A stretch of DNA of 64,000 nucleotides. Source: an uncultured Spirochaetaceae bacterium (GTDB lineage: Bacteria > Spirochaetota > Spirochaetia > Sphaerochaetales > Sphaerochaetaceae). The stretch lies in the NCBI GenBank assembly GCA_944389275.1, contig CALXLT010000046.1:1-64000 (forward strand), read 5' to 3'. Below, piece by piece: positions 1-64,000 of the stretch; position 1 is the first letter of the stretch, and each line of letters begins with the position of its first letter. The position numbers were made by a program, and so were the translations under genes. A model generated the notes under the pieces. That model was not told where the DNA came from. It did no database searches and saw only the letters and a program-made list of their open reading frames with translations.

Positions 1-116
1 GTGAGCATCCTGTACGCGTGCTCGCTCTTGTCGACATAGAGCATGTCGCCCTTGATGAATTCCTCGAAGAGGGAGGATGTGGTCTCGATCGCCTTCACGT
101 CAATATTATAATCCAT
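1..116 (-). CDS. AAA-ATPase-like / DUF1703 family protein, 5' end only
   Basis: The gene starts at the ATG at 116 and runs off the left edge of the window, so only about 38 residues are seen. An AAGGAG ribosome site lies 9 nt upstream of the ATG. The N-terminus contains a short stretch reading FEEFIKGDMLYVDKSEHAYRML, which resembles the conserved start of the AAA-ATPase-like plus PD-(D/E)XK (DUF1703) proteins that are very common in gut spirochaetes and Bacteroidetes, where a phrase like YYVDKT precedes the Walker A motif. The P-loop itself would lie outside the window. The family assignment is made from this short N-terminal signature only. Function in the cell is not established for this family. 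Confidence 0.6.
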   Translation of the reverse strand, partial: MDYNIDVKAIETTSSLFEEFIKGDMLYVDKSEHAYRML

Positions 117-232
117 TTGCGGGACTCCTTTATGATCCATACGCCCTGAGTCCCGATTCCTGCCAACTCGGAAAATGGAGTTTATGAACTAATTGATTGT
201 ATCTGAACAAATTAAAAAATCCAAATATTTTT

Positions 233-264
233 CGTGAACGCTTTTCCCGGACTATCTGTTCACG
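233..264. promoter_or_regulatory. Inverted repeat upstream of phosphoesterase gene
   Basis: CGTGAAC (233-239) and GTTCACG (258-264) are perfect 7-bp inverted arms separated by 18 bp. They lie just upstream of the putative -10 of the phosphoesterase gene, where an operator would be expected. No regulator is identified. Confidence 0.35.
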
Positions 265-281
265 TTTATGAGTATTTCATA

Positions 282-287
282 TACTTT
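282..287 (+). promoter_or_regulatory. Putative -10 element, leaderless start for phosphoesterase
   Basis: TACTTT ends exactly 6 nt before the ATG at 294, and there is no Shine-Dalgarno sequence. Transcription would start at or next to the A of the ATG. The same geometry is seen at many other genes in this window. Confidence 0.4.
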
Positions 288-293
288 CATTGA

Positions 294-995
294 ATGAAGA
301 TACTCTGCATCTCAGACGCTACTGATACCCTGATCTACTCATCCGTAGCTCCAACGCTATACAAGGATGTGGATTTCGTTATCTCCGCAGGGGATCTTCC
401 GCTCCGCTATTACGATTACATCCAGACGATGCTGCGCAAGGATGTCTACTATGTGTATGGCAACCACAACCTTGAGGATTTCGACAGGATGATGAGGGGC
501 GGGAAAGGGGAGAACGTGTTTGAGGAGTTCGCCAGGACCGGATCTGCGCACATGATGCCGCAGTTCGGAGGCTTCTTCATGGATGGCCGCTGCCAGTATT
601 ACAAGGAGACTGATCTCATAATAATGGGACTTGGCGGCTCCATGCTCTATAACAATGGCAACAGCCAGTATACGGAGAAGCAGATGCAGAGACGTATAAG
701 CAAGCTGGTTCCGCGGCTTATGTACAACAAGCGTAAATACGGCCGCGCGTTGGATATCCTCATTACGCACGCGCCTCCTAGGGGGATGGGAGATGGCGAG
801 GATCTCTGTCATAAGGGCTTTGAATGCTTCCTGTCCTTCATGGAGAAGTACAGGCCGAAGTACCTGCTGCACGGGCATGTCCATCTTGATGATATAAATG
901 CGCCGCGCATTTCAGAGTTCATGGATACAAAGGTCATCAATATCTACAAGAACTATATCCTGGAGGATGACACTCTGGGACGAAGGGGCTCTTGA
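294..995 (+). CDS. Calcineurin-like metallophosphoesterase
   Basis: This 233-residue protein has most of the binuclear metallophosphoesterase motifs in order: SAGDL near residue 33, YGNHN near residue 56, THAPP near residue 157 and HGHVH near residue 194. The usual first motif D-x-H is altered to SDATD at residues 7-11, so one metal ligand may differ. Such enzymes hydrolyse phosphoesters in the cytoplasm, and the substrate here cannot be told from sequence. The stop codon overlaps the start of the ParB-domain gene as TGATG, so the two are translationally coupled and probably functionally linked. No signal peptide is visible. Confidence 0.8.
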   Translation: MKILCISDATDTLIYSSVAPTLYKDVDFVISAGDLPLRYYDYIQTMLRKDVYYVYGNHNLEDFDRMMRGGKGENVFEEFARTGSAHMMPQFGGFFMDGRCQYYKETDLIIMGLGGSMLYNNGNSQYTEKQMQRRISKLVPRLMYNKRKYGRALDILITHAPPRGMGDGEDLCHKGFECFLSFMEKYRPKYLLHGHVHLDDINAPRISEFMDTKVINIYKNYILEDDTLGRRGS

Positions 996-1903
996 TGAAC
1001 AGCAATAGCACAGCGCAGGATGATTTCTACAAGGCAAAGGCGAAGGCCAAGTTCCAGGGCCTGTTCTCCGCACTGCATTGGAAGAACAACGATCTTCTCT
1101 CGTTTTATGAGGTGACTTCGATAATAAAGCCGAAGTCCGAGACCTATCTTGGCATGAGGACGATACCTGTTTCCAAGATAATAGGATCGGAAGGACGTTA
1201 TCATGACTTCTCATCGGCGTTCATGCCTAAGCGTGAGCAGCTCAAGACGAGGTGGGTCAGCGTCGATACCGCCATCATCAACGATATAATCCTTCCTCCT
1301 ATCTCCGTTTACAGCCTCGGAGGCTATTATTTCGTCAGGGACGGAAACCACAGGGTATCGGTAGCGAAGGCCCAGGGCCTGGAGTTCATCGACGCTGAGG
1401 TCGTCGAGCTTGACAGCGAGATAGAGCTCAAGCCGGGCATCACGATGAAGGAGCTGAGGACAAAGGTCGTTGAGTACGAGCGCAAGATGTTCATAGAGCA
1501 GTACAATCCGACATACCTTCCTATGGATGACATAACCTTCACGACCCCTGGAGCATACCCGGAGATGGTGAACCATATCCTCGTCCATAAGTACTATATA
1601 AACCAGGATATCGATCACGAGATATCCTTCGAGGATGCCGCGAAGAGCTGGTATAAGAATGTCTATTCCCCGATCGTCCAGGAGGTCAGGAAGGAGAACC
1701 TGCTGCAGGCCTTCCCCGGACAGAGCGAAGGGGATATGTACATGTGGCTTGTCAGGCGCTGGGATGAGATGAAGCGCAGCGAGGGGCAGGGCCTTAGCGC
1801 TGCGGAAGCCGTGAGGCGCGCTTCCCAGGAACGAGGCAAGGGGCTTCTTGCCAGATTCAGGAGACGCCTCGGCTATATCTTCTCAAAGCTTTCAAAAGGC
1901 TAG
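995..1903 (+). CDS. ParB-like nuclease-domain protein
   Basis: The 302-residue protein contains a ParB/sulfiredoxin-type core around residues 85-140, including a PPISVYSLGGYYFVRDGNHR-like stretch. The DGNHRVSVAKAQG motif is typical of stand-alone ParB-like proteins annotated in Chloroflexi and spirochaetes. Some of those carry a C-terminal DUF4032-like region. It lacks the helix-turn-helix expected of true chromosomal ParB, so a role in segregation is not supported. The ATG at 995 overlaps the preceding stop; a TTG at 992 in the same frame is a less likely start. The 3' end overlaps the convergent flavodoxin gene by 12 bp. The C-terminus is rich in Arg and Lys. Confidence 0.65.
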   Translation: MNSNSTAQDDFYKAKAKAKFQGLFSALHWKNNDLLSFYEVTSIIKPKSETYLGMRTIPVSKIIGSEGRYHDFSSAFMPKREQLKTRWVSVDTAIINDIILPPISVYSLGGYYFVRDGNHRVSVAKAQGLEFIDAEVVELDSEIELKPGITMKELRTKVVEYERKMFIEQYNPTYLPMDDITFTTPGAYPEMVNHILVHKYYINQDIDHEISFEDAAKSWYKNVYSPIVQEVRKENLLQAFPGQSEGDMYMWLVRRWDEMKRSEGQGLSAAEAVRRASQERGKGLLARFRRRLGYIFSKLSKG

Positions 1904-2431
1904 GATCGCGGTGCCGAGATGCTCGGCGACGAAGTCTATGTCATCGGTAGGCCTATTTGGCATGATCTCGCCTTCCTTGTGCACATAGACCGAGTATGGG
2001 ATATTCGTCATTCCCATCATCCCTGCCCAGGTATAAAGCCCCTGGGCGGCCCTCAGGCCATCATCCTCGGATACGGAAGAGGATGAGAAGGCGTAGAAGA
2101 GCTTCCCTTCAAGCGCTCCCGATCTATAAAGCGGCCATGTCGAGTCTATGAAGCCCTTCATCTCCGCAGTCGGCATCCCGAAGCGTGAGGGGGTTCCGAG
2201 GATTATCGCGTCAGCCTTCTCAAGCGTGCGGCAGCTTGCCTCAGGAAGCGAGGTTATCTCCTCATAGTATTCGTTCACCTCGGTCCTTTCGTTCGCCTCT
2301 ATATGAAGGTCCGGATCCGATACGCGGTATAGCCTGGCGTCTATTCCAAGGGTCTGGAGAGTTTCCGTGAAAGTCTCGGCTATGAGATAGAGATTCCCTG
2401 ATATGGAGTGGATTATTATATTGGCTCTCAT
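1892..2431 (-). CDS. Flavodoxin-family / WrbA-like NAD(P)H:quinone reductase
   Basis: The 179-residue protein has the flavodoxin fold signature: an early beta strand plus phosphate-binding loop (IIIHSISGNLYLIAE), a mid-protein ILGTPSRFGMPTAEMKGFID segment like the FMN isoalloxazine loop of WrbA proteins, and a FSSSSVSEDDG segment matching the usual S-x-x-GGQE region but degenerate. It probably binds FMN and shuttles electrons or reduces quinones in the cytoplasm. The start is placed at the ATG at 2431 because a GGAGGAGG site lies just upstream; an in-frame ATG at 2449 would overlap that ribosome site. The gene ends inside the tail of the convergent ParB-like gene. Confidence 0.75.
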   Translation of the reverse strand: MRANIIIHSISGNLYLIAETFTETLQTLGIDARLYRVSDPDLHIEANERTEVNEYYEEITSLPEASCRTLEKADAIILGTPSRFGMPTAEMKGFIDSTWPLYRSGALEGKLFYAFSSSSVSEDDGLRAAQGLYTWAGMMGMTNIPYSVYVHKEGEIMPNRPTDDIDFVAEHLGTAILAF

Positions 2432-2493
2432 TGCAGCCTCCTCCTTCAATTATAGCAGGAGAAAGCCAAAAATCGACGATTTGTTTGCGCTTC

Positions 2494-3399
2494 TCAGCCT
2501 TCTTCGTACTGAGGCATCGTCAGCGCCTTCTCGTTCAGGTCATCCACTATGCCGCGCAGTATGCCCTGCGTCCTTACCCTCTGCAGCTCGGATATCTCCT
2601 GGAACGTGGAGTCGATGAACGTGAAGAGGATCATCTCGAGGGACCTGTACTCCTTGTCATCAAGCGGGAAGCGGAGGGATGAGAAGACATTGTCCACGTC
2701 ACGGGAATAGAGTATGCCGAGCTTGGGATAGGTGAATGCGATGGTCGGGTTCATCAGCACGTCCTGGTTCAGCGTCGTCGCGAACGCGACCGATACCGCG
2801 TCCTCCGCCTTCGTCATGAATGATCCGATCGATGAGAACTTCTGGTAGTTCTTGTCGGTGAACGCGATCCTGACGCGTGAGATCATGCCCTGCGGAGGCA
2901 GCACGAGATGCCCGTTCCTGTCCAGAAGCCTCGTAAGCTGCATCCATCTCGAGTGGAGCCTCTTCTTTTTTATGAACTTCACCTCGACATTTGCGTCGAG
3001 GACTATGAGCGTGCCTGGGAATGTCGTCGTCATGCCGCTTGTGGCCAGCGCTCCGCCTATCGTCGCGCGCCGCGTGATCAGCCTGCTCCCGATATTCTCG
3101 ATATTGTCTATCAGGACCTTCGGCAGGACGGTCTTTCCCGTGCTTATTATCTCATCAAGCGTGACCATCGAGCCGAACTCCGCGAACCTGTCATTGCGCT
3201 GGAAGCGATGGAGCTCCTCCATGCCTCCCAGGTATATGATCTCCTGGTTCAGCTTATTCGAGGGATAGGCGTCAGGACGGGACATGATATACGTGCCGCC
3301 GGCCCAGAGCGAGGAGGAAGGGTAGTGGAGTATTATGGAGGAATACTCCTGCATGTTCTTCGGGGTGTGTATATTAGGAGAACTGAGGCCTTCGTACAT
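2494..3399 (-). CDS. Molybdenum hydroxylase, FAD-binding subunit (CoxM/XdhB-like)
   Basis: This 301-residue protein matches the FAD-binding middle subunit of the xanthine dehydrogenase / CO dehydrogenase family. It shows SSSLWAGGTYIMSR near residue 30, equivalent to the AGGTD-type FAD loop, and ITRRATIGGALATS near residue 108, equivalent to the conserved IRNxATIGGN motif. The gene is the last of a three-gene operon and overlaps the iron-sulfur subunit gene by 26 bp. The loop reads AGGTYIM rather than AGGTDLL, so the FAD site is somewhat divergent. The subunit would pass electrons from the [2Fe-2S] centres to NAD or another acceptor. The substrate is unknown. Confidence 0.82.
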   Translation of the reverse strand: MYEGLSSPNIHTPKNMQEYSSIILHYPSSSLWAGGTYIMSRPDAYPSNKLNQEIIYLGGMEELHRFQRNDRFAEFGSMVTLDEIISTGKTVLPKVLIDNIENIGSRLITRRATIGGALATSGMTTTFPGTLIVLDANVEVKFIKKKRLHSRWMQLTRLLDRNGHLVLPPQGMISRVRIAFTDKNYQKFSSIGSFMTKAEDAVSVAFATTLNQDVLMNPTIAFTYPKLGILYSRDVDNVFSSLRFPLDDKEYRSLEMILFTFIDSTFQEISELQRVRTQGILRGIVDDLNEKALTMPQYEEG

Positions 3400-3859
3400 T
3401 TCTCTTCCTCCTTATGTCTATTGCCTTGTGCACTATCTCGACCTCGTCATCGGGCACCATGCAGTGGCACCTCACAAGCGAGAGCTGCTTGAGTATCTCC
3501 TCGCGGTCGGTGATGCCTTCATTCACCAGGGATTCGAATATGAGGGTGCGGGATGCGTAGCAGTCTGTGCATGGCGTCGCGCCGACTGTCTCGTATGCCT
3601 TCTCTATGTCCTTTATCCCTTTCGTGCGCTGGAATGAGTCGAACGTTATGACTTCCTTGCCGTTCAGCTCGAACGCCGGGACAAGGCACGAGAGCACGGC
3701 CTTTCCGTCCAGCAGCACCGTGCAGAGCCCGCACATCTTGCCGCTGCAGTGGTTGATGCTGTCAACGCCTATGTTCTCCCTGAGTATGAGGGAGAGCGGC
3801 TTGTTTGAGTTCAGGGAGAGCGTGAGCGTCTTCCCGTCTATCGTGCAGTCAATCTTCAT
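3374..3859 (-). CDS. Molybdenum hydroxylase, [2Fe-2S] subunit (CoxS/XdhC-like)
   Basis: The 161-residue protein carries both iron-sulfur motifs of the small subunit family. The ferredoxin-type cluster is C-x4-C-G-L-C-x11-C around residues 39-60. The second cluster uses C-T-D-C near residue 99 and C-H-C near residue 133, where the family usually has CGxC and CRC. It would carry electrons between the molybdenum centre and FAD. Its start overlaps the stop of the large subunit gene as ATGA (3856-3859), showing tight translational coupling. The length is normal for the family. Confidence 0.85.
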   Translation of the reverse strand: MKIDCTIDGKTLTLSLNSNKPLSLILRENIGVDSINHCSGKMCGLCTVLLDGKAVLSCLVPAFELNGKEVITFDSFQRTKGIKDIEKAYETVGATPCTDCYASRTLIFESLVNEGITDREEILKQLSLVRCHCMVPDDEVEIVHKAIDIRRKRNVRRPQFS

Positions 3860-5778
3860 GAGCGGAAAATCTCCTCTAGCTTCGAGCTTGATACGGGAAG
3901 CACCGCGGCCTCCTTGCCTCCAGCCTGCATCAGGGCATCTGAAAGGGCTCCTATGGCAAGCCCCCTGGCAAGCTCCTGCGGGGAGGAAAGAGAGCCTGAG
4001 CCTGATGAGGATATCTCGATATAGAGCTTGAAATCCTCCTCCACAACTCCTCCGAACTCATGCACCGTAGTCATGAGCGTCCGCTTGAGCGAGTTCTTCA
4101 GCGAGACCTCGTCGAGTATCGTCGGGAAGGAGAATGAGGCCCACATCGCCGTCACTATAGGCTTCATGTCGCTTTTGCGTATCATCACCTCAAGCGCAAG
4201 GGCGCCGCACCCTGAGCTTTCGAACTCGCAAGGGAAGCTCGTGTTCTCCGCGTCGAACTTCAGCGACACCGGAAGCGGCTCCTCGTCCTTCAGCACCGCG
4301 AGCTTCTTCGCGGCGCTCTCAAGCTGTGACGAGAATGAGGCGACAAGGCGCGATAGCACATCAGGGCCTGTGTCGAGGGAATCGCTTCCCTGTGATGAGA
4401 ACGTCACCTTCTCCGGGTTGCCTGGCACAAGCCTGTCCGAGATGCTCTTCTTCCATCTCTTGACGGTCCCGGGATGGTTGTCCGCGCTCGTGTTCACTAT
4501 GACGCTATGCTTCTGCGTATATGTGATCATGGCGCTGAAGCCCGATGACTTGCTGAATGTCGTGGAGAAGCCGGCGATGCCCGTGCCGCTCGCGAATCCT
4601 ATGCCCTTCAGGTAGCCCAGGAAGCCGAAGTCCCTGTGCTGGAAGGTGTTCGCGGCCCATTTCCTGTTGTAGGAGCTCTTGATGGCGACAGCCTCCGCCG
4701 TCCTCTTCTGGTCCGCCAGGTCGAAGCTCGGGAGATAATCCGTGAACTTCCTCTTCTCCCTCTCGATGCTGTCCCTGTACAGGTATGGTGTGAGCTCAGT
4801 CTTCTCCGCCAGCCTTGATATATGGTACTCGGTCGCGGCAAGCGCCTCGCTGTAGCCGAACGACACGCTGAACGCGGATGGATAGCGCTCTGAGGATGTT
4901 ATCGCGACGGTGCCATGGAAGGACTTGAGGGGGTAGGGCGGCAGGAGCCCTGTCATCGCCTGCCTCTGATACTCCTCCGGAAGCACAGGGTAAGCTCCCT
5001 GGTCAACCGTCATGTGCACGGTCTCCGATACAGGCTTTCCTTCCTCGTCAAGCCATGTCTCCCTCTTCACGTTTATCGCGGGGTGGGCGTCCATGGCTTC
5101 CTCCCTGATCTCCGCGGGAAGCCCCGTGCGGATCGCCGCGGTCGCAGCGATAGCCGCCAGTGACGCGGGCTCGATCAGGAACTCATCGTTCTTGGATGTA
5201 TATGGAATGGTGTGGATGAGTATGTTCCTCTTGGGATAGCCCGTCACCTTCTCTACCGTGGACCTCACGAGCTCCACCCATTCCGTCGGTGTCTCGATAT
5301 GCAGGTTCGCGCCCTCGAGCCAGGCAGTTACGGTATAGAGGCGCCTCTCGGGCTGGGCTCTATGGTCAAGGCTGAACTCTGACTCCACCTTCCTGTATTT
5401 GCCTTCCTCCTCTTCAGGATCGAACTCTCCCCACATATATTCCAAGGGATAGGGGAGAGGCTGCTCCTCCTTGCTCTCGATAGGCTCAGTCTCGATCTTT
5501 ATCTCCTTTGACATCAGGAGGGCGGACTCGTAGTCAGGGGCAAACAGGGCAAGCACCGCCTGCCCGGGGTATGCGATGTCCCCATCTGCTATGATGGGCC
5601 TTGCGTTGGAGAAGAGCGTGAGGGTGTTGTCCCCGGGGATATCGCTGCCGGCAAGCATCAGGAACCGGGGATCCATCTCCGGAGCGTCTATCTTCGATAT
5701 CCTTACCCCTCCCTTTGCCGCGTGCAGGATAACGCCGCAGCGCATGTTGTATCGGGAGAAATTCTTGCGGTCAGCCAT
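3856..5778 (-). CDS. Molybdenum hydroxylase, large molybdopterin subunit, divergent
   Basis: The 640-residue protein is the first gene of the operon and by position and similarity is the molybdopterin-binding subunit of a xanthine dehydrogenase / aldehyde oxidase complex. It is shorter than typical (about 750 residues) and divergent. I cannot find the usual GQGxxT loop or the C-terminal G-x-G-E motif carrying the catalytic glutamate; the C-terminus instead reads ARGLAIGALSDALMQAGGKE. Cofactor binding and activity are therefore uncertain. The ATG at 5778 is chosen because an extended -10 lies 6 nt before it; upstream codons in frame overlap the neighbouring pseudogene. A ModE-like regulator is encoded at 12111, but no link is shown. 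Confidence 0.65.
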   Translation of the reverse strand: MADRKNFSRYNMRCGVILHAAKGGVRISKIDAPEMDPRFLMLAGSDIPGDNTLTLFSNARPIIADGDIAYPGQAVLALFAPDYESALLMSKEIKIETEPIESKEEQPLPYPLEYMWGEFDPEEEEGKYRKVESEFSLDHRAQPERRLYTVTAWLEGANLHIETPTEWVELVRSTVEKVTGYPKRNILIHTIPYTSKNDEFLIEPASLAAIAATAAIRTGLPAEIREEAMDAHPAINVKRETWLDEEGKPVSETVHMTVDQGAYPVLPEEYQRQAMTGLLPPYPLKSFHGTVAITSSERYPSAFSVSFGYSEALAATEYHISRLAEKTELTPYLYRDSIEREKRKFTDYLPSFDLADQKRTAEAVAIKSSYNRKWAANTFQHRDFGFLGYLKGIGFASGTGIAGFSTTFSKSSGFSAMITYTQKHSVIVNTSADNHPGTVKRWKKSISDRLVPGNPEKVTFSSQGSDSLDTGPDVLSRLVASFSSQLESAAKKLAVLKDEEPLPVSLKFDAENTSFPCEFESSGCGALALEVMIRKSDMKPIVTAMWASFSFPTILDEVSLKNSLKRTLMTTVHEFGGVVEEDFKLYIEISSSGSGSLSSPQELARGLAIGALSDALMQAGGKEAAVLPVSSSKLEEIFRS

Positions 5779-5784
5779 GCTATG

Positions 5785-5793
5785 AGGATAACA
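5785..5793 (-). promoter_or_regulatory. Extended -10 promoter of the hydroxylase operon
   Basis: On the minus strand TGT-TATCCT is followed by six bases and then the ATG at 5778. No Shine-Dalgarno site is present. This predicts a leaderless transcript. Confidence 0.5.
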
Positions 5794-5848
5794 TCTCTCA
5801 CTCTCTAGCGCAATGACGGAGGCCACCTCGCGACGGCCCCGCGTGCTA

Positions 5849-6487
5849 TCAGACGCCTGTGCTTCTGTTCGCTTCAGCCTGCACCACGAGCGCGTCGTAG
5901 TCGGCAAGGTTGTAGCTCGCGGCGTAAGGCGGATCGAGAAGGCCCTCGTTTATAAGCGAGATAAGCTCCGCTCTTCTCGGATCGTCCTCTGAGAGGTCCA
6001 CGCCCACGATTCTCCAGTTGTCCGTCACGAATGGCTCGACAGGGGAGTTTGCGGCAAAGTACTGGACGATCATATCGCGTATCGAGTTCGAGCTCTCCCA
6101 GTCCTTCTTCCCCGCGACCAGCCCCTGGGCCTTGAGTGCTGATGAGTAGCGGTAGTTGTTCACCGCGAGCGTCAGTGTCGCATCGTCTGCAAGAGGCTCG
6201 CCATGGAACATGACGTTCCTTATCCTCTCTCCCTTAGGCTGCGAGAGGTCTATCTCGTAATCAACGCCCTCGAACATGTCATAGAGGTAGTCAGGGGACT
6301 CAGGGTCGAAGGAGATGCTTATGTCTCATGGCTTCCACTGGTTGTAGCACTCCGCGCTCCATTCCATGTAAGCCTTGAGCTCCGCGCCTGTGACCGTGAC
6401 ACGGTAGAGGGTGTTGTCGAACTTGTAGATATCGAAGATGTTGCCGTAGTTTATGTCACCTTCCGGAAGGTCGCTCGTGTCCGTGAC
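5849..6487 (-). pseudogene. 5'-nucleotidase / cyclic phosphodiesterase C-terminal remnant
   Basis: Reading the minus strand from 6487 gives about 210 codons matching the C-terminal substrate-binding domain of UshA/CpdB-type nucleotidases, with phrases such as GDINYGNIFDIYKFDNTLY, TGAELKAYMEWSAECYN, DMFEGVDYEIDLSQPKGERI and LTLAVNNYRYSS. The frame is broken by a TGA at 6326-6328, where the family normally has Gly in a P-G-D context, so a GGA to TGA change is likely. The N-terminal metallophosphatase domain is missing: the sequence stops at the end of an IS200/IS605 element, and nothing nucleotidase-like is found on the other side of that element. It is a dead fragment. An independent start at 6277 would give only 142 residues. 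Confidence 0.8.
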
Positions 6488-7756
6488 CTACTCTCCATCC
6501 TGTCTCACATTGCTGTGAGTCTGAGTATGGAGCTTCTTCTCACTCAAGACACCTGATGGTGCCAGTATCAGCGAGCTATCCCCGCTAGCCCAGCGGTTCA
6601 GCAGGATATCACCCTCCTGCAGGAGGTTGTAGCATGCATTCTTGTCCCTGAAATGCACTGCACCGCAGGCAGAGCATCTCCAGTATCTGTCTTCAAGCCT
6701 CAGCTCCCTGTTCTCAGAATGGCAGCAACAGCATCTCTTTGAGGATGGGAAGAACCTGTCCACCTTCACCAGCACCTTTCCCTGCTCGTTCAGCTTATAT
6801 GCAAGCATGGTGCGGAACATCCCGAAGCCATTGTCGCTTATTCCCTTGCCGAAATTCAGAGCCTGCGACATGTGCTGGAGGTTTATGTCCTCCACGATGA
6901 CGGCATCGAATGAGCGGGACACATTGCAGGAGAGCTTGTGAAGGAAGTCCTTCCTCCTGTTCCTTGCCTTCTCATGGAGCTTCCCGATCCTGTGCCTCTG
7001 CTCTTGGTAGTTCCTCGAGCCATACCGCATCCTCGAGAGCTTCCTCTGCTCCTTCGCAATCCTCTTCTCGAGATTGCGGTACCAGTGGATGTCCTCTGCC
7101 GTGATGGCATTGTCTCCGGATGCGGAGACGATGAGATTCGGCATCGAGTAGTCGAACGCCTCGACATTGTCGAATTCCCTCTTCATCACTGTCGGCCTTG
7201 TTTCCACATCGAACGTCAGTGATATGAAGAACTTCCCGCTTGCCGTCTCCTTCACGGTCGCATGCTTCATCCTCCACTCATCCGGTATGCTACGGTGGAG
7301 TATGATGCGGACCAGCCCGAGCTTCGGCAGCTTGATATAGTTCTCTCTATCACCTTTGTGAATAATCTCAATATTGGTGTTTATCCAGTTGGTGGTATAT
7401 GAACGCTTGTCTTTTCCTCTGGCCCTGAACTTCGGGACCTTCTCCTTGGGAAACAGCTTCCTGCATGACTGGTTGAGGTTCAGCTGCGTGTTTATCAGGG
7501 CCATCGAATCAACTTCAGAAAGAAAGGAATGCTCCTTCTTCAGATGGGCAGGGGTGGTATTGAGAAGCTTTCCTTTGTTAACCTTCTCATAGCTGATGCG
7601 TTCATCTAACAGATGGTTCCAGACGAAGCGGCAGCAGCCGAAGGTCTTCCAGATGAGGATCCTCTGTTCTTCTGTCGGGTTTATACGGAACTCCATGCAC
7701 TTGGAGACGATGATGGTGGATGGCTTCTCGTTCTTCTCAGTCTTTTCTTCCATCAT
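6488..7756 (-). CDS. tnpB: TnpB, RNA-guided RuvC-like nuclease of IS605 family
   Basis: The 422-residue protein has an N-terminal OrfB helix-turn-helix-like region (FRINPTEEQRILIWKTFGCCRFVWN), a RuvC-like core and a zinc ribbon. Likely catalytic residues are D202 in EAFDYSMPN, E289 in AVIVEDINL and D371 in HFRDKNACYNLL, so the nuclease appears intact. The zinc ribbon uses a CCCC cluster near 342-345 and CSAC at 361-364. Known TnpBs cut DNA using an omega RNA transcribed from the 3' end of the gene and the right end of the element. Here the guide would read into the nucleotidase remnant below 6488. The gene starts within the end of tnpA, with GGAGAGG upstream of a double ATG. Confidence 0.9.
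   Translation of the reverse strand: MMEEKTEKNEKPSTIIVSKCMEFRINPTEEQRILIWKTFGCCRFVWNHLLDERISYEKVNKGKLLNTTPAHLKKEHSFLSEVDSMALINTQLNLNQSCRKLFPKEKVPKFRARGKDKRSYTTNWINTNIEIIHKGDRENYIKLPKLGLVRIILHRSIPDEWRMKHATVKETASGKFFISLTFDVETRPTVMKREFDNVEAFDYSMPNLIVSASGDNAITAEDIHWYRNLEKRIAKEQRKLSRMRYGSRNYQEQRHRIGKLHEKARNRRKDFLHKLSCNVSRSFDAVIVEDINLQHMSQALNFGKGISDNGFGMFRTMLAYKLNEQGKVLVKVDRFFPSSKRCCCCHSENRELRLEDRYWRCSACGAVHFRDKNACYNLLQEGDILLNRWASGDSSLILAPSGVLSEKKLHTQTHSNVRQDGE
6493..6532 (-). repeat. Right-end hairpin of the IS605 element / omega RNA tail
   Basis: Outer arms CTCCAT (6493-6498) and ATGGAG (6527-6532) enclose a perfect inner stem CTCACA (6504-6509) and TGTGAG (6514-6519) with a TTGC loop. It lies in the last codons of tnpB. 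Subterminal imperfect hairpins at the right end are recognised by TnpA and form the 3' part of omega RNA in this family. Confidence 0.7.
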
Positions 7757-8180
7757 AGTCCTCTCCCTGCGTGCGGATGTATTCCTTCAGGATCTCAAGC
7801 GGTGCTCCTCCTGCTGTTATGAGACAGAAGCTCCTCGACCAGAACTGCCCGCCATGAAGCTTCTCCACTATCTCAGGGAAGTCCTTCTTCGCCAGCCTAG
7901 ATGAGGCAGCCTTGTATGCGTTTATGAACTTCGATATCTCGCTGTCAGGCTCTGCCTTGAACAGTATATGGATATGGTCCTTGTCATGGTTCCATTCCGA
8001 TAGCGTTATCTTGTACTTCGGAGCTATGTAGCAGAACATGTGCTTCAGATACTCCGATATGATATCGGTGATGGCTTCCCTTCTGTATTTGGTGACGAGG
8101 ATGAGATGGTAGCTCAGGCTGAACACCGAATGGTTGTTCCCGTCCAGCTGTGTCATTATGTAGCTCTTCTCTCTGCTCAT
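7737..8180 (-). CDS. tnpA: TnpA, Y1 HUH single-strand transposase of IS200/IS605
   Basis: The 147-residue protein has the HUH motif as H69-I70-H71 in the phrase WNHDKDHIHILF and a likely nucleophilic Tyr134 in EILKEYIRTQ. Length and motifs match the IS200/IS605 transposases, which excise and insert single-stranded DNA using hairpins at the ends. It is read first on the minus strand and overlaps tnpB by 20 bp. The start at 8180 lies next to a palindrome (8182-8196) that could include a -10 sequence. Nothing suggests inactivation. Confidence 0.92.
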   Translation of the reverse strand: MSREKSYIMTQLDGNNHSVFSLSYHLILVTKYRREAITDIISEYLKHMFCYIAPKYKITLSEWNHDKDHIHILFKAEPDSEISKFINAYKAASSRLAKKDFPEIVEKLHGGQFWSRSFCLITAGGAPLEILKEYIRTQGEDYDGRKD

Positions 8181-8181
8181 C

Positions 8182-8196
8182 TTATGATAATCATAA
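8182..8196. repeat. Palindrome at presumed left end of IS605 element
   Basis: TTATGAT-A-ATCATAA is a perfect 7-bp inverted repeat directly upstream of tnpA. It may be the left-end hairpin or a promoter/operator. It contains TATGAT and TATCAT hexamers on the minus strand. Confidence 0.45.
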
Positions 8197-8240
8197 TACA
8201 GAAATAGATTATGGCAATATATTTCTTTTATTATAATGAA

Positions 8241-8584
8241 TTATTTTAATGCCGCTGATTGGCTGAATGCCTTGGATATGAAAGGATTCTCTCCTTCAAT
8301 CCGCCGTGCTGTCAGCCGGAACATCACACGCCCGTCAGGGCATACGATATCCTTTTCGTATTTTCCAGATCCGCCGACATTCATCAGGTCTCCTCCGCTC
8401 CTCACGGATTCCATCAGAGGATAGAGAAGCATCATCGTCTTCGAGCAGATCCCATACCCCTCCTGATTCACAGGACAGCCATAGATACAGGAATATTAGT
8501 CGCCAATCTCCTCACCGTTGCGGCATAGGCCTTCAGGCTTATCCCCTCTAAGATACCCTGTAACCTCAACTTCGAACTCCTCCT
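8241..8584 (-). pseudogene. TIGR04076-like cysteine-rich protein, broken by a stop
   Basis: Conceptual minus-strand translation from about 8584 gives VEVTGYLRGDKPEGLCRNG, then an in-frame TAA at 8496-8498, then YSCIYGCPVNQEGYGIC, KTMMLLYPLMESVRSGGDL and KDIVCPDGRVMFRLTARR. The spaced cysteines, the YPxMESVRSGGDL phrase and the CPDG motif are reminiscent of the small TIGR04076 family, whose function is unknown. A strong ribosome site (GGAGG near 8580) lies at the front, but no ATG follows in this frame, so the start may also be lost. The 3' end runs into the AT-rich left flank of the IS605 element. The family assignment is from memory and is tentative; that the frame is broken is seen directly. 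Confidence 0.5.
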
Positions 8585-8655
8585 TTTCCTAAGTCTTAAT
8601 GATACATGTTAATTCCGTATTCCGGGGCAATGAATACGACATTATCCCCTTCATG

Positions 8656-8664
8656 TGCTATCCT
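8656..8664 (+). promoter_or_regulatory. Extended -10 promoter of ligA
   Basis: TGC-TATCCT ends six bases before the ATG at 8671, and only a weak AGGG lies between them. This predicts a leaderless or nearly leaderless ligA transcript. Confidence 0.5.
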
Positions 8665-8670
8665 AGGGCA

Positions 8671-10773
8671 ATGAGCGCAAAGGAAGAGATAGATAAGCTC
8701 ACGAGTGAGCTGAAGGTTTACCAGGATAAGTACTATAAGGAAGGGGTCTCCCTCGTGTCGGACAGCGAGTATGACAGGCTCTCCGACCGTCTTGCCGCGC
8801 TGGAGAAGGAGCACCCGGATCTTATGCATCCTGATTCCCCGACTCTCCGGGTAGGCTCGGATCTCACCAATGACTTTCCGGAGGTCAGGCATACGATTCC
8901 TGTCCTCTCCCTGGATAAGGCATACTCCGATGCCGCTGTCCTCGATTTCTTCTCAAAGAGCATCGAGAAGGAGGGTGGCGTGCTCTCGTTCGCCGCGGAG
9001 GAGAAGATCGATGGCATCTCCATGGTCCTTTATTACGAGGATGGGCTTCTTGTCCGCGCTGTCACGCGAGGCAACGGCGAGATCGGAAATGATGTCACCG
9101 CGAACATAATGACCATACGCTCCGTTCCGCTTAGGCTCTCTGAGAGCGTTGATATAGCGGTGAGGGGAGAGGTCTTCATCCGAAAGGAGGATTTCGAGCG
9201 CCTCAACGCCTCGGAGCCTGATGAGTCGAAAAGGGCCGCCAATCCGCGCAATCTCGCGGCGGGGGCCGTGAGGAGGCAGAAGAGCAGCGAGGCGAGGCTC
9301 GTGCCCATGGATATATTCTGCTATGAAGGCTTCTGGCAGGATAAGGGCAGGACTCCATCGGATCATATCGCGATACTCTCCGAGCTCAAGAGGCTTGGCT
9401 TCCAGATCAATCCCCATCTCTCGTTCTTCGCCCAGTCCAAGGCTGACGCTGAGAAGCGGCTGGAGGAAGCGGGGCTTGATGGCGATGGATATGCCTTCTC
9501 CGAGATCGATTCATACATAAGGAAGAAGACAGCGGAGCGCGGGACGCTTCCATACGAGATAGACGGGCTTGTCTTCAAGATCAACGAGCTTGATGTGCGC
9601 GATCGCTTCGGCTATACCGAGCATCATCCGCGCTGGGCCATAGCGTATAAGTTCGAGTCCCCGCAGGCTGAGGCGAAGCTTCTGGGCATCACTGTGCAGG
9701 TAGGGCGCACGGGAAGGATCACCCCTGTTGCCGAGATAACGCCGACAAAGCTCGGGGGATCGACGATAAGGCGGGCGACACTGCACAACCAGGAGTACAT
9801 AAATGAGCTTGAGCTTGCCATCGGCGATACTGTCTCGATATCAAAGAGGGGCGATGTCATACCGGCCGTGGAGGCTGTGATAGACAAGAACGAGGATGGG
9901 AACACGACGTATAGGCTCCCTCCTCTCTGCCCATGCTGCGGCACCACCATCGTGCAGGTGGGAGGCCTGCAGTACTGCCCGAACTACAGCTGCCCGGACC
10001 AGGTCAGGGGACGGATATCGTACTTCGCGTCATCCGATCAGATGGATATAGCGACGCTTGGGCCGAAGACCGTCGCGGTGCTTTATGACGCGGGACTTCT
10101 CAGAAGCATTGAGGATATCTATACCGCGGACTTCTCCTCTGCCTGCGGGCTCCCTGGAATCGGTGAGAAGAGCATACAGGCGTTAGAGGAGGGCATCAGG
10201 GAAAGCCTTGGCCGTCCATTTGCTCTGGTGCTTTCATCCCTTGGCGTCGCGGAGATCGGCAAGAAGGGGGCCCAGATGCTCATATCTGGCGGCTTTGACA
10301 CCATCGATAAGCTCATCGAGGCATCAAAGGAGGGAAGGACGGAGGCGTTCACATCCATCGCGGGGATAGGCGAGACGATCGCTGAGAGCATCATCAAGGC
10401 TTTCCGTTCCCCCGAGCTTCTCTCGACCATAGAGGCCCTCCGCGCAGCGGGGCTCCACCTTGACGCCTCCCTTGATAAGGAGGAAGAGAGCTCTGAGCAG
10501 ATATTCTCCGGCCAGGTCTGGTGCATCACAGGCTCGTTCCGCACCTTCAATCCGCGCTCTAAGGCTCTTAAGGAGATAGAGAAGCGCGGTGGGCGCACAG
10601 TCTCTTCCGTGACAGGGAAGACCACGCACCTCCTATCTGGGGAAGGCGGAGGCTCGAAGAGGGCTGAAGCGGAGCGCCTTGGCGTGAGGATCGTGGACGA
10701 GGATGAGTTCCTGTCGATGATCGGCCAGAAGGCGGCTGAGGGAAAAGGCGATGGACAGCTCCTTCTTTTCTAA
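8671..10773 (+). CDS. ligA: NAD-dependent DNA ligase LigA
   Basis: The 700-residue protein has the full LigA layout: an N-terminal Ia domain with the YxxKYY-like NMN site region, the adenylation domain with the KxDG motif at K112 (EEKIDG), an OB fold, a four-cysteine zinc finger (CPCC...CPNYSC near residues 411-432), helix-hairpin-helix repeats (LPGIGEKS, IAGIGE) and a C-terminal BRCT domain (residues about 610-690). It seals nicks during replication and repair using NAD. The ATG at 8671 is chosen because upstream in-frame codons are not conserved in the family and a -10 lies just before it. The gene stands alone, divergent from the broken gene. Confidence 0.97.
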   Translation: MSAKEEIDKLTSELKVYQDKYYKEGVSLVSDSEYDRLSDRLAALEKEHPDLMHPDSPTLRVGSDLTNDFPEVRHTIPVLSLDKAYSDAAVLDFFSKSIEKEGGVLSFAAEEKIDGISMVLYYEDGLLVRAVTRGNGEIGNDVTANIMTIRSVPLRLSESVDIAVRGEVFIRKEDFERLNASEPDESKRAANPRNLAAGAVRRQKSSEARLVPMDIFCYEGFWQDKGRTPSDHIAILSELKRLGFQINPHLSFFAQSKADAEKRLEEAGLDGDGYAFSEIDSYIRKKTAERGTLPYEIDGLVFKINELDVRDRFGYTEHHPRWAIAYKFESPQAEAKLLGITVQVGRTGRITPVAEITPTKLGGSTIRRATLHNQEYINELELAIGDTVSISKRGDVIPAVEAVIDKNEDGNTTYRLPPLCPCCGTTIVQVGGLQYCPNYSCPDQVRGRISYFASSDQMDIATLGPKTVAVLYDAGLLRSIEDIYTADFSSACGLPGIGEKSIQALEEGIRESLGRPFALVLSSLGVAEIGKKGAQMLISGGFDTIDKLIEASKEGRTEAFTSIAGIGETIAESIIKAFRSPELLSTIEALRAAGLHLDASLDKEEESSEQIFSGQVWCITGSFRTFNPRSKALKEIEKRGGRTVSSVTGKTTHLLSGEGGGSKRAEAERLGVRIVDEDEFLSMIGQKAAEGKGDGQLLLF

Positions 10774-10818
10774 ATCGGAGCAATAGTTTATAAGGGGTTG
10801 TGTAGGAGACTGATATAG

Positions 10819-12120
10819 ATGAACGAACTTGCTGTACAGCTTAATGCGGCGCTTGAGGATTCGTGCGCCTATCCATTCCTTTCCGAGCTTGGGAAGAGGA
10901 TGTATTTCCCGAAGGGGATAGTAGCGCAGAGCGATGAGGCCAAGGAGAAGGCTAAGAGGTACAATGCCACAGTAGGCCTTGCCACAAGCAAGGGGGAGCC
11001 TTTCTATCTTTCAGATATCTATTCATCATTCAAGGATGGCCTTTTCAAGCCTTCGCAGATCTTCTCTTACGCCCCCGGCGGTGGCGATAAGGAGCTCCGC
11101 GCTCTCTGGAAGGCCGACATGGAGGCGAAGAACCCTTCCCTCAAGGGCAAGAAGACATCGACTCCTATCGTCACCGGAGGCCTTACCCACACGATCAGCC
11201 TGATCGCCCAGCTTTTCGTATCCGCAGGGGATGAGGTTGTCTGCCCTGATCTCTTCTGGGATAACTATGACCTCATCTTCACCGATCTAGTGGGAGCGAA
11301 GCTCAAGCTCTTCAGGTTCTATGATGATAAGGGCGGCTTCAATGTCGAGGGCATGAAGGAAGCCCTTCTCGGCACGAAGGGAAGCACAGCCCGCGTGATA
11401 CTCAATTTTCCGAATAACCCTACGGGATACACCCCATCCAAGGATGAGGCGATGCGCATCATCGAGGCCGTGAAGAGCGTTGCCGATACGGGCAAGAAGG
11501 TCCTTGTGATCTCCGATGACGCGTACTTCGGCCTCTTCTTCGAGGATGGCACAGAGAAGGAGTCCCTCTTCTCGTTCTTTGCTGACGCGCATGAGAACAT
11601 CTTCGCCATCAAGGGCGATGCCGCGACTAAGGAGGAGATGGTCTGGGGCTTCAGGATCGGCTTCATCACATACGCATCCAAAGGCTTTACCGATGAGCAT
11701 ATCGACGCGCTGCAGAAGAAGACGCTTGGAGCTATCAGATGCACGGTATCCAACTGCGACAGGCCGGGACAGAGCCTGCTGCTGAAGGCGATCAAGGCCG
11801 GAGATGGCAGGGAGAAGGACAAGGCCGCGCTCTTCGTGGAGATGCAGAGGCGCTACAGCGCTGTGCACAAGGCCGTCTCAAGGCATTCAGGCGAGAGCGT
11901 GATCACTCCTTATCCGTTCAATTCCGGCTACTTCATGGCCTTCGACACCAATGGCCACGATGCGGAGGAGCTGAGGAAGTATCTTCTCGATAAGTACCAG
12001 ATAGGAGCCATCAACATCATGGGCCGCACGCTGCGCCTCGCATATTGCTCGGTTGAGCTTGAAGGACTTGATGATGTGGTGGATACTGTCTATAAGGCTG
12101 CAGGGGAGATATGGAGCTGA
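10819..12120 (+). CDS. PLP-dependent aminotransferase, class I/II
   Basis: The 433-residue protein is a fold-type I aminotransferase. Visible motifs include NFPNNPTGYTPS around residue 195 (the conserved N-P-x-G), ISDDAYFGLFFEDG (the Asp and Tyr that hold the pyridine ring) and FAIKGDAATKEEMVWGFRIGF, which holds the Schiff-base lysine and the phosphate-binding Arg. Substrate is not clear; aromatic or aspartate-type is likely. A GGAG site lies 9 nt upstream. The end overlaps the following ModE-like gene by 10 bp, making it the first gene of an operon that continues into phosphofructokinase. Confidence 0.88.
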   Translation: MNELAVQLNAALEDSCAYPFLSELGKRMYFPKGIVAQSDEAKEKAKRYNATVGLATSKGEPFYLSDIYSSFKDGLFKPSQIFSYAPGGGDKELRALWKADMEAKNPSLKGKKTSTPIVTGGLTHTISLIAQLFVSAGDEVVCPDLFWDNYDLIFTDLVGAKLKLFRFYDDKGGFNVEGMKEALLGTKGSTARVILNFPNNPTGYTPSKDEAMRIIEAVKSVADTGKKVLVISDDAYFGLFFEDGTEKESLFSFFADAHENIFAIKGDAATKEEMVWGFRIGFITYASKGFTDEHIDALQKKTLGAIRCTVSNCDRPGQSLLLKAIKAGDGREKDKAALFVEMQRRYSAVHKAVSRHSGESVITPYPFNSGYFMAFDTNGHDAEELRKYLLDKYQIGAINIMGRTLRLAYCSVELEGLDDVVDTVYKAAGEIWS

Positions 12121-12467
12121 GCACGAAGCTTTACATACTGAGCGATAGCGGCGAGAAGTTCATGGGGGCGGGGGTCCTCTGGCTTCTCGAGGGGATAATG
12201 GAGACAGGATCCCTTCTCGCTTCCTCTCAGCGTATGGGGCTTTCGTACACCAAGGCGCGCATGATGCTGGAGAACATAGAGAAGGCGTTGGGGCGCCCCA
12301 TGATAGACAGGAAGAAAGGCGGAGCGGAGCATAAGGGTGCCCAGCTCACGCCTTTCGCGATAGAATACATAAAGCTCTACAAAGAGTTCCAGAATGACGT
12401 CAAGGCTGAGGCCGAGGCGAGGTTCAGGAGATTCGAAGAGGAGAGCAGGAGATTACTGGAGGCTTGA
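12111..12467 (+). CDS. ModE/LysR-type winged-helix transcriptional regulator
   Basis: The 118-residue protein contains a LysR-like N-terminal helix-turn-helix as found in the DNA-binding half of ModE: GVLWLLEGIMETGSLLASSQ, then LSYTKARMMLENIEKALGRP, then GAQLTPFAIEYIKLYKEF. It has no C-terminal molybdate-binding domain, so it cannot sense molybdate in the ModE manner. A charged C-terminal helix may mediate dimerisation. The gene overlaps the aminotransferase upstream, and the phosphofructokinase start follows its stop by only 2 bp, so all are co-transcribed. Its targets are unknown; the molybdenum hydroxylase operon at 2.5-5.8 kb is one possibility but is only a guess. Confidence 0.72.
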   Translation: MELSTKLYILSDSGEKFMGAGVLWLLEGIMETGSLLASSQRMGLSYTKARMMLENIEKALGRPMIDRKKGGAEHKGAQLTPFAIEYIKLYKEFQNDVKAEAEARFRRFEEESRRLLEA

Positions 12468-12469
12468 AT

Positions 12470-13801
12470 ATGAGCGCAGCTGCAAAGCATTATGACTTCA
12501 CGATCGACAGGCTGGGGGATGCCAAGCTTAATTCCCCTATCCGCATGTCCAAGAAGGGCGGCGATGGCCTTGCCGATTACACGAAGGATACAGATAGGAT
12601 CCTCTATACGATAACGACAGAGGAAGTCGATGGCGCGGTGCGCCCCGTCAGCTCAGACACGCTTGAGCTTGCCGGCCCGCGCGAGAAGATCTACTTCAAT
12701 CCTTCCCATGTCCATGCGGCGATCTGCACATGCGGCGGTCTCTGCCCGGGACTCAACAACGTCATCCGCTCAGTCGTCCGCTGCTTCTGGTACAGGTATG
12801 GCGTCAGGCGTATCTCCGGCATCCAGTATGGCTATCTCGGGCTGCTTGAGAACTCCCCATGGCCGATAATCGATCTCAACCCTGACGTGGTCGATGAGAT
12901 CCAGGAGAAGGGAGGCACGATCCTCGGCTCCGCGCGCGGAGGCGGAAAGCAGGTCGAGGAGATCGTCGACAGCCTTGAGCGCCTCAATATAAACATCCTC
13001 ATCGCGATCGGCGGCGATGGAACGCTCCGCGGCGCGTATGATATCGGAGAGGAGATAAAGAGAAGAGGCCTCAAGATCGCGGTTGTCGGCGTTCCTAAGA
13101 CGATCGATAACGATCTCTCGTTCATCGATTCCTCCTTCGGCTTCGATACAGCCGTATCCACGGCAGTCCCTGTCGTCCGCGGCGCTCATGTAGAGGCCAA
13201 GGGAGCCATAAACGGAATAGGTCTCGTGAAGGTCATGGGAAGGGAGTCCGGATTCATCGCGGCTTCCACGACCCTCGCGCAGTCGGATGTCAACTTCTGC
13301 CTCATCCCGGAGTCCCCATTCGATCTTGAAGGACCTAACGGGCTATTGGAGAACGTGAAGAGAAGGCTCGAGGAGAGGGGCCATGCCGTTATTCTCGTTG
13401 CGGAGGGCGCCGGACAGGAGTTTGCTCCTCCTACAGGCGAGGTCGATGCTTCCGGCAACGTCAAGTATCATGATATCGGCATATTCCTGAAGAACAAGAT
13501 GAAGGAGTTCTTCTCAGAGCAGGGCATCTCCACATCAATCAAGTACATCGATCCGTCATACATCGTCAGGTCAGCCCCGGCGAACAGCTATGACTCGATC
13601 TACTGCGCCCGTATCGGCGCGCACGCGGTCCATGCGGCGATGGCCGGTAAGACACAGTGCATAGCGTCCCTGGTCAACAACCAGTACGTGTATGTGCCTA
13701 TCAAGGTCGCTGTATCCAAGAGAAGCCATGTGGATATCGAGGGCTCTCTCTGGAGGGATGTCCTTGAGAATACGCGCCAGCCGTTCTCGATGAAGAACTA
13801 A
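12470..13801 (+). CDS. 6-phosphofructokinase, group III / plant-like, probably ATP-dependent
   Basis: The 443-residue protein is a phosphofructokinase of the long clade shared by spirochaetes, plants and trypanosomes. It shows TCGGLCPGLNNVIR near residue 88, GGDGTLRGA at 181 and PKTIDND at 209. In this family Gly in GGDGT (residue 184) allows ATP, while Asp at that position marks pyrophosphate enzymes; Lys in PKTID (residue 210) occurs in both. The pair G184 plus K210 therefore predicts ATP as phosphoryl donor, although many databases label the clade as pyrophosphate-dependent. The ATG at 12470 has a GGAGG site; an in-frame TTG at 12464 is less likely. The enzyme catalyses the committed step of glycolysis. 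Confidence 0.88.
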   Translation: MSAAAKHYDFTIDRLGDAKLNSPIRMSKKGGDGLADYTKDTDRILYTITTEEVDGAVRPVSSDTLELAGPREKIYFNPSHVHAAICTCGGLCPGLNNVIRSVVRCFWYRYGVRRISGIQYGYLGLLENSPWPIIDLNPDVVDEIQEKGGTILGSARGGGKQVEEIVDSLERLNINILIAIGGDGTLRGAYDIGEEIKRRGLKIAVVGVPKTIDNDLSFIDSSFGFDTAVSTAVPVVRGAHVEAKGAINGIGLVKVMGRESGFIAASTTLAQSDVNFCLIPESPFDLEGPNGLLENVKRRLEERGHAVILVAEGAGQEFAPPTGEVDASGNVKYHDIGIFLKNKMKEFFSEQGISTSIKYIDPSYIVRSAPANSYDSIYCARIGAHAVHAAMAGKTQCIASLVNNQYVYVPIKVAVSKRSHVDIEGSLWRDVLENTRQPFSMKN

Positions 13802-13803
13802 GC

Positions 13804-14841
13804 GTGCAGAAGGAACCATCATTCTCTGTCAAGCTCTCGCAGCTTGACAGGATGCTTCTCGAATCAAGCCCATTCTACCGCATTGATCTCCTGAGGGTCG
13901 TGATGTCCTTCAGGAGCCTTGGTTCTAGCGATCTTAAGACCCTTGAGGAGTATGCAGACGCAGCGGATGGGAAGATAGAGCGCTGGCTCCTTGTCCCATC
14001 ATCCATGACGCTTGCAGTCCTTGCCTTCACGATAGACAGGGCCTTCGGTCTTATCCCAACACCATCCTCATCATGCTTTGTGCTTCCTCCTGAAAGGCAG
14101 GCGGTATATGCCCCTGACTTGGCGTCCCTTTTCAGGCGCTCTGGAAGCATCTTCTTCAATCCGATTGATGATGAGTACCTGATGAGCGTGGCAGTGGAGT
14201 GCAGCCAGCATGATAACCTCGTGATGGAAGCCCCTTATGACTTTCCTCACAGAAGCTATGATGAGACACAGAGGATCCTCAGGGACTTCAAGCCTTCTGT
14301 CTCCGCTTTCTGGGATAAGCCTGTTACGGAGGATCTCCTTGCTGACGTGTCATTCGAGGCTAAGGAGCCATTCGTGATGGATATCGCGCCATACATCCCG
14401 TATCCATATATCCTGGGCCGTGAAGGCTCTGCCCTTGCGACTCCTGATCAGGCAGATAGCATACTTGAAAAGGGACAGTACAATGTGCGTGGAAGGGGCG
14501 CAAAGCCTCTTACCCACGAGCTGGTGTACAGGAAGCTTTCGGAGGAAGAGCTGGATAAAGGCTTTGAGTTCTCGGTGACACGACCGAAGGATGCCCGCAT
14601 GGTATTTGCAGATGGTTATGTGGATCTGGATGGGTATATAGATTCAGCTCGCTATGTCGCGTCTGAGCTTCTTCCTGACTGCATAGCCAAGATGGGCTAT
14701 GATCTCTTCGGGGAGACTGAGGAAGAGTACCTCTCGTTCATAACGCGTCTTCACGGTCCTGACGCCATCCACTATAGGCAGCTTGCCGAGAGCGCGGGGT
14801 GGAGAGAGCCTTATATTGATCGTAAAAAGGTCCTTCGTTGA
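13804..14841 (+). CDS. Conserved hypothetical protein downstream of phosphofructokinase
   Basis: I do not recognise this 345-residue protein. It starts with GTG 2 bp after the phosphofructokinase stop, so it is probably co-transcribed. It is acidic, without signal peptide or obvious membrane segment, and shows no P-loop, nucleotide-binding or metal motifs. Phrases such as RGRGAKPLTHELVYRKLSEE and FADGYVDLDGYIDSARYV read like a folded cytoplasmic protein. Codon use matches the preceding genes, so it belongs to the chromosome and not to the neighbouring AT-rich island. It is the last gene before the island boundary. Confidence 0.7.
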   Translation: MQKEPSFSVKLSQLDRMLLESSPFYRIDLLRVVMSFRSLGSSDLKTLEEYADAADGKIERWLLVPSSMTLAVLAFTIDRAFGLIPTPSSSCFVLPPERQAVYAPDLASLFRRSGSIFFNPIDDEYLMSVAVECSQHDNLVMEAPYDFPHRSYDETQRILRDFKPSVSAFWDKPVTEDLLADVSFEAKEPFVMDIAPYIPYPYILGREGSALATPDQADSILEKGQYNVRGRGAKPLTHELVYRKLSEEELDKGFEFSVTRPKDARMVFADGYVDLDGYIDSARYVASELLPDCIAKMGYDLFGETEEEYLSFITRLHGPDAIHYRQLAESAGWREPYIDRKKVLR

Positions 14842-15082
14842 TGCTTTTGCAGCTCACTTTGTAGGATTTCTTAAAGAGAGTGAACAGCAAAATTTTAGAT
14901 ATAATTATATATTTTACAAGTAAATAACGTAGAGCCTTTCGCTATGTTGGCAATGAAAGTGGAATAGCGTTTCAAAAATTTTGAAAAATTTATCGAAAAG
15001 TACTTTTCATTCTTCTCTCATTTCGATATATTACTGGCTGAAAGTGGAAGCAATAGCACTTCCATTCTAACCTCCTTTTGTT

Positions 15083-15125
15083 CCCCACAAACCGTTTACC
15101 TCCTTTTACCGGATGTGGGGTTTTT
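15083..15125 (+). terminator. Rho-independent terminator
   Basis: CCCCACA (15083-15089) and TGTGGGG (15114-15120) form a 7-bp GC-rich stem with a 24-nt loop, followed directly by TTTTT. In plus orientation it would end the transcript of the phosphofructokinase operon, about 240 bp after its last gene. Confidence 0.7.
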
Positions 15126-15156
15126 ATTCACTTCATACTTTACGATGTAACAGCTG

Positions 15157-15184
15157 GGGCTATCCCAAGGGGTGGCAATAGCCC
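15157..15184 (-). repeat. Stem-loop downstream of Mrr-like gene
   Basis: GGGCTAT (15157-15163) and ATAGCCC (15178-15184) form a 7-bp stem with a 14-nt loop, 12 bp beyond the minus-strand stop of the Mrr-like gene. There is no T tract, so termination is uncertain. Confidence 0.4.
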
Positions 15185-15195
15185 GCAACTGGGAA

Positions 15196-16368
15196 TTATT
15201 CCATTGCAGCATATGCTGTCTTTCTCAGCCAGGAAATTCCGGCTGCATTAAGCCACATGTTTACAAGTTCTTCACAGCCTATGAACTGGATGCTTTGCAG
15301 CCATTCAGAAGGGATTTCTTCCTTTGCATTGATACTATCGAGCTTTTTCTGGATTTCATCAGCGGCATTTGCATTGTTTTTCTCCCATGTATGGAAAGGG
15401 ATAACTATGGTAGCCTCTTTTGTTTCTGGGCAAAATTCATACAAAGACTTGATTGCGTCATTTAGCTCAGATTCCTTTAGCTTGGCTTTGCTTTGAACAT
15501 ATATTGTTTTCCCTGGCACTTCCGATTTATCTGAAGCTTTGAGTCCTATGTTATTGAAAGGTAGCTGGTACTCGCCGTCAATTGTTTTCATGTTGCTTCC
15601 ACTTCGCCCCATTCTTCTTAATCCCGATTGCGTGAATACCATATCGACAAAAGCTTCGAAGTCTGCTGGAGCTAGCAAACGGACAGCCTCACATAGTTGT
15701 GATTTAAGTTCTTGTAACTGAGTATCGAATGGTTCGAGTTTATCACATTTCTCAGAACCGATTGTCCATTTGAAAAGGTTTATTTCGTCTTTGTCTTTGA
15801 GTTCGAACATTGTTCCTTGTACCATCTGTTTGCGTCTTAGTTGTCCACAGATTTTCCATTCATCCAATGTTCTTTTTTCATCAATACTCTTGTTGTTCCA
15901 CTTGCTAGTGTAGCGGATTAGATCACTTTGTCTACATTCCTTGGACTGAGTACCAATCATATCCTTACGGAATTCTTTGTTTTTTCCTGGAGCTCCAGTA
16001 GGCTTACACCACCAAAGAAAACCATTATGGAATGTAAAGAAGATGTCCGTTTCATCAGCCATGCATACATTTCTTATTGTATTCCTAGCTTTTGTAACTG
16101 TAGAGGGCTTTATTTCCTTATTCATTCTTTTTGAAGTTGTGATGATATCGTCATCAACACATTGCCAGCATTTTAGCTTCTCCTTTTCATCAGCATCATT
16201 TCCCAGAGCAAGTTCTGAATCTATTGCTTGGTTAATGACATCATCATGAGCTTCATTGAAGCCTAGACATATACCTGGTTTCTCACAATCATCAGGGTTG
16301 AGATATTTCTCACAAATTTTGTCCCGCTTTGAGTAAGAACCCATCTTAATGCAGAAGATCCTGTTCAT
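15196..16368 (-). CDS. Mrr-like restriction endonuclease-fold protein
   Basis: The 390-residue protein has a C-terminal region that resembles Mrr-type PD-(D/E)XK nucleases: LLAPADFEAFVDMVFTQSG near residue 240, IDGEYQL near residue 275 as a candidate acidic motif, and TIYVQSKAKLKESE near residue 300 giving the Q-x-K motif typical of Mrr. The N-terminal half has eight or so cysteines and a WWCKPTG stretch and may recognise DNA or a modified base; I cannot name it. The ATG has an AAGGAG site. Its promoter carries a TATAAT -10 at 16424-16419 whose -35 position falls in a TGACA-N5-TGTCA box shared with other island genes. Codon use is AT-rich, unlike the left flank. Confidence 0.6.
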   Translation of the reverse strand: MNRIFCIKMGSYSKRDKICEKYLNPDDCEKPGICLGFNEAHDDVINQAIDSELALGNDADEKEKLKCWQCVDDDIITTSKRMNKEIKPSTVTKARNTIRNVCMADETDIFFTFHNGFLWWCKPTGAPGKNKEFRKDMIGTQSKECRQSDLIRYTSKWNNKSIDEKRTLDEWKICGQLRRKQMVQGTMFELKDKDEINLFKWTIGSEKCDKLEPFDTQLQELKSQLCEAVRLLAPADFEAFVDMVFTQSGLRRMGRSGSNMKTIDGEYQLPFNNIGLKASDKSEVPGKTIYVQSKAKLKESELNDAIKSLYEFCPETKEATIVIPFHTWEKNNANAADEIQKKLDSINAKEEIPSEWLQSIQFIGCEELVNMWLNAAGISWLRKTAYAAME

Positions 16369-16436
16369 TGTCTTTTCTCCTTTTTGAATGATTATAAACT
16401 GATCTGAGCTGATAGATGATTATAGATATTAAGTCC

Positions 16437-16451
16437 TGACAATACCTGTCA
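16437..16451. promoter_or_regulatory. Island palindrome 1 (Mrr-like gene promoter)
   Basis: TGACA-ATACC-TGTCA is a perfect inverted repeat with N5. On the minus strand a TATAAT -10 (16424-16419) sits 17 bp from the hexamer 16447-16442, so the box covers the -35 of the Mrr-like gene. Occupancy would be expected to block RNA polymerase. Confidence 0.65.
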
Positions 16452-16481
16452 CAAACAAGATCAGTCCGTTTATCTGATCAA

Positions 16482-16496
16482 TGACAGATTATGTCA
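16482..16496. promoter_or_regulatory. Island palindrome 2 (Nudix promoter)
   Basis: TGACA-GATTA-TGTCA is a second perfect copy, centred 45 bp from palindrome 1. It covers the -35 position for the TACTTT -10 at 16510-16515 of the Nudix gene. Because it lies inside the first codons of the longer frame starting at 16481, it argues that translation really starts at 16520. Confidence 0.65.
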
Positions 16497-16509
16497 TATT
16501 CCATCGGAA

Positions 16510-16515
16510 TACTTT
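16510..16515 (+). promoter_or_regulatory. Putative -10 of island Nudix gene
   Basis: TACTTT ends four bases before the ATG at 16520 and lies 21 bp from the centre of palindrome 2. There is no strong ribosome site, so the message may be leaderless. Confidence 0.4.
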
Positions 16516-16519
16516 GCTC

Positions 16520-16957
16520 ATGGAATGGTATAGGTATTACGGTGCCGGGATAATCCCATATTTCATAACGGATGATGGGGATTGCTGCGTGCTGCTTGAG
16601 AAACGATCTTCTGATCATACATGGGCAATCCCCGGAGGAGGTTACTCTTCCTCCTCTGATGGGATGATTGATTCTGAGTCTGATCTTCTGAGTACAGCAT
16701 TGCGGGAATTGAAGGAAGAGACGGGCCTGGTTATCAAGAGAGAAGCCGTCTGGAATGTCAGGACATATAAATTGTCTTTCTTCACATATTCGGTATTTGC
16801 GGCGTCGATGGATAGCAAGGCTAAGCCTGTATTGAATCATGAATCTGAAGCTGCTGGTTGGTTCTCTCTTAATGGATTGCCAGATGGCATGAATTTCATG
16901 ACAAGGAAGGAGATATCGGACTTCAGAAGGAGGATTGGATATGGGAAGCAGGAATAA
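16520..16957 (+). CDS. Nudix hydrolase, island copy 1
   Basis: The 145-residue protein has an N-terminal YYGAGIIPYF strand, a LLEKRSSDHTWAIPGGG segment and a Nudix box around residues 45-75 ending in RELKEETGL, with an insert of about nine residues between GGG and the helix compared with the standard box. Nudix proteins hydrolyse nucleoside diphosphates linked to another group. It is paralogous to the protein at 27770-28180: both share YYGAG-IPY, LLEKR-DHTWAIPGG and LPDGMNFMT. Start is set at 16520 because an operator-like palindrome occupies the region before it; 16481 is the alternative. It leads the plus-strand half of the island. Confidence 0.85.
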   Translation: MEWYRYYGAGIIPYFITDDGDCCVLLEKRSSDHTWAIPGGGYSSSSDGMIDSESDLLSTALRELKEETGLVIKREAVWNVRTYKLSFFTYSVFAASMDSKAKPVLNHESEAAGWFSLNGLPDGMNFMTRKEISDFRRRIGYGKQE

Positions 16958-17025
16958 TGGACGGCCTTATGCTTTGCGGTATTTCGACAATGCAGAGGAT
17001 CTCTTGATTTGCTGAAGGGGTGAAT

Positions 17026-19314
17026 ATGGATTTCGTGCATCTTCATAACCATACGGAGTATTCACTTGCTGATTCCATCGCAAGGATCACAGATTATATC
17101 GATGCTGCGAAAAAGAACGGGATGACAGCGCTTGCCATAACCGATCTTGATAGCATGGGCGGAGTCTTGGAATTCTTCAGCAAATGCAGGGAGGCTGGCA
17201 TAAAGCCAATCATTGGCCGTGAGACAAGCATAGAGAACATGGGGCAGAGAAGGGAATGGGTAAGGCCTCGTATTGTGTTGCTGGCAATGAATAAGACCGG
17301 GTATCGGAATCTTCTGCATCTGAATTATGTTTCACGTAAGGCTGATTACGATGACCCAGTCGTCAGTTACTTGAATCTGGAGAATCATAGCGAGGGGCTT
17401 ATATGCCTGTCTGCGTATCTTGAGGGCGAGCTTGCCCGTGATTTGCTGGCTTGTGATTATCTTAAAGCTAAGACTATTGCCCTGCAGTTCAGGAAAATTT
17501 TCGGTGATAGATATTATATTGAGATACAGGATCACGGCACAGAAGAGGATCGGATCCTGCTGCCACGCCTCTGTGACTTGGCTGATAATCTTGGGATAAA
17601 GACTGTATGCACTAACGATATCCATTACATATGGAAGAAGGATGCAGATGTCTTGGATACCCTTGCATGCATCGAGCACTATCGGCTGAAGGGGAGAACG
17701 GTAAATGGTGAGAATTATTTCAAAAGCCAAGAAGAAATGGAGGCGCTTTTCGATTGGTGGCCTGAAGCCATCAATGCGACATTTGAGATTGCGGAGCGAT
17801 GCAATCTGGATATAAGCACTCCTGATATCGGCCTGCCGGATTATATGATTCCGTCTGGATTTCCTTCCGCAGATGAGTATCTGATGTATCTTGCCAATGA
17901 AGGGCTTAAGGAACGTTATAGCGATATAACACCGATGATCCGGCAGCGCATGAATCATGAGCTCAGTGTCATAAGAGATAAGGGATTGGCCTTATTCTTC
18001 ATCATCATTTGGGATTGCCTCCGCTTTGCAAGATCAAAAGACATGAGAATCTGGCCAGGACGAGGTAGAGTTGCTGGATCGATAGTATGTTATGCCCTCA
18101 TGATCACGGATATCGATCCTATGGAATACGGGCTGGTTTTTGAGAGCTTCATTAATCCTTTGCAGTCTCCTCGTTTACCATATCTGGAAATCTGCTGTGA
18201 GGATAAGAATAGACTTATTGGCTATGTTGCAGAGAGATATGGCTCAGATTGTGTCGCGATGGTACTCGCTGATTATGAAAGGTACGAATCGGCAGACGTG
18301 CTGCGGGCTGTTGGCCGTGCTTTTGGATTGGCGGAGAACAGAGTGCTGTACATGAAGCATTTCCTGGAGTATGTTCCCGAAGGCGATATCGATCTTGCGT
18401 TGGAGACGCTTCCTGGATTCAGGGAAGAGGTTGAGAGCCTCTCCTGCAAAGAGGAGTTCCTGTATAACATAAGGATGATCACCGGTCTGATAAAATCAGT
18501 CTCTCCATGCCGGTCTCGGATAGTGATTGCTGATAAGCCGATCTATACGGAGATTCCCGTGTCGGACATGCGTGGCTGCCAGTTGCCTGTCGTGCAGCAT
18601 AGTGATATCGAGATGGCTGGATATGATCTTTGCAGGCTGTGTGTATCTGATTCAGTTGCCTTGCGAATACTCAAGCAGACAGAACACCTGATAAGGAAGA
18701 AGGAACCAGGATTCGATATAAACCGTATTGGGTATCATGATGATAGGACTTTTGCCTTGTTATGCTCAGGCTCTGAGAATCGGCTTGGCTGGCTGCATTG
18801 CATAGAAGAACATGATATCGATCTGGTATCAGCACTGGATGAGATTCAGCCACGCTGCCTTATGGATATAGCGGCTGCATTCTGCCCTAATCCTGAAGAA
18901 TTCATAGAAGCAAAAGATGCTTATGATGATTCCGTTACTGCATTCCCTGAGCTTCGCGGCGTGCTGTCTGAGACTTATGGAGTGCTTATGTATCAGGAAC
19001 AGATGATCATGATTTCCCAGATCATAGCTGGCTATTCCCCTGAGGAGGGTGATATTCTCCGCAGGGAAATCGGGAAACGCTGGAAATCCACGCTAGATCA
19101 TGAGCATGGACGGTTTCGGGAAGCTGCGATCAGAAACGGCTACACGGAAACGGAAGCTGAGATTATTTTTCATATTCTCTGGTATTCCAATGGGGCTCCT
19201 TGCAAATCCCATGTGCTGCCGTATGCTGTCATTGCATATCAGATGGCTTATCTGAAGGCACATTACTCCGAGCAGTTTGATGCTGTTGTTTCTCGTTTTT
19301 CTGAAGAGCTATGA
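17026..19314 (+). CDS. DnaE-like protein with destroyed polymerase active site
   Basis: The 762-residue protein aligns along its length with the short DnaE at 23797-26145. It keeps the PHP-domain start (FVHLHNHTEYSL), VCTNDIHYI, the INPLQ region, VLSETYGVLMYQEQ and CKSHVLPYAVIAYQMAYLKAHY. But the catalytic PDIDVDF motif is PYLEICC at residues 385-391, so all its acidic metal ligands are lost; GRGSSAGS is GRGRVAGS; MDFLELK has no Asp equivalent; and the PHP TDH motif is TDL. It cannot be an active polymerase by family knowledge. It also lacks the C-terminal OB, clamp-binding and tau-binding regions. An AAGGGG site precedes the ATG. A structural or regulatory partner role is inferred. Confidence 0.85.
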   Translation: MDFVHLHNHTEYSLADSIARITDYIDAAKKNGMTALAITDLDSMGGVLEFFSKCREAGIKPIIGRETSIENMGQRREWVRPRIVLLAMNKTGYRNLLHLNYVSRKADYDDPVVSYLNLENHSEGLICLSAYLEGELARDLLACDYLKAKTIALQFRKIFGDRYYIEIQDHGTEEDRILLPRLCDLADNLGIKTVCTNDIHYIWKKDADVLDTLACIEHYRLKGRTVNGENYFKSQEEMEALFDWWPEAINATFEIAERCNLDISTPDIGLPDYMIPSGFPSADEYLMYLANEGLKERYSDITPMIRQRMNHELSVIRDKGLALFFIIIWDCLRFARSKDMRIWPGRGRVAGSIVCYALMITDIDPMEYGLVFESFINPLQSPRLPYLEICCEDKNRLIGYVAERYGSDCVAMVLADYERYESADVLRAVGRAFGLAENRVLYMKHFLEYVPEGDIDLALETLPGFREEVESLSCKEEFLYNIRMITGLIKSVSPCRSRIVIADKPIYTEIPVSDMRGCQLPVVQHSDIEMAGYDLCRLCVSDSVALRILKQTEHLIRKKEPGFDINRIGYHDDRTFALLCSGSENRLGWLHCIEEHDIDLVSALDEIQPRCLMDIAAAFCPNPEEFIEAKDAYDDSVTAFPELRGVLSETYGVLMYQEQMIMISQIIAGYSPEEGDILRREIGKRWKSTLDHEHGRFREAAIRNGYTETEAEIIFHILWYSNGAPCKSHVLPYAVIAYQMAYLKAHYSEQFDAVVSRFSEEL

Positions 19315-19335
19315 GCTTCATGTCTGCATCAAGTA

Positions 19336-19350
19336 TGACAGAAATTGTCA
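19336..19350. promoter_or_regulatory. Island palindrome 3 (WYL regulator promoter)
   Basis: TGACA-GAAAT-TGTCA is a perfect copy of the island box. Here it lies 18 bp upstream of the -35 of the WYL gene and does not cover it, centred about 61 bp before the start codon, which would suit autoregulation or activation. Confidence 0.6.
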
Positions 19351-19368
19351 ATAGTTGCATGTTTTCCA

Positions 19369-19397
19369 TTGATTGTTTCTGGCTGCGGTCATACGAT
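19369..19397 (+). promoter_or_regulatory. Promoter of WYL regulator, leaderless
   Basis: TTGATT (19369-19374), a 17-bp spacer and TACGAT (19392-19397) form a good sigma-70 type promoter. Six bases separate the -10 from the ATG at 19404, so transcription would start at the start codon. No ribosome site is present. Confidence 0.6.
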
Positions 19398-19403
19398 GCA
19401 GAT

Positions 19404-20414
19404 ATGCAGTATGATAATCTTTCCACCAAGCTCAGCGTTGCGGCGTTCATCGCAAATGGCAATGGCAGATCGGTAAATGAGATTGCCAGCCATTTCGGGA
19501 TATCCACCCGTACAGCCTACAGGCTCCTTGATAGATTGCAGATGGAAGGGTATCCGCTGACAAATGAGGAATTGAGCAGGGGAAGGGAAAAGCTCTGGAC
19601 GATGCTTAGCCATGATGAGGATGGATATGGAAATCCTCTGCCATCATCTGACTTCACCCCGGAAGATGAGGTATTCATTCATTATGTGCTGACAGAGGCA
19701 AAGGCTCTTGAAGCAGCTGTCCCGGCTTTTTCCAGGACACGGACAAAGCTGGTGAATCTCCTTGGCAGCAAGGGGCTCTCTTATCCTTCGATTGATTACC
19801 CCGACTATATGAAGAGGAAGCTTTTCCCGATAGAGAACATAAAGAGCATAGGGAAGGGAGCTTCAAAGAAGGTCAGGGAGAATATCTCCATCATATTGAG
19901 CGCGATTCAGGATGGGAAGAAGTGCAATATGGCATACAATGTCCCGAATTATAAGACGACACACCCTGTTGTATCCCCTGTATTCTGCTTTTTCTATGAT
20001 GGAGGGATGTACCTTCAGGCCATCATGGATGACGGGACGCTCCGCACATATGCGATCGAGAGGATCAGTGATATCTCGATCATTGAAGGTAGTCTGGCAG
20101 TAAGGCCTGATTTCGATCCGCATCTGCTCCTTACCGATCCTTTTGGGCCGTTCATCGGGAAGGAGAAGATAGAAGCAGAGGTATGGATAGCTCCTGAGCA
20201 GGTGCAGTACGTGAAGGAACGTATCTGGCCAGATTCCGTGACCATTGAGGATCAGGAAGATGGTTCTGCCCTGTTCAGGGTGACGACATATGGAAAGCAT
20301 GAGCTTATCAACTGGATACTGTCCCAGACTTCCTCCGTGAAGGTCTTGAAGCCACTTTGGCTGCAGGATAAGATCAAGGCAGAGCTGCAGGCCATGTGCG
20401 GATTGTATAAATAA
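19404..20414 (+). CDS. WYL-domain transcriptional regulator
   Basis: The 336-residue protein has an N-terminal helix-turn-helix (SVNEIASHFGISTRTAYRLLDRL, residues about 23-45), a central WYL domain with the phrase GGMYLQAIMDDGTLRTYAIERISDI, and a C-terminal WCX-like region ending SVKVLKPLWLQDKIKAEL. WYL regulators of the BrxR/CapW/PafBC type bind palindromes and often control phage defence or DNA-damage genes, responding to nucleic acid ligands. It is the only regulator in the island and is the best candidate to bind the TGACA-N5-TGTCA boxes. The start at 19404 is preferred over 19311 because a full promoter and a box occupy the intervening bases. Confidence 0.88.
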   Translation: MQYDNLSTKLSVAAFIANGNGRSVNEIASHFGISTRTAYRLLDRLQMEGYPLTNEELSRGREKLWTMLSHDEDGYGNPLPSSDFTPEDEVFIHYVLTEAKALEAAVPAFSRTRTKLVNLLGSKGLSYPSIDYPDYMKRKLFPIENIKSIGKGASKKVRENISIILSAIQDGKKCNMAYNVPNYKTTHPVVSPVFCFFYDGGMYLQAIMDDGTLRTYAIERISDISIIEGSLAVRPDFDPHLLLTDPFGPFIGKEKIEAEVWIAPEQVQYVKERIWPDSVTIEDQEDGSALFRVTTYGKHELINWILSQTSSVKVLKPLWLQDKIKAELQAMCGLYK

Positions 20415-20422
20415 ACATTACA

Positions 20423-20437
20423 GGACAGGATCTGTCA
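20423..20437. promoter_or_regulatory. Island palindrome 4 (helicase promoter), one mismatch
   Basis: GGACA-GGATC-TGTCA differs from the consensus box at one base. A TATCCT -10 at 20449-20454 lies 17 bp from hexamer 20426-20431, so the box again covers the -35. Confidence 0.5.
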
Positions 20438-20487
20438 TACTTCAGCCATATCCTTAAGCATGATCCTTTCATTCAGGAGAAAATGTT

Positions 20488-21459
20488 TTGGATAGAATCG
20501 AAGATAACGAAGATTATGGCAGGCAAAGGAATATCGAGAATACTGAAGAGCAGACCGATGAGGATGAATTCAGTGAATATCTGATATCAAATGATGTTTG
20601 CAATTATGTGGACTGTATGATCAGGCACTTGGAAGGAATTTCTGAGAATGACGCAATATCCTCAGGTGTCCCTTCCTTCGATAGATTTATAAATGGCGGA
20701 TTCCATCGTAATGAGTATATGGTTATAGGAGCCCGACCCGGGGTCGGAAAGACTTCCTTTATCGTTACATTGATCCGCAATATGCTTTCAGAAGGCAAGC
20801 GTGTCGCGTTCTTTTCCCTAGAGATGTCAAAACAGGATATAACAAAGCGTCTTATTGCTAGCTACACAAGAATCAGTCTACGTTCGATATGTGATTTTGA
20901 TTTGATTGATGAGGATAGCATGGTCCGGATTGTGGATGCAGCTAATAAACTGTATTCACAGCCTATTTATATCATTGATACACCTGCTATCAAGCTGGAT
21001 GAATTGAAGGAAAAAGCAAGAGGGATACGGCCGGAAGTACATTGTATATTAATAGATCACATAGGCCTTATCGATACCGGGCTTGACATAAACATCCCCC
21101 GATGCGAGAAGATAGCAGTAGTATCCAGCGCCCTTAAACAGCTTGCAGATGAGCTCTCTGTACCGATCATATGTTCATTACAGCTTCCAAGGGATCATCT
21201 TCATCGTGATCCTTCAGTATCGAATCTTCGCGATATGTCTTGTGTAGTACAGGATGCTGATACGGCTCTATTCATCCACAGAAAGACCGCACGTTCCAAA
21301 TGGGAGAAGCAGGATGATTTAAGGGATGGAGAAGGCAATCCAGTTATACAGGCTGTCAAGATCATCATTGAAAAGAACAGGACTGGTGAGACGGGCTCAT
21401 TCGAGTTAGGGATGAATACCAATACGGTGTCGTTCGAGGAAATAACACAATATCAGTGA
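20488..21459 (+). CDS. DnaB-type (SF4) helicase core without N-terminal domain
   Basis: The 323-residue protein matches the RecA-like C-terminal domain of replicative helicase DnaB. Walker A is GARPGVGKTS at residues 81-90 (K88), the H1a-like FFSLEMSK follows, Walker B is HCILIDHIGLI, then CSLQLPRD and a final KNRTGETGSFELGMNTNTVSFEEI that matches the DnaB end with its arginine finger region. The first 50 residues are acidic and unrelated to the DnaB N-terminal domain. Full DnaB is about 450 residues. Translation starts at TTG 20488 with an AGGAGA site; no in-frame ATG fits. It is probably an ATPase that moves on or senses single-stranded DNA, alone or with the DnaE pair. Confidence 0.85.
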   Translation: MDRIEDNEDYGRQRNIENTEEQTDEDEFSEYLISNDVCNYVDCMIRHLEGISENDAISSGVPSFDRFINGGFHRNEYMVIGARPGVGKTSFIVTLIRNMLSEGKRVAFFSLEMSKQDITKRLIASYTRISLRSICDFDLIDEDSMVRIVDAANKLYSQPIYIIDTPAIKLDELKEKARGIRPEVHCILIDHIGLIDTGLDINIPRCEKIAVVSSALKQLADELSVPIICSLQLPRDHLHRDPSVSNLRDMSCVVQDADTALFIHRKTARSKWEKQDDLRDGEGNPVIQAVKIIIEKNRTGETGSFELGMNTNTVSFEEITQYQ

Positions 21460-21569
21460 TTCATAGAAGCTGAGGTGCAAAGGTATTAGGAAAAGAGTTC
21501 GGAGTATTACGGCTGCCGGGAGCGTTAAGGACGGTAATCTAATGCTGTTTCATAGGAGAATCGGATAAA

Positions 21570-22901
21570 ATGAATAATGCGATTGCTGATTGTTATCTTG
21601 AGCAGATGAAAACAAGAAAACTCTCGAAAAGGGAACTCAAGGAAGCGGTCTATGCCTCAATACGAAGCAGCAACGCCAAGCTCCTTGAAGCCTGCATGGG
21701 GAAGCTTCCGAATAGTGAAGGATACTGGGGTGAGGATGGATATCCCACATATTTCGCAATCAGGGAGATGGCCTCTTCTGAGATTATCAGGATCCTTGTC
21801 GAGAGCGGATATAAGCTTCCATACTATCCAGATCTTCTCCCCTTCAATGGCACTCCCGAGGAAATGATCAGTCTTCTCATGAGAGATGAGAAAATCGACA
21901 GGAAAGAGGCGATATCATCACTCCTTTTCAAGGTCAACTACTATATCGGTGTAATGTCTATGGGATACTCCTGTCACAGAGTACCTTTCCGTATCAATCC
22001 CGATGATGAGTATGAGCCATGCTTCTTCTTATATCTCGATAACTGGCTTTCAGAGCTTGCTGTCCTCTTAGAGGAAGAAGAGTACGAGCTTGATATGAAG
22101 CACATAGGCATATCTGTCGGAGCCATCGCAAGTCATCCTGAGCTGATAGGAGCCTTCAAGACGCTTATCAATACAAGATTCTTTGATAGGAGCATGATTG
22201 GATGGTATATGAACGATGCCTTGGAAGGGGATAATGAGGAGGCTTTCCGCATTCTCCTTGAGCTAGCCGATGAGGAGAATCTACAGGATATACAGGTTTA
22301 TCCAAGAACAAGCATGGAGCTTCTCAATCAGCTTCTCGAGCTGAATATCCTTACTCCAGGGACAGATAAGGCATATGAAGCCTTCAGACATTATATTTTC
22401 AGAAAAAAGGTTGGCGAGGAAGAGGAAGAGATACTCAGAGCCATAATGCATCCTTCCTATGGGAGCCGAAGGTGTGAATCAGGAGGAACGCTTCTGATGG
22501 ATGCAATCCTTAACAAGGATTTTGAGCCATGGCTCTATCCTGTCCTTGTCACTTCTCCTGAAGAGCTTAATGCAAGAGATAGCAAAGGAAGGACTGCCCT
22601 GTATTATCTTGCTAAGGGCGATTATCCGGAATGCCTTGGAGTTCTTACGAGCATGGGAGCAATACCCTTCTGTATTGATGAGAAAGGGAATAATGTACTC
22701 CATATACTGCTTGGAGGAGATTGGCAGATTACCCTTGATGATATTGTGTATGACATGGGATACCTTCCAAAAGAGCTTATAACCATGAGGAATGCAGAAG
22801 GAAAGACTCCAATTGATATCCTTGCGGATAGGCTTTATGAAAGCAAATTGAGTAGTGACGGAGAAGCTATCCTAAGCCGTATCCTTGCTTCTCTTTCCTG
22901 A
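21570..22901 (+). CDS. Ankyrin-repeat-type protein, island copy 1
   Basis: The 443-residue protein is helical and has degenerate ankyrin-like repeats, clearest near the C-terminus: LNARDSKGRTALYYLAKGDYPECLG, then IDEKGNNVLHILL, then MRNAEGKTPIDILADRL. It is a clear paralogue of the protein at 26208-27506; both share an N-terminal REA-IYAAIRxxxxxLLxACxGxL segment, a GYSxxRxPFxxNP motif near residue 145, and IMHPSYxxRxC. The conserved middle region is not one I recognise and may be a specific module of this system. An AGGAG site precedes the ATG. It probably mediates protein contacts. It follows the helicase gene by 110 bp. Confidence 0.7.
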   Translation: MNNAIADCYLEQMKTRKLSKRELKEAVYASIRSSNAKLLEACMGKLPNSEGYWGEDGYPTYFAIREMASSEIIRILVESGYKLPYYPDLLPFNGTPEEMISLLMRDEKIDRKEAISSLLFKVNYYIGVMSMGYSCHRVPFRINPDDEYEPCFFLYLDNWLSELAVLLEEEEYELDMKHIGISVGAIASHPELIGAFKTLINTRFFDRSMIGWYMNDALEGDNEEAFRILLELADEENLQDIQVYPRTSMELLNQLLELNILTPGTDKAYEAFRHYIFRKKVGEEEEEILRAIMHPSYGSRRCESGGTLLMDAILNKDFEPWLYPVLVTSPEELNARDSKGRTALYYLAKGDYPECLGVLTSMGAIPFCIDEKGNNVLHILLGGDWQITLDDIVYDMGYLPKELITMRNAEGKTPIDILADRLYESKLSSDGEAILSRILASLS

Positions 22902-22964
22902 GCTCTGCCAGCATATGACATATATGAATGCCAGAATGTAAGCCGATTTAAGGAGATCTGCTTT

Positions 22965-23744
22965 ATGATTGACCAATTCTCGCTCCGTTGGAAAGAAGCT
23001 TGCGATCTTATTGATTATACATACCCGGAAGATCTTGATATCTGGAAGGGTATAAATGAGGGTGTCATTGATATCTCGTCACCTGTGCTGGATAGGCTAT
23101 CTCCTGGCGATGTCGTTTGCATGAATAGCATCAATTATGCCTATTTCTTCCTCTTTGATATGCTGCGCCCTGCTATCCTGGATTACACTCCATTTGCAAT
23201 GCTTTCCTGCAGTAAGCTTACTTATGTTTTCCAGAACAGGATGTTGTTTTGTTCTCTTTGTGATGAATATGAGTCAGATGAGACTGTAATGGAAATGTTA
23301 TCATCGAGATCAATCCTATCGAAACGGATAAGGGCCAAGAGATTCTGTGAGCTGGAAGATGAACTTGAAATCCTTGCGGAGAAAGGATACAGGACCATAA
23401 TCCTCGCTCATGTTCCCGATCTGCCGTATCTTGATGCTGAGTCAATAGGTAAAGGATATGCTGATCATTATGATGCCCTGAAGAAAGCAGCAATGAGATA
23501 TGGCTTATCTCTGATAGCCATTACATCCACATATCTTCTTCCTAAGAATATAGATGGCATAACGACCCTCAAGGTAATACCAGAAAGGAACAGGCTTCTT
23601 CTTGCGCCTCCTGAAATTCTCACAGTCACTGTTGATGAGGAAAAGAAATACAGATTCCACATCGATGATGACAACGGAGCCATGGCTGGGTTCCGCATCG
23701 GGGGAAGAAATGTGCTTCTAATAAGGAAGGATGAGAGAGAGTGA
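22965..23744 (+). CDS. Unknown protein, possibly a P-loop-less RecA-fold relative of the helicase
   Basis: The 259-residue protein has no safe family match. Its order of segments resembles a DnaB-type core: VLDRLSPGDVVCMNSINYAY where a helicase has RPGELVVIGARPGMGKTS, then YRTIILAHVPDLPYL where Walker B would be, then YDALKKAAMRYGLSLIAITS like the helix and strand before the helicase glutamine. The P-loop Gly and Lys are absent. If this reading is right it would be an inactive partner of the helicase, as the DnaE-like protein at 17026 is of the polymerase. It has an AAGGAG site and ends 53 bp from the convergent DnaE gene. The RecA link is a weak inference. Confidence 0.4.
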   Translation: MIDQFSLRWKEACDLIDYTYPEDLDIWKGINEGVIDISSPVLDRLSPGDVVCMNSINYAYFFLFDMLRPAILDYTPFAMLSCSKLTYVFQNRMLFCSLCDEYESDETVMEMLSSRSILSKRIRAKRFCELEDELEILAEKGYRTIILAHVPDLPYLDAESIGKGYADHYDALKKAAMRYGLSLIAITSTYLLPKNIDGITTLKVIPERNRLLLAPPEILTVTVDEEKKYRFHIDDDNGAMAGFRIGGRNVLLIRKDERE

Positions 23745-23796
23745 TTTCTCTGCCTCATCCTTTGCCAAGTTTGTATCAGTTTAGATTCATCTAGGA

Positions 23797-26145
23797 TTAG
23801 AGCATTGTATTTATCTCGCAGTCAATCTTATCAACTTCCCGCATTGCTGCGTAGAACTCATCGGGATAGTTCGCCTTCAGGAATGCAGTCTGGTAGGTAA
23901 TTATAGAATAAGCGACAGCGTGAGACTTGTTGACGCCATAGCCCGCGAAAGGCTCGAGGATGTGGAATATCTCCTCGGCGTGCTCCTCCGTGAAGCCGTT
24001 CTTCACGGCCCCAGCCTTGAACTTCACGAGCTCGGCCGCGAGCGCCTCCTTCTTCTTCTTGCCCATTATCCTGCGGAGGATATCCGCCTGTCCGAGCGTG
24101 TATCCCGCGATTATCTGGGCGACCTTCATGACCTGCTCCTGGTAGACGATGACCCCGTATGTCTCCTCCAGCACGTCCTTCAGGCACGGGTCGGGGTACT
24201 CTATCTCCCTCTTGCCGAGCTTGGAGTCGATGTACTGGTCGATGAACTGCATCGGGCCGGGCCTATAGAGAGCGTTCAAGGCTACAAGCTCTTCAATTGT
24301 CTGTGGTTGCAATCTTCTGAGAACATCGGATATCTCCTCGGATTCAAACTGGAAGAAAACACTTTTTGAATCACCTTTGTCGAGCATTTCAAAAGTCTTC
24401 TTGTCCTGATCATCTATCTTGTTGATATCGAAATCAGGATTCTTTATCTTCACAAGCTCTTCAGCACGTTTGATCAGGGAGAGCGCCTTGAGTTCTAGGA
24501 AGTCCATCTTTACAAGGCCGCATTTCTCAATCTGCAGCATATCGTATTGCGTGGCTATCTTTCCTGTTTCAGGATCTGTGAATAGAGGAACGTAGCTATC
24601 GAGGTTCTCTCGGCCTATAACCAATCCAGCACCATGAAGTGATAAGCGCCACTTCAGGCCTTCCAGGCGGCGTGCTGTATCAAACAGCTCCTTGAATATT
24701 CTGTTCTTGTTCTTGAACTCTTTGAGTTTTGGTTCATACTCGAATTCTTTTTGACTCACTAGGCCCGGAACATCAGGAATGTACGAACAGATTCTTTTTA
24801 CTTCATGATGTTTAATACCAAGAACTTTGGCAATTTCTGTTATTGCAGTTTTAAGATTCAGTCTTTTTAATGCGACTATGTCCGCTACTTTGTCTTTTCC
24901 GTATTTTTCTGTCACATAGCTGATGACTTTATTCCGCCCCTCGATACAGAAGTCCACATCGATATCCGGCTGCAATAGTGAAATACATTCTGGATTGATG
25001 AATCTCTCGAAAGACAGATCATACTTGAATGGATCTACGTCTGTGATTGCCAGAGAGTAGGAAACAAGAGATCCAGCGGAACTTCCTCTTCCTGGGCCTA
25101 CCAGGATGTTATGTGTTTTAGCCCAATTAACGTAATCCCAGACTACTAGAAAGTAATCCACATATCCTCTCTGTATGATGATGCAAAGTTCATAGTCCAG
25201 TCTCTGCTGAATTTCTTCGCTAATAACCGGATAGCGTTTTTTCAGGCCTTCATTGGCGAGATACGTGAGGTATTCAGCCTTATCCTTGAATTCATATGGG
25301 ATTGTAAGTTCTGGAAAAACCGGGCCAGGAAACTTTATCTCAAGTTTGCAGCGCTTAGCAATCTTCTCTGTGTTCTCGACAGCCTCTGGACACCAGCTGA
25401 AAAGCTTGGCCATTTCTTCTGGGGTTCTGAAGTAGTACTGCCCCTTCTTGTACCTACGTCTGTTCGTATCAGCTTTCTTCGACTTTGTTTTGATGCATAG
25501 AAAAGTATCATGAGCATTCCAGTCCCTCTTCTCAATGTAGTGAATGTCGTTTGTGCATACCAAAGGTATATCAAGTTCATGTGAAAGCTGAGTAAGAAGC
25601 TGATTTGCTTTTTTCTCTTCCTTCAAGCCATGATCCTGCAGTTCAAGGTAGTATCTGTCCCCAAAGAGATTCTTATACCAGAGTGCAGAGTCCTTTGCTT
25701 TTTCATAGTCATTTGATAAAAGCAGTTGAGGGATTTCTCCCTCAATGCATGCTGAGAGACAGATAAGATCGCTCGAAAACCTGGAAAGCGTTTCCTTGTC
25801 GATTCTTGGTTCTTTATGAAAACTTTCCGTGTACGCAATCGAGTTCAGCTTCATCAGATTATGGTAGCCTGTATCATTCATCGCAAGCAGTACAAGATGG
25901 TAGTTGTTATTGTTTTTCTTATGTCTATCTTTTGCTGCAATATTGAACTCAGTGCCTATGATCGGATTGATGCCAGCACGACGGCAGGCCTCATAGAAGC
26001 TTATTGCACCGGACATGTTTCCATGGTCTGTGATTGCAAGAGAGGACATACCGCATTGCCACGCCTTTTTGATGTATTGGGGAATCGAAGCTATGCTATC
26101 CATAAGCGAATAGTCTGTGTGGTTATGTAGATGAATGAATCCCAT
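23797..26145 (-). CDS. Short DnaE-type DNA polymerase III alpha, catalytically complete core
   Basis: The 782-residue protein holds an N-terminal PHP domain (HLHNHTDYSL at 5-14, ITDHGN at 38-43, CTNDIHYI near 197), the palm motif GRGSSAGS at 352, PDIDVDF at 393-399, MDFLELK as the third acidic motif, and fingers ending GYGVNKSHAVAYSIITYQTAFLK. It ends right there: the helix-hairpin-helix, beta-clamp motif, OB and tau regions of full DnaE (1,100 or more residues) are absent, so it should be poorly processive. The ATG at 26145 has an AGGAG site and matches the start of its paralogue; an in-frame ATG at 26211 is less likely. The last 150 or so codons are GC-rich and host-like while the rest is AT-rich. 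Confidence 0.88.
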   Translation of the reverse strand: MGFIHLHNHTDYSLMDSIASIPQYIKKAWQCGMSSLAITDHGNMSGAISFYEACRRAGINPIIGTEFNIAAKDRHKKNNNNYHLVLLAMNDTGYHNLMKLNSIAYTESFHKEPRIDKETLSRFSSDLICLSACIEGEIPQLLLSNDYEKAKDSALWYKNLFGDRYYLELQDHGLKEEKKANQLLTQLSHELDIPLVCTNDIHYIEKRDWNAHDTFLCIKTKSKKADTNRRRYKKGQYYFRTPEEMAKLFSWCPEAVENTEKIAKRCKLEIKFPGPVFPELTIPYEFKDKAEYLTYLANEGLKKRYPVISEEIQQRLDYELCIIIQRGYVDYFLVVWDYVNWAKTHNILVGPGRGSSAGSLVSYSLAITDVDPFKYDLSFERFINPECISLLQPDIDVDFCIEGRNKVISYVTEKYGKDKVADIVALKRLNLKTAITEIAKVLGIKHHEVKRICSYIPDVPGLVSQKEFEYEPKLKEFKNKNRIFKELFDTARRLEGLKWRLSLHGAGLVIGRENLDSYVPLFTDPETGKIATQYDMLQIEKCGLVKMDFLELKALSLIKRAEELVKIKNPDFDINKIDDQDKKTFEMLDKGDSKSVFFQFESEEISDVLRRLQPQTIEELVALNALYRPGPMQFIDQYIDSKLGKREIEYPDPCLKDVLEETYGVIVYQEQVMKVAQIIAGYTLGQADILRRIMGKKKKEALAAELVKFKAGAVKNGFTEEHAEEIFHILEPFAGYGVNKSHAVAYSIITYQTAFLKANYPDEFYAAMREVDKIDCEINTML

Positions 26146-26188
26146 AGGTTTTCTCCTTTTGTATAATTTGGATTGCTGTTTGTTGTTT

Positions 26189-26200
26189 TCCTGTACAGGA
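26189..26200. promoter_or_regulatory. 12-bp palindrome upstream of short dnaE
   Basis: TCCTGTACAGGA is a perfect palindrome 44 bp before the DnaE start, just upstream of the -35 position for a TTATAC/TATACA -10 near 26166-26160. It is not the same as the TGACA-N5-TGTCA box, though it lies in a similar place. Confidence 0.45.
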
Positions 26201-26207
26201 TTTGTGT

Positions 26208-27506
26208 TCATGGTTCCAGGAAAAGATCGAATGGAGTCTTTCCTGCTTTGTTCTTTTTATAAATGATGTCTTCAGGCAGAAACTTAATCGCTTCCTTGAC
26301 GTCGTTTATGGTGACATCGTATGTGCCTTCGGCAATCATGATGTGGAGCACTGTGTTCCCGTCTCCATCGACATCATATGGATCGGCACCTGCATTCAGC
26401 ATATCCTCGACACAGTAAGGATATCTGCCTGCATAGTAATAGAGCATGGTTCTTCCATGCTTATCCCTCGCATTAAGATCATCCGGAGTGGGCGCAAGGA
26501 TCGGATAATACTGGACAGGAAAGTTCCTTACTGTTGCCATCGTGCATGGAAGGAAACCTTCATCTCCATCACCCCAGCAGCTCTTTCTTTTCGTATAGGA
26601 AGGATGCATCACAGCCTTGAGGATATCTTCATCCCAGCCTTCGTCATCATCTCTACATGCAAGAAGATGGTTCAAGGCTTCAAAGCCCTCATCTGTACCG
26701 GGAAGAAGAACGTTCATGCTGAAAAGCCGCTTGAGAAGATTCATGTCTTTCCTTGGGTACATATTGATTTCTGCAATATTATCCTGGCTTGCAATTGAAA
26801 GAAGGAGGTCGAAGGCTTTCTCATTGTCATTCCATATGGCATGGCTCATCAGCCAGCCGATATCATGCTGGCTTGCTATGCCTTTATCTATAAAGACCTT
26901 AAGAGCGTCCAGCAGTTCTTCCTCTTCTGCGCATACCCTGATGATAGTTCCCAGATTATAAAAAGGATCATCATCATTTTGCTCATTCTCCTCTTCGCAG
27001 AATGCCGTGAAATCCATCAGCCATGCATTGAGATAACCATAGAAGCCCGGTTCGAATATATCCCGAGGATTCAGCTTGAACGGGATCCGGTAATATGAAT
27101 ATCCTTTTGAGAATACATCAAGATAGGCTGTAGTGCTGAATATATGCTCCCTGACAGCTTCTTTCCTGTCTAGTTTCCTTGCTTTCATCAGCAGTGCGGC
27201 AATCTCTTCAGATGTGCCGGAAAATGGTGTGATAGCCGGCCTGTCTGGAAGAGAGAAGCCTATGTCGATCAGGGCTTCGATCGTTGAGATATGAGCCATT
27301 TCCTTGAGTGCGAAATCGACAGGGTATATCTCACCTTCGTTCGCATCCCATTCATGTTCATCAGTGGAGAGCCTTCCTTTGCATGCTTTGATCAGCTCGG
27401 TATCCCCATTCCTGATTGCAGCGTATATGGCTTCCCGTGTTTCTTTTTCAGACAGATTCCTTTTCAAAAGAACCGTTCTGTAATAATCGCTGATTTCTCT
27501 GTTCAT
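26208..27506 (-). CDS. Ankyrin-repeat-type protein, island copy 2
   Basis: The 432-residue protein is paralogous to the one at 21570-22901 over its full length, at roughly a third identity by eye. It shows the shared REAIYAAIRNGDTELIKACKGRL start, GYSYYRIPFKLNP, a LLKRLFSMNVLLPGTDEGF segment, IMHPSYTKR, and C-terminal ankyrin-like units (LNARDKHGRTMLYYYAG, DVDGDGNTVLHIMI, KKNKAGKTPFDLF). A GAGG site precedes the ATG. It is third in a minus-strand operon (Nudix, small protein, ankyrin, DnaE). The pairing of one ankyrin protein with each DnaE suggests a matched partner. The function is unknown. Confidence 0.7.
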   Translation of the reverse strand: MNREISDYYRTVLLKRNLSEKETREAIYAAIRNGDTELIKACKGRLSTDEHEWDANEGEIYPVDFALKEMAHISTIEALIDIGFSLPDRPAITPFSGTSEEIAALLMKARKLDRKEAVREHIFSTTAYLDVFSKGYSYYRIPFKLNPRDIFEPGFYGYLNAWLMDFTAFCEEENEQNDDDPFYNLGTIIRVCAEEEELLDALKVFIDKGIASQHDIGWLMSHAIWNDNEKAFDLLLSIASQDNIAEINMYPRKDMNLLKRLFSMNVLLPGTDEGFEALNHLLACRDDDEGWDEDILKAVMHPSYTKRKSCWGDGDEGFLPCTMATVRNFPVQYYPILAPTPDDLNARDKHGRTMLYYYAGRYPYCVEDMLNAGADPYDVDGDGNTVLHIMIAEGTYDVTINDVKEAIKFLPEDIIYKKNKAGKTPFDLFLEP

Positions 27507-27515
27507 ATTGATTCC

Positions 27516-27788
27516 TCAGTCTAAGGCCCAACCGTCCTCAACCAGCTCTTCGATGAGGTCATACGCTTTGATGAATGAAACAGGCCGCATGTATTTATCT
27601 ATTGCGAAAATGAAATACCGTTTTTCTTTTTCGGTATCAGGAATGAGGGATAATGCCCTGTCAGAGATATAGAGATTTCTGTCAAAGCCTATTGCAAATT
27701 GGTTGTTTCCCGAACATGACTTGAGCATTGCCGCCCCGAAATCCCCGAAATGCTCGATTGTCATTTTCCTCAGTTCTTCACTCCACAT
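27516..27788 (-). CDS. Small unknown protein of the island
   Basis: This 90-residue acidic protein is not recognised. It reads as a compact alpha/beta fold with a FAIGFDRNLYISDRALSLIPD segment and a C-terminal amphipathic helix (FIKAYDLIEELVEDGWALD). The ATG has an AAGGAG site within the end of the Nudix gene, which it overlaps by 19 bp, and the ankyrin gene follows after 9 bp, so it is surely part of the same transcript. No counterpart is seen in the plus-strand half of the island. Confidence 0.6.
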   Translation of the reverse strand: MWSEELRKMTIEHFGDFGAAMLKSCSGNNQFAIGFDRNLYISDRALSLIPDTEKEKRYFIFAIDKYMRPVSFIKAYDLIEELVEDGWALD

Positions 27789-28180
27789 GTTTTCTCCTTC
27801 CTCAGGAAGCTCCTGAGTTCAGCCTTTGTCATGAAATTCATCCCGTCAGGAAGATTGCTGATGCAGAACCAGGCTATCTCCTCGGATTCATAGTTCCTGA
27901 CAGGCGTTTCCTGACTTCCAAGCTTTGATGCATATACCCAATATGAGAAATAAGGCAGCTGGCAGCTGGTGAGGTACCAGGCAGAGCTTATATGGATCCC
28001 CGTCTCCTCGAGAGTTTCTCTTATTGCTGCTTCTAGATAGTCTTCGCCATCATCGAGAGCACCTCCTGGAATAGCCCATGTATGGTCATCGGCTCTCTTT
28101 TCCAGAAGAACATGAATCTCCCCGTGGGGATCCTTCGTGTAGGGTATCATGCCAGCTCCATAGTATTGTCCAAGCCTCAT
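27770..28180 (-). CDS. Nudix hydrolase, island copy 2
   Basis: The 136-residue protein has a standard Nudix box, G-x5-E-x7-R-E-x2-E-E-x-G, in GGALDDGEDYLEAAIRETLEETGI (split here by the reader at GED), preceded by LLEKRADDHTWAIPGG. It shares with copy 1 the YYGAG-IPY start and the C-terminal LPDGMNFMT-K-E-RSF segment, and these shared ends are not part of the general Nudix fold. It leads the minus-strand operon and has an AAAGGAG site. The upstream promoter carries a degenerate copy of the island box over its -35. Confidence 0.85.
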   Translation of the reverse strand: MRLGQYYGAGMIPYTKDPHGEIHVLLEKRADDHTWAIPGGALDDGEDYLEAAIRETLEETGIHISSAWYLTSCQLPYFSYWVYASKLGSQETPVRNYESEEIAWFCISNLPDGMNFMTKAELRSFLRKEKTCGVKN

Positions 28181-28220
28181 CCTTTTCTCCTTTGGATGAT
28201 TGAATTCTATTGCATAAGTA

Positions 28221-28235
28221 TGACATTCCCTGACA
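28221..28235. promoter_or_regulatory. Island palindrome 5 (Nudix copy 2 promoter), degenerate
   Basis: On the plus strand TGACA-TTCCC-TGACA differs from the consensus box at one base of the second arm. On the minus strand the -10 TAGAAT (28209-28204) lies 17 bp from hexamer 28232-28227, so the box again covers the -35. Confidence 0.5.
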
Positions 28236-28331
28236 CGGAAGAAACCAGAGAATAAATAATAGGCCTAGGTTTTTCTTATCAGCCCAAGGGAACAAAAGTT
28301 AATTTCCAGGAAACAATCTACAAAGGAAAAA

Positions 28332-28345
28332 TGCAACATGTTGCA
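28332..28345. promoter_or_regulatory. Operator-like palindrome, copy 1
   Basis: TGCAACATGTTGCA is a perfect 14-bp palindrome followed by GAAATC. An identical copy lies 84 bp downstream, before the DUF4143 ATPase gene. Confidence 0.6.
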
Positions 28346-28415
28346 GAAATCCTTTATTGGTTGAGAGATTTATATTGTTTTCAGTCATGCTTCAGGGTAT
28401 TGTATAAATGAAAAG

Positions 28416-28429
28416 TGCAACATGTTGCA
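28416..28429. promoter_or_regulatory. Operator-like palindrome, copy 2
   Basis: The second TGCAACATGTTGCA, followed by AAAATC, ends 24 bp before the ATPase ATG at 28454. The 84-bp centre spacing equals eight helical turns, as for two dimers on one face of DNA. The frame read from 28415 only extends through this site, so the start is placed at 28454. Confidence 0.6.
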
Positions 28430-28453
28430 AAAATCTATTGCAGAGGTGCCTTT

Positions 28454-29749
28454 ATGGAGATACGCAGGGATTTCTATCTGAATAAGCTTATAAAGAGGAA
28501 GCATAATGGATTGATCAAGGTGATCACCGGTATCCGGAGGTGCGGCAAATCCTATCTGCTTAACAATATCTTCTATGATCACCTCCTGGAAAGCGGGGTG
28601 GATGCCGATCATATCATCCGCTTCGCGTTTGACTCTGCGGATGATCTTCTTCTGATCGGGGAGAGCCTTATTCAGATTGAGAAGGAGAAACGCGGGGTCG
28701 ATCCGGAGAAGTTCATGGCGTATATCCATTCCAAGGTGGCAGATGGCGGGATGTATTATCTGCTGCTTGATGAGATCCAGATGCTTGATTGCTTCGAGGC
28801 CGTTCTGAACGGGTATCTCCGGAAAAGGAACATGGATGTATATGTGACAGGAAGCAATGCAAGGCTGCTGTCCAAGGATATCGCTACTGAGTTCGCCGGC
28901 CGAGGGGACGAGGTCCATATGTATCCTCTGAGCTTCGCGGAGTTCATGACTGTCTATGATGGCGACAAGTATATGGGGCTCTCGGAATATATGCTTTATG
29001 GGGGCATACCCATGGTTGTCCTCCGTGAAGGAGGGGATGATAAGGCGGCTGCGCTGCAGAATCTCTTTTCCGAGATTTATATCCGGGATATCACGAAGCG
29101 CGGCAAGGTGAAGAATATCGGGGAGCTGGAGGATCTGCTTAATATCCTTTCCTCCTCGATCGGCTCCCTGACCAATCCGGAGAAGCTGATGAATACCTTC
29201 AGGAGCGTGAAGAGGTCCAGGATCACTTCCAATACGATCAGGAAATACATCGACTATCTCGAGGACTCCTTCCTCATAGAGCCGGCAGATAGATATGACA
29301 TCAAGGGAAAGGCCTATATCGAGACACCGAGAAAGTATTATTTCTCTGATCTCGGACTGCGCAATGCCCGGATCAATTTCCGGCAGTTCGAGGAGACCCA
29401 TTCGATGGAGAATGTGATCTATAACGAACTTCGTATGCGTGGCTACAGCGTTGATGTTGGAGTGGTGCCGGTTGTTGAGAGGGATCAGGATGGCAATGTG
29501 CGGCGCAAGCAGCTTGAGGTTGATTTTGTCTGCAATCTCGGCTCTTCCAGATATTACATCCAGTCAGCGTATTCGCTTCCGGATGAGGCAAAGCGAGATC
29601 AGGAGATAAGGCCATTCAGGAAGATCGATGACTCTTTCCGGAAGATGATAATCACGAAGGATATCGTGCAGCCATTTTATGATGACTACGGCATCCTGAC
29701 CGTAAGCATCTACGATTTCCTGCTTGATCCTCAGTTTCTTTCGAGATAG
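28454..29749 (+). CDS. AAA_14 / DUF4143 family ATPase
   Basis: The 431-residue protein begins with an AAA_14 ATPase domain: Walker A in GIRRCGKSYLLN near residue 29, Walker B in YYLLLDEIQML near residue 104 and a sensor VTGSNARLLS. The DUF4143 domain follows with YPLSFAEF, and DITKRGKVKN, then a C-terminal nuclease-like segment with RRKQLEVDFVC. This family is abundant and patchy in anaerobes, and its role is not established. A GAGGTG site precedes the ATG at 28454. Two identical palindromes upstream suggest tight regulation. It lies at the right edge of the accessory island and may be an independent insertion. Confidence 0.88.
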   Translation: MEIRRDFYLNKLIKRKHNGLIKVITGIRRCGKSYLLNNIFYDHLLESGVDADHIIRFAFDSADDLLLIGESLIQIEKEKRGVDPEKFMAYIHSKVADGGMYYLLLDEIQMLDCFEAVLNGYLRKRNMDVYVTGSNARLLSKDIATEFAGRGDEVHMYPLSFAEFMTVYDGDKYMGLSEYMLYGGIPMVVLREGGDDKAAALQNLFSEIYIRDITKRGKVKNIGELEDLLNILSSSIGSLTNPEKLMNTFRSVKRSRITSNTIRKYIDYLEDSFLIEPADRYDIKGKAYIETPRKYYFSDLGLRNARINFRQFEETHSMENVIYNELRMRGYSVDVGVVPVVERDQDGNVRRKQLEVDFVCNLGSSRYYIQSAYSLPDEAKRDQEIRPFRKIDDSFRKMIITKDIVQPFYDDYGILTVSIYDFLLDPQFLSR

Positions 29750-29784
29750 GGCAGCTTTGGCAGAAGGTTAAGGGAGCCCTTTTA

Positions 29785-29793
29785 TGCTATCAT
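29785..29793 (+). promoter_or_regulatory. Extended -10 promoter of alpha-mannosidase gene
   Basis: TGC-TATCAT ends seven bases before the ATG at 29801, with no ribosome site between. A leaderless transcript is predicted. Confidence 0.5.
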
Positions 29794-29800
29794 CCCAGCT

Positions 29801-32800
29801 ATGGTAGATAGGAAGAACAGGATACTTGCTTTCATAAGATATCTTGAATCAGAGATATTCGAACTAAGGGAGCCGGTTGATGGCATAAGGATAAAGGATG
29901 CGTCCTATTCGCTATCCGAACGCGTTGTGACAGGCGATGAGGGATGGCGTCCTTTCGATAGGAACGGAAGATGGGGCGCTCCCGATTCCCATTATTGGTT
30001 TGACGCTGTTGTTCCCTGTATCGAAGGGAAGAAGACAGGAGTCTTCCTCTCCACCGGTGATACCAACATATGGAATACGGATAATCCCCAGATCCTCATG
30101 TACATAGATGGCTCGCTTAGCGCGACCTTTGACATGAACCATCAGTATGCCCTGATTGGGAGCGATGGGAAGGAAAGGCGCCTATCTTTCTACGCGTATT
30201 CGAACAAGGCAGATGCCTCCTGCCTGTTCCGCCTTGACCGGGTCGTCCTGGATGAGGGCGTGAAGGATCTTTATTTTGATTTCCTGAATGTGTATGAGGC
30301 GGCTGTGCTTCTCGATGAGGATGACAAGGAGAGGATCAAGGCGTTCAAAGTCCTGGAGGACGCGATCAACGTCCTTGATACGAGATCCCACGAGGCGCTG
30401 CATGATACAGCCTCGGCTGGGTCTGCCGTAATATGGGAATATCTTGAAAATAGGCCTTCTTCCGATGTCACTGTCTGGGCTGTCGGAAGCACACATATCG
30501 ATGTCGCGTGGAAGTGGCCTGTGAGGCAGACGAGGGAAAAGGCCGTGAGGAGCGCGCTTACAGCCTTGAACCTGATGGACAGGTATCCTGACTTCACGTT
30601 CATGCTCACGCAGCCGCAGCTTTATCAGTTCATAAAGGATTCGGCACCGGGATTATTTTGCAGGATAAAGGAAAGAATAGCGGAAGGACGCTGGGAGGCG
30701 GAGGGTGCCATGTGGCTTGAGCCTGACTGCAACATGACATCGGGCGAGTCCCTCGTGCGCCAGGTAATATATGGACAGAAGTTCTTCCAGGGCGAGCTAG
30801 GTACTGGCAAGTCTGAGGTGCTGTGGCTTCCTGATTCATTCGGCTTCCCGCCATCTCTCCCGATGATCATGAAGGATGCCGGCATAAAGTATTTCGTGTC
30901 GACGAAGATCGGCTGGAGCGATACCGATAAGTTCCCCTATGACACGTTCATATGGCGTGGCATAGACGGCAGTGAGGTACTTGCTCATTTCATATCCACC
31001 CAGGAATATGGTTCCTCGTCATTCAATGTCACATACAACGGCATGCAGAATGCCTCCCAGATAGCAGGGACATGGAAGAGGTTCCAGGATAAGGACGTGT
31101 CATCCGATGTCCTCACGTGCTATGGCTATGGAGATGGAGGTGGCGGCCCCACGCCGCAGATGCTTGAGAATACCAGGAGGCTCATGCAGCGTCCCGCATC
31201 GATTCCCGCTGTAAGGCCATGCACTGTCCGTAGCTTCTTCCATGCCATGGAGGGAAGGCTGGACAGGAAGAGGCTTCCCGTATGGACTGGCGAGCTTTAT
31301 CTTGAGTATCACAGAGGGGTATTCACGTCGATTGCGGAGGAGAAGAAGCAGAATAGGGCCGCAGAGCGTGCCGCGCATGACGCTGAGTTCCTTTCCCTCC
31401 TTTCCGGCATCGGGTATCCGAAGGCGGAGCTGGACAGGATATGGAAGACGATCCTTCTCAACCAGTTCCATGATATCCTCCCAGGTTCCGCGATCGATGA
31501 GGTGTATAGGATAGCCTCCGATGAGTATGGCAAGGCAATGGACGAGTGTTCCCGCATAATAGGAAGGGCGCTCTCTTCATTGGGCGGAGAGGGAAAGAAG
31601 GCAGCCGCGGTAAGCACCTCGTCATACACAATCGATGCTGTGCTTGTCTCTGATAGAAGCTGCCCGTCTTTCCCGCTTATGCAGAGGACATATGATGGCC
31701 GCTATGCATATCTTCTCCCATCATTGCCACCAATGGGCTGGAAGGCCTATGAATGCCCGATCAAGCGCGATGATCCTGTCATAACCGGCACTCTTTCAGC
31801 GTTCGAGACACCGTTCTATCGCGTGGAGCTTGCAGATGGCTTCATCTCATCCCTCTACGATAAGGCCGAGGAAAGGGAGATAGCAGAGGGTGGCAAGTCG
31901 CTTAATAGGCTTGTCTCATATGAGGATAGGCCTTTGGATTATGATAACTGGAACCTTGAGGAATACTATGACCAGAAGGGATACGTCTGGACCTTTGAGA
32001 GTGCCTCGATTGTCGAGAATGGCCCTGTGCGTGCTGTCATCAAGGCTTCCTGGACATATTCGAGGTCAAGGATCGAGGAGGAGATCGCGTTCTATGCCCA
32101 TACAAGGCGCATAGACTTCAATGCCGTGATCGACTGGAATGATGACCACGCGCTTGTGAAGGCGGAGTTCCCTACATCCATCTTTGCTGACAGAGCCTGG
32201 TATGGCACGCAGTTCGGGGCCCAGTCCAGGTCGATCCATCGCAACACATCCTGGGACAGGGCTCGCTTTGAGGTCCAGGCCCAGCGTTTTGCGGATATAT
32301 CAGAAGCGGGGTATGGGACGGCGATCCTTGCCGACGCCAAGTATGGCTATGGCGTGCATGACGGGCTGATGACGCTCTCTCTTCTCAAGTCAGGGACATA
32401 TCCCGCGGTCTCTGCGGACCATGGCGTCCACGGCTTCTCTTATTCGTTCTTCCCTCATCCCGGCGATTGGCGCACAGGTGGGGTAGAGCGTGAGGCTGAA
32501 GCTGCCTCCGCCTCCGTTTATATCGCGGAAGGGCTATCAGGGGAGAGATCGTTCATACGCGTGCCGGAGAATATCGCGATATCCTGCATAAAGCGAAGCG
32601 AGGACGGGAAGAGCATCATCGTCCGCCTTTATGAGAATCAGGGGAAGAGGACCAGGGCCACGGTCCTTTTCAGCAGGAGCTACAGGATAATGCGCACGAA
32701 CATACTTGAGGAGAACAGAGAAGAAATAGCTTCTTCGTCTAATAGCGTGGAGCTTGTGTTTACGCCTTATTCGCTCTGCACGCTCTCATTGGAGGAGCTT

Positions 32801-32809
32801 ACCCCCTAG
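29801..32809 (+). CDS. GH38 alpha-mannosidase
   Basis: The 1,002-residue protein is a glycoside hydrolase family 38 enzyme. Zinc ligands appear as VGSTHIDVAWKW (H232, D234) and the nucleophile as D345 in LPDSFGFPPSLP, with EPDCNMTSGESLVRQ and a C-terminal beta-rich mannosidase domain (FETPFYRVELADGFISSLYD). It would release mannose from alpha-linked oligosaccharides. There is no signal peptide, so it acts in the cytoplasm on imported sugars. Length is normal for the family. The oxidoreductase gene follows after 42 bp and may share the message. Confidence 0.95.
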   Translation: MVDRKNRILAFIRYLESEIFELREPVDGIRIKDASYSLSERVVTGDEGWRPFDRNGRWGAPDSHYWFDAVVPCIEGKKTGVFLSTGDTNIWNTDNPQILMYIDGSLSATFDMNHQYALIGSDGKERRLSFYAYSNKADASCLFRLDRVVLDEGVKDLYFDFLNVYEAAVLLDEDDKERIKAFKVLEDAINVLDTRSHEALHDTASAGSAVIWEYLENRPSSDVTVWAVGSTHIDVAWKWPVRQTREKAVRSALTALNLMDRYPDFTFMLTQPQLYQFIKDSAPGLFCRIKERIAEGRWEAEGAMWLEPDCNMTSGESLVRQVIYGQKFFQGELGTGKSEVLWLPDSFGFPPSLPMIMKDAGIKYFVSTKIGWSDTDKFPYDTFIWRGIDGSEVLAHFISTQEYGSSSFNVTYNGMQNASQIAGTWKRFQDKDVSSDVLTCYGYGDGGGGPTPQMLENTRRLMQRPASIPAVRPCTVRSFFHAMEGRLDRKRLPVWTGELYLEYHRGVFTSIAEEKKQNRAAERAAHDAEFLSLLSGIGYPKAELDRIWKTILLNQFHDILPGSAIDEVYRIASDEYGKAMDECSRIIGRALSSLGGEGKKAAAVSTSSYTIDAVLVSDRSCPSFPLMQRTYDGRYAYLLPSLPPMGWKAYECPIKRDDPVITGTLSAFETPFYRVELADGFISSLYDKAEEREIAEGGKSLNRLVSYEDRPLDYDNWNLEEYYDQKGYVWTFESASIVENGPVRAVIKASWTYSRSRIEEEIAFYAHTRRIDFNAVIDWNDDHALVKAEFPTSIFADRAWYGTQFGAQSRSIHRNTSWDRARFEVQAQRFADISEAGYGTAILADAKYGYGVHDGLMTLSLLKSGTYPAVSADHGVHGFSYSFFPHPGDWRTGGVEREAEAASASVYIAEGLSGERSFIRVPENIAISCIKRSEDGKSIIVRLYENQGKRTRATVLFSRSYRIMRTNILEENREEIASSSNSVELVFTPYSLCTLSLEELTP

Positions 32810-32851
32810 GCAGATGGAGATGAACGGCGCAGAATGGCAAAGGAGGAGAAT

Positions 32852-33907
32852 ATGGGAAAGGAATATGGAGTAGGTATAATCGGTACAGGCGCTATCGCGG
32901 CATTCCATGCTATAGCCGCTGAAAGCGTTAAGGGAGCACATCTTGTCGCTTGCCATAGCCATACGCCATCGAAGTGCGATGCGTTTGCAGCAGATCATGG
33001 GAATATAAGAAGCTACCATGACCTTGAGAGCTTCATGGCCGATGATGATATAGATATCGTGATGATCGCGACCCCTCCAAGCTCCCATCTTGAGGAGGCC
33101 CTCTCCGCAATAGAGCGCAAGAAGAAGGCCGTGGTGATCGAGAAGCCTCTGGAGATAAACGCTGAGCGCTGCTTGGAGATGATAAGGAAGGCAGAGGGGA
33201 GCGGGGTGATGCTTGCCGGCATATTCCAGTCCCGTTTCTTCGAGGCATCCAAAGTGATAAAGAAGGCGATAGACGAGGGACGTTTCGGACGTCTTACTCT
33301 CCTGGATGCCCAGTTCAAGTGGCTCCGTACCCAGGACTACTTCGATTCCGTCCCCTGGAGGGGGATCAAGGATAAGGTCGGCGGCGGCATACTGATGAAT
33401 CAGGGCATACACGCCATAGACCTTATGGAATGGTTTGGGGGAGATGTCGCGGATGTTTCCGCGCGCACGGCCCTTCTCGGGCATTCCGGGATCGATGTGG
33501 AGGATACGGCTGCCGCCGTGCTGAGGTTCAGAAACGGCGCAATCGGCATCATCGAGGGCACGTCAGCGTCATATCCTGGGTTCCTGAAGCGCGTTGAGAT
33601 CTGCGGCACCGATGGCTCCGCGATCCTCGAGGAGGAGAGCATAAAGGCATGGCAGTTCAGGGATGAGCGCCCGGAGGATGAGGAGATAAGGAAGCGCTTT
33701 TCAAGCAAGACAAGCTCTGGCGGCGGAGCCTCCGATCCGATGGGAATCGCCGCTGATGGCCACATAGCGGAACTGCAGGACGTCGTTGATGCGCTCAACG
33801 AAGGCCGTGAGCCTTTCATAACAGGCCGTGAGGCGATGAAGGCTGTCGCCCTGATTGAGGCGATCTACAAGAGCGCGGACGAGGGCGGCAAGACGGTAGA
33901 GCTCTAG
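32852..33907 (+). CDS. Gfo/Idh/MocA-family oxidoreductase
   Basis: The 351-residue protein has the N-terminal Rossmann motif VGIIGTGAIAAFH, then IVMIATPPSSHLEEA and the conserved EKP in VVIEKPLEI near residue 95, followed by GGGILMNQGIHAIDLMEWFGG, which holds the catalytic His region of the family. It oxidises or reduces a sugar or sugar derivative with NAD(P). The ATG at 32852 has an AAAGGAGGAG site, while the upstream ATG at 32834 does not. Its stop shares the tetranucleotide CTAG with the stop of the convergent MATE gene. Confidence 0.9.
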   Translation: MGKEYGVGIIGTGAIAAFHAIAAESVKGAHLVACHSHTPSKCDAFAADHGNIRSYHDLESFMADDDIDIVMIATPPSSHLEEALSAIERKKKAVVIEKPLEINAERCLEMIRKAEGSGVMLAGIFQSRFFEASKVIKKAIDEGRFGRLTLLDAQFKWLRTQDYFDSVPWRGIKDKVGGGILMNQGIHAIDLMEWFGGDVADVSARTALLGHSGIDVEDTAAAVLRFRNGAIGIIEGTSASYPGFLKRVEICGTDGSAILEEESIKAWQFRDERPEDEEIRKRFSSKTSSGGGASDPMGIAADGHIAELQDVVDALNEGREPFITGREAMKAVALIEAIYKSADEGGKTVEL

Positions 33908-35280
33908 ATCCTGAATCCGCCCTGCTCCCTCCTCCTGAGTATCCTTGGCAGTTCCTTCCACATGATGAAGGAGGAGAGGATGCCTGCTATGAGGTCGCAG
34001 ATGGGCTCCGCGAAGAACGCGGCGTCTGCCTGCAGCAGGGCAGGGAGGATAAGCGTGGAGAGGAAGAACACGACCTTCCTTTCCAGCGAGAGCGGAAGGG
34101 AGAACCTCACCTGCCCAAGCGCTGTCATCATATCCACATTGGTGTACTGGAAAGACAGCGGGATGATCATGCACTCGAAAATGATCATATACCTTGCGGC
34201 AAGGCGCTGTATCGCTTCATCAGGCGAGAAGAACGAGGCGAATAGCCGTGAGCCGACGAGTGTCAGTGCGAACATCAGCACGGTGTACGCCGTTGCTATG
34301 ATCTGTACCCTGCGTATGCTTCCCTTTACCCTTTCCGAGCTGCCCGCCCCGTAGTTGAAGCTCACGAGGCCCTGGCATCCTGCCGTTATGCCTCCCAGCG
34401 GATTCATCACCAGCAGGTGGTAGCTCTGTATTATGGTCGAGCAGGTTATCAGGATATCTCCCCGTCCCGGGCCGCCATAGCGCTGGAGCACTGAGTTAAG
34501 GACTATCATAAGGGCGCTGTCAGTTCCGATTATTATGAACGGTGAGAGTCCGAATGTGATGATCTTCAGCACTATGCCCCTGTCAAAGCTATGAAAGCGC
34601 AGCCTTATCCTCGTCTTGTCAGATAGCAGCACGGATATCACGACAAGGGCCGACGCCAGCTGCGATATCACCGTGGCGATCGCGGCTCCCTTCACGCCCA
34701 TGCCCAGAACGAATATGAATACAGGATCAAGGATGATGTTCAGCGCGGCTCCGATGAGGACGGAGACCATGCCTTTCTTGCTCTCTCCCTGGTTTATGAC
34801 GAAGCTGTTCAGGCCTGACGCGAGAAGCGCGAATGGCGTTCCTAGCACGTACCAACCAAGGTATTCGCTTGCATATGGGATCGTTGCCTCAGAGGCCCCG
34901 AAGGCCATGAGTATCGGGTCGCGGAAGATGAGGAAGACAGGCGTAAGCAGGGCAGAGAACAGCAGGATCAGGTAGAACGATGTCGAGAGTATGCGCTCGG
35001 CCTTCTCATGTTCCCCATGTCCTTCCCTCATCGCCATGATAGGGGCTCCTCCCATCCCTATGAGGACGGCGAATGAGGATATGAGCGTCGTGATCGGGGC
35101 TGCTATCCCGACTCCGGCCAGGGCTATGTCGCCATATCCCGCGATATGCCCTATGAACATCCTGTCCACTATCGCGTAGAGGACATTCACGGCCTGCGCC
35201 AGTGCCGTTGGCAGTGCGAGGTGCAGCGTCAGAAACCAAAGCCCGTCATTCCCCAGATCGTAATTCCTGCTTCTCTTCAT
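33904..35280 (-). CDS. MATE-family multidrug/drug-sodium antiporter
   Basis: The 458-residue protein is highly hydrophobic with about twelve predicted membrane helices and duplicated MATE halves: VNVLYAIVDRMFIGHIAGYG near the N-terminus, GMGGAPIMAMREGHG, LIGAALNIILDPVFIFVLGMG and GGITAGCQGLVSFNYGAGS. It would export organic cations or drugs using an ion gradient. The start at 35280 is chosen because it matches family N-termini and a -10 TACAAT lies nine bases upstream; in-frame codons further upstream overlap the divergent MutT gene. A second MATE gene lies at 51803. Confidence 0.92.
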   Translation of the reverse strand: MKRSRNYDLGNDGLWFLTLHLALPTALAQAVNVLYAIVDRMFIGHIAGYGDIALAGVGIAAPITTLISSFAVLIGMGGAPIMAMREGHGEHEKAERILSTSFYLILLFSALLTPVFLIFRDPILMAFGASEATIPYASEYLGWYVLGTPFALLASGLNSFVINQGESKKGMVSVLIGAALNIILDPVFIFVLGMGVKGAAIATVISQLASALVVISVLLSDKTRIRLRFHSFDRGIVLKIITFGLSPFIIIGTDSALMIVLNSVLQRYGGPGRGDILITCSTIIQSYHLLVMNPLGGITAGCQGLVSFNYGAGSSERVKGSIRRVQIIATAYTVLMFALTLVGSRLFASFFSPDEAIQRLAARYMIIFECMIIPLSFQYTNVDMMTALGQVRFSLPLSLERKVVFFLSTLILPALLQADAAFFAEPICDLIAGILSSFIMWKELPRILRRREQGGFRI

Positions 35281-35289
35281 GGCGCTGTG

Positions 35290-35322
35290 ATTGTATATCG
35301 TTCCTCTCCTTTTTGCTATCAT
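35290..35322. promoter_or_regulatory. Overlapping divergent leaderless promoters (MATE and MutT)
   Basis: On the minus strand TACAAT (35295-35290) lies nine bases before the MATE ATG at 35280. On the plus strand TGC-TATCAT (35314-35322) lies six bases before the MutT ATG at 35329. The two start codons are only 48 bp apart, so the promoters must share flanking DNA. Confidence 0.55.
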
Positions 35323-35328
35323 GCTCGC

Positions 35329-35715
35329 ATGAGGACGATAAGGGTAAGCGCCGCTGTCATCAAGGATGGGGATAGGATCCTCGCGGCAGAACGCGGCTAT
35401 GGTGAATACAAGGGCTTCTGGGAATTTCCCGGAGGCAAGAGGGAAGAAGGGGAGAGCGGGGAGGCTGCCGCTGTGCGCGAGATAAGGGAGGAGCTTCAGG
35501 CTGAGATCTCCATAGACCGGCTGCTCTGCACTGTAGAGCATCAGTACAGTGGCTTTTATCTCATCATGGACTGCTATCTTGCCCATATTGTCTCAGGCAG
35601 CCTGACCATCACCGAGCATGAGGCCCTGAAGTGGCTTTCGAAGGATGAGATAGGGCTTCTTGAGTGGCTTCCGGCTGATCTTAAGGCGCTTCCTCTTATC
35701 CTTCCGCAGATCTGA
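35329..35715 (+). CDS. MutT-like 8-oxo-dGTP diphosphatase (Nudix)
   Basis: The 128-residue protein matches MutT in size and in motif: FWEFPGGKREEGESGEAA (read in two parts), then VREIREELQAEI gives G-x5-E-x7-R-E-x2-E-E-L, near residues 35-57. It starts with the typical VSAAVIKDGDRILAAERGYG strand. It would sanitise oxidised nucleotides in the cytoplasm. It is unrelated in close detail to the two island Nudix proteins. The ATG at 35329 is chosen because a -10 sits six bases upstream. Confidence 0.88.
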   Translation: MRTIRVSAAVIKDGDRILAAERGYGEYKGFWEFPGGKREEGESGEAAAVREIREELQAEISIDRLLCTVEHQYSGFYLIMDCYLAHIVSGSLTITEHEALKWLSKDEIGLLEWLPADLKALPLILPQI

Positions 35716-35750
35716 TCCACTATCTGCAACTGGTTGATATTGTTCTACAA

Positions 35751-35773
35751 TAGTTATATAGTATACATAACTA
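35751..35773. promoter_or_regulatory. Inverted repeat upstream of GH28-like gene
   Basis: TAGTTAT (35751-35757) and ATAACTA (35767-35773) are perfect arms with a 9-bp AT-rich centre, about 160 bp before the GH28-like gene. It could be a regulator site or a weak terminator for mutT. The rest of the 216-bp gap is AT-rich and holds no gene. Confidence 0.35.
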
Positions 35774-35931
35774 ATTAATGCTTGAATCATTCATGTAATA
35801 CGAGTTTATGCAAATATGTGCAATATTTGGACATCATTCTTAAATTTTGCATTATCTCTGTGCTTGGGATCGGCATCGCGAAACTTGAGGTTATCATCGC
35901 TGGAATCTAAGATTTGAAGCAGGAGAGTCTC

Positions 35932-38757
35932 ATGAAAAAAGGGAAACTGCTAGTTATTCTGCTTTTCGCTGCGGCATTCGCTCTTAACGCTGCGGCTTCT
36001 GGGGATCCGGCATACAATCCAGCGACTGAACCTCGTCCGGAGGGTGCTGGTGTATTCGATTACGTACCTCGCGATGGCGTACAGCATCCGGAGACGGCTG
36101 CTGAGTTCAACAACATCCCGACATTCACATCCCTTCCATCGATCATCGGAGAGAAGGTCTATAAGGGAATCAATGTCGCGACAGGCGCCTCTGTGACGAA
36201 GGACGCTCTTCTCAAGGAGGAGAACAGCGTTGATATCACGGCATACGGGGCTGTCGCAGGCTATGATGCCGACGCTGTGAAGAACACCGAGGCCATCAAC
36301 AAGGCCATCGAGGACATGAGCGCGGCAGGCGGCGGCACTGTCATCGTTCCTGATGGCATCTACAAAATGTACACGATCGTCCTGCAGAGCAACGTCAATA
36401 TCTACCTCAGCGATGAGGCTATCATCGTAGGAGCGCGGCCGGGCATCGATGGAGGCAACTACCTCGAGCCAGAGGTCAACATCTACTTCGGCCTTCAGGA
36501 CCATGGCCACTCATACCTCCGCAACAGCATGGTGTACGGCAAGGAAGTCGAGAACGTCATGATCTATGGCGACGGCATGATCTCCGGCAGCTATGTCGAT
36601 AAGAGAGGTTATTCATACTTCACTGTATCAAGGCGTGACCCGGCCAATCCGGAGCTCAGGACAGAGCCAGGATATGTCGGCAACTGGTACAATCCTGATG
36701 ATATCGATAGCCTTGATGACCAGGGCTGGCACTTCTTCCTCTATGAGCAGCCGATTTGGAACAACGCTTCCAAGGGCATCGCTCTCCTCGATTCCAAGAA
36801 TATCGTTTTCAGCGGATTCGACATGAGGGAGGCCGGGCACTTCGCAATCATCGCGACAGGATGCAGCAACGTCCTCTTCGAGAACATGGTCATCGATACC
36901 AACCGCGATGGCATGGATATCGACGGAACAAGCAATGTCACGGTACGCAACTGCTGGGTCAATGCTCCTCTTGATGACGCTATCTGCCTCAAGGCATCAT
37001 TCGGTTCCGGCAGGCTTGATATCACACAGAACATCCTTATCCACAACTGCGTTATCAGCGGCTACGATGCTGGCTCCGTTCTTGAGGCCACATTCTCCGA
37101 GAACAGGCTCGAGTCCGCGGCTGATGACATCAGGGGCACGAACGGAAGGCTCAAGCTCGGAACAGAGGCGACATGCGGCTTTGACAGGGTCACGATCGCC
37201 AATGTCCTCTTCTCCCATAGCGAAGGCCTCAACCTTGAGTGCGTAGACTGCTCAAGCCTCACGAATATCATCGCGACCGATCTCTTCATGACCGATGTCG
37301 TCGATTCGCCTGTATATATCCAGATCGGAGACAGGGGCAGGTATCCTGTTACCGGCCATTCGACAAGCGAAGAGGTATATCCTGAGAACAGCATCCGCAA
37401 GGATAACTCCGAGTATGTCCTTCCGAACATCCCTGGCAAGTACCACACGTTCCCAGCCATGCGCTACGCTCCGGCAACGAACTATGAGTATGTCACGATC
37501 GCTGACGGCAGCGAGTTCAAGAGGCCTGTCGCGTCCGATCCTATCTATATCAACTGGACGAACATCTACACCGATCCTGACACCGGAAAGAACTATGGAT
37601 ACAAGTGGGATGCATCCAGGAATGAGTATATGGTCGATTGGGGCAACCAGCTCACTGACCAGGAGCTCTATGGATACGGCAACGCTCTTGGCGGCGGATT
37701 CGCTGTTGTCGAGGATATCTACATCGGCAACCTCAAGGCTGTTGATGTCAATCCTCGCTATCCGATCGAGGTCGCGGGCCTTGTTTCCAGCAAGGTGCAG
37801 AATGTCATGTTCGAGAATATCGATGTGACATACCGCGGTGGCCTCACGCTCGAGGATGCTGCAGAGCAGCGCCAGATCAGGAGCACATGGAATTTCACAG
37901 AGGATCATTCACCTGTATACTCACAGCAGTTCGGCTGGCTCGCGGCCCAGGCAGGACTGCTGCCAAGGATGCAGTGGGATGCTGAGAACGGCGGATGGAT
38001 CGAGAGCCCATACAACGTGCCAGAGCTTGTCCGCGATTATCCAGAGCCTGCTCACTATGGCATACTTCCGGCCTATGGCCTCTATGCCCGCCATGTCGAT
38101 GGCCTCACGCTCAAGAACGTGAAGCTCGGCTACAGCTACACGGAGACCCGCCCGGCGGTGGTCCTGGACGACGTAAGCGATGTCACGATCGATGCGGAAT
38201 CTGAGTTCATGAGCGACAAGTCCGTAACGGATGTCGTGCTTGTCGAGCAGAACTTCAAGAGAAGGACCGGCTATGAGTTCGTTCCTAATGAGCCGTATAT
38301 CTCGACAGCGGTAACCGATTACGAGATCGCTGATAACCACAGCATCTCCTCCGTGACAGTCAATGCCCCGGAGCCGGGAACTCCTGCCGATACGCTTTAC
38401 AGCTATCCTACCGATCCGATCGCCGATGAGGCTTTCGTGGCTTCCTACCTCGAAGAGGGAAGGGAGATACCGAGGACGGTCTGGAGGCCATTCTTCGCTC
38501 CTATCAAGGACGTCAAGGCTTCTGCCGGAGACACGGTTGAGATCGAGATCGGCTACTACAACCCAGCTGACGCGACAGGTACGGTATATCCTGTAGAGCT
38601 TACCGCCCTGTCTCTTCCAGAGGGTGCCTCGTTTGCGGATGGCGTATACACATGGAACATCCCTGCAGATGCAGAGGCTGGTGATTATCCTGCTGTCTTC
38701 CATCTCAGCGATGGCATGAGCGAGATATCGAAGACTGTAGTGGTGACAATACAGTAA
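35932..38757 (+). CDS. Secreted GH28-like right-handed beta-helix glycosidase
   Basis: The 941-residue protein has a Sec signal peptide (KLLVILLFAAAFALNAAASG), a pectate-lyase-like start of the beta-helix (DITAYGAVAGYDADAVKNTE, then GGGTVIVPDGIYKM), and a GH28-type centre with NRDGMDIDG (N324, D326) and LDDAICLKAS (D348, D349), matching the acidic residues of polygalacturonases. The C-terminal 90 residues form an Ig-like putative domain of the He_PIG type (LPEGASFADGVYTWNIPADA). It would act outside the inner membrane on pectin-like or related polysaccharide. The ATG at 35932 with an AGGAGAG site is preferred over the TTG at 35914. It stands alone. Confidence 0.82.
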   Translation: MKKGKLLVILLFAAAFALNAAASGDPAYNPATEPRPEGAGVFDYVPRDGVQHPETAAEFNNIPTFTSLPSIIGEKVYKGINVATGASVTKDALLKEENSVDITAYGAVAGYDADAVKNTEAINKAIEDMSAAGGGTVIVPDGIYKMYTIVLQSNVNIYLSDEAIIVGARPGIDGGNYLEPEVNIYFGLQDHGHSYLRNSMVYGKEVENVMIYGDGMISGSYVDKRGYSYFTVSRRDPANPELRTEPGYVGNWYNPDDIDSLDDQGWHFFLYEQPIWNNASKGIALLDSKNIVFSGFDMREAGHFAIIATGCSNVLFENMVIDTNRDGMDIDGTSNVTVRNCWVNAPLDDAICLKASFGSGRLDITQNILIHNCVISGYDAGSVLEATFSENRLESAADDIRGTNGRLKLGTEATCGFDRVTIANVLFSHSEGLNLECVDCSSLTNIIATDLFMTDVVDSPVYIQIGDRGRYPVTGHSTSEEVYPENSIRKDNSEYVLPNIPGKYHTFPAMRYAPATNYEYVTIADGSEFKRPVASDPIYINWTNIYTDPDTGKNYGYKWDASRNEYMVDWGNQLTDQELYGYGNALGGGFAVVEDIYIGNLKAVDVNPRYPIEVAGLVSSKVQNVMFENIDVTYRGGLTLEDAAEQRQIRSTWNFTEDHSPVYSQQFGWLAAQAGLLPRMQWDAENGGWIESPYNVPELVRDYPEPAHYGILPAYGLYARHVDGLTLKNVKLGYSYTETRPAVVLDDVSDVTIDAESEFMSDKSVTDVVLVEQNFKRRTGYEFVPNEPYISTAVTDYEIADNHSISSVTVNAPEPGTPADTLYSYPTDPIADEAFVASYLEEGREIPRTVWRPFFAPIKDVKASAGDTVEIEIGYYNPADATGTVYPVELTALSLPEGASFADGVYTWNIPADAEAGDYPAVFHLSDGMSEISKTVVVTIQ

Positions 38758-38774
38758 TCACACCTCCTTTCCTT

Positions 38775-38798
38775 GGGCCTGTCTGAAAAGGCAGGCCC
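38775..38798 (+). terminator. Hairpin downstream of GH28-like gene
   Basis: GGGCCTG (38775-38781) and CAGGCCC (38792-38798) form a strong stem with a 10-nt loop, 18 bp after the GH28-like stop. The tail (GCTTCTATCTG) has only scattered Ts, so efficiency is uncertain. Confidence 0.6.
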
Positions 38799-38962
38799 GC
38801 TTCTATCTGTAGAGGAAGCATGTCAGGCTGGCTATGCGGTCTTGTGATGCACAAACCTGCAGCATTCATGTTTTCCTGCATTTAAAATCCGAGATAGTAA
38901 TCAATTAACATACTTAGTATAAGAGGTAAGCTATACCTAACTCCTTTTACTGTAAAATTTTG

Positions 38963-39015
38963 TTGACAAATCTCTTTTCTGATATGAATACTGATATTAG
39001 TACTGATAATATCAG
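38963..39015 (+). promoter_or_regulatory. Promoter and operator of the URO-D/ABC/sulfatase operon
   Basis: TTGACA at 38963-38968 is a perfect -35; AATACT (38987-38992), 18 bp away, is a plausible -10. The inverted repeat CTGATATTA (38991-38999) / TAATATCAG (39007-39015), N7, covers the -10 end and the start site. This is a good repressor position, and the GntR protein at the end of the operon is the likely ligand. An AGAAGGAGA ribosome site follows before the ATG at 39031. Confidence 0.6.
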
Positions 39016-39030
39016 AAGGAGAAGGCTGCA

Positions 39031-40008
39031 ATGACCAAAAGGGATAGGGTGCTGAGAGCAATCAGGAAGGAACCTGTCGATTTCGTACCTAGCTGTTTTT
39101 CGCTGCATTTTCCCAAGGAGAAGAACAGTGGTGAAGCTGGGGTGAGGGCTCATCTTGATTTCTTCCGTGACACTGGTGCGGATATCGCGAAGATCATGAA
39201 CGAGAACCTTGTTCCATCCCCTGGGATGGGAAGCTCTTTCCCTGAGGCGTATGCAGATGTCAGGGCATTTGGCAGGGATGCTGATTTCATAGTGGATCAG
39301 ATTGACTTCACGAAAAGGATACTTGATGGCCTGGATGATGAGTATTTCACCCTTGGTACCCTGCATGGGATCTGCGCGTCTGCACTCCATCCGATAGAAA
39401 GAAGCGGGATAGATTATGAGAAGGCAAGGGATCTCCAGCTGCTTTCCCTGAGGGAAGCCGAAGGCACAACGTTATCTGCGTTCAATCGGATAGCTGATGG
39501 GCTATGCGGCCTTGTAGAAGGATATAAGGAAGCTGGAATAGATGCCATTTATTATGCCGCCTTAGGCGGTGAGCCAAGATGGTTCTCCGATGAGGAATTC
39601 GATAAATGGATAAAGCCATTCGACCTGAAGATCATGAAGGCGATAAAGGAAGCAGGAATGTATTGTTTCCTGCATATCTGCAAGGATGGCCTGAACATGC
39701 AGCGGTATCGGGATTATGCGTCTCTTTCCGATGTGGTCAACTGGGGTGTATATGAAGTCCCATTCTCTTTGGAAGAAGGAAGGAAGCTGTTTCCTGGCTG
39801 CACCATAATGGGTGGGCTGCGCAATAGATCCGGAGTTCTTGTCGATGGCAGTGCTGAGGAGATACGGGAAGAGGTGCGTTCGGTGATCAATGGCTTTGGC
39901 AGAACCGGCTTCATCCTTGGAGCTGATTGTACGCTTGCAACCGAACAGGATATGGGAAGGCTGCGTGCTGCTATCGAAGCTGCGCAGGACATGAAGGAGG
40001 AGATCTGA
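39031..40008 (+). CDS. URO-D family protein, zinc methyltransferase type, copy 1
   Basis: The 325-residue protein belongs to the uroporphyrinogen decarboxylase-like superfamily. It carries H215-x-C217 (FLHICKDG) and C300 in GADCTLATEQD, which is the H-x-C-xn-C zinc site of the MtaA/CmuA methyltransferase branch and not found in true HemE. It is therefore more likely to move a methyl group or to bind a thiol than to make haem. A paralogue follows after 1 bp. It heads an operon with an ABC sugar system, a cysteine desulfidase homologue and a sulfatase; a role in using a methylated or sulfur-containing compound is inferred. Confidence 0.75.
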   Translation: MTKRDRVLRAIRKEPVDFVPSCFSLHFPKEKNSGEAGVRAHLDFFRDTGADIAKIMNENLVPSPGMGSSFPEAYADVRAFGRDADFIVDQIDFTKRILDGLDDEYFTLGTLHGICASALHPIERSGIDYEKARDLQLLSLREAEGTTLSAFNRIADGLCGLVEGYKEAGIDAIYYAALGGEPRWFSDEEFDKWIKPFDLKIMKAIKEAGMYCFLHICKDGLNMQRYRDYASLSDVVNWGVYEVPFSLEEGRKLFPGCTIMGGLRNRSGVLVDGSAEEIREEVRSVINGFGRTGFILGADCTLATEQDMGRLRAAIEAAQDMKEEI

Positions 40009-40009
40009 T

Positions 40010-40969
40010 ATGGATAAGAGAGAACAGGTCCTGAAGACTATAACCGGAGAGCTTACAGGCTATGTGCCTTCATGCTTTTCGCTGCATTTCCCTCCAGAGG
40101 AGGCAACAGGCGAGAAGGGGATAGAATCCCATATCAGATTCCATAAGGCGACCGATATGGACATCCTGAAGATCATGAACGAGAACCTTGTTCCATATTG
40201 CGGTCCTTTTACGGATAGCAGTTCATATAAGCAGATTCCCGCGATATCCATGAAGGATGATTTCATGCGTGAGCAGATTGAGTTCTCGAAGGAGATCCTG
40301 AACCGGTGTGATGATAATCCTTTCTCCATAGGCACTCTGCACGGGGTTGTCGCTTCCGCTGTCCATCCTCTTAGGAAGGCAGGCTTCTCCCCTGAGGAGG
40401 CCAGGAAGTTCCAGACTGCCGCTATCCGTTCAGCTACACAGGTTGTCGTTGATGCTTATCATCGCATAGCTGATGGCATGAGCGAGCTGGCTCAGGCATA
40501 TATCAAGGCAGGCGTGGATGGAGTGTATTTCGCTGCATTGGGCGGTGAGACAAGGTATTTCACCGATGAGGAGTTCGCCGAGTATATCGAACCATGCGAT
40601 AAGCAGATCCTGTCAGCGATCAGAGAAGCTGGGGGAAAGGTATTCCTCCATATCTGCAAGGATCACCTGAATATGGCTCGGTATGCGTCTTATGCTGATT
40701 TCTGCGATGTGGTCAACTGGGGCGTATATGAGGCGCCGTTCTCTTTGGATGATGGAAAGAAGATGTTTGCAGGAAAGGCCATAATGGGAGGGCTGGCAAA
40801 CCGCACAGGCGTTATCGTGGATGGAACTGATGAGGAGATCAGGGCTGAAGTCCGCCGCGTGATTGATTGGTCCGGTAGGGATAAGTTCATTCTCGGTGCT
40901 GATTGCACGCTTGCGACCGAGCAGGATATCCATCGGCTTGTCGTTGCCATAGATGAGGCAAGGAAATAA
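40010..40969 (+). CDS. URO-D family protein, zinc methyltransferase type, copy 2
   Basis: The 319-residue protein is a close paralogue of copy 1, sharing the SCFSLHFP start, KIMNENLVP, YFAALGGE, the H-x-C in FLHICKDHLNM and the Cys in LGADCTLATEQD. The two differ enough to be separate subunits or to have separate substrates. The ATG follows the copy 1 stop by 1 bp. No corrinoid-binding protein is encoded in the window, so the methyl acceptor is unknown. Codon use matches the rest of the operon. Confidence 0.75.
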   Translation: MDKREQVLKTITGELTGYVPSCFSLHFPPEEATGEKGIESHIRFHKATDMDILKIMNENLVPYCGPFTDSSSYKQIPAISMKDDFMREQIEFSKEILNRCDDNPFSIGTLHGVVASAVHPLRKAGFSPEEARKFQTAAIRSATQVVVDAYHRIADGMSELAQAYIKAGVDGVYFAALGGETRYFTDEEFAEYIEPCDKQILSAIREAGGKVFLHICKDHLNMARYASYADFCDVVNWGVYEAPFSLDDGKKMFAGKAIMGGLANRTGVIVDGTDEEIRAEVRRVIDWSGRDKFILGADCTLATEQDIHRLVVAIDEARK

Positions 40970-40982
40970 AGCAGGAGCATGC

Positions 40983-42257
40983 ATGGAGTATTCTTCCTAT
41001 ACCGAAATACTTAGGCAAGAGCTGATTCCAGCAATGGGCTGCACCGAACCGATATCATTGGCATATGCAGCAGCTGAATGCAGGATGCTTCTTGGCTCTG
41101 TTCCTGAGAAGACCATTGCAGAATGCAGCGGGAACATAATAAAGAATGTCATGGGTGTGACGATTCCCAACACCGGTGGCATGAAAGGAATAGAAGCTGC
41201 AATTGCCTCTGGAATCGTGATAGGAGATAGCAGCAAAGGACTGGAGATCCTTTCCGCAATGGACGCCAGGCTTCTGGATTGCGTGCGGAGATATCGTGAA
41301 GAGTATCCTATAGAAGTTCGGTTGCTGGACACTGATTCCCCATTGCATTTCATCATAACGATGTTTGCTGGCGTGGAGCAGGCACGCGTGGAACTTGCTG
41401 ATACGCATATGAATATCGTAAGGAAAGAACGCAATGGACATGTTGTCTATTCTGCCAATCGCAGCAAGGATTCTGCTGAATGCGTTTTATCCGATATCCC
41501 CCAGATGAGCATTGATGAAATCATAGGCTATAGCGAGACGGTTTCTCTTGAGACGATTATACCGATCCTGAAGTCACAGTTAGAGCTCAATTCCCGCATC
41601 TGCTCATCTGGCCTGGAATCCTCATGGGGAGCTGGCATCGGCAAGCTGATACTCAAGTCAGAGGAAAAGAGCCTGCTTTCGAGGATGAAGGCCTATGCAG
41701 CCTCCGGATCTGATGCGAGGATGAGTGGCTGCGTATCCCCCGTGGTGATAAACAGCGGAAGCGGCAATCAGGGAATCACCGTCAGCATGCCGGTTAAGGT
41801 CTTCGCGGAGGACCGTGGATACTCCGAAGAGCTTTTGATAAGGGCCTTGGCGATAAGCAACTTGGTTGCGATTTATGAGAAGAGGAAGATAGGGCGTCTT
41901 TCCGCATTCTGCGGGGCTGTCAATGCTGCGTCAGGTGTGAGTGCGGCGATAACATGGCTTGATACCAGGGATAACGAGAAGATAAAGGCTGCTATATCCA
42001 ATACATTGGCTATAGCTTCCGGAATCATCTGCGATGGAGCCAAGCCATCCTGTGCGGCGAAGATCTCGATTGCGGTGGAGAGCGCTTATCTGGGTTTTCT
42101 GATGGCTTCATGCGGTGATTCCTTCCATCCCGATGAAGGCATCGTCAAGGCTGATATCGAGAAGACCATCGATGGAGTTGCGGAGATCGCCCGGGATGGC
42201 ATGAAGGAAACAGACGTGGAGATATTGAAGGTCATGCTGGATAAATCATCTCGTTGA
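40983..42257 (+). CDS. L-cysteine desulfidase / UPF0597 (YhaM-like) protein, copy 1
   Basis: The 424-residue protein matches the CyuA/YhaM family. It shows AMGCTEPI with Cys20, the residue expected to act in catalysis or bind the cluster, ECSGNIIKNVMGV, a SGSGNQGITVSMP loop and CDGAKPSCAAKI, whose Cys residues are iron-sulfur ligands in the family. Known members break L-cysteine to pyruvate, ammonia and sulfide or dehydrate serine-like substrates. The ATG at 40983 has a CAGGAG site; the in-frame ATG at 40953 lies in the previous gene. A paralogue is encoded at 49208-50479. Confidence 0.82.
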   Translation: MEYSSYTEILRQELIPAMGCTEPISLAYAAAECRMLLGSVPEKTIAECSGNIIKNVMGVTIPNTGGMKGIEAAIASGIVIGDSSKGLEILSAMDARLLDCVRRYREEYPIEVRLLDTDSPLHFIITMFAGVEQARVELADTHMNIVRKERNGHVVYSANRSKDSAECVLSDIPQMSIDEIIGYSETVSLETIIPILKSQLELNSRICSSGLESSWGAGIGKLILKSEEKSLLSRMKAYAASGSDARMSGCVSPVVINSGSGNQGITVSMPVKVFAEDRGYSEELLIRALAISNLVAIYEKRKIGRLSAFCGAVNAASGVSAAITWLDTRDNEKIKAAISNTLAIASGIICDGAKPSCAAKISIAVESAYLGFLMASCGDSFHPDEGIVKADIEKTIDGVAEIARDGMKETDVEILKVMLDKSSR

Positions 42258-42287
42258 GATGTTGGAATAAAAAAGGAGGAATAGAAT

Positions 42288-43634
42288 ATGAAGAGAGTAC
42301 TATCCATTCTTCTGATTTCTATTATGCTGGTACCTTTGATGGCAAGTGGAGGGTCAGAGAAGGCTACTGCGGATGGCACATACCCAGCCGGAGATATTGT
42401 TTTCTGGGGAACGGGACAGCCAGGCTATAGGCAGTCGTATTACCAGAATTATGTGGAGGAGCATCGTGATGTAGCTCCTGAGGTCAATGTCGTTGCGGAT
42501 AACATGTCCTCGATGGCTGATGGCCAGCAGAAGATCGCTATGTATGCCTTGGCCGGTGATTATGAGTCAATGCCTGAGTTCATAATGCTGGACACTGTCG
42601 GAATCATAGATCTTGCATCATCAGGACTGCTTGTCGATGTAACGGATTATTGGAATTCCATCTCTGATGAGTTCATCGAAGGATCAGCTTCTGATGCAAT
42701 CATAGATGGCAGGGTATGGGGACTTCCTGATGCCGTACGCCCTCAGCTGCTTTTCTATAATGCAGAGATCTTCGAGAAGTACGATATCGATCCGGCTATG
42801 ATGTCCACGTTCGACGGATATCTTGAAGCAGGACGCCTTCTGAAGGAAAGAAGCAATGGCACTGTCTATCTCTCATATGTCGACCCAGGCAGCTATACAT
42901 GGAGATACTGGGGCAGAAGAGGCCTCATGCCACAGGCTAATGCACGCATCTGGGATGAGGAAGGAAATGTAGTGATAGGCTCTGATCCGGGCACGAAGCT
43001 CGCGCTTGAATACTTCGACAAGCTTTATAGCGAAGGCCTTCTCTATAAGACGACGATGATGTCCCAGCCGATCTATGAGGCTACTGATGATGGTATCATA
43101 GCGACATTCTACATCGGTGCATTCTGGGATGAGTTCATGAGGAAGAACCTTACCGCTACAGCAGGTGACTGGCGTATCATGAATGCTCCTGTCTTTGAGG
43201 AAGTCGGGGTTGGTGGCGCTCCTGTATCGACGTTCTACTGCATAGTCGACAAGAACCCGAATATCTATACCGGTCTTATCCAGGACATCTGGTATGACTT
43301 CAATACCAATACCGAGGACAGGAATGCCTGGGTAATGGAAATGGAGGAGATCAATGGTCCATACAACAACCCTGTGTCGATTGAGATGCTCAAGGATCCA
43401 TTCTGGCAGGAGCCTTCGGATTTCTATGGCGGACAGTCCTTCAGGAAGGCTGAGTCTGACGGCCTTGCGAATGCAGCGAAGAACATGATGGTCACGGCAT
43501 CTGATGCTGAGGCTGATACAATCATAAGCGCTGAGCTGGAGAAGTATATAGCCGGCGAGCAGACGATACAGCAGGCTATAGCCAATATGGATAAGGAACT
43601 CAAGCTGAGGATTGGAACAGCTGTCCTTCCTTGA
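42288..43634 (+). CDS. ABC transporter sugar-binding protein (family 1)
   Basis: The 448-residue protein has an N-terminal signal sequence (KRVLSILLISIMLVPLMASG) followed by GGSEKA. There is no lipobox Cys, a habit seen in Sphaerochaeta-type binding proteins. The body resembles family 1 extracellular sugar-binding proteins: VVADNMSSMADGQQKIAMYA, SSGLLVDVTDYWN and an ADTIISAELEKYIAGEQT C-terminus. It would deliver an oligosaccharide to the two permeases encoded next. No ATPase is encoded here, so a shared MsiK-like ATPase is likely. A hairpin after the gene probably lowers expression of the permeases relative to this protein. Confidence 0.88.
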   Translation: MKRVLSILLISIMLVPLMASGGSEKATADGTYPAGDIVFWGTGQPGYRQSYYQNYVEEHRDVAPEVNVVADNMSSMADGQQKIAMYALAGDYESMPEFIMLDTVGIIDLASSGLLVDVTDYWNSISDEFIEGSASDAIIDGRVWGLPDAVRPQLLFYNAEIFEKYDIDPAMMSTFDGYLEAGRLLKERSNGTVYLSYVDPGSYTWRYWGRRGLMPQANARIWDEEGNVVIGSDPGTKLALEYFDKLYSEGLLYKTTMMSQPIYEATDDGIIATFYIGAFWDEFMRKNLTATAGDWRIMNAPVFEEVGVGGAPVSTFYCIVDKNPNIYTGLIQDIWYDFNTNTEDRNAWVMEMEEINGPYNNPVSIEMLKDPFWQEPSDFYGGQSFRKAESDGLANAAKNMMVTASDAEADTIISAELEKYIAGEQTIQQAIANMDKELKLRIGTAVLP

Positions 43635-43645
43635 TTAATCGATTG

Positions 43646-43684
43646 CCGGGCTGCCTGAAGGCTTGCTGGATGCAGCCCGGTTTC
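43646..43684 (+). terminator. Attenuator hairpin between binding protein and permeases
   Basis: CCGGGCTGC (43646-43654) and GCAGCCCGG (43672-43680) form a perfect 9-bp stem followed by TTTCT. It lies between the binding-protein stop and the permease start. Such partial terminators or mRNA-stabilising stems let the binding protein be made in excess. Confidence 0.7.
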
Positions 43685-43700
43685 TATGGGAGGCATTTAG

Positions 43701-44576
43701 ATGCGTATGATTAAGCAATTGAGGAAATACAGGGCCCCTTATCTGTTCATCCTTCCGTTCTTCCTGCTGTTCTTCGTGTTCCAGCTTATTCCTATAATCT
43801 GGACAGGGTATATCAGCTTTACGAACTGGAAAGGACTCGGGGACCCGCAATTCTGCGGTATCGATAACTATAAGCTTCTTGCCAATGACTATATGGTTAC
43901 AGATGCCCTCGTGAACACCACGATTTATTGGGTTTCCAGCCTCGTGATCATACTTGTTGTATCGATTGCCATTGCCTTGTGCCTTCAGAGCCCTCGGCTC
44001 AGGTTCAGGCATTTCTTCCAGACAGCCACCTTCCTCCCATATGTATGCGCCTCTGTTGCGATGGGACTTATCTTCGGAATGCTGTTCGATGAGAACGCAG
44101 GCCTGATAAATGAGGTGCTGATAACCTTCGGAATGGATCGCGTGCCATGGCTTACAAGCAGCAAGTATGCCAGGATCCCTGTAATAATCCTCTTCAACTG
44201 GAGGATAATACCTTGGTTTACGGTGATAATCTATTCAGGGCTTCTGAATATCCCTTCCGATTATTATGAAGCCGCCACGGTTGATGGCGCATCGGAGTTC
44301 CAGCAGTTCTTCCGCATCACGCTGCCTTTGCTGAAGAATATACTTTTCTTCTGCATGCTTACAATCACCGTAGATGTATGGAAGATGTTCAATGAGTCCT
44401 ATACGCTCTCAGGTCCGGGCTCATCCAATACATCGCTGTTCCAGCTTATCTATGAATATGCATTCAAGATATTCAGGCTTGGATATGCTTCCAGCCTAAG
44501 CATGCTGCTCATTGTGATATTGCTTGCGATCTCAATCGTTCAGTTCATCCTGAAGCGCAGGGAAGGAGAGATATAG
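43701..44576 (+). CDS. ABC sugar permease, MalF/UgpA type
   Basis: The 291-residue protein has six predicted membrane helices and the cytoplasmic EAA loop read as YYEAATVDGASEFQQFFRITLPLL, the site that contacts the ATPase. The N-terminus YLFILPFFLLFFVFQLIPI is typical of the UgpA group. It pairs with the permease encoded 1 bp downstream to form the channel. A GGGAGG-type site precedes the ATG. Confidence 0.92.
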   Translation: MRMIKQLRKYRAPYLFILPFFLLFFVFQLIPIIWTGYISFTNWKGLGDPQFCGIDNYKLLANDYMVTDALVNTTIYWVSSLVIILVVSIAIALCLQSPRLRFRHFFQTATFLPYVCASVAMGLIFGMLFDENAGLINEVLITFGMDRVPWLTSSKYARIPVIILFNWRIIPWFTVIIYSGLLNIPSDYYEAATVDGASEFQQFFRITLPLLKNILFFCMLTITVDVWKMFNESYTLSGPGSSNTSLFQLIYEYAFKIFRLGYASSLSMLLIVILLAISIVQFILKRREGEI

Positions 44577-44577
44577 G

Positions 44578-45417
44578 ATGATAAACAGACGTCAGGAAAT
44601 CACGAAATCCTTGATAATAAATTTCTTCATGCTGCTGGTTGTCGTTGTCTGCCTTTTCCCTGTGCTGTGGATGTGCGCAATATCCGTAAAGACAGTTGGC
44701 GAGAAAGTATCCGGGTTCAATGCATTGGTGATAAACGAGCCAACGCTTGAGAACTTCAAGCATCTGTTCACGCTTGTTCCTATATGGAGCAATCTGTATA
44801 ACAGTCTTTTCACGACAATCATAGGGACCATAACAACGCTGTTCTTCTGTGCCCTTGCGGGGTTCGCCTTCGCAAAGTACCGCTTCCCAGGCAGGGATGT
44901 CCTCTTCTGCTTCGTTGTCGCGACCATGATGATAAGCGCCGAGGCCGGTGCGATCCCGCTGTTCGTCATAATGAGGAAGATGGGCATGATCAACAGCCTA
45001 TGGTCGCTGATAATTCCAAGGATAGCCACAGCAGTCGGCATATTCTATCTCAGGCAGTATATGCTTGATGTTCCTGATGAGCTTATAGATGCAGCGAAGA
45101 TAGATGGCTGCAGGGATTTCACCATATTCTATAAGGTCGTATGCCCTATAATCGCGCCGGCTTTGGCGTCTTGGGCTTCCATTACCGTAATCGCTAGATG
45201 GAATGACTATTTCTGGCCACTTCTTTTCCTGAATAAGACAGATAAGTATACGCTTATGGTATCCGTGGCGATGCTCCCTGTCAGTGATGGCCTGGCGACG
45301 CCTTGGCAGACGATCCTTGCAGGAACCACGATTGTCATACTGCCGAGCATCGTTCTTTACCTTATCATGCAGCTGTTCCAGAAGTCTGGGAATTTCGCAG
45401 GGGCGGTCAAGGGGTGA
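44578..45417 (+). CDS. ABC sugar permease, MalG/UgpE type
   Basis: The 279-residue protein has six predicted membrane helices and an EAA-like loop reading DELIDAAKIDGCRDFTIFYKVVCP. The N-terminal helix VVVVCLFPVLWMCAISVKT and the AGFAFAKYRFPGRD segment are typical of the MalG/UgpE group. The ATG starts 1 bp after the previous stop, and the sulfatase ATG follows its stop by 2 bp. Confidence 0.92.
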   Translation: MINRRQEITKSLIINFFMLLVVVVCLFPVLWMCAISVKTVGEKVSGFNALVINEPTLENFKHLFTLVPIWSNLYNSLFTTIIGTITTLFFCALAGFAFAKYRFPGRDVLFCFVVATMMISAEAGAIPLFVIMRKMGMINSLWSLIIPRIATAVGIFYLRQYMLDVPDELIDAAKIDGCRDFTIFYKVVCPIIAPALASWASITVIARWNDYFWPLLFLNKTDKYTLMVSVAMLPVSDGLATPWQTILAGTTIVILPSIVLYLIMQLFQKSGNFAGAVKG

Positions 45418-45419
45418 GC

Positions 45420-46874
45420 ATGAAAAAGCCGAACATAATAATGATACTTGCTGATGATATGGGTGCCTGGGCGATGAGGTGCGCAGGCAATGGGGATATC
45501 ATCACCGATAACCTTGACAGGCTCGCAGCATCAGGCATGCGCTTTGATGATTTCTTCTGCGTATCCCCCGTATGCTCACCGGCGAGGGCCTCGATACTGA
45601 CCGGCACCATCCCTTCCGTGCACGGTGTCCATGACTGGCTACGGTCCGGCAATCTCGATCGTGATAAGCTGGGCGATCTTGCAGGTGATGTCTATTACAA
45701 GGATGAGAAGGAGGCGATAAGATACCTAGAGCATCATGAATGCTATTCTGACCTCCTTGCTGCTGCGGGGTATTCATGTGCGCTATGCGGCAAATGGCAT
45801 CTCGGTGATAGCCGTAAGAAGCAGCATGGATTCTCGCGATGGTTCACGATAGGAAGAGGGGGATGCGGGTATTATCGTGCGGATATCGTTGATGGCGATA
45901 GGCTGTACATCTCAGATGAATATGTTACCGATACCATAACTGATAAGGCCCTTGGGTTCCTTGATGAGCTTTCGCAGGAAGATGCCCCGTTCTATCTTTC
46001 CGTGCATTACACTTCTCCCCATTCCCCTTGGGATGAGGATCAGCATCCTGTTGATGTATATAGCAGATATGATGGCTGCAGCTTCTCTGCTACACCGGAT
46101 CTACCTTTGAACAAGCATCAGGTAAAGAGCGCGCCATATGGGGAAGGTGAGGAGCGGAAGAGATTGCTCCGTGGATATTATTCCGCCATAACCGCGATGG
46201 ATGAAGGCATAGGGAAGATACTTAGCTCCCTTGAAGATAAAGGCCTTCAGGAAGATACCATTGTCATATTCTCCAGCGATAATGGGATGAATATGGGTCA
46301 TCATGGCATATGGGGCAAAGGAAATGGCACGTTTCCTTTGAATATGTACGATACATCCGTGAAGGTCCCTATGATAATCTCATGGAAGGGGCATATAGCT
46401 CCTAGAGTATCGCATACGATGCTCAGCCATTATGATCTGTTCCCGACTATCCTTGAGATAGCAGGCATAGAGGATCGCAATGGGGATAAGCGTCCAGGAC
46501 ATTCATTCCTTCCTGTTCTCCAAGGCAGTGAAATGCCTGCTCGTGATGTCGTGGTCTTTGACGAATACGGTCCTACCCGCATGATAAGGACCGCTCAGGC
46601 AAAGCTGGTATATAGATATCCATATGGCCCGCATGAGCTTTATGATCTCACAGAAGACCCTGATGAGGACAACAACCTATTTGACGATGTCCGGTATGCC
46701 GGTCTTAAGGCAAAGCTTTTGGAACGGCTTGAGTCATGGTTCCTTGAGTATGCGGATCCCGCAGTTGATGGTACCAGGGAAGCTGTCACGGGCTTTGGTC
46801 AGCTAGGTAAGGCAGGAGTATTCAGGAAAGGCGAGGATTCATATTGCCCGATTCTTGATGAATTGTTTGTATAA
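45420..46874 (+). CDS. Type I sulfatase, Cys-type formylglycine
   Basis: The 484-residue protein is an alkaline-phosphatase-fold sulfatase. Metal ligands appear as LADDMG at residues 10-15. The formylglycine motif C-x-P-x-R is C52-S-P-A-R56, followed by ASILTG; maturation needs a formylglycine-generating enzyme, probably an anaerobic radical-SAM type not in the window. SSDNGMNMGHHGIWGKG carries further ligands. There is no signal peptide, so it acts in the cytoplasm on sulfated sugars brought in by the upstream ABC system. The longer in-frame start at 45303 lies inside the permease gene and is rejected. Confidence 0.92.
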   Translation: MKKPNIIMILADDMGAWAMRCAGNGDIITDNLDRLAASGMRFDDFFCVSPVCSPARASILTGTIPSVHGVHDWLRSGNLDRDKLGDLAGDVYYKDEKEAIRYLEHHECYSDLLAAAGYSCALCGKWHLGDSRKKQHGFSRWFTIGRGGCGYYRADIVDGDRLYISDEYVTDTITDKALGFLDELSQEDAPFYLSVHYTSPHSPWDEDQHPVDVYSRYDGCSFSATPDLPLNKHQVKSAPYGEGEERKRLLRGYYSAITAMDEGIGKILSSLEDKGLQEDTIVIFSSDNGMNMGHHGIWGKGNGTFPLNMYDTSVKVPMIISWKGHIAPRVSHTMLSHYDLFPTILEIAGIEDRNGDKRPGHSFLPVLQGSEMPARDVVVFDEYGPTRMIRTAQAKLVYRYPYGPHELYDLTEDPDEDNNLFDDVRYAGLKAKLLERLESWFLEYADPAVDGTREAVTGFGQLGKAGVFRKGEDSYCPILDELFV

Positions 46875-46883
46875 ATGTAAGTT
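46855..46883 (+). promoter_or_regulatory. Putative internal promoter for GntR gene
   Basis: TTGATG (46855-46860), a 17-bp spacer and TAAGTT (46878-46883) lie in the last codons of the sulfatase gene. The -10 ends seven bases before the ATG at 46891, which lacks a ribosome site. This would let the regulator be made when the operon is off. Confidence 0.4.
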
Positions 46884-46890
46884 AAATATT

Positions 46891-47550
46891 ATGGAGCAGA
46901 AAGTGGAGCGAGCCGTTTCAACGAAGCAATATGTGTATAACCAAGTCGCTCAGGATATCATAACAGGGGTATATTCCCCCGATACGATAATCACGGAGAG
47001 CATGCTCCTCAGGAAATATGATGTAAGCCGGGTCTCTGTCCGTGAGGCGCTTATCGAGCTTTGCAAGGATAATTATCTCCGAAGCATTCCCCGTACAGGC
47101 TATATGCTTGTGACATATTCCCTTGAGGAGGCCATTAACATCATTGATTTCAGAGCGGATCTTGAAGTCTGCAATCTCAGGAGAAGCTTCCCTCGGCTGA
47201 CGGATGAGAAGATCAATGCGTTGGGGCCGGATTTCCTTTCCGGATACTTCCACCCGGTGGGGCAGGGGACTATAGCTGAACATTGGACTGCGAATATGAA
47301 TTTCCACCTTGCTCTCTGCTCGCTGAGCGGGAATAAGTATGTCTATGAGGTCCTCTCGAAGCTGCTGTACAGGAATTCAAGCTATTTCCAGTATTTCTAT
47401 GAGAATGTTTGGGATGGGCATTATAGTTTTGAAGGAAAACATAAGAAGATAGTCACTGCCGTTATCGAGAGGGATCTTGAAAAGGCCTGCGATCTTCTTC
47501 GTTCCGATATAAACGATGTGAAGAATTCGCTTATCAATCGTTTGAAGTGA
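46891..47550 (+). CDS. GntR-family transcriptional regulator, FCD type
   Basis: The 219-residue protein has an N-terminal GntR winged helix (VAQDIITGVYSPDTIITE, then MLLRKYDVSRVSVREALIEL) and a helical FCD ligand domain with conserved His and Asp residues (MNFHLALCSLSGNKYVYEVL, HKKIVTAVIERDLEKACDLL). It closes the sugar operon and probably represses it through the inverted repeat at 38991-39015; that link is inferred. The ATG at 46891 is chosen because earlier in-frame codons lie in the sulfatase gene. Confidence 0.85.
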   Translation: MEQKVERAVSTKQYVYNQVAQDIITGVYSPDTIITESMLLRKYDVSRVSVREALIELCKDNYLRSIPRTGYMLVTYSLEEAINIIDFRADLEVCNLRRSFPRLTDEKINALGPDFLSGYFHPVGQGTIAEHWTANMNFHLALCSLSGNKYVYEVLSKLLYRNSSYFQYFYENVWDGHYSFEGKHKKIVTAVIERDLEKACDLLRSDINDVKNSLINRLK

Positions 47551-47651
47551 AATGCTTCATCGAATGGTGGTCCTTTTGCTTCAATAGTCTGGTCATGTCT
47601 TGTTTTCCTCATTGACACAGAGATGCAAAGTGTGTTGAATATATCGGGTAT

Positions 47652-47724
47652 GGGGCTGTAGCTCATCTGGTAGAGCGTCAGGTTCGCAATCTGAAAGTGG
47701 TGGGTTCGAGTCCCATCAGCTCCA
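47652..47724 (+). tRNA. tRNA-Ala (CGC)
   Basis: The 73-nt sequence folds into a full cloverleaf. The acceptor GGGGCTG pairs with CAGCTCC, with a G3-U70 wobble, the identity element of alanine tRNA. The D stem is GCTC/GAGC, the anticodon stem is TCAGG/TCTGA with loop TTCGCAA giving anticodon CGC, the variable loop is short, and the T arm is GTGGG-TTCGAGT-CCCAT. The discriminator is A and CCA is not encoded. It would read GCG codons. Confidence 0.93.
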
Positions 47725-47755
47725 AAATCATAATGTGGTGATCCTAGTGATCGGC

Positions 47756-47825
47756 AACTCTTCTCGTTAATCTCTGACTCATTATTTAATTTTGAGGAGT
47801 CAGGGGCAGGAAGAGTTCTTTTTTT
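47756..47825 (+). terminator. Rho-independent terminator after tRNA-Ala
   Basis: AACTCTTC (47756-47763) pairs with GAAGAGTT (47810-47817), with an inner TGACTC/GAGTCA stem, and is followed by C and seven Ts. Confidence 0.75.
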
Positions 47826-47866
47826 GACAACGAATGGGGCGAATCTGTAGCTTATAGGGATTTCCT

Positions 47867-48259
47867 TCAGCCAAGAAACTTCAAGTGGAAATCAGATACG
47901 CTCATGATTATCGGGTCATCCGGAAAGTGCTTCAGGTTTCCTGTTACCAGAACAGCCCCTGCCATCTTTGCGACCTCGAAGAACTTCCTGTCCGATTCAT
48001 CAGTGAACGGAACATCCTTGATTGGATGCGCGACGATGTGAAGCCCGCTCTCCTTTATTGGGGATAAGATCGCCTCTATATCACCATCATCAAATCCGAA
48101 CTTCGCATAATGGAGGACGCGTTCATATTCATCCATGATCCTTGAATCATAGACCAATTGAAATACATCAAAGAAGACAGATTGGAGTATGCTGTATGCC
48201 TTGCGGCCAGGTGAGAGCATTGCAGATACAAGGACGTTCGTATCCAGGACGATGTTCAC
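47867..48259 (-). CDS. PIN-domain toxin of a type II toxin-antitoxin pair
   Basis: The 130-residue protein has the PIN fold acidic residues: D6 in IVLDTNVLVSAML, E in MDEYERVL, and a C-terminal TDESDRKFFEVAKMAGAVLVTGN region. PIN toxins are ribonucleases that usually cut tRNA or rRNA. It starts inside the antitoxin gene stop (ATGA overlap at 48256-48259), the normal order of antitoxin then toxin. It belongs to the putative PIN family that is common in anaerobes. Confidence 0.88.
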   Translation of the reverse strand: MNIVLDTNVLVSAMLSPGRKAYSILQSVFFDVFQLVYDSRIMDEYERVLHYAKFGFDDGDIEAILSPIKESGLHIVAHPIKDVPFTDESDRKFFEVAKMAGAVLVTGNLKHFPDDPIIMSVSDFHLKFLG

Positions 48260-48528
48260 GCTTTCCTCGCTTCTCTTATTGCTTCGTCAATCTCCTCATC
48301 TGACATGAATCCATTCTTGCCCGCCTTGCTCCTCATACGATCCATAGCAGCTATTGCCTTGGCTTGCCTAAGAGCGCGAATTGTCTCATCGAATCTTCCT
48401 TCTGGAATCCCCACCATCAAGGCATATGGCTTTCCGTTGTTGGTAATTACGACATCATTGTCCTTCGCGAGGTTCTCCCAAATTGATTTCGTGTTTGTCC
48501 TTAGCTCCCTTGCAGAATAGAATTCCAT
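48256..48528 (-). CDS. Phd/YefM-type antitoxin
   Basis: The 90-residue protein matches Phd/YefM antitoxins: MEFYSARELRTNTKSIW, then DNDVVITNNGKPYALMVGIP, the DNA-binding N-domain, and a charged C-terminal helix (FMSDEEIDEAIREARKA) that would bind the PIN toxin. The second ATG (48528) has a GGAGG site with 6-nt spacing; the ATG at 48534 is too close to it. The product is expected to repress its own operon. Confidence 0.88.
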   Translation of the reverse strand: MEFYSARELRTNTKSIWENLAKDNDVVITNNGKPYALMVGIPEGRFDETIRALRQAKAIAAMDRMRSKAGKNGFMSDEEIDEAIREARKA

Positions 48529-48773
48529 AATCATCCTCCATGAATAAGATACACAATCGTGATACGATCAGCAACACATTTGTATACACACATATTTCAC
48601 GGAAATAATGTAGATATACAATCTTGGCGCTTGGAACAGATGATGAGCTGAAGATCAATGAATCGATATGATCGTTGCGGAAACCGGATTCTCCTTGAGA
48701 ATAAAATAGTCGGAAGTCTCGTTGCTTATCTTGGGGCTGTAGCCATAAGCAGGGAAAGATAATCACATTGCCA

Positions 48774-49211
48774 TTAAGTTTCTTTCCTTGATGCAGGGAG
48801 CGCCGCCTTGTTCTCTTCAACGGCACGGAGGATCATCGCGACAGTGTCATCGAGATCCTTCCGTATCTCATGCTCCCAGACGCGTATGACTGTGAAGCCC
48901 ATTGCGGAGAGCACATGATTCACTTCCTCGTCCTTCGCCATGTTCCTCTCTATCTTCGGTATCCAGTACTCCCTGTTGCTCTTGATGCTGTCTTTCCTGT
49001 TCTCCCAGTCATAGCCGTGCCAGAAATCACCATCGCAGAAGATCGCTATCCTGTATTTCCTGATAGAGATGTCGGGATGGCCATAGATCGCCTTGGAGTT
49101 CTTCCTGAAGCGAAGCCCTTTGTGCCAGAGAGCCTTGGAGAGGATCCTCTCGATGGAGGTGTCCTTTCCCTTGATGCGTGACATGCAGTAGCTTCTCTGG
49201 CTTTCCGTCAT
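48774..49211 (-). CDS. vsr: Vsr, very short patch repair DNA mismatch endonuclease
   Basis: The 145-residue protein matches Vsr from end to end: RSYCMSRIKGKDTSIE, GLRFRKNSKAIYGHPDI, then IAIFCDGDFWHGYDW, which holds the catalytic Asp and His, and MGFTVIRVWEHEI. Vsr nicks at T-G mismatches made by deamination of 5-methylcytosine. No C5-methyltransferase gene is present in the window, which is unusual, since vsr normally sits next to dcm. Its ATG overlaps the stop of the cysteine desulfidase gene (ATGA), so the two are co-transcribed. Confidence 0.92.
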   Translation of the reverse strand: MTESQRSYCMSRIKGKDTSIERILSKALWHKGLRFRKNSKAIYGHPDISIRKYRIAIFCDGDFWHGYDWENRKDSIKSNREYWIPKIERNMAKDEEVNHVLSAMGFTVIRVWEHEIRKDLDDTVAMILRAVEENKAALPASRKET

Positions 49212-50479
49212 TCTATCATCAGGTGAAGGATCTCTATGTCAGTCTCCTTCATGCCTTCCTTTCCGACCTTGCCGAATGTCTCTATTGTCTTCTCGACATT
49301 CTCCTTGACAAGTCCCTCTCCGTTCTCGAAGGCTTTCTTTTCCTCCGCGAGCTCAAAGCCGAGGATAGCAGCCTCTAGCGCCGATGATATCTTTGCTGCG
49401 CATGATGGCTTCGCGCCGTCGCAGACTATGCCGCCGACGGAGGCTAGGGTGTTCGTGATCGAATCCGCTATGACCTTGTCGTCCATCCCGCTTATGAAGG
49501 CTATGCCCGCTGCAACCCCTGCGGCCGCGCTGACAGCGCCGCAGTATGCCGAGAGCGGTCCTATGTATTTCTTCTGATGTATGGCTATGAGGTTGGAGAC
49601 TGCAAGCGCGCGGAGTATCTCCTCATCGCTTTTAGAGAGCGCAAGCCCGTATTCTATGACAGGAAGGGAGACGGTAAGGCCCTGGTTGCCGCTGCCTGAG
49701 TTTATGACGACGGGAAGCGAGCAGCCTGACATGCGGGCGTCGGAGCCTGCCGCGGCCTTCGCCCGTGCGCGTATCCTGACATCCTTGCTGTCATAACGCT
49801 TGAGCAGCGTACGCCCGATAGTCGCCCCGTACTCCTCCTTCAGCCCTGCCTCCGCGATCCTCTCATTTGTCTTCCACTGGTTGCGGAGCACAGCCTCGAC
49901 CGCCTTAAGGTCAGCATTCCTGCCGTAGTCAAGGATCGACTCGACGGTGAGATATCCCTTCCTCTCATCCTCATCGCTTCCTCCCTGTCCGCCTGAGCGT
50001 GAGGAGATGATCTTGCCGTTCTTCTTCAGGGAGCAGATCTCATTGTGGCAATCGATGATCGTGGCTTCGGCGCTCTCATCCCCGGCTTCCGCCTTTATGG
50101 ATATATAAAGGCCAGGGACGCCCTCCGCGAGCGTTACCGAGCAGATCCCCGCCTTCAGCAGCTCCCGTGTCGTTGCGATGTCCTCATCCTTTATCGAGGA
50201 GAGTACCTCAAGCGCTTTCGTCTCATCTCCGCCTACTGCCCCGAGTATGGCCGCTACCTCTATTCCCTTCATTCCGCCTGAATTCGGGACCGTGACGCCT
50301 TTGACGTTCTTCACGATATTCCCGCTGCATTCGACAGAGAGGCGTTCCGGCATCCTTCCAAGCGCGGCTCTCGCAGTCGCCGCCGCGAATGCTATGGCGA
50401 TAGGCTCCGTGCAGCCGAGCGCGCTCTTGAGCCCATCGATAAGGATGCTGTCGTATATATCGAAAAGTGGTCTGTCCAT
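49208..50479 (-). CDS. L-cysteine desulfidase / UPF0597 (YhaM-like) protein, copy 2
   Basis: The 423-residue protein is a paralogue of the one at 40983-42257. It has ALGCTEPIAIAFA with Cys23, ECSGNIVKNVKGVTVPNSGG, SGSGNQGLTVSLP and CDGAKPSCAAKIS. Codon use is more GC-rich than in copy 1, like the chromosomal backbone. It is preceded by an extended -10 six bases from the ATG. The vsr gene follows with a 4-bp overlap. It probably handles cysteine or a related amino acid in the cytoplasm, with an iron-sulfur cluster by family analogy. Confidence 0.85.
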   Translation of the reverse strand: MDRPLFDIYDSILIDGLKSALGCTEPIAIAFAAATARAALGRMPERLSVECSGNIVKNVKGVTVPNSGGMKGIEVAAILGAVGGDETKALEVLSSIKDEDIATTRELLKAGICSVTLAEGVPGLYISIKAEAGDESAEATIIDCHNEICSLKKNGKIISSRSGGQGGSDEDERKGYLTVESILDYGRNADLKAVEAVLRNQWKTNERIAEAGLKEEYGATIGRTLLKRYDSKDVRIRARAKAAAGSDARMSGCSLPVVINSGSGNQGLTVSLPVIEYGLALSKSDEEILRALAVSNLIAIHQKKYIGPLSAYCGAVSAAAGVAAGIAFISGMDDKVIADSITNTLASVGGIVCDGAKPSCAAKISSALEAAILGFELAEEKKAFENGEGLVKENVEKTIETFGKVGKEGMKETDIEILHLMIE

Positions 50480-50485
50480 TCAATG

Positions 50486-50494
50486 ATTCTACCA
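50486..50494 (-). promoter_or_regulatory. Extended -10 promoter of cysteine desulfidase copy 2
   Basis: On the minus strand TGG-TAGAAT is followed by six bases and the ATG at 50479, with no ribosome site. A leaderless message is predicted. Confidence 0.5.
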
Positions 50495-50593
50495 TCACTG
50501 CCTCCGTGCCGCTAGGAGGTATGAGCAGGATATATTTTGGCCACAGTGTTGGATTTTGAATTTATTGGGTGATTTATATTGACAAATCAGGCA

Positions 50594-50708
50594 AGGTGTG
50601 CGGTAATTCATGTGGATTCTGAGGGGTGCTCAGGACCCGTAACGAGAGGACCGGCTCAGGGATCATGCTAAGCGAATCCCCCCTGATGACCTAGCTGAGC
50701 GCACACCT
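50594..50708. ncRNA. Unidentified structured RNA candidate
   Basis: AGGTGTGCG (50594-50602) pairs perfectly with CGCACACCT (50700-50708) to close a 115-nt domain. Inside lie further pairings: CTGAG/CTCAG near 50620-50634 and TCAGGGAT with ATCCCCCCTGA near 50656-50686, giving a branched structure. A TTGACA hexamer at 50579-50584 could be a plus-strand -35, but its matching -10 would lie inside the first arm. Strand is not settled: a minus-strand element between the esterase and desulfidase genes is equally possible. It does not contain the GGAA tip of SRP RNA or any riboswitch core I recognise. Confidence 0.45.
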
Positions 50709-50730
50709 ACCCTGGCCGATCCTCTCCTTA

Positions 50731-51753
50731 TCAGAGAGCAAGGCCTTTCGATGTCTTCTTAAGCTCCCGCTTCGTGCACAGCTGGACATTCTCCACCGAT
50801 CTTCCTGATATGAACTGCTGTATCGCGCATTCCGCTTCCAGCCGTCCCTTCCCATGCTTATATGGCATGAAGCCGTGGAATGATCCTTGGGAGATCAGCA
50901 CATTTGCCTTCGATCCCGCCTGATTCAGCGCGTCCGCGTACAGCTTGCCGTCATCGGAGAGCGGGTCGAGCTCCGCGGATATTATCAGGGCTGGAGGAAG
51001 CCTTGACAGGTCCTGGGACAGAAGAGGCGAGAACATCGGCGAGAGGATATCCTTCGGCTCCCTCGCATAGTTCTTCACATAGAACGAGAGCATGTTCTCA
51101 TTGAGCATCGGGCTGTCCCTGAACTGCGTCATGGAGTTGGTCCTCAGGCGGCAGTCGGTGATGGGGTAGAGGAGTATCTGGCCAGCAAGCTGCGGACCCT
51201 TCCTGTCCCTCGCGAGCATCGCCGTGACCGCGGCCAACGCTCCTCCCGCGCTGTCTCCCGCTATGAATATCCTATCCGGGTCGGTCTTCCAGTACCTAAC
51301 GCCGTCATATGCCCACAAGAGCGCGTCATAGCAGTCCTCGACAGCTGTCGGGAACCTGAATTTCGGGGAGAGCCTGTAATCGACAAGGAGAATGGATGAT
51401 TCCGTAACCTCCGCAAGATGACGGAGGAATATGGAATAGAAATCCATGTTCCCAAAGACCCATCCGCCGCCATGGCAGAATATGATGAGAGGGGTCAGCC
51501 CGGTGAGCTCCGCGACGCGGGGATTCGAGAAATAGTATCCAGTGACAGCGCCTTCCGAGACGGGGATAACGAATGTCGATGTCGATATATGCTTTGATGG
51601 GCAGAGGTAGCGGCGCTCTTCGCGTCGCGTTATGCTCATCTTGTTTATATTGTCTATAAGGTCGTCCGTGAGGCTCTCAGGATCGCGTGCCTGCAGCTTG
51701 CTTGACATCCTGATCATCTTCATGTCACGCCTTGTGAGCTTATAATCAGCCAT
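50731..51753 (-). CDS. Alpha/beta hydrolase, HSL-type esterase/lipase
   Basis: The 340-residue protein has the hormone-sensitive-lipase signature HGGGWVFG near residue 92 (oxyanion hole) and the nucleophile elbow GDSAGG near residue 165; AELDPLSDDG and SFHGFM supply the likely catalytic Asp and His. It would hydrolyse short-chain esters. No signal peptide is visible. The start is placed at 51753 because TACGAT on the minus strand ends six bases before it; the in-frame ATG at 51777 overlaps that -10. Confidence 0.9.
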   Translation of the reverse strand: MADYKLTRRDMKMIRMSSKLQARDPESLTDDLIDNINKMSITRREERRYLCPSKHISTSTFVIPVSEGAVTGYYFSNPRVAELTGLTPLIIFCHGGGWVFGNMDFYSIFLRHLAEVTESSILLVDYRLSPKFRFPTAVEDCYDALLWAYDGVRYWKTDPDRIFIAGDSAGGALAAVTAMLARDRKGPQLAGQILLYPITDCRLRTNSMTQFRDSPMLNENMLSFYVKNYAREPKDILSPMFSPLLSQDLSRLPPALIISAELDPLSDDGKLYADALNQAGSKANVLISQGSFHGFMPYKHGKGRLEAECAIQQFISGRSVENVQLCTKRELKKTSKGLAL

Positions 51754-51759
51754 AAAGCT

Positions 51760-51765
51760 ATCGTA
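51760..51765 (-). promoter_or_regulatory. Putative -10 of esterase gene, leaderless
   Basis: TACGAT on the minus strand is followed by AGCTTT and the ATG at 51753. This is the same hexamer and spacing as at the WYL regulator gene. Confidence 0.45.
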
Positions 51766-51802
51766 AACGCCATTCACGGTAAGGGCAAGTGCTCATGCCG
51801 CA

Positions 51803-53158
51803 TCATCTTGCAGGGCCTTTCGCCAGTATCCTGTCCTTCATGAGCATGAATGTGATGAATACGGATAGCGCCGAGACGGAGTCCGCCAGGGACTCAGCAA
51901 GGAACACGCCCTTTGCCCCAAGGGCTGTGGAGGAGAGGATGTATACGAGCGGGATGAGAAGGATCACCTTCCTGAAGCACGCAAAGAAGAGCGAGAGCCC
52001 CGCCTGCCCAAGTCCGACAAGCGTGTTCTGGCTGGCTGTCTGGAAGCCGAATATCATGAAGCCCGTGATATAGAAAGGCATCATGGGGACGGTGAAGTCG
52101 ACGAGCTCGGGCGATGATGTGAAGAGCGATATGAATGCACGGGGGAAGATATTGCAGGAAAGGGACACGAGCGCGGTGTATGAGAGAGCTATCACCAGCG
52201 CGATCCTGAACGCCTCAAGCACCCTCTTGTCCTTCTTCGCCCCGAAGTTGTAGCTGATTATCGGGACAAGGGCCTGGTTCATGCCGGTCACTGGCATCAT
52301 CGCGAAGTTGAGTATAGAGGAGAGTATCGTCATCGCGCCCACTGCAAGGTCCCCGGAGATCGCCTGGAGCCTTGATGTGAATACGAATGACATCGCGGCT
52401 TCGGTGATGTTCATGGTGAATGGTGACATGCCGAGCGTTATGATCGGCCTCAGCGCCAACGGCTTGAATGCAGAGCGCGAGAAGGAGAGGTGCAGCGTGC
52501 TTCTCCGTCCCATGAGGAAAGAGACTACATACAGCGCGGATGCTCCCTGGGATATCACGGTGGCAAGCGCGGCCCCTGCCGCCTCCATGCCAAGGCCGAA
52601 GATGAAGATAGGGTCGAGGACTATGTTCATTGCGGCGCCGATTATCACCGTGAGCATGCTCATCGTCGTCTTTCCCTGCATCGAGATGAAGGGATTGAGG
52701 CCGAGCGTGATGAGGACGAACGGCGTTCCCGCAAGGTATATCATCAGGTACCTGCTGCCATGGACCGCGGTTCTTTCCGATGCCCCGAAGAGATAGAGAA
52801 GCGGCTCCTTCATGGCATAGAAGAAGGCCATCAGTGCAAATGAGAGGATCAGGAGGGATATTGCGCTTGTCGAGAGTATCTCCTCGGCTTTCTTCCTGTT
52901 GCCCTGCCCGAGGTATGTCGCGGCCCGAGGGGCTCCTCCGTTCCCTATAAGCGATGAGAATGCCGAGATTATCAGTATGATAGGGTATGTCAGTCCCACT
53001 CCCGTGAGTATCTCGGCGCCTTTTCCCGCGATATGGCCGAGGAATATGCGGTCGACAAGGTTGTACATTCCATTCACGATCTGGGCTATGATGAGAGGCA
53101 GCGCCATCGTCATCAGCAGCCTTGGTACCTTCATCGTCCCGAGTTCTTCCTGCGTCAT
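51803..53158 (-). CDS. MATE-family efflux transporter, copy 2
   Basis: The 451-residue protein has about twelve hydrophobic segments and MATE motifs such as VNGMYNLVDRIFLGHIAGKG, GNGGAPRAATYLGQG, IGAAMNIVLDPIFIFGLGME and MNQALVPIISYNFGAK. It is a paralogue of the transporter at 33904. The start at 53158 is chosen because TATACA lies six bases upstream; an in-frame codon at 53176 overlaps that -10. The esterase gene lies downstream on the same strand after a 49-bp gap. Confidence 0.92.
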   Translation of the reverse strand: MTQEELGTMKVPRLLMTMALPLIIAQIVNGMYNLVDRIFLGHIAGKGAEILTGVGLTYPIILIISAFSSLIGNGGAPRAATYLGQGNRKKAEEILSTSAISLLILSFALMAFFYAMKEPLLYLFGASERTAVHGSRYLMIYLAGTPFVLITLGLNPFISMQGKTTMSMLTVIIGAAMNIVLDPIFIFGLGMEAAGAALATVISQGASALYVVSFLMGRRSTLHLSFSRSAFKPLALRPIITLGMSPFTMNITEAAMSFVFTSRLQAISGDLAVGAMTILSSILNFAMMPVTGMNQALVPIISYNFGAKKDKRVLEAFRIALVIALSYTALVSLSCNIFPRAFISLFTSSPELVDFTVPMMPFYITGFMIFGFQTASQNTLVGLGQAGLSLFFACFRKVILLIPLVYILSSTALGAKGVFLAESLADSVSALSVFITFMLMKDRILAKGPAR

Positions 53159-53164
53159 ATTCCC

Positions 53165-53170
53165 TGTATA
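53165..53170 (-). promoter_or_regulatory. Putative -10 of second MATE gene, leaderless
   Basis: TATACA on the minus strand is followed by GGGAAT and the ATG at 53158. The GGGA could also be a weak ribosome site, so the leaderless reading is less certain here. Confidence 0.35.
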
Positions 53171-53252
53171 TACCAAAAGGCCTGTCCTCGCATATCGGTA
53201 AGAGAAAGCTTTCAGGGTGGATTATTGCGGGATATCACGGTAACATCTAGAT

Positions 53253-54107
53253 GTGAGGAAAGTTAAGGAAGGAAGGAGAGTAAGGACGCTTTCTCCATAC
53301 AACATGATCATCCCGTATATCATGGTGCACCGCCATGACAGCCAGAACTCGATCAAGACATCCGTCGAGGTCGCGGGGGCTGAGAACCTTGTCCGAAGGC
53401 TCAGGGCCGAGGGCTATGATTCCATCGGGATACTCCATGTCATAATCGCCGCGTATATCAGGGCGATCAGCCAGCGTCCGGGCGTGAACAGGTTCATCAG
53501 GGGGCAGAAGATCTGGGCAAGGAACGGCATCGTCGTCAATCTAGTGGCCAAGACCAAGATGAAGCTTGATGCCGATGACACCACGCTCAAGATGAGATTC
53601 TCCCCGAGCGACACTATCCTTGACGTGTATGAGAAGTTCAGCGAGGCGTATGCCCGCGTGAGCGAAGGCGGCGAGGGCAAGGGCGATAAGGCCGCTAGGA
53701 TCATCTGCTATATCCCCGGCATATTCAAGAAGCTCGCGATAGGCGTGCTCCGCGGCCTGGATTACTTTGGTCTGATGCCCCATGCCATCGTCGAGGCTTC
53801 CCCGTTCCATGGTTCCTTGTTCATAACGAACATGGCGTCGCTGAATATCCCTCCGATAGTCCATCATCTCTATAACTTCGGCAATGTCCCCGTGTTCATC
53901 GCCTTCGGCGCGAAGCGCTATGAGATAGTGCTGGATGATGAGGGCAACGCGTCGAAGAAGAGGGTCATAGATTTCGTCGCCAACCTGGATGAGAGGATCT
54001 GCGATGGATACTACTACGCCTCGGCGATGAAGCTTTTCCTGAAGTACTTCAAGGAGCCTGAGGAACTCATCAATCCTCCTGAAACGGTGGTCGAGGATAT
54101 TCCATAA
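53253..54107 (+). CDS. Stand-alone E2-type acyltransferase domain, catalytic His missing
   Basis: The 284-residue protein resembles the catalytic domain of 2-oxo acid dehydrogenase E2 / chloramphenicol acetyltransferase-like proteins, with HVIIAAYIRAISQRPGVNRFI, SLFITNMASLNIPPIVHHLY and NVPVFIAFG. There is no lipoyl domain or peripheral subunit-binding domain. Where E2 enzymes have DHRxxDG, with the catalytic His, this protein reads DERICDG, so the His is Glu. It is probably not an acyltransferase of the classic type. The start is GTG at 53253. metY follows after 28 bp with its own promoter. Confidence 0.75.
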   Translation: MRKVKEGRRVRTLSPYNMIIPYIMVHRHDSQNSIKTSVEVAGAENLVRRLRAEGYDSIGILHVIIAAYIRAISQRPGVNRFIRGQKIWARNGIVVNLVAKTKMKLDADDTTLKMRFSPSDTILDVYEKFSEAYARVSEGGEGKGDKAARIICYIPGIFKKLAIGVLRGLDYFGLMPHAIVEASPFHGSLFITNMASLNIPPIVHHLYNFGNVPVFIAFGAKRYEIVLDDEGNASKKRVIDFVANLDERICDGYYYASAMKLFLKYFKEPEELINPPETVVEDIP

Positions 54108-54123
54108 CGATATTCCAAGGGGA

Positions 54124-54129
54124 TAGAAT
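54124..54129 (+). promoter_or_regulatory. Putative -10 of metY, leaderless
   Basis: TAGAAT is followed by GCCCTT and the ATG at 54136, a six-base gap with no ribosome site next to the start. Confidence 0.4.
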
Positions 54130-54135
54130 GCCCTT

Positions 54136-55428
54136 ATGGAAGATAGAACCTGGAAGAAGGCCACTCTCTGCGTGCAGGGTGGCTATCAAGCGCATAACGG
54201 AGGGCCAAGGGTCCTCCCTATATATCAGAGCACGACGTATCGCTATGACTCCTCCGAGGAGCTTGCGAAGCTGTTTGACCTTGAGTCCGATGGCCATATG
54301 TACACGAGGATATCAAACCCGACCGTGGCTGCTGTCGAGGATAAGATCGCGAAGCTGGAGGGCGGGGTCGGCGCCATGATGACCTCTTCCGGCCAGGCCG
54401 CGTCCCTCATATCGGTTCTCAATATCGCGTCCCAGGGGGATAACTTCCTGATGATGGGAAACCTCTATGGAGGCACGACGAATCTATTTTTAGTCACGAT
54501 GAGGAGGATGGGCATAGAGGCGAGGGTCATCAGCGAGGATATGAGCGATGAGGAGATACTCTCCCGCATCGATGGGCGTACCCGTCTCATGTTCGGCGAG
54601 ACCATCGCGAACCCCTCCCTTGATATCTTTGACTTCGACCGCTTCGTGCCCCTTTCGCATAAGGCCGGGCTGCCGCTTGTCATAGACAATACATTCGCCA
54701 CCCCTATACTCTGCAATCCGATCGCGCTCGGCGCAGACATAGTCGTCCATTCCACGACCAAGTACATGGATGGCCACGCGATGGTAGTCGGCGGGGTTAT
54801 CGTCGATGGCGGCACGTTCGACTGGGAGAAGAGCGGCAGGTATCCTGAGCTCACGGAGCCTGATGAGTCATACCATGGCGTTGTCTATACGAGGCAGTTC
54901 GGACGCGCCGCGTACATAACGAAGGCCAGGACTCAGCTCATGAGGGACCTTGGATCCACTCCGCAGCCGATGGCCGCGTTCCTCCTGAACATAGGGCTTG
55001 AGACTCTTGACCTGAGGATCAGGAAGCATAGCGGCAATGCCCTTAAGGTCGCTGAGTACCTGAACGGGCGGACCGATCTGATATCAAGTGTGAGCTATCC
55101 GGGCCTTCCGTCCTCTCCTGAGCACGCCAAGACGATGAAGTATCTTGAGGGAGGGCTTTCCTCCGGTGTCGTGTCATTCTCGATGAAGGGCGGGCGTGAG
55201 AGCGCCATGAGGTTCATGGACTCGCTGAAGATGGCGGCGATCGTCATCCATGTCGCCGATGCCCGTACCTGTGTCCTCAATCCGGCATCCACGACGCATA
55301 GGCAGCTTTCCGACGAGATGCTCAGGGAAGCTGGAATAGACCCGGGCTTCGTGAGGCTCTCTGTCGGCATCGAGGATATCGATGACATCATTGCGGATAT
55401 CAAGGAGGCACTCGATAGATGCCTATAA
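54136..55428 (+). CDS. metY: O-acetylhomoserine sulfhydrylase (Cys/Met metabolism PLP enzyme)
   Basis: The 430-residue protein is of the Cys/Met PLP family. It shows [29 protein letters not shown], a [11 protein letters not shown] loop with the Asp that binds the pyridine nitrogen, and [10 protein letters not shown] with the Schiff-base lysine. Length and sequence fit O-acetylhomoserine sulfhydrylase, which joins O-acetylhomoserine and sulfide into homocysteine. Cystathionine gamma-synthase is a less likely alternative since these are usually about 380 residues. It overlaps metA by 10 bp, and that MetA is predicted to use acetyl-CoA, so the two make a direct sulfhydrylation route. Confidence 0.88.
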
Positions 55429-56333
55429 AGATCCCAGATAAGCTTCCCGCGAAGGAGGTGCTTGAAAGCGAGAACATCTTCGTGATGACCGAGAGAAGGG
55501 CACTGTCCCAGGACATGAGGCCGCTTCGCATCGCGCTGCTGAACCTCATGCCGACGAAGGTCGCGACGGAGACACAGCTTTCGAGATTGCTTGGAAACAC
55601 TCCGCTTCAGGTGGAGCTCACGCTCGTGCAGGTCGAGAGCCATGTGTCCAGGAACACCTCCGCGGAGCATATGCTTTCCTTCTACCATCCATTCAGCGAG
55701 ATCGAGGGCGAGAACTTCGATGGGATGGTCATAACAGGGGCTCCTGTCGAGCGCCTTGAGTATGAGGAAGTTGAGTACTGGGATGAGCTGCAGAGGATAA
55801 TGGAATGGACGAAGACCCATGTCCATTCCACGTTCCATATCTGCTGGGGAGCGCAGGCCGCGCTCTATTACCACTTCGGAATAAGGAAGAGGATGCTTCC
55901 CGAAAAGCTCTTCGGGGTCTTCCCTCACCGCGTGGTCTATCGCAACCCCGTGCTGCTCCGTGGCTTTGATGATGTCTTCTATGTCCCTCACTCGAGGTAC
56001 ACCACGTGCTCGACTGAGGATATGATGGCCGAGAAGCGCCTCAAGATCCTCGCAGCCTCTGAAGAGGCCGGCGTGTACGCGGCGATGACGCAGGACGGGC
56101 GCCAGATATTCATCTCCGGACACAGCGAGTATGATAGGGATACTCTCAAGCTTGAGTACATAAGGGATATCTCCCAGGGCCTTTCGACACCGGTTCCGAA
56201 GAACTACTTCCCCGATGATGATCCGGAGGCCGTGCCGTTCATGCGCTGGAGAAGCCACGCCAACCTGCTGTACTCGAACTGGCTGAACTACTTCGTTTAC
56301 CAGACAACGCCTTATGACCTCTCTGAGCTTTGA
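55419..56333 (+). CDS. metA: Homoserine O-acetyltransferase, MetA type
   Basis: The 304-residue protein matches MetA throughout, with [20 protein letters not shown] near residue 41, the nucleophile Cys142 in [11 protein letters not shown] and HSRYTTC. Position 111 is Glu in [12 protein letters not shown]. In this family Glu111 selects acetyl-CoA while Gly111 selects succinyl-CoA, so this is an acetyltransferase despite the common name homoserine succinyltransferase. It makes O-acetylhomoserine for the overlapping metY product. The reading frame ends shortly before the arg operon promoter. Confidence 0.93.
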
Positions 56334-56362
56334 TTAATATTCAATATTTTTTCAATATTTAT

Positions 56363-56400
56363 GCATAATAGGTAGCCAAAACTTCTATTATGCGTATAAT
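56363..56400 (+). promoter_or_regulatory. Operator and promoter of the argCJBD operon
   Basis: GCATAATAG (56363-56371) and CTATTATGC (56385-56393) are perfect 9-bp arms with a 13-bp centre, and are followed at once by TATAAT (56395-56400). Several ATTCA-like half sites lie upstream in an AT-rich stretch. The operator lies across the -35 region, which fits repression by arginine, possibly by an ArgR-like protein not in the window. A GGAGGG ribosome site precedes the argC ATG. Confidence 0.6.
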
Positions 56401-56423
56401 TATGCCATATCGTGGAGGGCAAA

Positions 56424-57458
56424 ATGGTAAAAGCTGCTGTTCTTGGAGCTACGGGATACGCCGGTGCCGAGCTTGTAAGGCTCCTTTCCGGGCATCCTGA
56501 TACAGAGATCGTGTATCTCGCGTCCCATTCATACGCGGGGAAGAAGTTCTCCGATATATATCCCGGGATGCGCTCTGCCGTGGATATGGTTCTCTCCGAG
56601 GACAGCATAGAGGCTGCCGCCTCCGTCGCTGATGTTGTGTTCCTCGCTCTTCCCGCGGGCATTGCCTCGAAAAGCGTGACCGAGGATATCCTCTCGAAGG
56701 CGAAGATCATAGATCTTGGCGCTGATTTCCGCCTCCACGATAAGGATACGTATGAGACATGGTACAATGTGGAGCACTTCGGGGAGAAGCTTCTTGGGGA
56801 AGCTGTATACGGGCTTCCAGAGATACATAGGGAAAAGATCAGGGGAAAGCGTCTTGTCGCGAATCCCGGGTGCTATACCACATGCTCGATCCTCACGCTC
56901 TATCCGCTTATCAAAAGCGGCCTTGTCGATACCGGTTCCGTGATAATAGACGCCCTTTCTGGGACTACGGGAGCCGGAAGGAGCGAGAAGACCACATCGC
57001 TTTTCTGCGAGGTGAACGAGACCGTGAAGGCCTATGGCGTGGCAAACCATCGCCATACCCCGGAGATTGAGCAGGAGCTCTCGGAGGCTGCGGGAGCGGC
57101 TATCCATGTGCAGTTCACTCCCCATCTCATTCCGATGAACAGGGGAATACTGGCAACCTGCTACGCAAGGCTCAGGGAAGGGGTCACGGATGAGGATGTC
57201 GCGGCCGCGTACTCGATGTATGATGGCGAGAAGTTCATCCGTCTTGTGGATACACCTCCCGAGACGCGTTACGTCAAGGGCACGAATACCGTGGATATCG
57301 GATACAGGATAGACCATAGGACAGGCAATATCATCGCTATGGGTGCTATCGATAATCTTGTGAAGGGAGCGGCAGGACAGGCTGTGCAGAACATGAACAT
57401 CCTCTTCTCCCTCGATGAGGCGGAGGGGCTCAGCGTGGCCTCGGCCTCTACGTTCTGA
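56424..57458 (+). CDS. argC: N-acetyl-gamma-glutamyl-phosphate reductase
   Basis: The 344-residue protein has the NADP-binding start AAVLGATGYAGAELVRLLSGHP, the active-site Cys in VANPGCYTTCSILTLYPL near residue 148, SGTTGAGRS and VANHRHTPEIEQEL. It reduces N-acetylglutamyl phosphate in arginine synthesis. The ATG at 56424 has a GGAGGG site; the GTG at 56412 is in frame but overlaps that site. It leads argC-argJ-argB-argD. Confidence 0.96.
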   Translation: MVKAAVLGATGYAGAELVRLLSGHPDTEIVYLASHSYAGKKFSDIYPGMRSAVDMVLSEDSIEAAASVADVVFLALPAGIASKSVTEDILSKAKIIDLGADFRLHDKDTYETWYNVEHFGEKLLGEAVYGLPEIHREKIRGKRLVANPGCYTTCSILTLYPLIKSGLVDTGSVIIDALSGTTGAGRSEKTTSLFCEVNETVKAYGVANHRHTPEIEQELSEAAGAAIHVQFTPHLIPMNRGILATCYARLREGVTDEDVAAAYSMYDGEKFIRLVDTPPETRYVKGTNTVDIGYRIDHRTGNIIAMGAIDNLVKGAAGQAVQNMNILFSLDEAEGLSVASASTF

Positions 57459-57465
57459 GGTTCTT

Positions 57466-58674
57466 ATGGAAGTCATCAAAGGCGGGGTCACATCCCCTAA
57501 GGGATTCAGTGCAGCCGGAGTGCATGCCGGCTTGAAGAAGGCGAAGAAGGACATGGCGCTCCTTGTCTCAGCGGTGCCGGCGGCAAGCGCCGCGGCATTC
57601 ACGACGAACAAGGTGAAGGCCGCTCCGGTCCTCTGGGATATGGACATCCTCAAGGGAGGCAAGGCCCAGGCTGTCGTCATCAATAGCGGCAACGCCAACG
57701 CCTGCACAGGCGAGAAGGGGCTGGAGGATGCTGAGGAGACAGCGGCATATGCTGCCGGGAAGCTTGGACTGGAGAAGGATATGGTCTATGTCTCCTCGAC
57801 GGGAGTCATAGGCGTTCCCCTCGATATGGCGGCGATCAGGCATGGCATAGATATGCTTGTGCCCGCTCTCTCTGCGGATGGATCGGATGCCGCTGAGGCT
57901 ATCCTCACGACGGATACGTTCGTGAAGGAAGCTGCCGCGACGGCGGTCATAGGCGGCGTGAAGGTCACTGTCGCGGGCATGGCGAAGGGCTCGGGGATGA
58001 TACATCCCAACATGGCCACGATGCTTTCCTACATAACGACCGACGCTGTTATCTCCCAGCCGCTTCTTCAGAAGCTTCTCGGCACGACTGTCGAGGATAC
58101 CTTCAATATGATATCCGTCGATGGCGACACGTCGACCAATGACAGCGTCATAGTGCTTGCCAACGGCATGGCGGGCAACGCCATGATCGAGGAGGGGTGC
58201 GAGGGCTATGAGGACTTCGAGGAGGCTTTCCGCTTTGTCCTCGGAGAGCTCGCGAAGGATATCGTGAAGGATGGGGAAGGAGCTGGACGCTTCATAGAGA
58301 TGACCGTGAGCAACGCGCTCACGAAGAAGGACGCGAAGATCCTTGCCCGCTCTGTCATATCCTCATCGCTCGTGAAGGCCGCGTTCTTCGGCGCTGACGC
58401 GAACTGGGGACGCATACTTTGCGCTATGGGCTATTCCGGGGCGGATTTCGATCCATCCCTTGTCGATCTCTCGTTCTCGTCTCCATCTGGCTCCATGGCT
58501 GTCGTGAAGGGCGGGGAGCCTATACCGTTTGATGAAGGGAAGGCGAAGAAGATACTCCTTGAGAAGGAAGTGAAGGTCGAGGCCGATTGCCATCAGGGAG
58601 AGGCATCCGCAACGGCGTGGGGCTGCGATCTCACATATGACTATGTGAAGATCAACGGGGATTACAGGAGCTAG
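57466..58674 (+). CDS. argJ: Glutamate N-acetyltransferase / amino-acid acetyltransferase ArgJ
   Basis: The 402-residue precursor shows VINSGNANACTG and the self-cleavage site HPNMATMLSYITTD, where T185 becomes the nucleophile of the beta chain after autoproteolysis, plus GDTSTNDSVIVLANG. It recycles the acetyl group from N-acetylornithine to glutamate. Whether it also uses acetyl-CoA cannot be told from sequence; no argA is seen here. The ATG at 57466 has a GAGG site 7 nt after the argC stop. Confidence 0.95.
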   Translation: MEVIKGGVTSPKGFSAAGVHAGLKKAKKDMALLVSAVPAASAAAFTTNKVKAAPVLWDMDILKGGKAQAVVINSGNANACTGEKGLEDAEETAAYAAGKLGLEKDMVYVSSTGVIGVPLDMAAIRHGIDMLVPALSADGSDAAEAILTTDTFVKEAAATAVIGGVKVTVAGMAKGSGMIHPNMATMLSYITTDAVISQPLLQKLLGTTVEDTFNMISVDGDTSTNDSVIVLANGMAGNAMIEEGCEGYEDFEEAFRFVLGELAKDIVKDGEGAGRFIEMTVSNALTKKDAKILARSVISSSLVKAAFFGADANWGRILCAMGYSGADFDPSLVDLSFSSPSGSMAVVKGGEPIPFDEGKAKKILLEKEVKVEADCHQGEASATAWGCDLTYDYVKINGDYRS

Positions 58675-58675
58675 C

Positions 58676-59560
58676 ATGTTCGAGAAGGAAAGGGCGAAGG
58701 CGGATGTCCTAATAGAGGCCATCCCGTATATAAGGAAGTTCGCGGGATCTATAGTCGTCGTGAAATACGGTGGGTCCGCTATGATCGATGAGAAGCTCAA
58801 GAAGTCGGTCATAAAGGATATAGCGCTTCTGAAGTACATAGGGCTCAAGCCTGTCGTGGTGCATGGAGGAGGCAAGGAGATAACATCCCTTCTCGATAAG
58901 CTCGGCAAGAAGACCGAGTTCGTGGATGGGCTCCGCGTCACCGACAGCGAGACCGCGGCCGTGGCAGAGATGGTGCTTTCCGGCTCCATAGGCAAGAGCC
59001 TTGTCGAGAATCTCCAGGCCGTAGGCGTCGAGGCGTGCGGCATAAACGGCAAGGACGGGCACACGCTTCAGGCTAGGAAGAAGGTATATCCTAACGGCAT
59101 GGACCTTGGCTTCGTAGGGGAGATAGAGAAGGTTGACACGGCGCTGGTGGAGACGCTGATCCATTCCGGCTATGTCCCTGTGATAAGCCCTGTCGGTGTC
59201 GACTCGCTCTCGCAGACATATAATATAAACGCGGACTACGCGGCATCAGCCATCGCGGGGGCCCTCAACGCCCAGAAGCTTGTATTCCTTACCGATGTCG
59301 AGGGAATACTCCGCGATAAGGATGATCCTTCATCGATAATCGGCCGGATGAACGCGGCGGAGGCTAAGGCGCTCATAGCCGATGGTACGATAAAGGGTGG
59401 CATGATACCTAAAGTCGAATGCTGCCTGGATGCGCTGGAGAAGGGAGTCAAGTCCGTGCACGTCCTTGATGGCCGCCTGCCTCACTCGATGCTCCTTGAG
59501 ATATTCACCGTAAGTGGTATAGGAACGATGGTCACTCCGGAGGGATACAATGCCAAATGA
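58676..59560 (+). CDS. argB: N-acetylglutamate kinase
   Basis: The 294-residue protein has VVKYGGSAMIDEKLK at the start, VVHGGGKEI near residue 62, YNINADYAASAIAGALNA and a VLDGRLPHSMLLEIFT end. These are standard for acetylglutamate kinases. The N-terminal helix of about 20 residues, seen in arginine-inhibited hexameric forms, is present, so feedback inhibition by arginine is plausible. It starts 1 bp after the argJ stop. Confidence 0.96.
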   Translation: MFEKERAKADVLIEAIPYIRKFAGSIVVVKYGGSAMIDEKLKKSVIKDIALLKYIGLKPVVVHGGGKEITSLLDKLGKKTEFVDGLRVTDSETAAVAEMVLSGSIGKSLVENLQAVGVEACGINGKDGHTLQARKKVYPNGMDLGFVGEIEKVDTALVETLIHSGYVPVISPVGVDSLSQTYNINADYAASAIAGALNAQKLVFLTDVEGILRDKDDPSSIIGRMNAAEAKALIADGTIKGGMIPKVECCLDALEKGVKSVHVLDGRLPHSMLLEIFTVSGIGTMVTPEGYNAK

Positions 59561-60731
59561 TGAAGTAGTAAAGCTTGGAAAGGAAAGCTACATGTCCAAC
59601 TACTCCCAGTTCCCGATCTCGATCAGGAGCGGGAAGGGGATAGTCCTTACAGATGAGGATGGGAAGGAATATCTGGATTTCGTCGCGGGCATAGCCGTGA
59701 ATGCCCTCGGCTATGGCGATGAGGATGAGAAGAAGGCGCTTCTCTCCGTGATCGAGAGCGGGGTCCTGCATACATCGAACCTCTATTACAACAGCCATGC
59801 TGTGCATGCGGCGGCAGCGCTCAATAAGCTCGCTGGCTCGAAGGAGGTCTTCTTCTGCAATAGCGGAGCCGAGGCTAATGAGGCCGCGCTGAAGATGGCG
59901 AGGAAGAAGGGCTCTGAGAGCGGGAAGAGCACGATAATCTCGTTCGCCCATTCCTTCCATGGCCGCACTTATGGCGCTATCACCGTAACCGGCCAGGAGA
60001 AGTACCATAAGGGCTTCGCGCCGATGCTCCCGGGCGTTGTCTATGCCGAATACAACAACCTTGATTCCGTGAAGGCGTTGATGGATGAGCGCACCGCTGC
60101 CATAATCGTCGAGCCATTGCAGGGAGAAGGTGGGATAATCCCCGCGACCCATGAGTTCCTCTCGGGCCTGCGCTCGCTCTGCGATAGCTATGGGGCATTG
60201 CTGATCTTCGATGAGGTCCAGTGCGGCATGGGAAGGACGGGAAAGCCTTTCTGCTTCCAGAACTATGGCATCCAGCCGGATATCCTCACGCTTGCGAAGG
60301 CTCTTGGAGGAGGGCTGCCGATGGGCGCGGCCCTTGCTTTCGGGAATGCTGCGGGCATATTCACGCCAGGCGACCATGCCGCGACATTCGGCGGCAACGT
60401 GGCGGCGTCTGCCCTCGCTGAGGTCGTTCTTTCAAAGCTTCCGAAGCTCTCTGAGGAGGTTTCGAGGAAGGGCGAATATCTTCACGGGAAGCTCTCCGCT
60501 CTTGTCCAGAAGCATCCTGATAAGGCCGTGGAGGCGAGGGGCATGGGCTTCATGCAGGGACTGGATCTGAAGATCCCTCCCCTCGATGTCATAGCCAAGT
60601 GCATGGAGAAGGGGCTTCTCGTATGCTCCGCGGGCTACACGGTGCTGCGCTTCGTGCCGCCTCTTATCGCGACAGAGGAAGATATAGACAAGGCTATCGC
60701 GATAGTCGACGCATCCCTTTCGGAGCTCTGA
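59550..60731 (+). CDS. argD: Acetylornithine aminotransferase
   Basis: The 393-residue protein is a class III PLP aminotransferase: NSGAEANEAALKMARK near residue 107, SFHGRTYGAI, FDEVQCGMGRTG (the Asp that binds PLP) and LTLAKALGGGLPMGA with the Schiff-base lysine. It completes the acetylated steps up to N-acetylornithine. The start overlaps the argB end by 11 bp. It is the last gene of the operon; argF, argG and argH are not in the window. Confidence 0.95.
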   Translation: MPNDEVVKLGKESYMSNYSQFPISIRSGKGIVLTDEDGKEYLDFVAGIAVNALGYGDEDEKKALLSVIESGVLHTSNLYYNSHAVHAAAALNKLAGSKEVFFCNSGAEANEAALKMARKKGSESGKSTIISFAHSFHGRTYGAITVTGQEKYHKGFAPMLPGVVYAEYNNLDSVKALMDERTAAIIVEPLQGEGGIIPATHEFLSGLRSLCDSYGALLIFDEVQCGMGRTGKPFCFQNYGIQPDILTLAKALGGGLPMGAALAFGNAAGIFTPGDHAATFGGNVAASALAEVVLSKLPKLSEEVSRKGEYLHGKLSALVQKHPDKAVEARGMGFMQGLDLKIPPLDVIAKCMEKGLLVCSAGYTVLRFVPPLIATEEDIDKAIAIVDASLSEL

Positions 60732-60745
60732 AAGAGGCTTTGTCC

Positions 60746-61855
60746 TTACCTCGGTTCCCTGTACTTCCTGTCGGGAAGCTCAGGGAAAGGGGCATGGGGC
60801 TCTCCTTGGTACCAATAGGCAACCGTTGAGATGTCATCCTGCCGCTCGAAGTGCCATTCGTTGCTCATGCCTATCTGCTGCATGGTTATCCTCAGGTCCT
60901 TGGAGAAGAATATAGGATCGAGGATATGGAAGCGATAGAAGCTTCTCATCGGAGGGCAGGCCCCTTCGAATCTCCAGCTGAAATCCTGTTCGGATGCGGA
61001 GAAGAAATGGAAGCCCTGATAAGGTGTCTGGTACAATGTCTCGTGCGCCGGAGTCTCCTTCCTCTGGTCTTCCACGAAGCCGAATGCTCCTCCGAAATAG
61101 TCCTCAAGCCCCGTGCCGCAGATAGTGGGGTAATCCTTATCCCCATCGATGAAGAACTTCATCTCTCCTTCACCATACCAGTAGCGTTCCAGCGCGGTAT
61201 GGGCCATGTAGAGGCCCACGAAGTGCCCTCTGCCTTCCACCCCGTCAAGGATCGTATAATCAACCTTAGGCTCAGTCAGCCGCTCTCTTCTGTATTGCGC
61301 ATGGAAATACGATGAAGGCGGCAGCTCATCATATTCCGTATAGTCTATCTGGTAGAAGAAAGCCCCGATCGGACCAGGATGCTGGTTCTCTATGGTGATC
61401 CTTGCGCTTTTCGCGAATGGCATCTGGAAGAAAGAGTTGAAGCCTTTTGCCGGATTGACCGTGATTGGCGCCGAGCATACCCTCTGGTATGTTGAGAAGC
61501 CGTTGAGGAAGAAGTCACCCAGCGGAACCTCAACAGAGGGATTCTCCTCGTCATCCCAGTACATCCTGAGGACTATATCGCTGAGCATGAAGAATCCTTG
61601 ATCCTTCTCATCTGATACTGTCATCCAGATATGCCTGATGATCCCAGGGCCTTTTATCGAGACAAGCGTTGCTGTGGCCCCGCTCTGTATCCCGATAATA
61701 GCCGGAGATCCTTTCCTGGAAGGGCCCAGCGGGCCTGCCGCCATGCCTCCTTTCCCTTTCTCTCCGGTCCTGTTCTCCGCGGATATCGATCGGCTCCTCC
61801 CGCCTTCTATGAATGGAAGGGATCCTAATGAGAATGAATATAGATTATCTGTCAT
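60746..61855 (-). CDS. GH172-like (DUF2961) glycoside hydrolase
   Basis: The 369-residue protein matches the DUF2961 family, now known as GH172, which includes difructose dianhydride and arabinofuranan-cleaving enzymes. Visible marks are GIIRHIWMTV near residue 73, YPTICGTGLEDYFGGAFGF near residue 242 and RFHILDPIFF. There is no signal peptide. A GAGGAA site precedes the ATG, and a TATAAT lies about 30 nt upstream of it. It faces argD with a 14-bp gap, so the two transcripts are convergent. The sugar acted on is unknown, probably a furanoside. Confidence 0.85.
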   Translation of the reverse strand: MTDNLYSFSLGSLPFIEGGRSRSISAENRTGEKGKGGMAAGPLGPSRKGSPAIIGIQSGATATLVSIKGPGIIRHIWMTVSDEKDQGFFMLSDIVLRMYWDDEENPSVEVPLGDFFLNGFSTYQRVCSAPITVNPAKGFNSFFQMPFAKSARITIENQHPGPIGAFFYQIDYTEYDELPPSSYFHAQYRRERLTEPKVDYTILDGVEGRGHFVGLYMAHTALERYWYGEGEMKFFIDGDKDYPTICGTGLEDYFGGAFGFVEDQRKETPAHETLYQTPYQGFHFFSASEQDFSWRFEGACPPMRSFYRFHILDPIFFSKDLRITMQQIGMSNEWHFERQDDISTVAYWYQGEPHAPFPELPDRKYREPR

Positions 61856-61942
61856 ATAGTGAGTTCCTCTGTACCTGCAGTATTATAATCCATCCTTCCT
61901 GACATTTTCATTCATTGGGCAAAGGAGTAGATTATCATCAGT

Positions 61943-62791
61943 ATGAAGACAGCATTCATAGACGTCGGAGGCGGCATGAGGGCCGTCTACGGCGCAGGCA
62001 TATATGATTACCTGATGGACAACGGCCTATATCCGTTCGATCTCTGCCTTGGCGTATCCGCGGGCGCCGCGGATATGTCCACATATCTTGCAAGGCAGAG
62101 AGGGCGGGTCCTGAGATACTACACGATCTACCCGAAGCGGAAGGAGTATATGGGACTCTGGCCGCTTCTCCATCATGGCACGTTCATGAATCTTAAATAC
62201 ATCTATGAGGATCTATCGCTTCCAGGCAAGGAGGATCCCTTTGATGCCGCGGCTTATCTTGCTTCCCCGAGCGATATGGTTTTCGTCGCGACAGACGCTC
62301 AGACAGGGAAGCCTGCGTATTTTCCAAAGGATGCGGTGAAGGTAGGGGACCTGACTGTCCTTGAGGCTACCGCGGCCCTGCCGATAGCCTGCAAGCCTGT
62401 ACTGTTCAGTGGCCGCTATTACTTCGATGGCGGGATATCTGATCCGATTCCATATGAGAAGGCCTTCGAGATGGGTGCTGACAAGGTTGTCGTGATACTC
62501 ACCAAGCCTCGTGATACCATACGCGATCCAGATGCTGACAAATGGACAGGAAGGCTGCTTTCAAGACATTATCCCGCAGCAGGCAAGGCCCTTCTTGACC
62601 GCGCGTACACATACAACGGCCAGATAAAGGGCATGGAGAGGTATGAGAAGGAGGGACGTCTTCTTGTCATCGCTCCCGATGATACATGCGGCGTCACAAC
62701 GCTCAAGCATACAGATGAGAACATCATGGAGCTTTACGGGAAAGGCTATAAAGACGCGGAGCGGATCATGCCATTTCTGAAGCAAAATTGA
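61943..62791 (+). CDS. Patatin-like phospholipase
   Basis: The 282-residue protein has the patatin oxyanion motif GGGMRAVY at residues 9-16, the nucleophile elbow G-V-S39-A-G at 37-41 and the dyad Asp in YFDGGISDPIPYEKA near residue 171. It would cleave acyl groups from lipids in the cytoplasm or at the membrane. TATCAT ends four bases before the ATG and GGAG lies 12 nt upstream. Its stop codon lies within the first copy of an 18-bp direct repeat. Confidence 0.9.
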   Translation: MKTAFIDVGGGMRAVYGAGIYDYLMDNGLYPFDLCLGVSAGAADMSTYLARQRGRVLRYYTIYPKRKEYMGLWPLLHHGTFMNLKYIYEDLSLPGKEDPFDAAAYLASPSDMVFVATDAQTGKPAYFPKDAVKVGDLTVLEATAALPIACKPVLFSGRYYFDGGISDPIPYEKAFEMGADKVVVILTKPRDTIRDPDADKWTGRLLSRHYPAAGKALLDRAYTYNGQIKGMERYEKEGRLLVIAPDDTCGVTTLKHTDENIMELYGKGYKDAERIMPFLKQN

Positions 62792-62828
62792 AAAATGCGG
62801 GAATTAAAAGTTGAAAAATGCGGGAATT
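62788..62828. repeat. Two direct repeats of an 18-bp unit
   Basis: TTGAAAAATGCGGGAATT occurs at 62788-62805 and again at 62811-62828, a 23-bp period. The first copy includes the patatin stop codon. The origin is unknown. Confidence 0.7.
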
Positions 62829-62879
62829 TCCCCGTGGATTCCCTGAATTTGCTGTCGTCACGAGTCCGGAAACCTCACA

Positions 62880-63022
62880 GAGGATTCTCTTCAGAATCAT
62901 ATCCCTGAATACGCTGAAGCGGAGATGAGCCCAGCCCGTCATTCATGATGATCTTGACGGCTGTTGGTCCTTCCTTTCGAAGGGAAGATGGTATATGCAT
63001 AGTTCCGATCGGTAAGCTGAAG
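62880..63022 (-). pseudogene. Coding-like remnant, family unknown
   Basis: On the minus strand about 47 codons stay open and read like real protein, in phrases such as SLPIGTMHIPSSLRKEGPT and VKIIMNDGLGSSPLQRIQG, ending in a TGA near 62880. No start codon or ribosome site fits, and the upstream end runs into the stop of the chagasin-like gene in another frame. It may be the tail of a deleted gene. I do not recognise the family. Confidence 0.3.
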
Positions 63023-63028
63023 GCCTGA

Positions 63029-63394
63029 TCAGAGGTATGACATCGTCATGTCATCATAGACAGTCACGGAGAATGCCTCTGTCTCGCCGATATCGCCTCC
63101 TTCCCACATCTGGCGGGAAGAGAAGGTGAGGGTTACATGGCCTGGCTTGGTGCCTATGAACGTGAATACGTGCTCGCCTGGCGCGCCTATGCCCTCTCCT
63201 GGTATTACCGTGTCGCTTAATAGCTCTATGTGCCCAGCCCCCATCTGGCCCCAGATCCATGAGTAGCCTGTGGATGGGTTTTCCGTAAGGGTTATCTCAA
63301 TGCTTTTCCCCTCGCTGCCATCATGGGCTGTCGAGCTGCAGGATGCGAGCAGGATGAGGACAGCTAGAAAGAGCGCCGCTGCGGCCTTCCTCAT
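63029..63394 (-). CDS. Chagasin-like (I42) cysteine protease inhibitor lipoprotein
   Basis: The 121-residue protein begins with a lipoprotein signal (AALFLAVLILLASC, lipid on Cys19). The mature part has NPSTGYSW at residues 39-46, the hallmark loop of chagasin / inhibitor family I42, then a GAPGEHVFTF loop and SSRQMWEGG in place of the usual R-x-W/F-type loop. It would sit on the membrane and block papain-like proteases. The ATG at 63394 overlaps the upstream stop as ATGA; a longer in-frame start lies inside that gene and is rejected. Confidence 0.85.
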   Translation of the reverse strand: MRKAAAALFLAVLILLASCSSTAHDGSEGKSIEITLTENPSTGYSWIWGQMGAGHIELLSDTVIPGEGIGAPGEHVFTFIGTKPGHVTLTFSSRQMWEGGDIGETEAFSVTVYDDMTMSYL

Positions 63395-63720
63395 GCGTTG
63401 CCTCCGATGACCGGGATTATATCGGAGCAGATCCTCATGATCTCCGAAAGCTCCGCTGGATCTCCGGAGCTCTCGTAGGCGTGGCATCTTGCGGCAAGGT
63501 CTCCAAGGCCGATCTTCTCCGCGAGCTTCCTTATCCGCTTCGCCTCGGCCCGGGCCTCATCGCCATTTCCTTCAGAGGCGGCTTTCGTCAGCTTCTCCAT
63601 CTGGCATTCCGATGGGAACGCTGCAAGCCTTGCCGAGAGGGCTCTGACATCACCGCAGTAATCCTCAAGCACACCCTCGTAATCCATGCCTATCCTGTCT
63701 GCTATGCTCCTGATGTTCAT
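63391..63720 (-). CDS. HPt-like helical protein without phosphoryl His
   Basis: The 109-residue all-helical protein resembles histidine phosphotransfer domains: ALSARLAAFPSECQMEKL, then EARAEAKRIRKLAEKIGLGDLA, where true HPt proteins read A-H-x-L-K-G-x-A. The His position holds Lys, so phosphotransfer is not expected. The family call is tentative. The gene has a full promoter and no ribosome site. It overlaps the chagasin-like gene by 4 bp, so both are made together. Confidence 0.5.
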   Translation of the reverse strand: MNIRSIADRIGMDYEGVLEDYCGDVRALSARLAAFPSECQMEKLTKAASEGNGDEARAEAKRIRKLAEKIGLGDLAARCHAYESSGDPAELSEIMRICSDIIPVIGGNA

Positions 63721-63727
63721 AATGTGA

Positions 63728-63755
63728 ATATTACAGCAAAAGGCAAGGCCGTCAA
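63728..63755 (-). promoter_or_regulatory. Promoter of HPt-like/chagasin-like operon, leaderless
   Basis: On the minus strand TTGACG (63755-63750), a 16-bp spacer and TAATAT (63733-63728) lie seven bases before the ATG at 63720. No ribosome site is present. Confidence 0.55.
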
Positions 63756-63856
63756 TAATCATTGGATGAAGAATATCTGTTTTTGCGCGAAAGCTGTCCG
63801 CGATAGTTCACTTGTGGTTTTATCTGTCACGTGATAAGCTACAGAAGGAGGCTGTG

Positions 63857-64000
63857 ATGAATGACAGGACATATATCGCCATAGATCTCAAGTCGTTCTA
63901 TGCCTCCGTGGAATGCGCCGCTCGCGATCTCGATCCGATGGATACCAATCTCGTCGTGGCGGATGAGTCCAGGACGGACAAGACGATCTGCCTCGCGGTA
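63857..64000 (+). CDS. Y-family DNA polymerase (UmuC/DinB-like), 5' end only
   Basis: Only 48 residues are in the window. YIAIDLKSFYASVECAARD is the conserved catalytic start of Y-family polymerases (the D of IDLKSFYASVE binds metal), and LVVADESRTDKTICLAV follows as in UmuC-like proteins. It would carry out translesion synthesis. A strong AGGAGG site precedes the ATG at 63857. An inverted repeat TTATC-N8-GATAA lies about 15 bp further upstream and might be a damage-response operator, but this is not established. Confidence 0.88.
   Translation, partial: MNDRTYIAIDLKSFYASVECAARDLDPMDTNLVVADESRTDKTICLAV

Follow-up and report, generated by a model that had tools for sequence, protein, structure and literature searches.

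A catalytically dead DnaE kept with putative helicase look-alikes in an accessory gene cassette of a Spirochaetaceae bacterium

What is a replicative DNA polymerase kept for once the residues of catalysis are gone? The question is raised by an open reading frame in the genome of an uncultured Spirochaetaceae bacterium, within the 64,000-nucleotide stretch of DNA analysed here (the window). The frame runs uninterrupted from an ATG at 17026 to a stop codon at 19312–19314, bearing out the 762 open codons reported in a first-pass annotation of this DNA; an in-frame GTG at 17020, 5' of this ATG, overlaps the ribosome-binding site AAGGGG. PF02811, PF07733 and PF17657 each match the encoded protein above the Pfam cut-off, establishing homology to the PHP, palm, thumb and fingers domains of DnaE, and TIGR00594 matches it with 554 bits and homology over its whole length. 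The protein ends near residue 801 of the 1160 in E. coli DnaE and therefore comes without the HhH, clamp-binding, OB and tau-binding parts.

With residues numbered after E. coli DnaE (from NC_000913.3), Tyr occupies the site of D401, Cys that of D555, Cys or Glu that of D405, and S364 and K553 are both replaced by Arg. The motif changes listed in the first-pass annotation (PDIDVDF to PYLEICC, GRGSSAGS to GRGRVAGS, MDFLELK to LCVSDS and, in the PHP domain, TDH to TDL) are all present. The accompanying statement that every polymerase acidic residue is lost stands for the aspartate triad of an active C-family polymerase (D401, D403, D555) but is too strict as worded, since position 403 holds a gap in some alignments and Glu in others, the gapless reading placing Glu there. 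The PHP motif reads HHDLERYDH against HHDHEHCDH, with three of the nine ligands gone (H4, H6 and C7), and so departs from the active phosphoesterase motif HHDHEH[C/H]DH. Every intact replicative DnaE examined keeps D401, D403 and D555, as do 31 of 31 viral DnaEs that could be aligned at all three positions, which places the loss of the triad beyond ordinary variation. On these sequence grounds the product of 17026–19314 is a DnaE pseudoenzyme consisting of PHP, palm, thumb and fingers only and predicted to be incapable of polymerising.

Five other genomes in two genera carry a short inactive DnaE of this kind. Intact copies of about 750–785 residues are found in G017, a member of the window's genus, and in G111, G113 and G114, which belong to another genus of the same family; the copy in G035 is cut by a contig end. 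The expectation that other genomes would hold an intact inactive homologue was thus borne out. The five form a clade supported at 100/100, and with the window gene, the G035 fragment and G080 omitted the remaining four still cluster at 100/100. The window gene joins this clade at 100/100 on long branches, its placement becoming unsure once clade members are omitted. Its nearest kin is a mere remnant in G005, and a scan of genome contigs returned nothing beyond a distant DnaE of 27% identity. In G080, from another family of the class, a separate-looking dead DnaE carries D401I, D403S and D555Y and appears to have lost the triad independently; it too overlaps a WYL gene, as in the window. A single origin of all dead DnaEs was considered and set aside: the branches are long and the window gene floats when placed without the clade, so that one loss or several are both possible. 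Adjoining the dead DnaE–WYL pair of G080 (L041, on G080:C54) are RecT, Mu Gam-like and REase-ARP genes. The dead DnaE of G017 (L035:11727–18609, on G017:C44) is neighboured by an unknown protein of 553 aa, by a pair resembling toxin and antitoxin, and by a helicase-type protein of SF1 for which PADLOC gave MkoA/MkoC-like matches.

The window gene lies in an accessory island, the features of which are as follows.

15136–28321, no strand: accessory island of 13.2 kb, missing from the sister species G037
15196–16368, minus strand: 390-aa protein with no family match, possibly restriction-endonuclease-like; a 67% homologue in G005 adjoins the remnant of the same inactive DnaE
16481–16957, plus strand: NUDIX hydrolase 1 (PF00293, 41 bits), 46% identical to NUDIX hydrolase 2
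17026–19314, plus strand: dead truncated DnaE of 762 codons with PHP, DNA_pol3_alpha and DNA_pol3_finger matches, triad lost
19311–20414, plus strand: HTH-WYL-WCX transcription regulator (PF25583, PF13280), in translational overlap with the dead DnaE, its start sharing four bases (19311–19314) with the DnaE stop
20488–21459, plus strand: mini-DnaB (PF03796, 194 bits), 51% identical to the host DnaB
21570–22901, plus strand: ankyrin-repeat protein 1 (Ank_2, below the curated cut-off), 39% identical to ankyrin-repeat protein 2, with a match in 25 of 139 family genomes
22965–23744, plus strand: 259-aa cassette protein with a predicted DnaB/RecA-type helicase fold and no Walker A motif
23797–26211, minus strand: second truncated DnaE, which retains its catalytic and PHP residues and falls among the replicative DnaEs of the genus
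26208–27506, minus strand: ankyrin-repeat protein 2 (Ank_4, 31 bits)
27516–27788, minus strand: conserved 90-aa protein of unknown fold, 56–70% identical in seven other loci
27770–28180, minus strand: NUDIX hydrolase 2 (PF00293, 54 bits)

The extent of the island was defined by comparison with G037, which matches the window at 9073–13856 (80%) and 14956–15135 (93%) on the left and at 28322–28444 (in pieces) and 29708–30181 (97%) on the right. There the flanks meet within about 140–150 bp of other DNA, indicating that the 13.2 kb are absent. GC3 of the island genes is 0.37–0.57, compared with 0.63–0.84 for the neighbours and the replicase. In G017, genes for BrxL, PglZ, BrxC and BrxP and for a 702-aa protein (L219:1945–14313, on G017:C35) stand directly downstream of the island-flanking PFK gene, with some 1.3 kb separating this BREX operon from the insertion point homologous to that in the window. 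The absence in G037 and the BREX genes in G017 mark this one site as an accessory site that is also used by defence genes; the wider interval holds PDC-S05 (a PADLOC candidate) in G043, a Vsr-like gene in G024 and an integrase in G032. No terminal repeats pairing the two island ends were found. At the left border, 14956–15135 is non-coding, contains a terminator-like hairpin and is 88–94% conserved in three relatives; Rfam returned no RNA gene at the island border, this segment included. At the right border, a 33-bp element with the palindrome TGCAACATGTTGCA is present in two copies (28319–28351 and 28403–28435) beside an AAA_14/DUF4143 gene (28415–29749), while G037 has a single copy of the element and is missing that gene.

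The gene families of the island recur together in G111, G112, G113, G114, G013, G005, G038, G045, G034, G035 and G017, the loci of genus g12 being among them. Copies vary in order and completeness, the order of the NUDIX, 90-aa and ankyrin genes is usually constant, and a gene for a 274-aa protein is often present. The cassette of G013 has no DnaE, which makes DnaE an optional module. The 259-aa protein and a short or inactive DnaE are found together in eight genomes; taken singly they occur in 10 and 12 of 139 (hypergeometric P 7e-9, kinship not corrected). Defence genes are not the sole neighbours of the cassette, several copies being flanked by housekeeping genes. Nmad3 genes adjoin the dead DnaE in G111 and G114.

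Two members of the cassette extend the likeness to the replisome beyond DnaE. Mini-DnaB is the DnaB helicase domain alone, without the N-terminal domain; in the window copy Walker A and B are kept and, by alignment, the conserved RDSGxIEQ loop is altered. The 259-aa protein had no match in family searches. Its AlphaFold model (pLDDT about 80–90 in the core and 59 overall, with poor ends) has DnaB as its best Foldseek match (E 2.6e-5), also matches T7 gp4 and Twinkle, and gives VIA Z values of up to 12.9 (3.3 Å over 169 residues), with hexameric helicases in the top rows. An hhalign profile comparison with DnaB is collinear, at an E value (0.019) that is weak on its own. None of 11 homologues carries a Walker A P-loop (GKT or GKS) at the P-loop position. 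The 259-aa protein therefore combines a RecA-type helicase fold, predicted by a model of moderate overall confidence, with the absence of Walker A, for which a dead DnaB-like protein is the best reading. A fold search with the 274-aa protein gave no match (best Foldseek E 1.1).

Such a composition might be thought to belong to a mobile element or phage satellite, in which dead replisome parts would, to the element's own advantage, steer or poison replication in a rival element or in the host. The distribution of the cassette is patchy, with several copies and remnants per genome; the low GC3, the presence/absence difference between sister species, the RecT and Mu Gam-like genes by the G080 dead DnaE and the integrase near the same site in G032 would all suit this explanation. 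We consider it unlikely, as the island yielded no recognisable gene for an integrase, capsid, terminase or conjugation, and alignment searches of viral contigs returned no relative of the 259-aa or the 274-aa protein. A single-sequence search of viral contigs gave no match. An origin of the cassette in viruses was rejected on the same absence of relatives and on the retention of the Asp triad by viral DnaEs.

The second short DnaE, at 23797–26211, raises the issue of a polymerase pair. Besides the two DnaEs of the window, this genome was found to encode a third, full-length at 1144 aa, on contig C5; PolC was not found in it. The protein from 23797–26211, whose start overlaps the stop of ankyrin 2 by four bases, retains the Asp triad together with the complete set of nine PHP residues (HHDHEHCDH) and aligns with the dead DnaE at 39% identity over 777 columns. 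It terminates at about E. coli residue 812; the HhH and the regions that bind clamp and tau are missing. Its identity to the genome's replicase is 71%, and it groups in the tree with orthologues from G018, G045 and G034 inside the replicative DnaEs of the genus. The G018 orthologue carries D401G, D405A and D555Y, and that of G034 is a broken pseudogene. Truncation, nesting and the inactivated G018 orthologue together indicate a young truncated copy of the replicase and not a normal polymerase. The active paralogue described in the first-pass annotation thus retains the catalytic aspartates but is itself truncated and recently copied, and its G018 orthologue is stripped of D401, D405 and D555.

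The dead DnaE could be a structural partner of this protein, in the manner of ImuB and DnaE2, the two together making or regulating an accessory polymerase. Both are encoded in one island, the short DnaE has its triad and nine PHP residues, and dead polymerase partners are described for ImuB in a 2026 survey (PMC12926913). We nonetheless regard such a partnership as improbable: the dead DnaEs of G017, G111, G113 and G114 come without an active short DnaE, none adjoining in G017 or in genus g12, and the proposed partner is the truncated, tau-binding-deficient protein whose G018 and G034 orthologues are triad-less and broken. The pairing proposed at first pass is accordingly not supported as worded; the recurrent partners of the dead DnaE are instead NUDIX, ankyrin, WYL, mini-DnaB and the putative dead DnaB-fold protein.

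Divergence within the dead DnaE is uneven. The PHP domain is 43–47% identical to that of the host DnaE, and identity falls to 8–16% in the thumb and second palm segment, which are nearly free to change; the best-kept regions are PHP, first palm and fingers, at about 0.25–0.47 identity. Every full-length dead copy in the family retains H1, H2, D3, E5, D8 and H9 of the PHP motif, and a NUDIX gene adjoins. The PHP domain might then bind metal with its six remaining ligands and act as a phosphoesterase, alone or on a NUDIX-related product. This appears very unlikely given that the window gene and the inactive clade have both lost H4, H6 and C7, and that the 2026 survey (PMC12926913) counts any deviation from HHDHEH[C/H]DH as inactive.

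Selection was measured by NG86 on pairs of inactive-clade relatives of the window gene. dN/dS was 0.24 for G111/G114 (dS 0.08), 0.18 for both G113/G114 and G111/G113, and 0.17 for G017/G035, the last on partial sequence. These values are far from 1 and show that the relatives of the window gene are held by purifying selection, under a constraint weaker than that on replicative DnaE (0.04–0.09, with dS near saturation). For the window gene, with 762 residues and 1.39 changes per residue on its end branch, a nonsense/missense opportunity of 0.05 predicts about 50 stops under neutrality where none is observed, an expectation that spans the whole end branch and does not reach the latest few percent of the gene's history. 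Its codon pattern remains frame-specific. The earlier suggestion of a protein kept intact without catalysis is therefore upheld by the inactive homologues of other genomes and their dN/dS. That the gene is a decaying DnaE duplicate, open merely by chance, is most improbable: related short DnaEs have indeed become a pseudogene in G034 and a remnant in G005, and the dead DnaE is less constrained than the replicase, but the clade's dN/dS, the missing stops, the frame-specific codons and the 4-base overlap with WYL all speak against it.

Within the cassette, rates differ from gene to gene. Between G113 and G114 the dead DnaEs are 58% and the mini-DnaBs 46% identical, compared with 85–91% for the NUDIX, ankyrin and WYL proteins and 79% for the 259-aa and 274-aa proteins. 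Such unevenness would suit a recognition module that changes fast, or alleles that have been swapped; either is compatible with recognition of something variable, and neither proves it. As dS is also unequal between the genes, recombination may account for the faster divergence seen in DnaE and mini-DnaB.

Catalysis being excluded by the sequence, binding is the role that would remain for the dead DnaE, and since its relatives are kept under selection, the dead copies probably act by binding something. DnaE and DnaB are host proteins that many phages must recruit. We tentatively favour a model in which the cassette encodes replisome look-alikes that act through binding, as decoy or sensor, with the WYL, NUDIX and ankyrin proteins providing control or response. 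In this model the dead DnaE and DnaB copies would bind what the replisome ordinarily encounters, whether protein or DNA, candidate partners being phage factors able to capture the host's DnaE or DnaB; the copies would serve as decoy or sensor of a replisome-targeting factor, and the WYL/NUDIX/ankyrin part would set expression or carry the response. The look-alike cassette probably acts in defence. A more far-reaching proposal, possible but doubtful, is that of a new form of immunity in which dead truncated replicase and helicase copies act as decoys or sensors for replisome-hijacking phage proteins and are renewed, time and again, by copying of host genes followed by loss of catalytic function. 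Stages of such a cycle might then be seen in the young short DnaEs, which look active in the window and are dead in G018, in the old inactive clade and in the G080 case, which stands apart. If a decoy or sensor role holds, the host parts copied for immunity would come to include replication proteins.

Comparison with known proteins sets the dead DnaE apart. Among the C-family polymerases (PolC, DnaE1, DnaE2, DnaE3), it resembles DnaE1 over its full length in PHP, palm, thumb and fingers, and differs in its lost triad and PHP ligands and its missing C-terminal parts. Among polymerases of the B and Y families, dead members are known. ImuB, of the ImuA-ImuB-DnaE2 mutasome, likewise has a polymerase fold minus catalytic residues and sits beside DNA-metabolism genes; it is a Y-family protein, however, and the window protein matches C-family and PHP families only. 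Neither the clamp-binding motif nor the SOS context of ImuB, nor a linked active DnaE2, was seen with the window DnaE. The accessible part of the 2026 C-family survey names no catalytically dead group (PMC12926913), and an open-access literature search returned no paper on DnaE paralogues that are dead or truncated, or on DnaB decoys. The dead C-family DnaE described here is conserved in more than one genus, and the same cassette appears to hold copied and degraded versions of DnaB, another protein of the replisome: relative to DnaB, mini-DnaB differs by its missing N-terminal domain and changed RDSG loop, and the 259-aa protein, which shares the predicted fold, by its missing Walker A. With anti-phage systems (BREX, restriction-modification, candidate PDC) the cassette has in common a WYL regulator, patchiness and a site near the BREX genes of a congener. 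It differs in corresponding to no described system, PADLOC giving generic WYL, P-loop and NUDIX matches only and no specific defence model for the DnaE, ankyrin, 259-aa or 274-aa proteins.

Several cassette copies have further neighbours. Genes for GIY-YIG, Nmad2/Nmad3 and DUF1643 proteins, families tied to modified-DNA conflicts, lie beside copies at L087:11726–12598, L088:9288–11216 and L095:7352–7891. By the G035 cassette, L095:5029–7308 encodes a large ankyrin-type protein of about 760 aa, and the mini-DnaB there is reduced to 219 aa. The window also contains an IS200/IS605 pair (TnpA-like and TnpB-like) at 6488–8180, and a similar pair is found near the cassette in G111 (L090).
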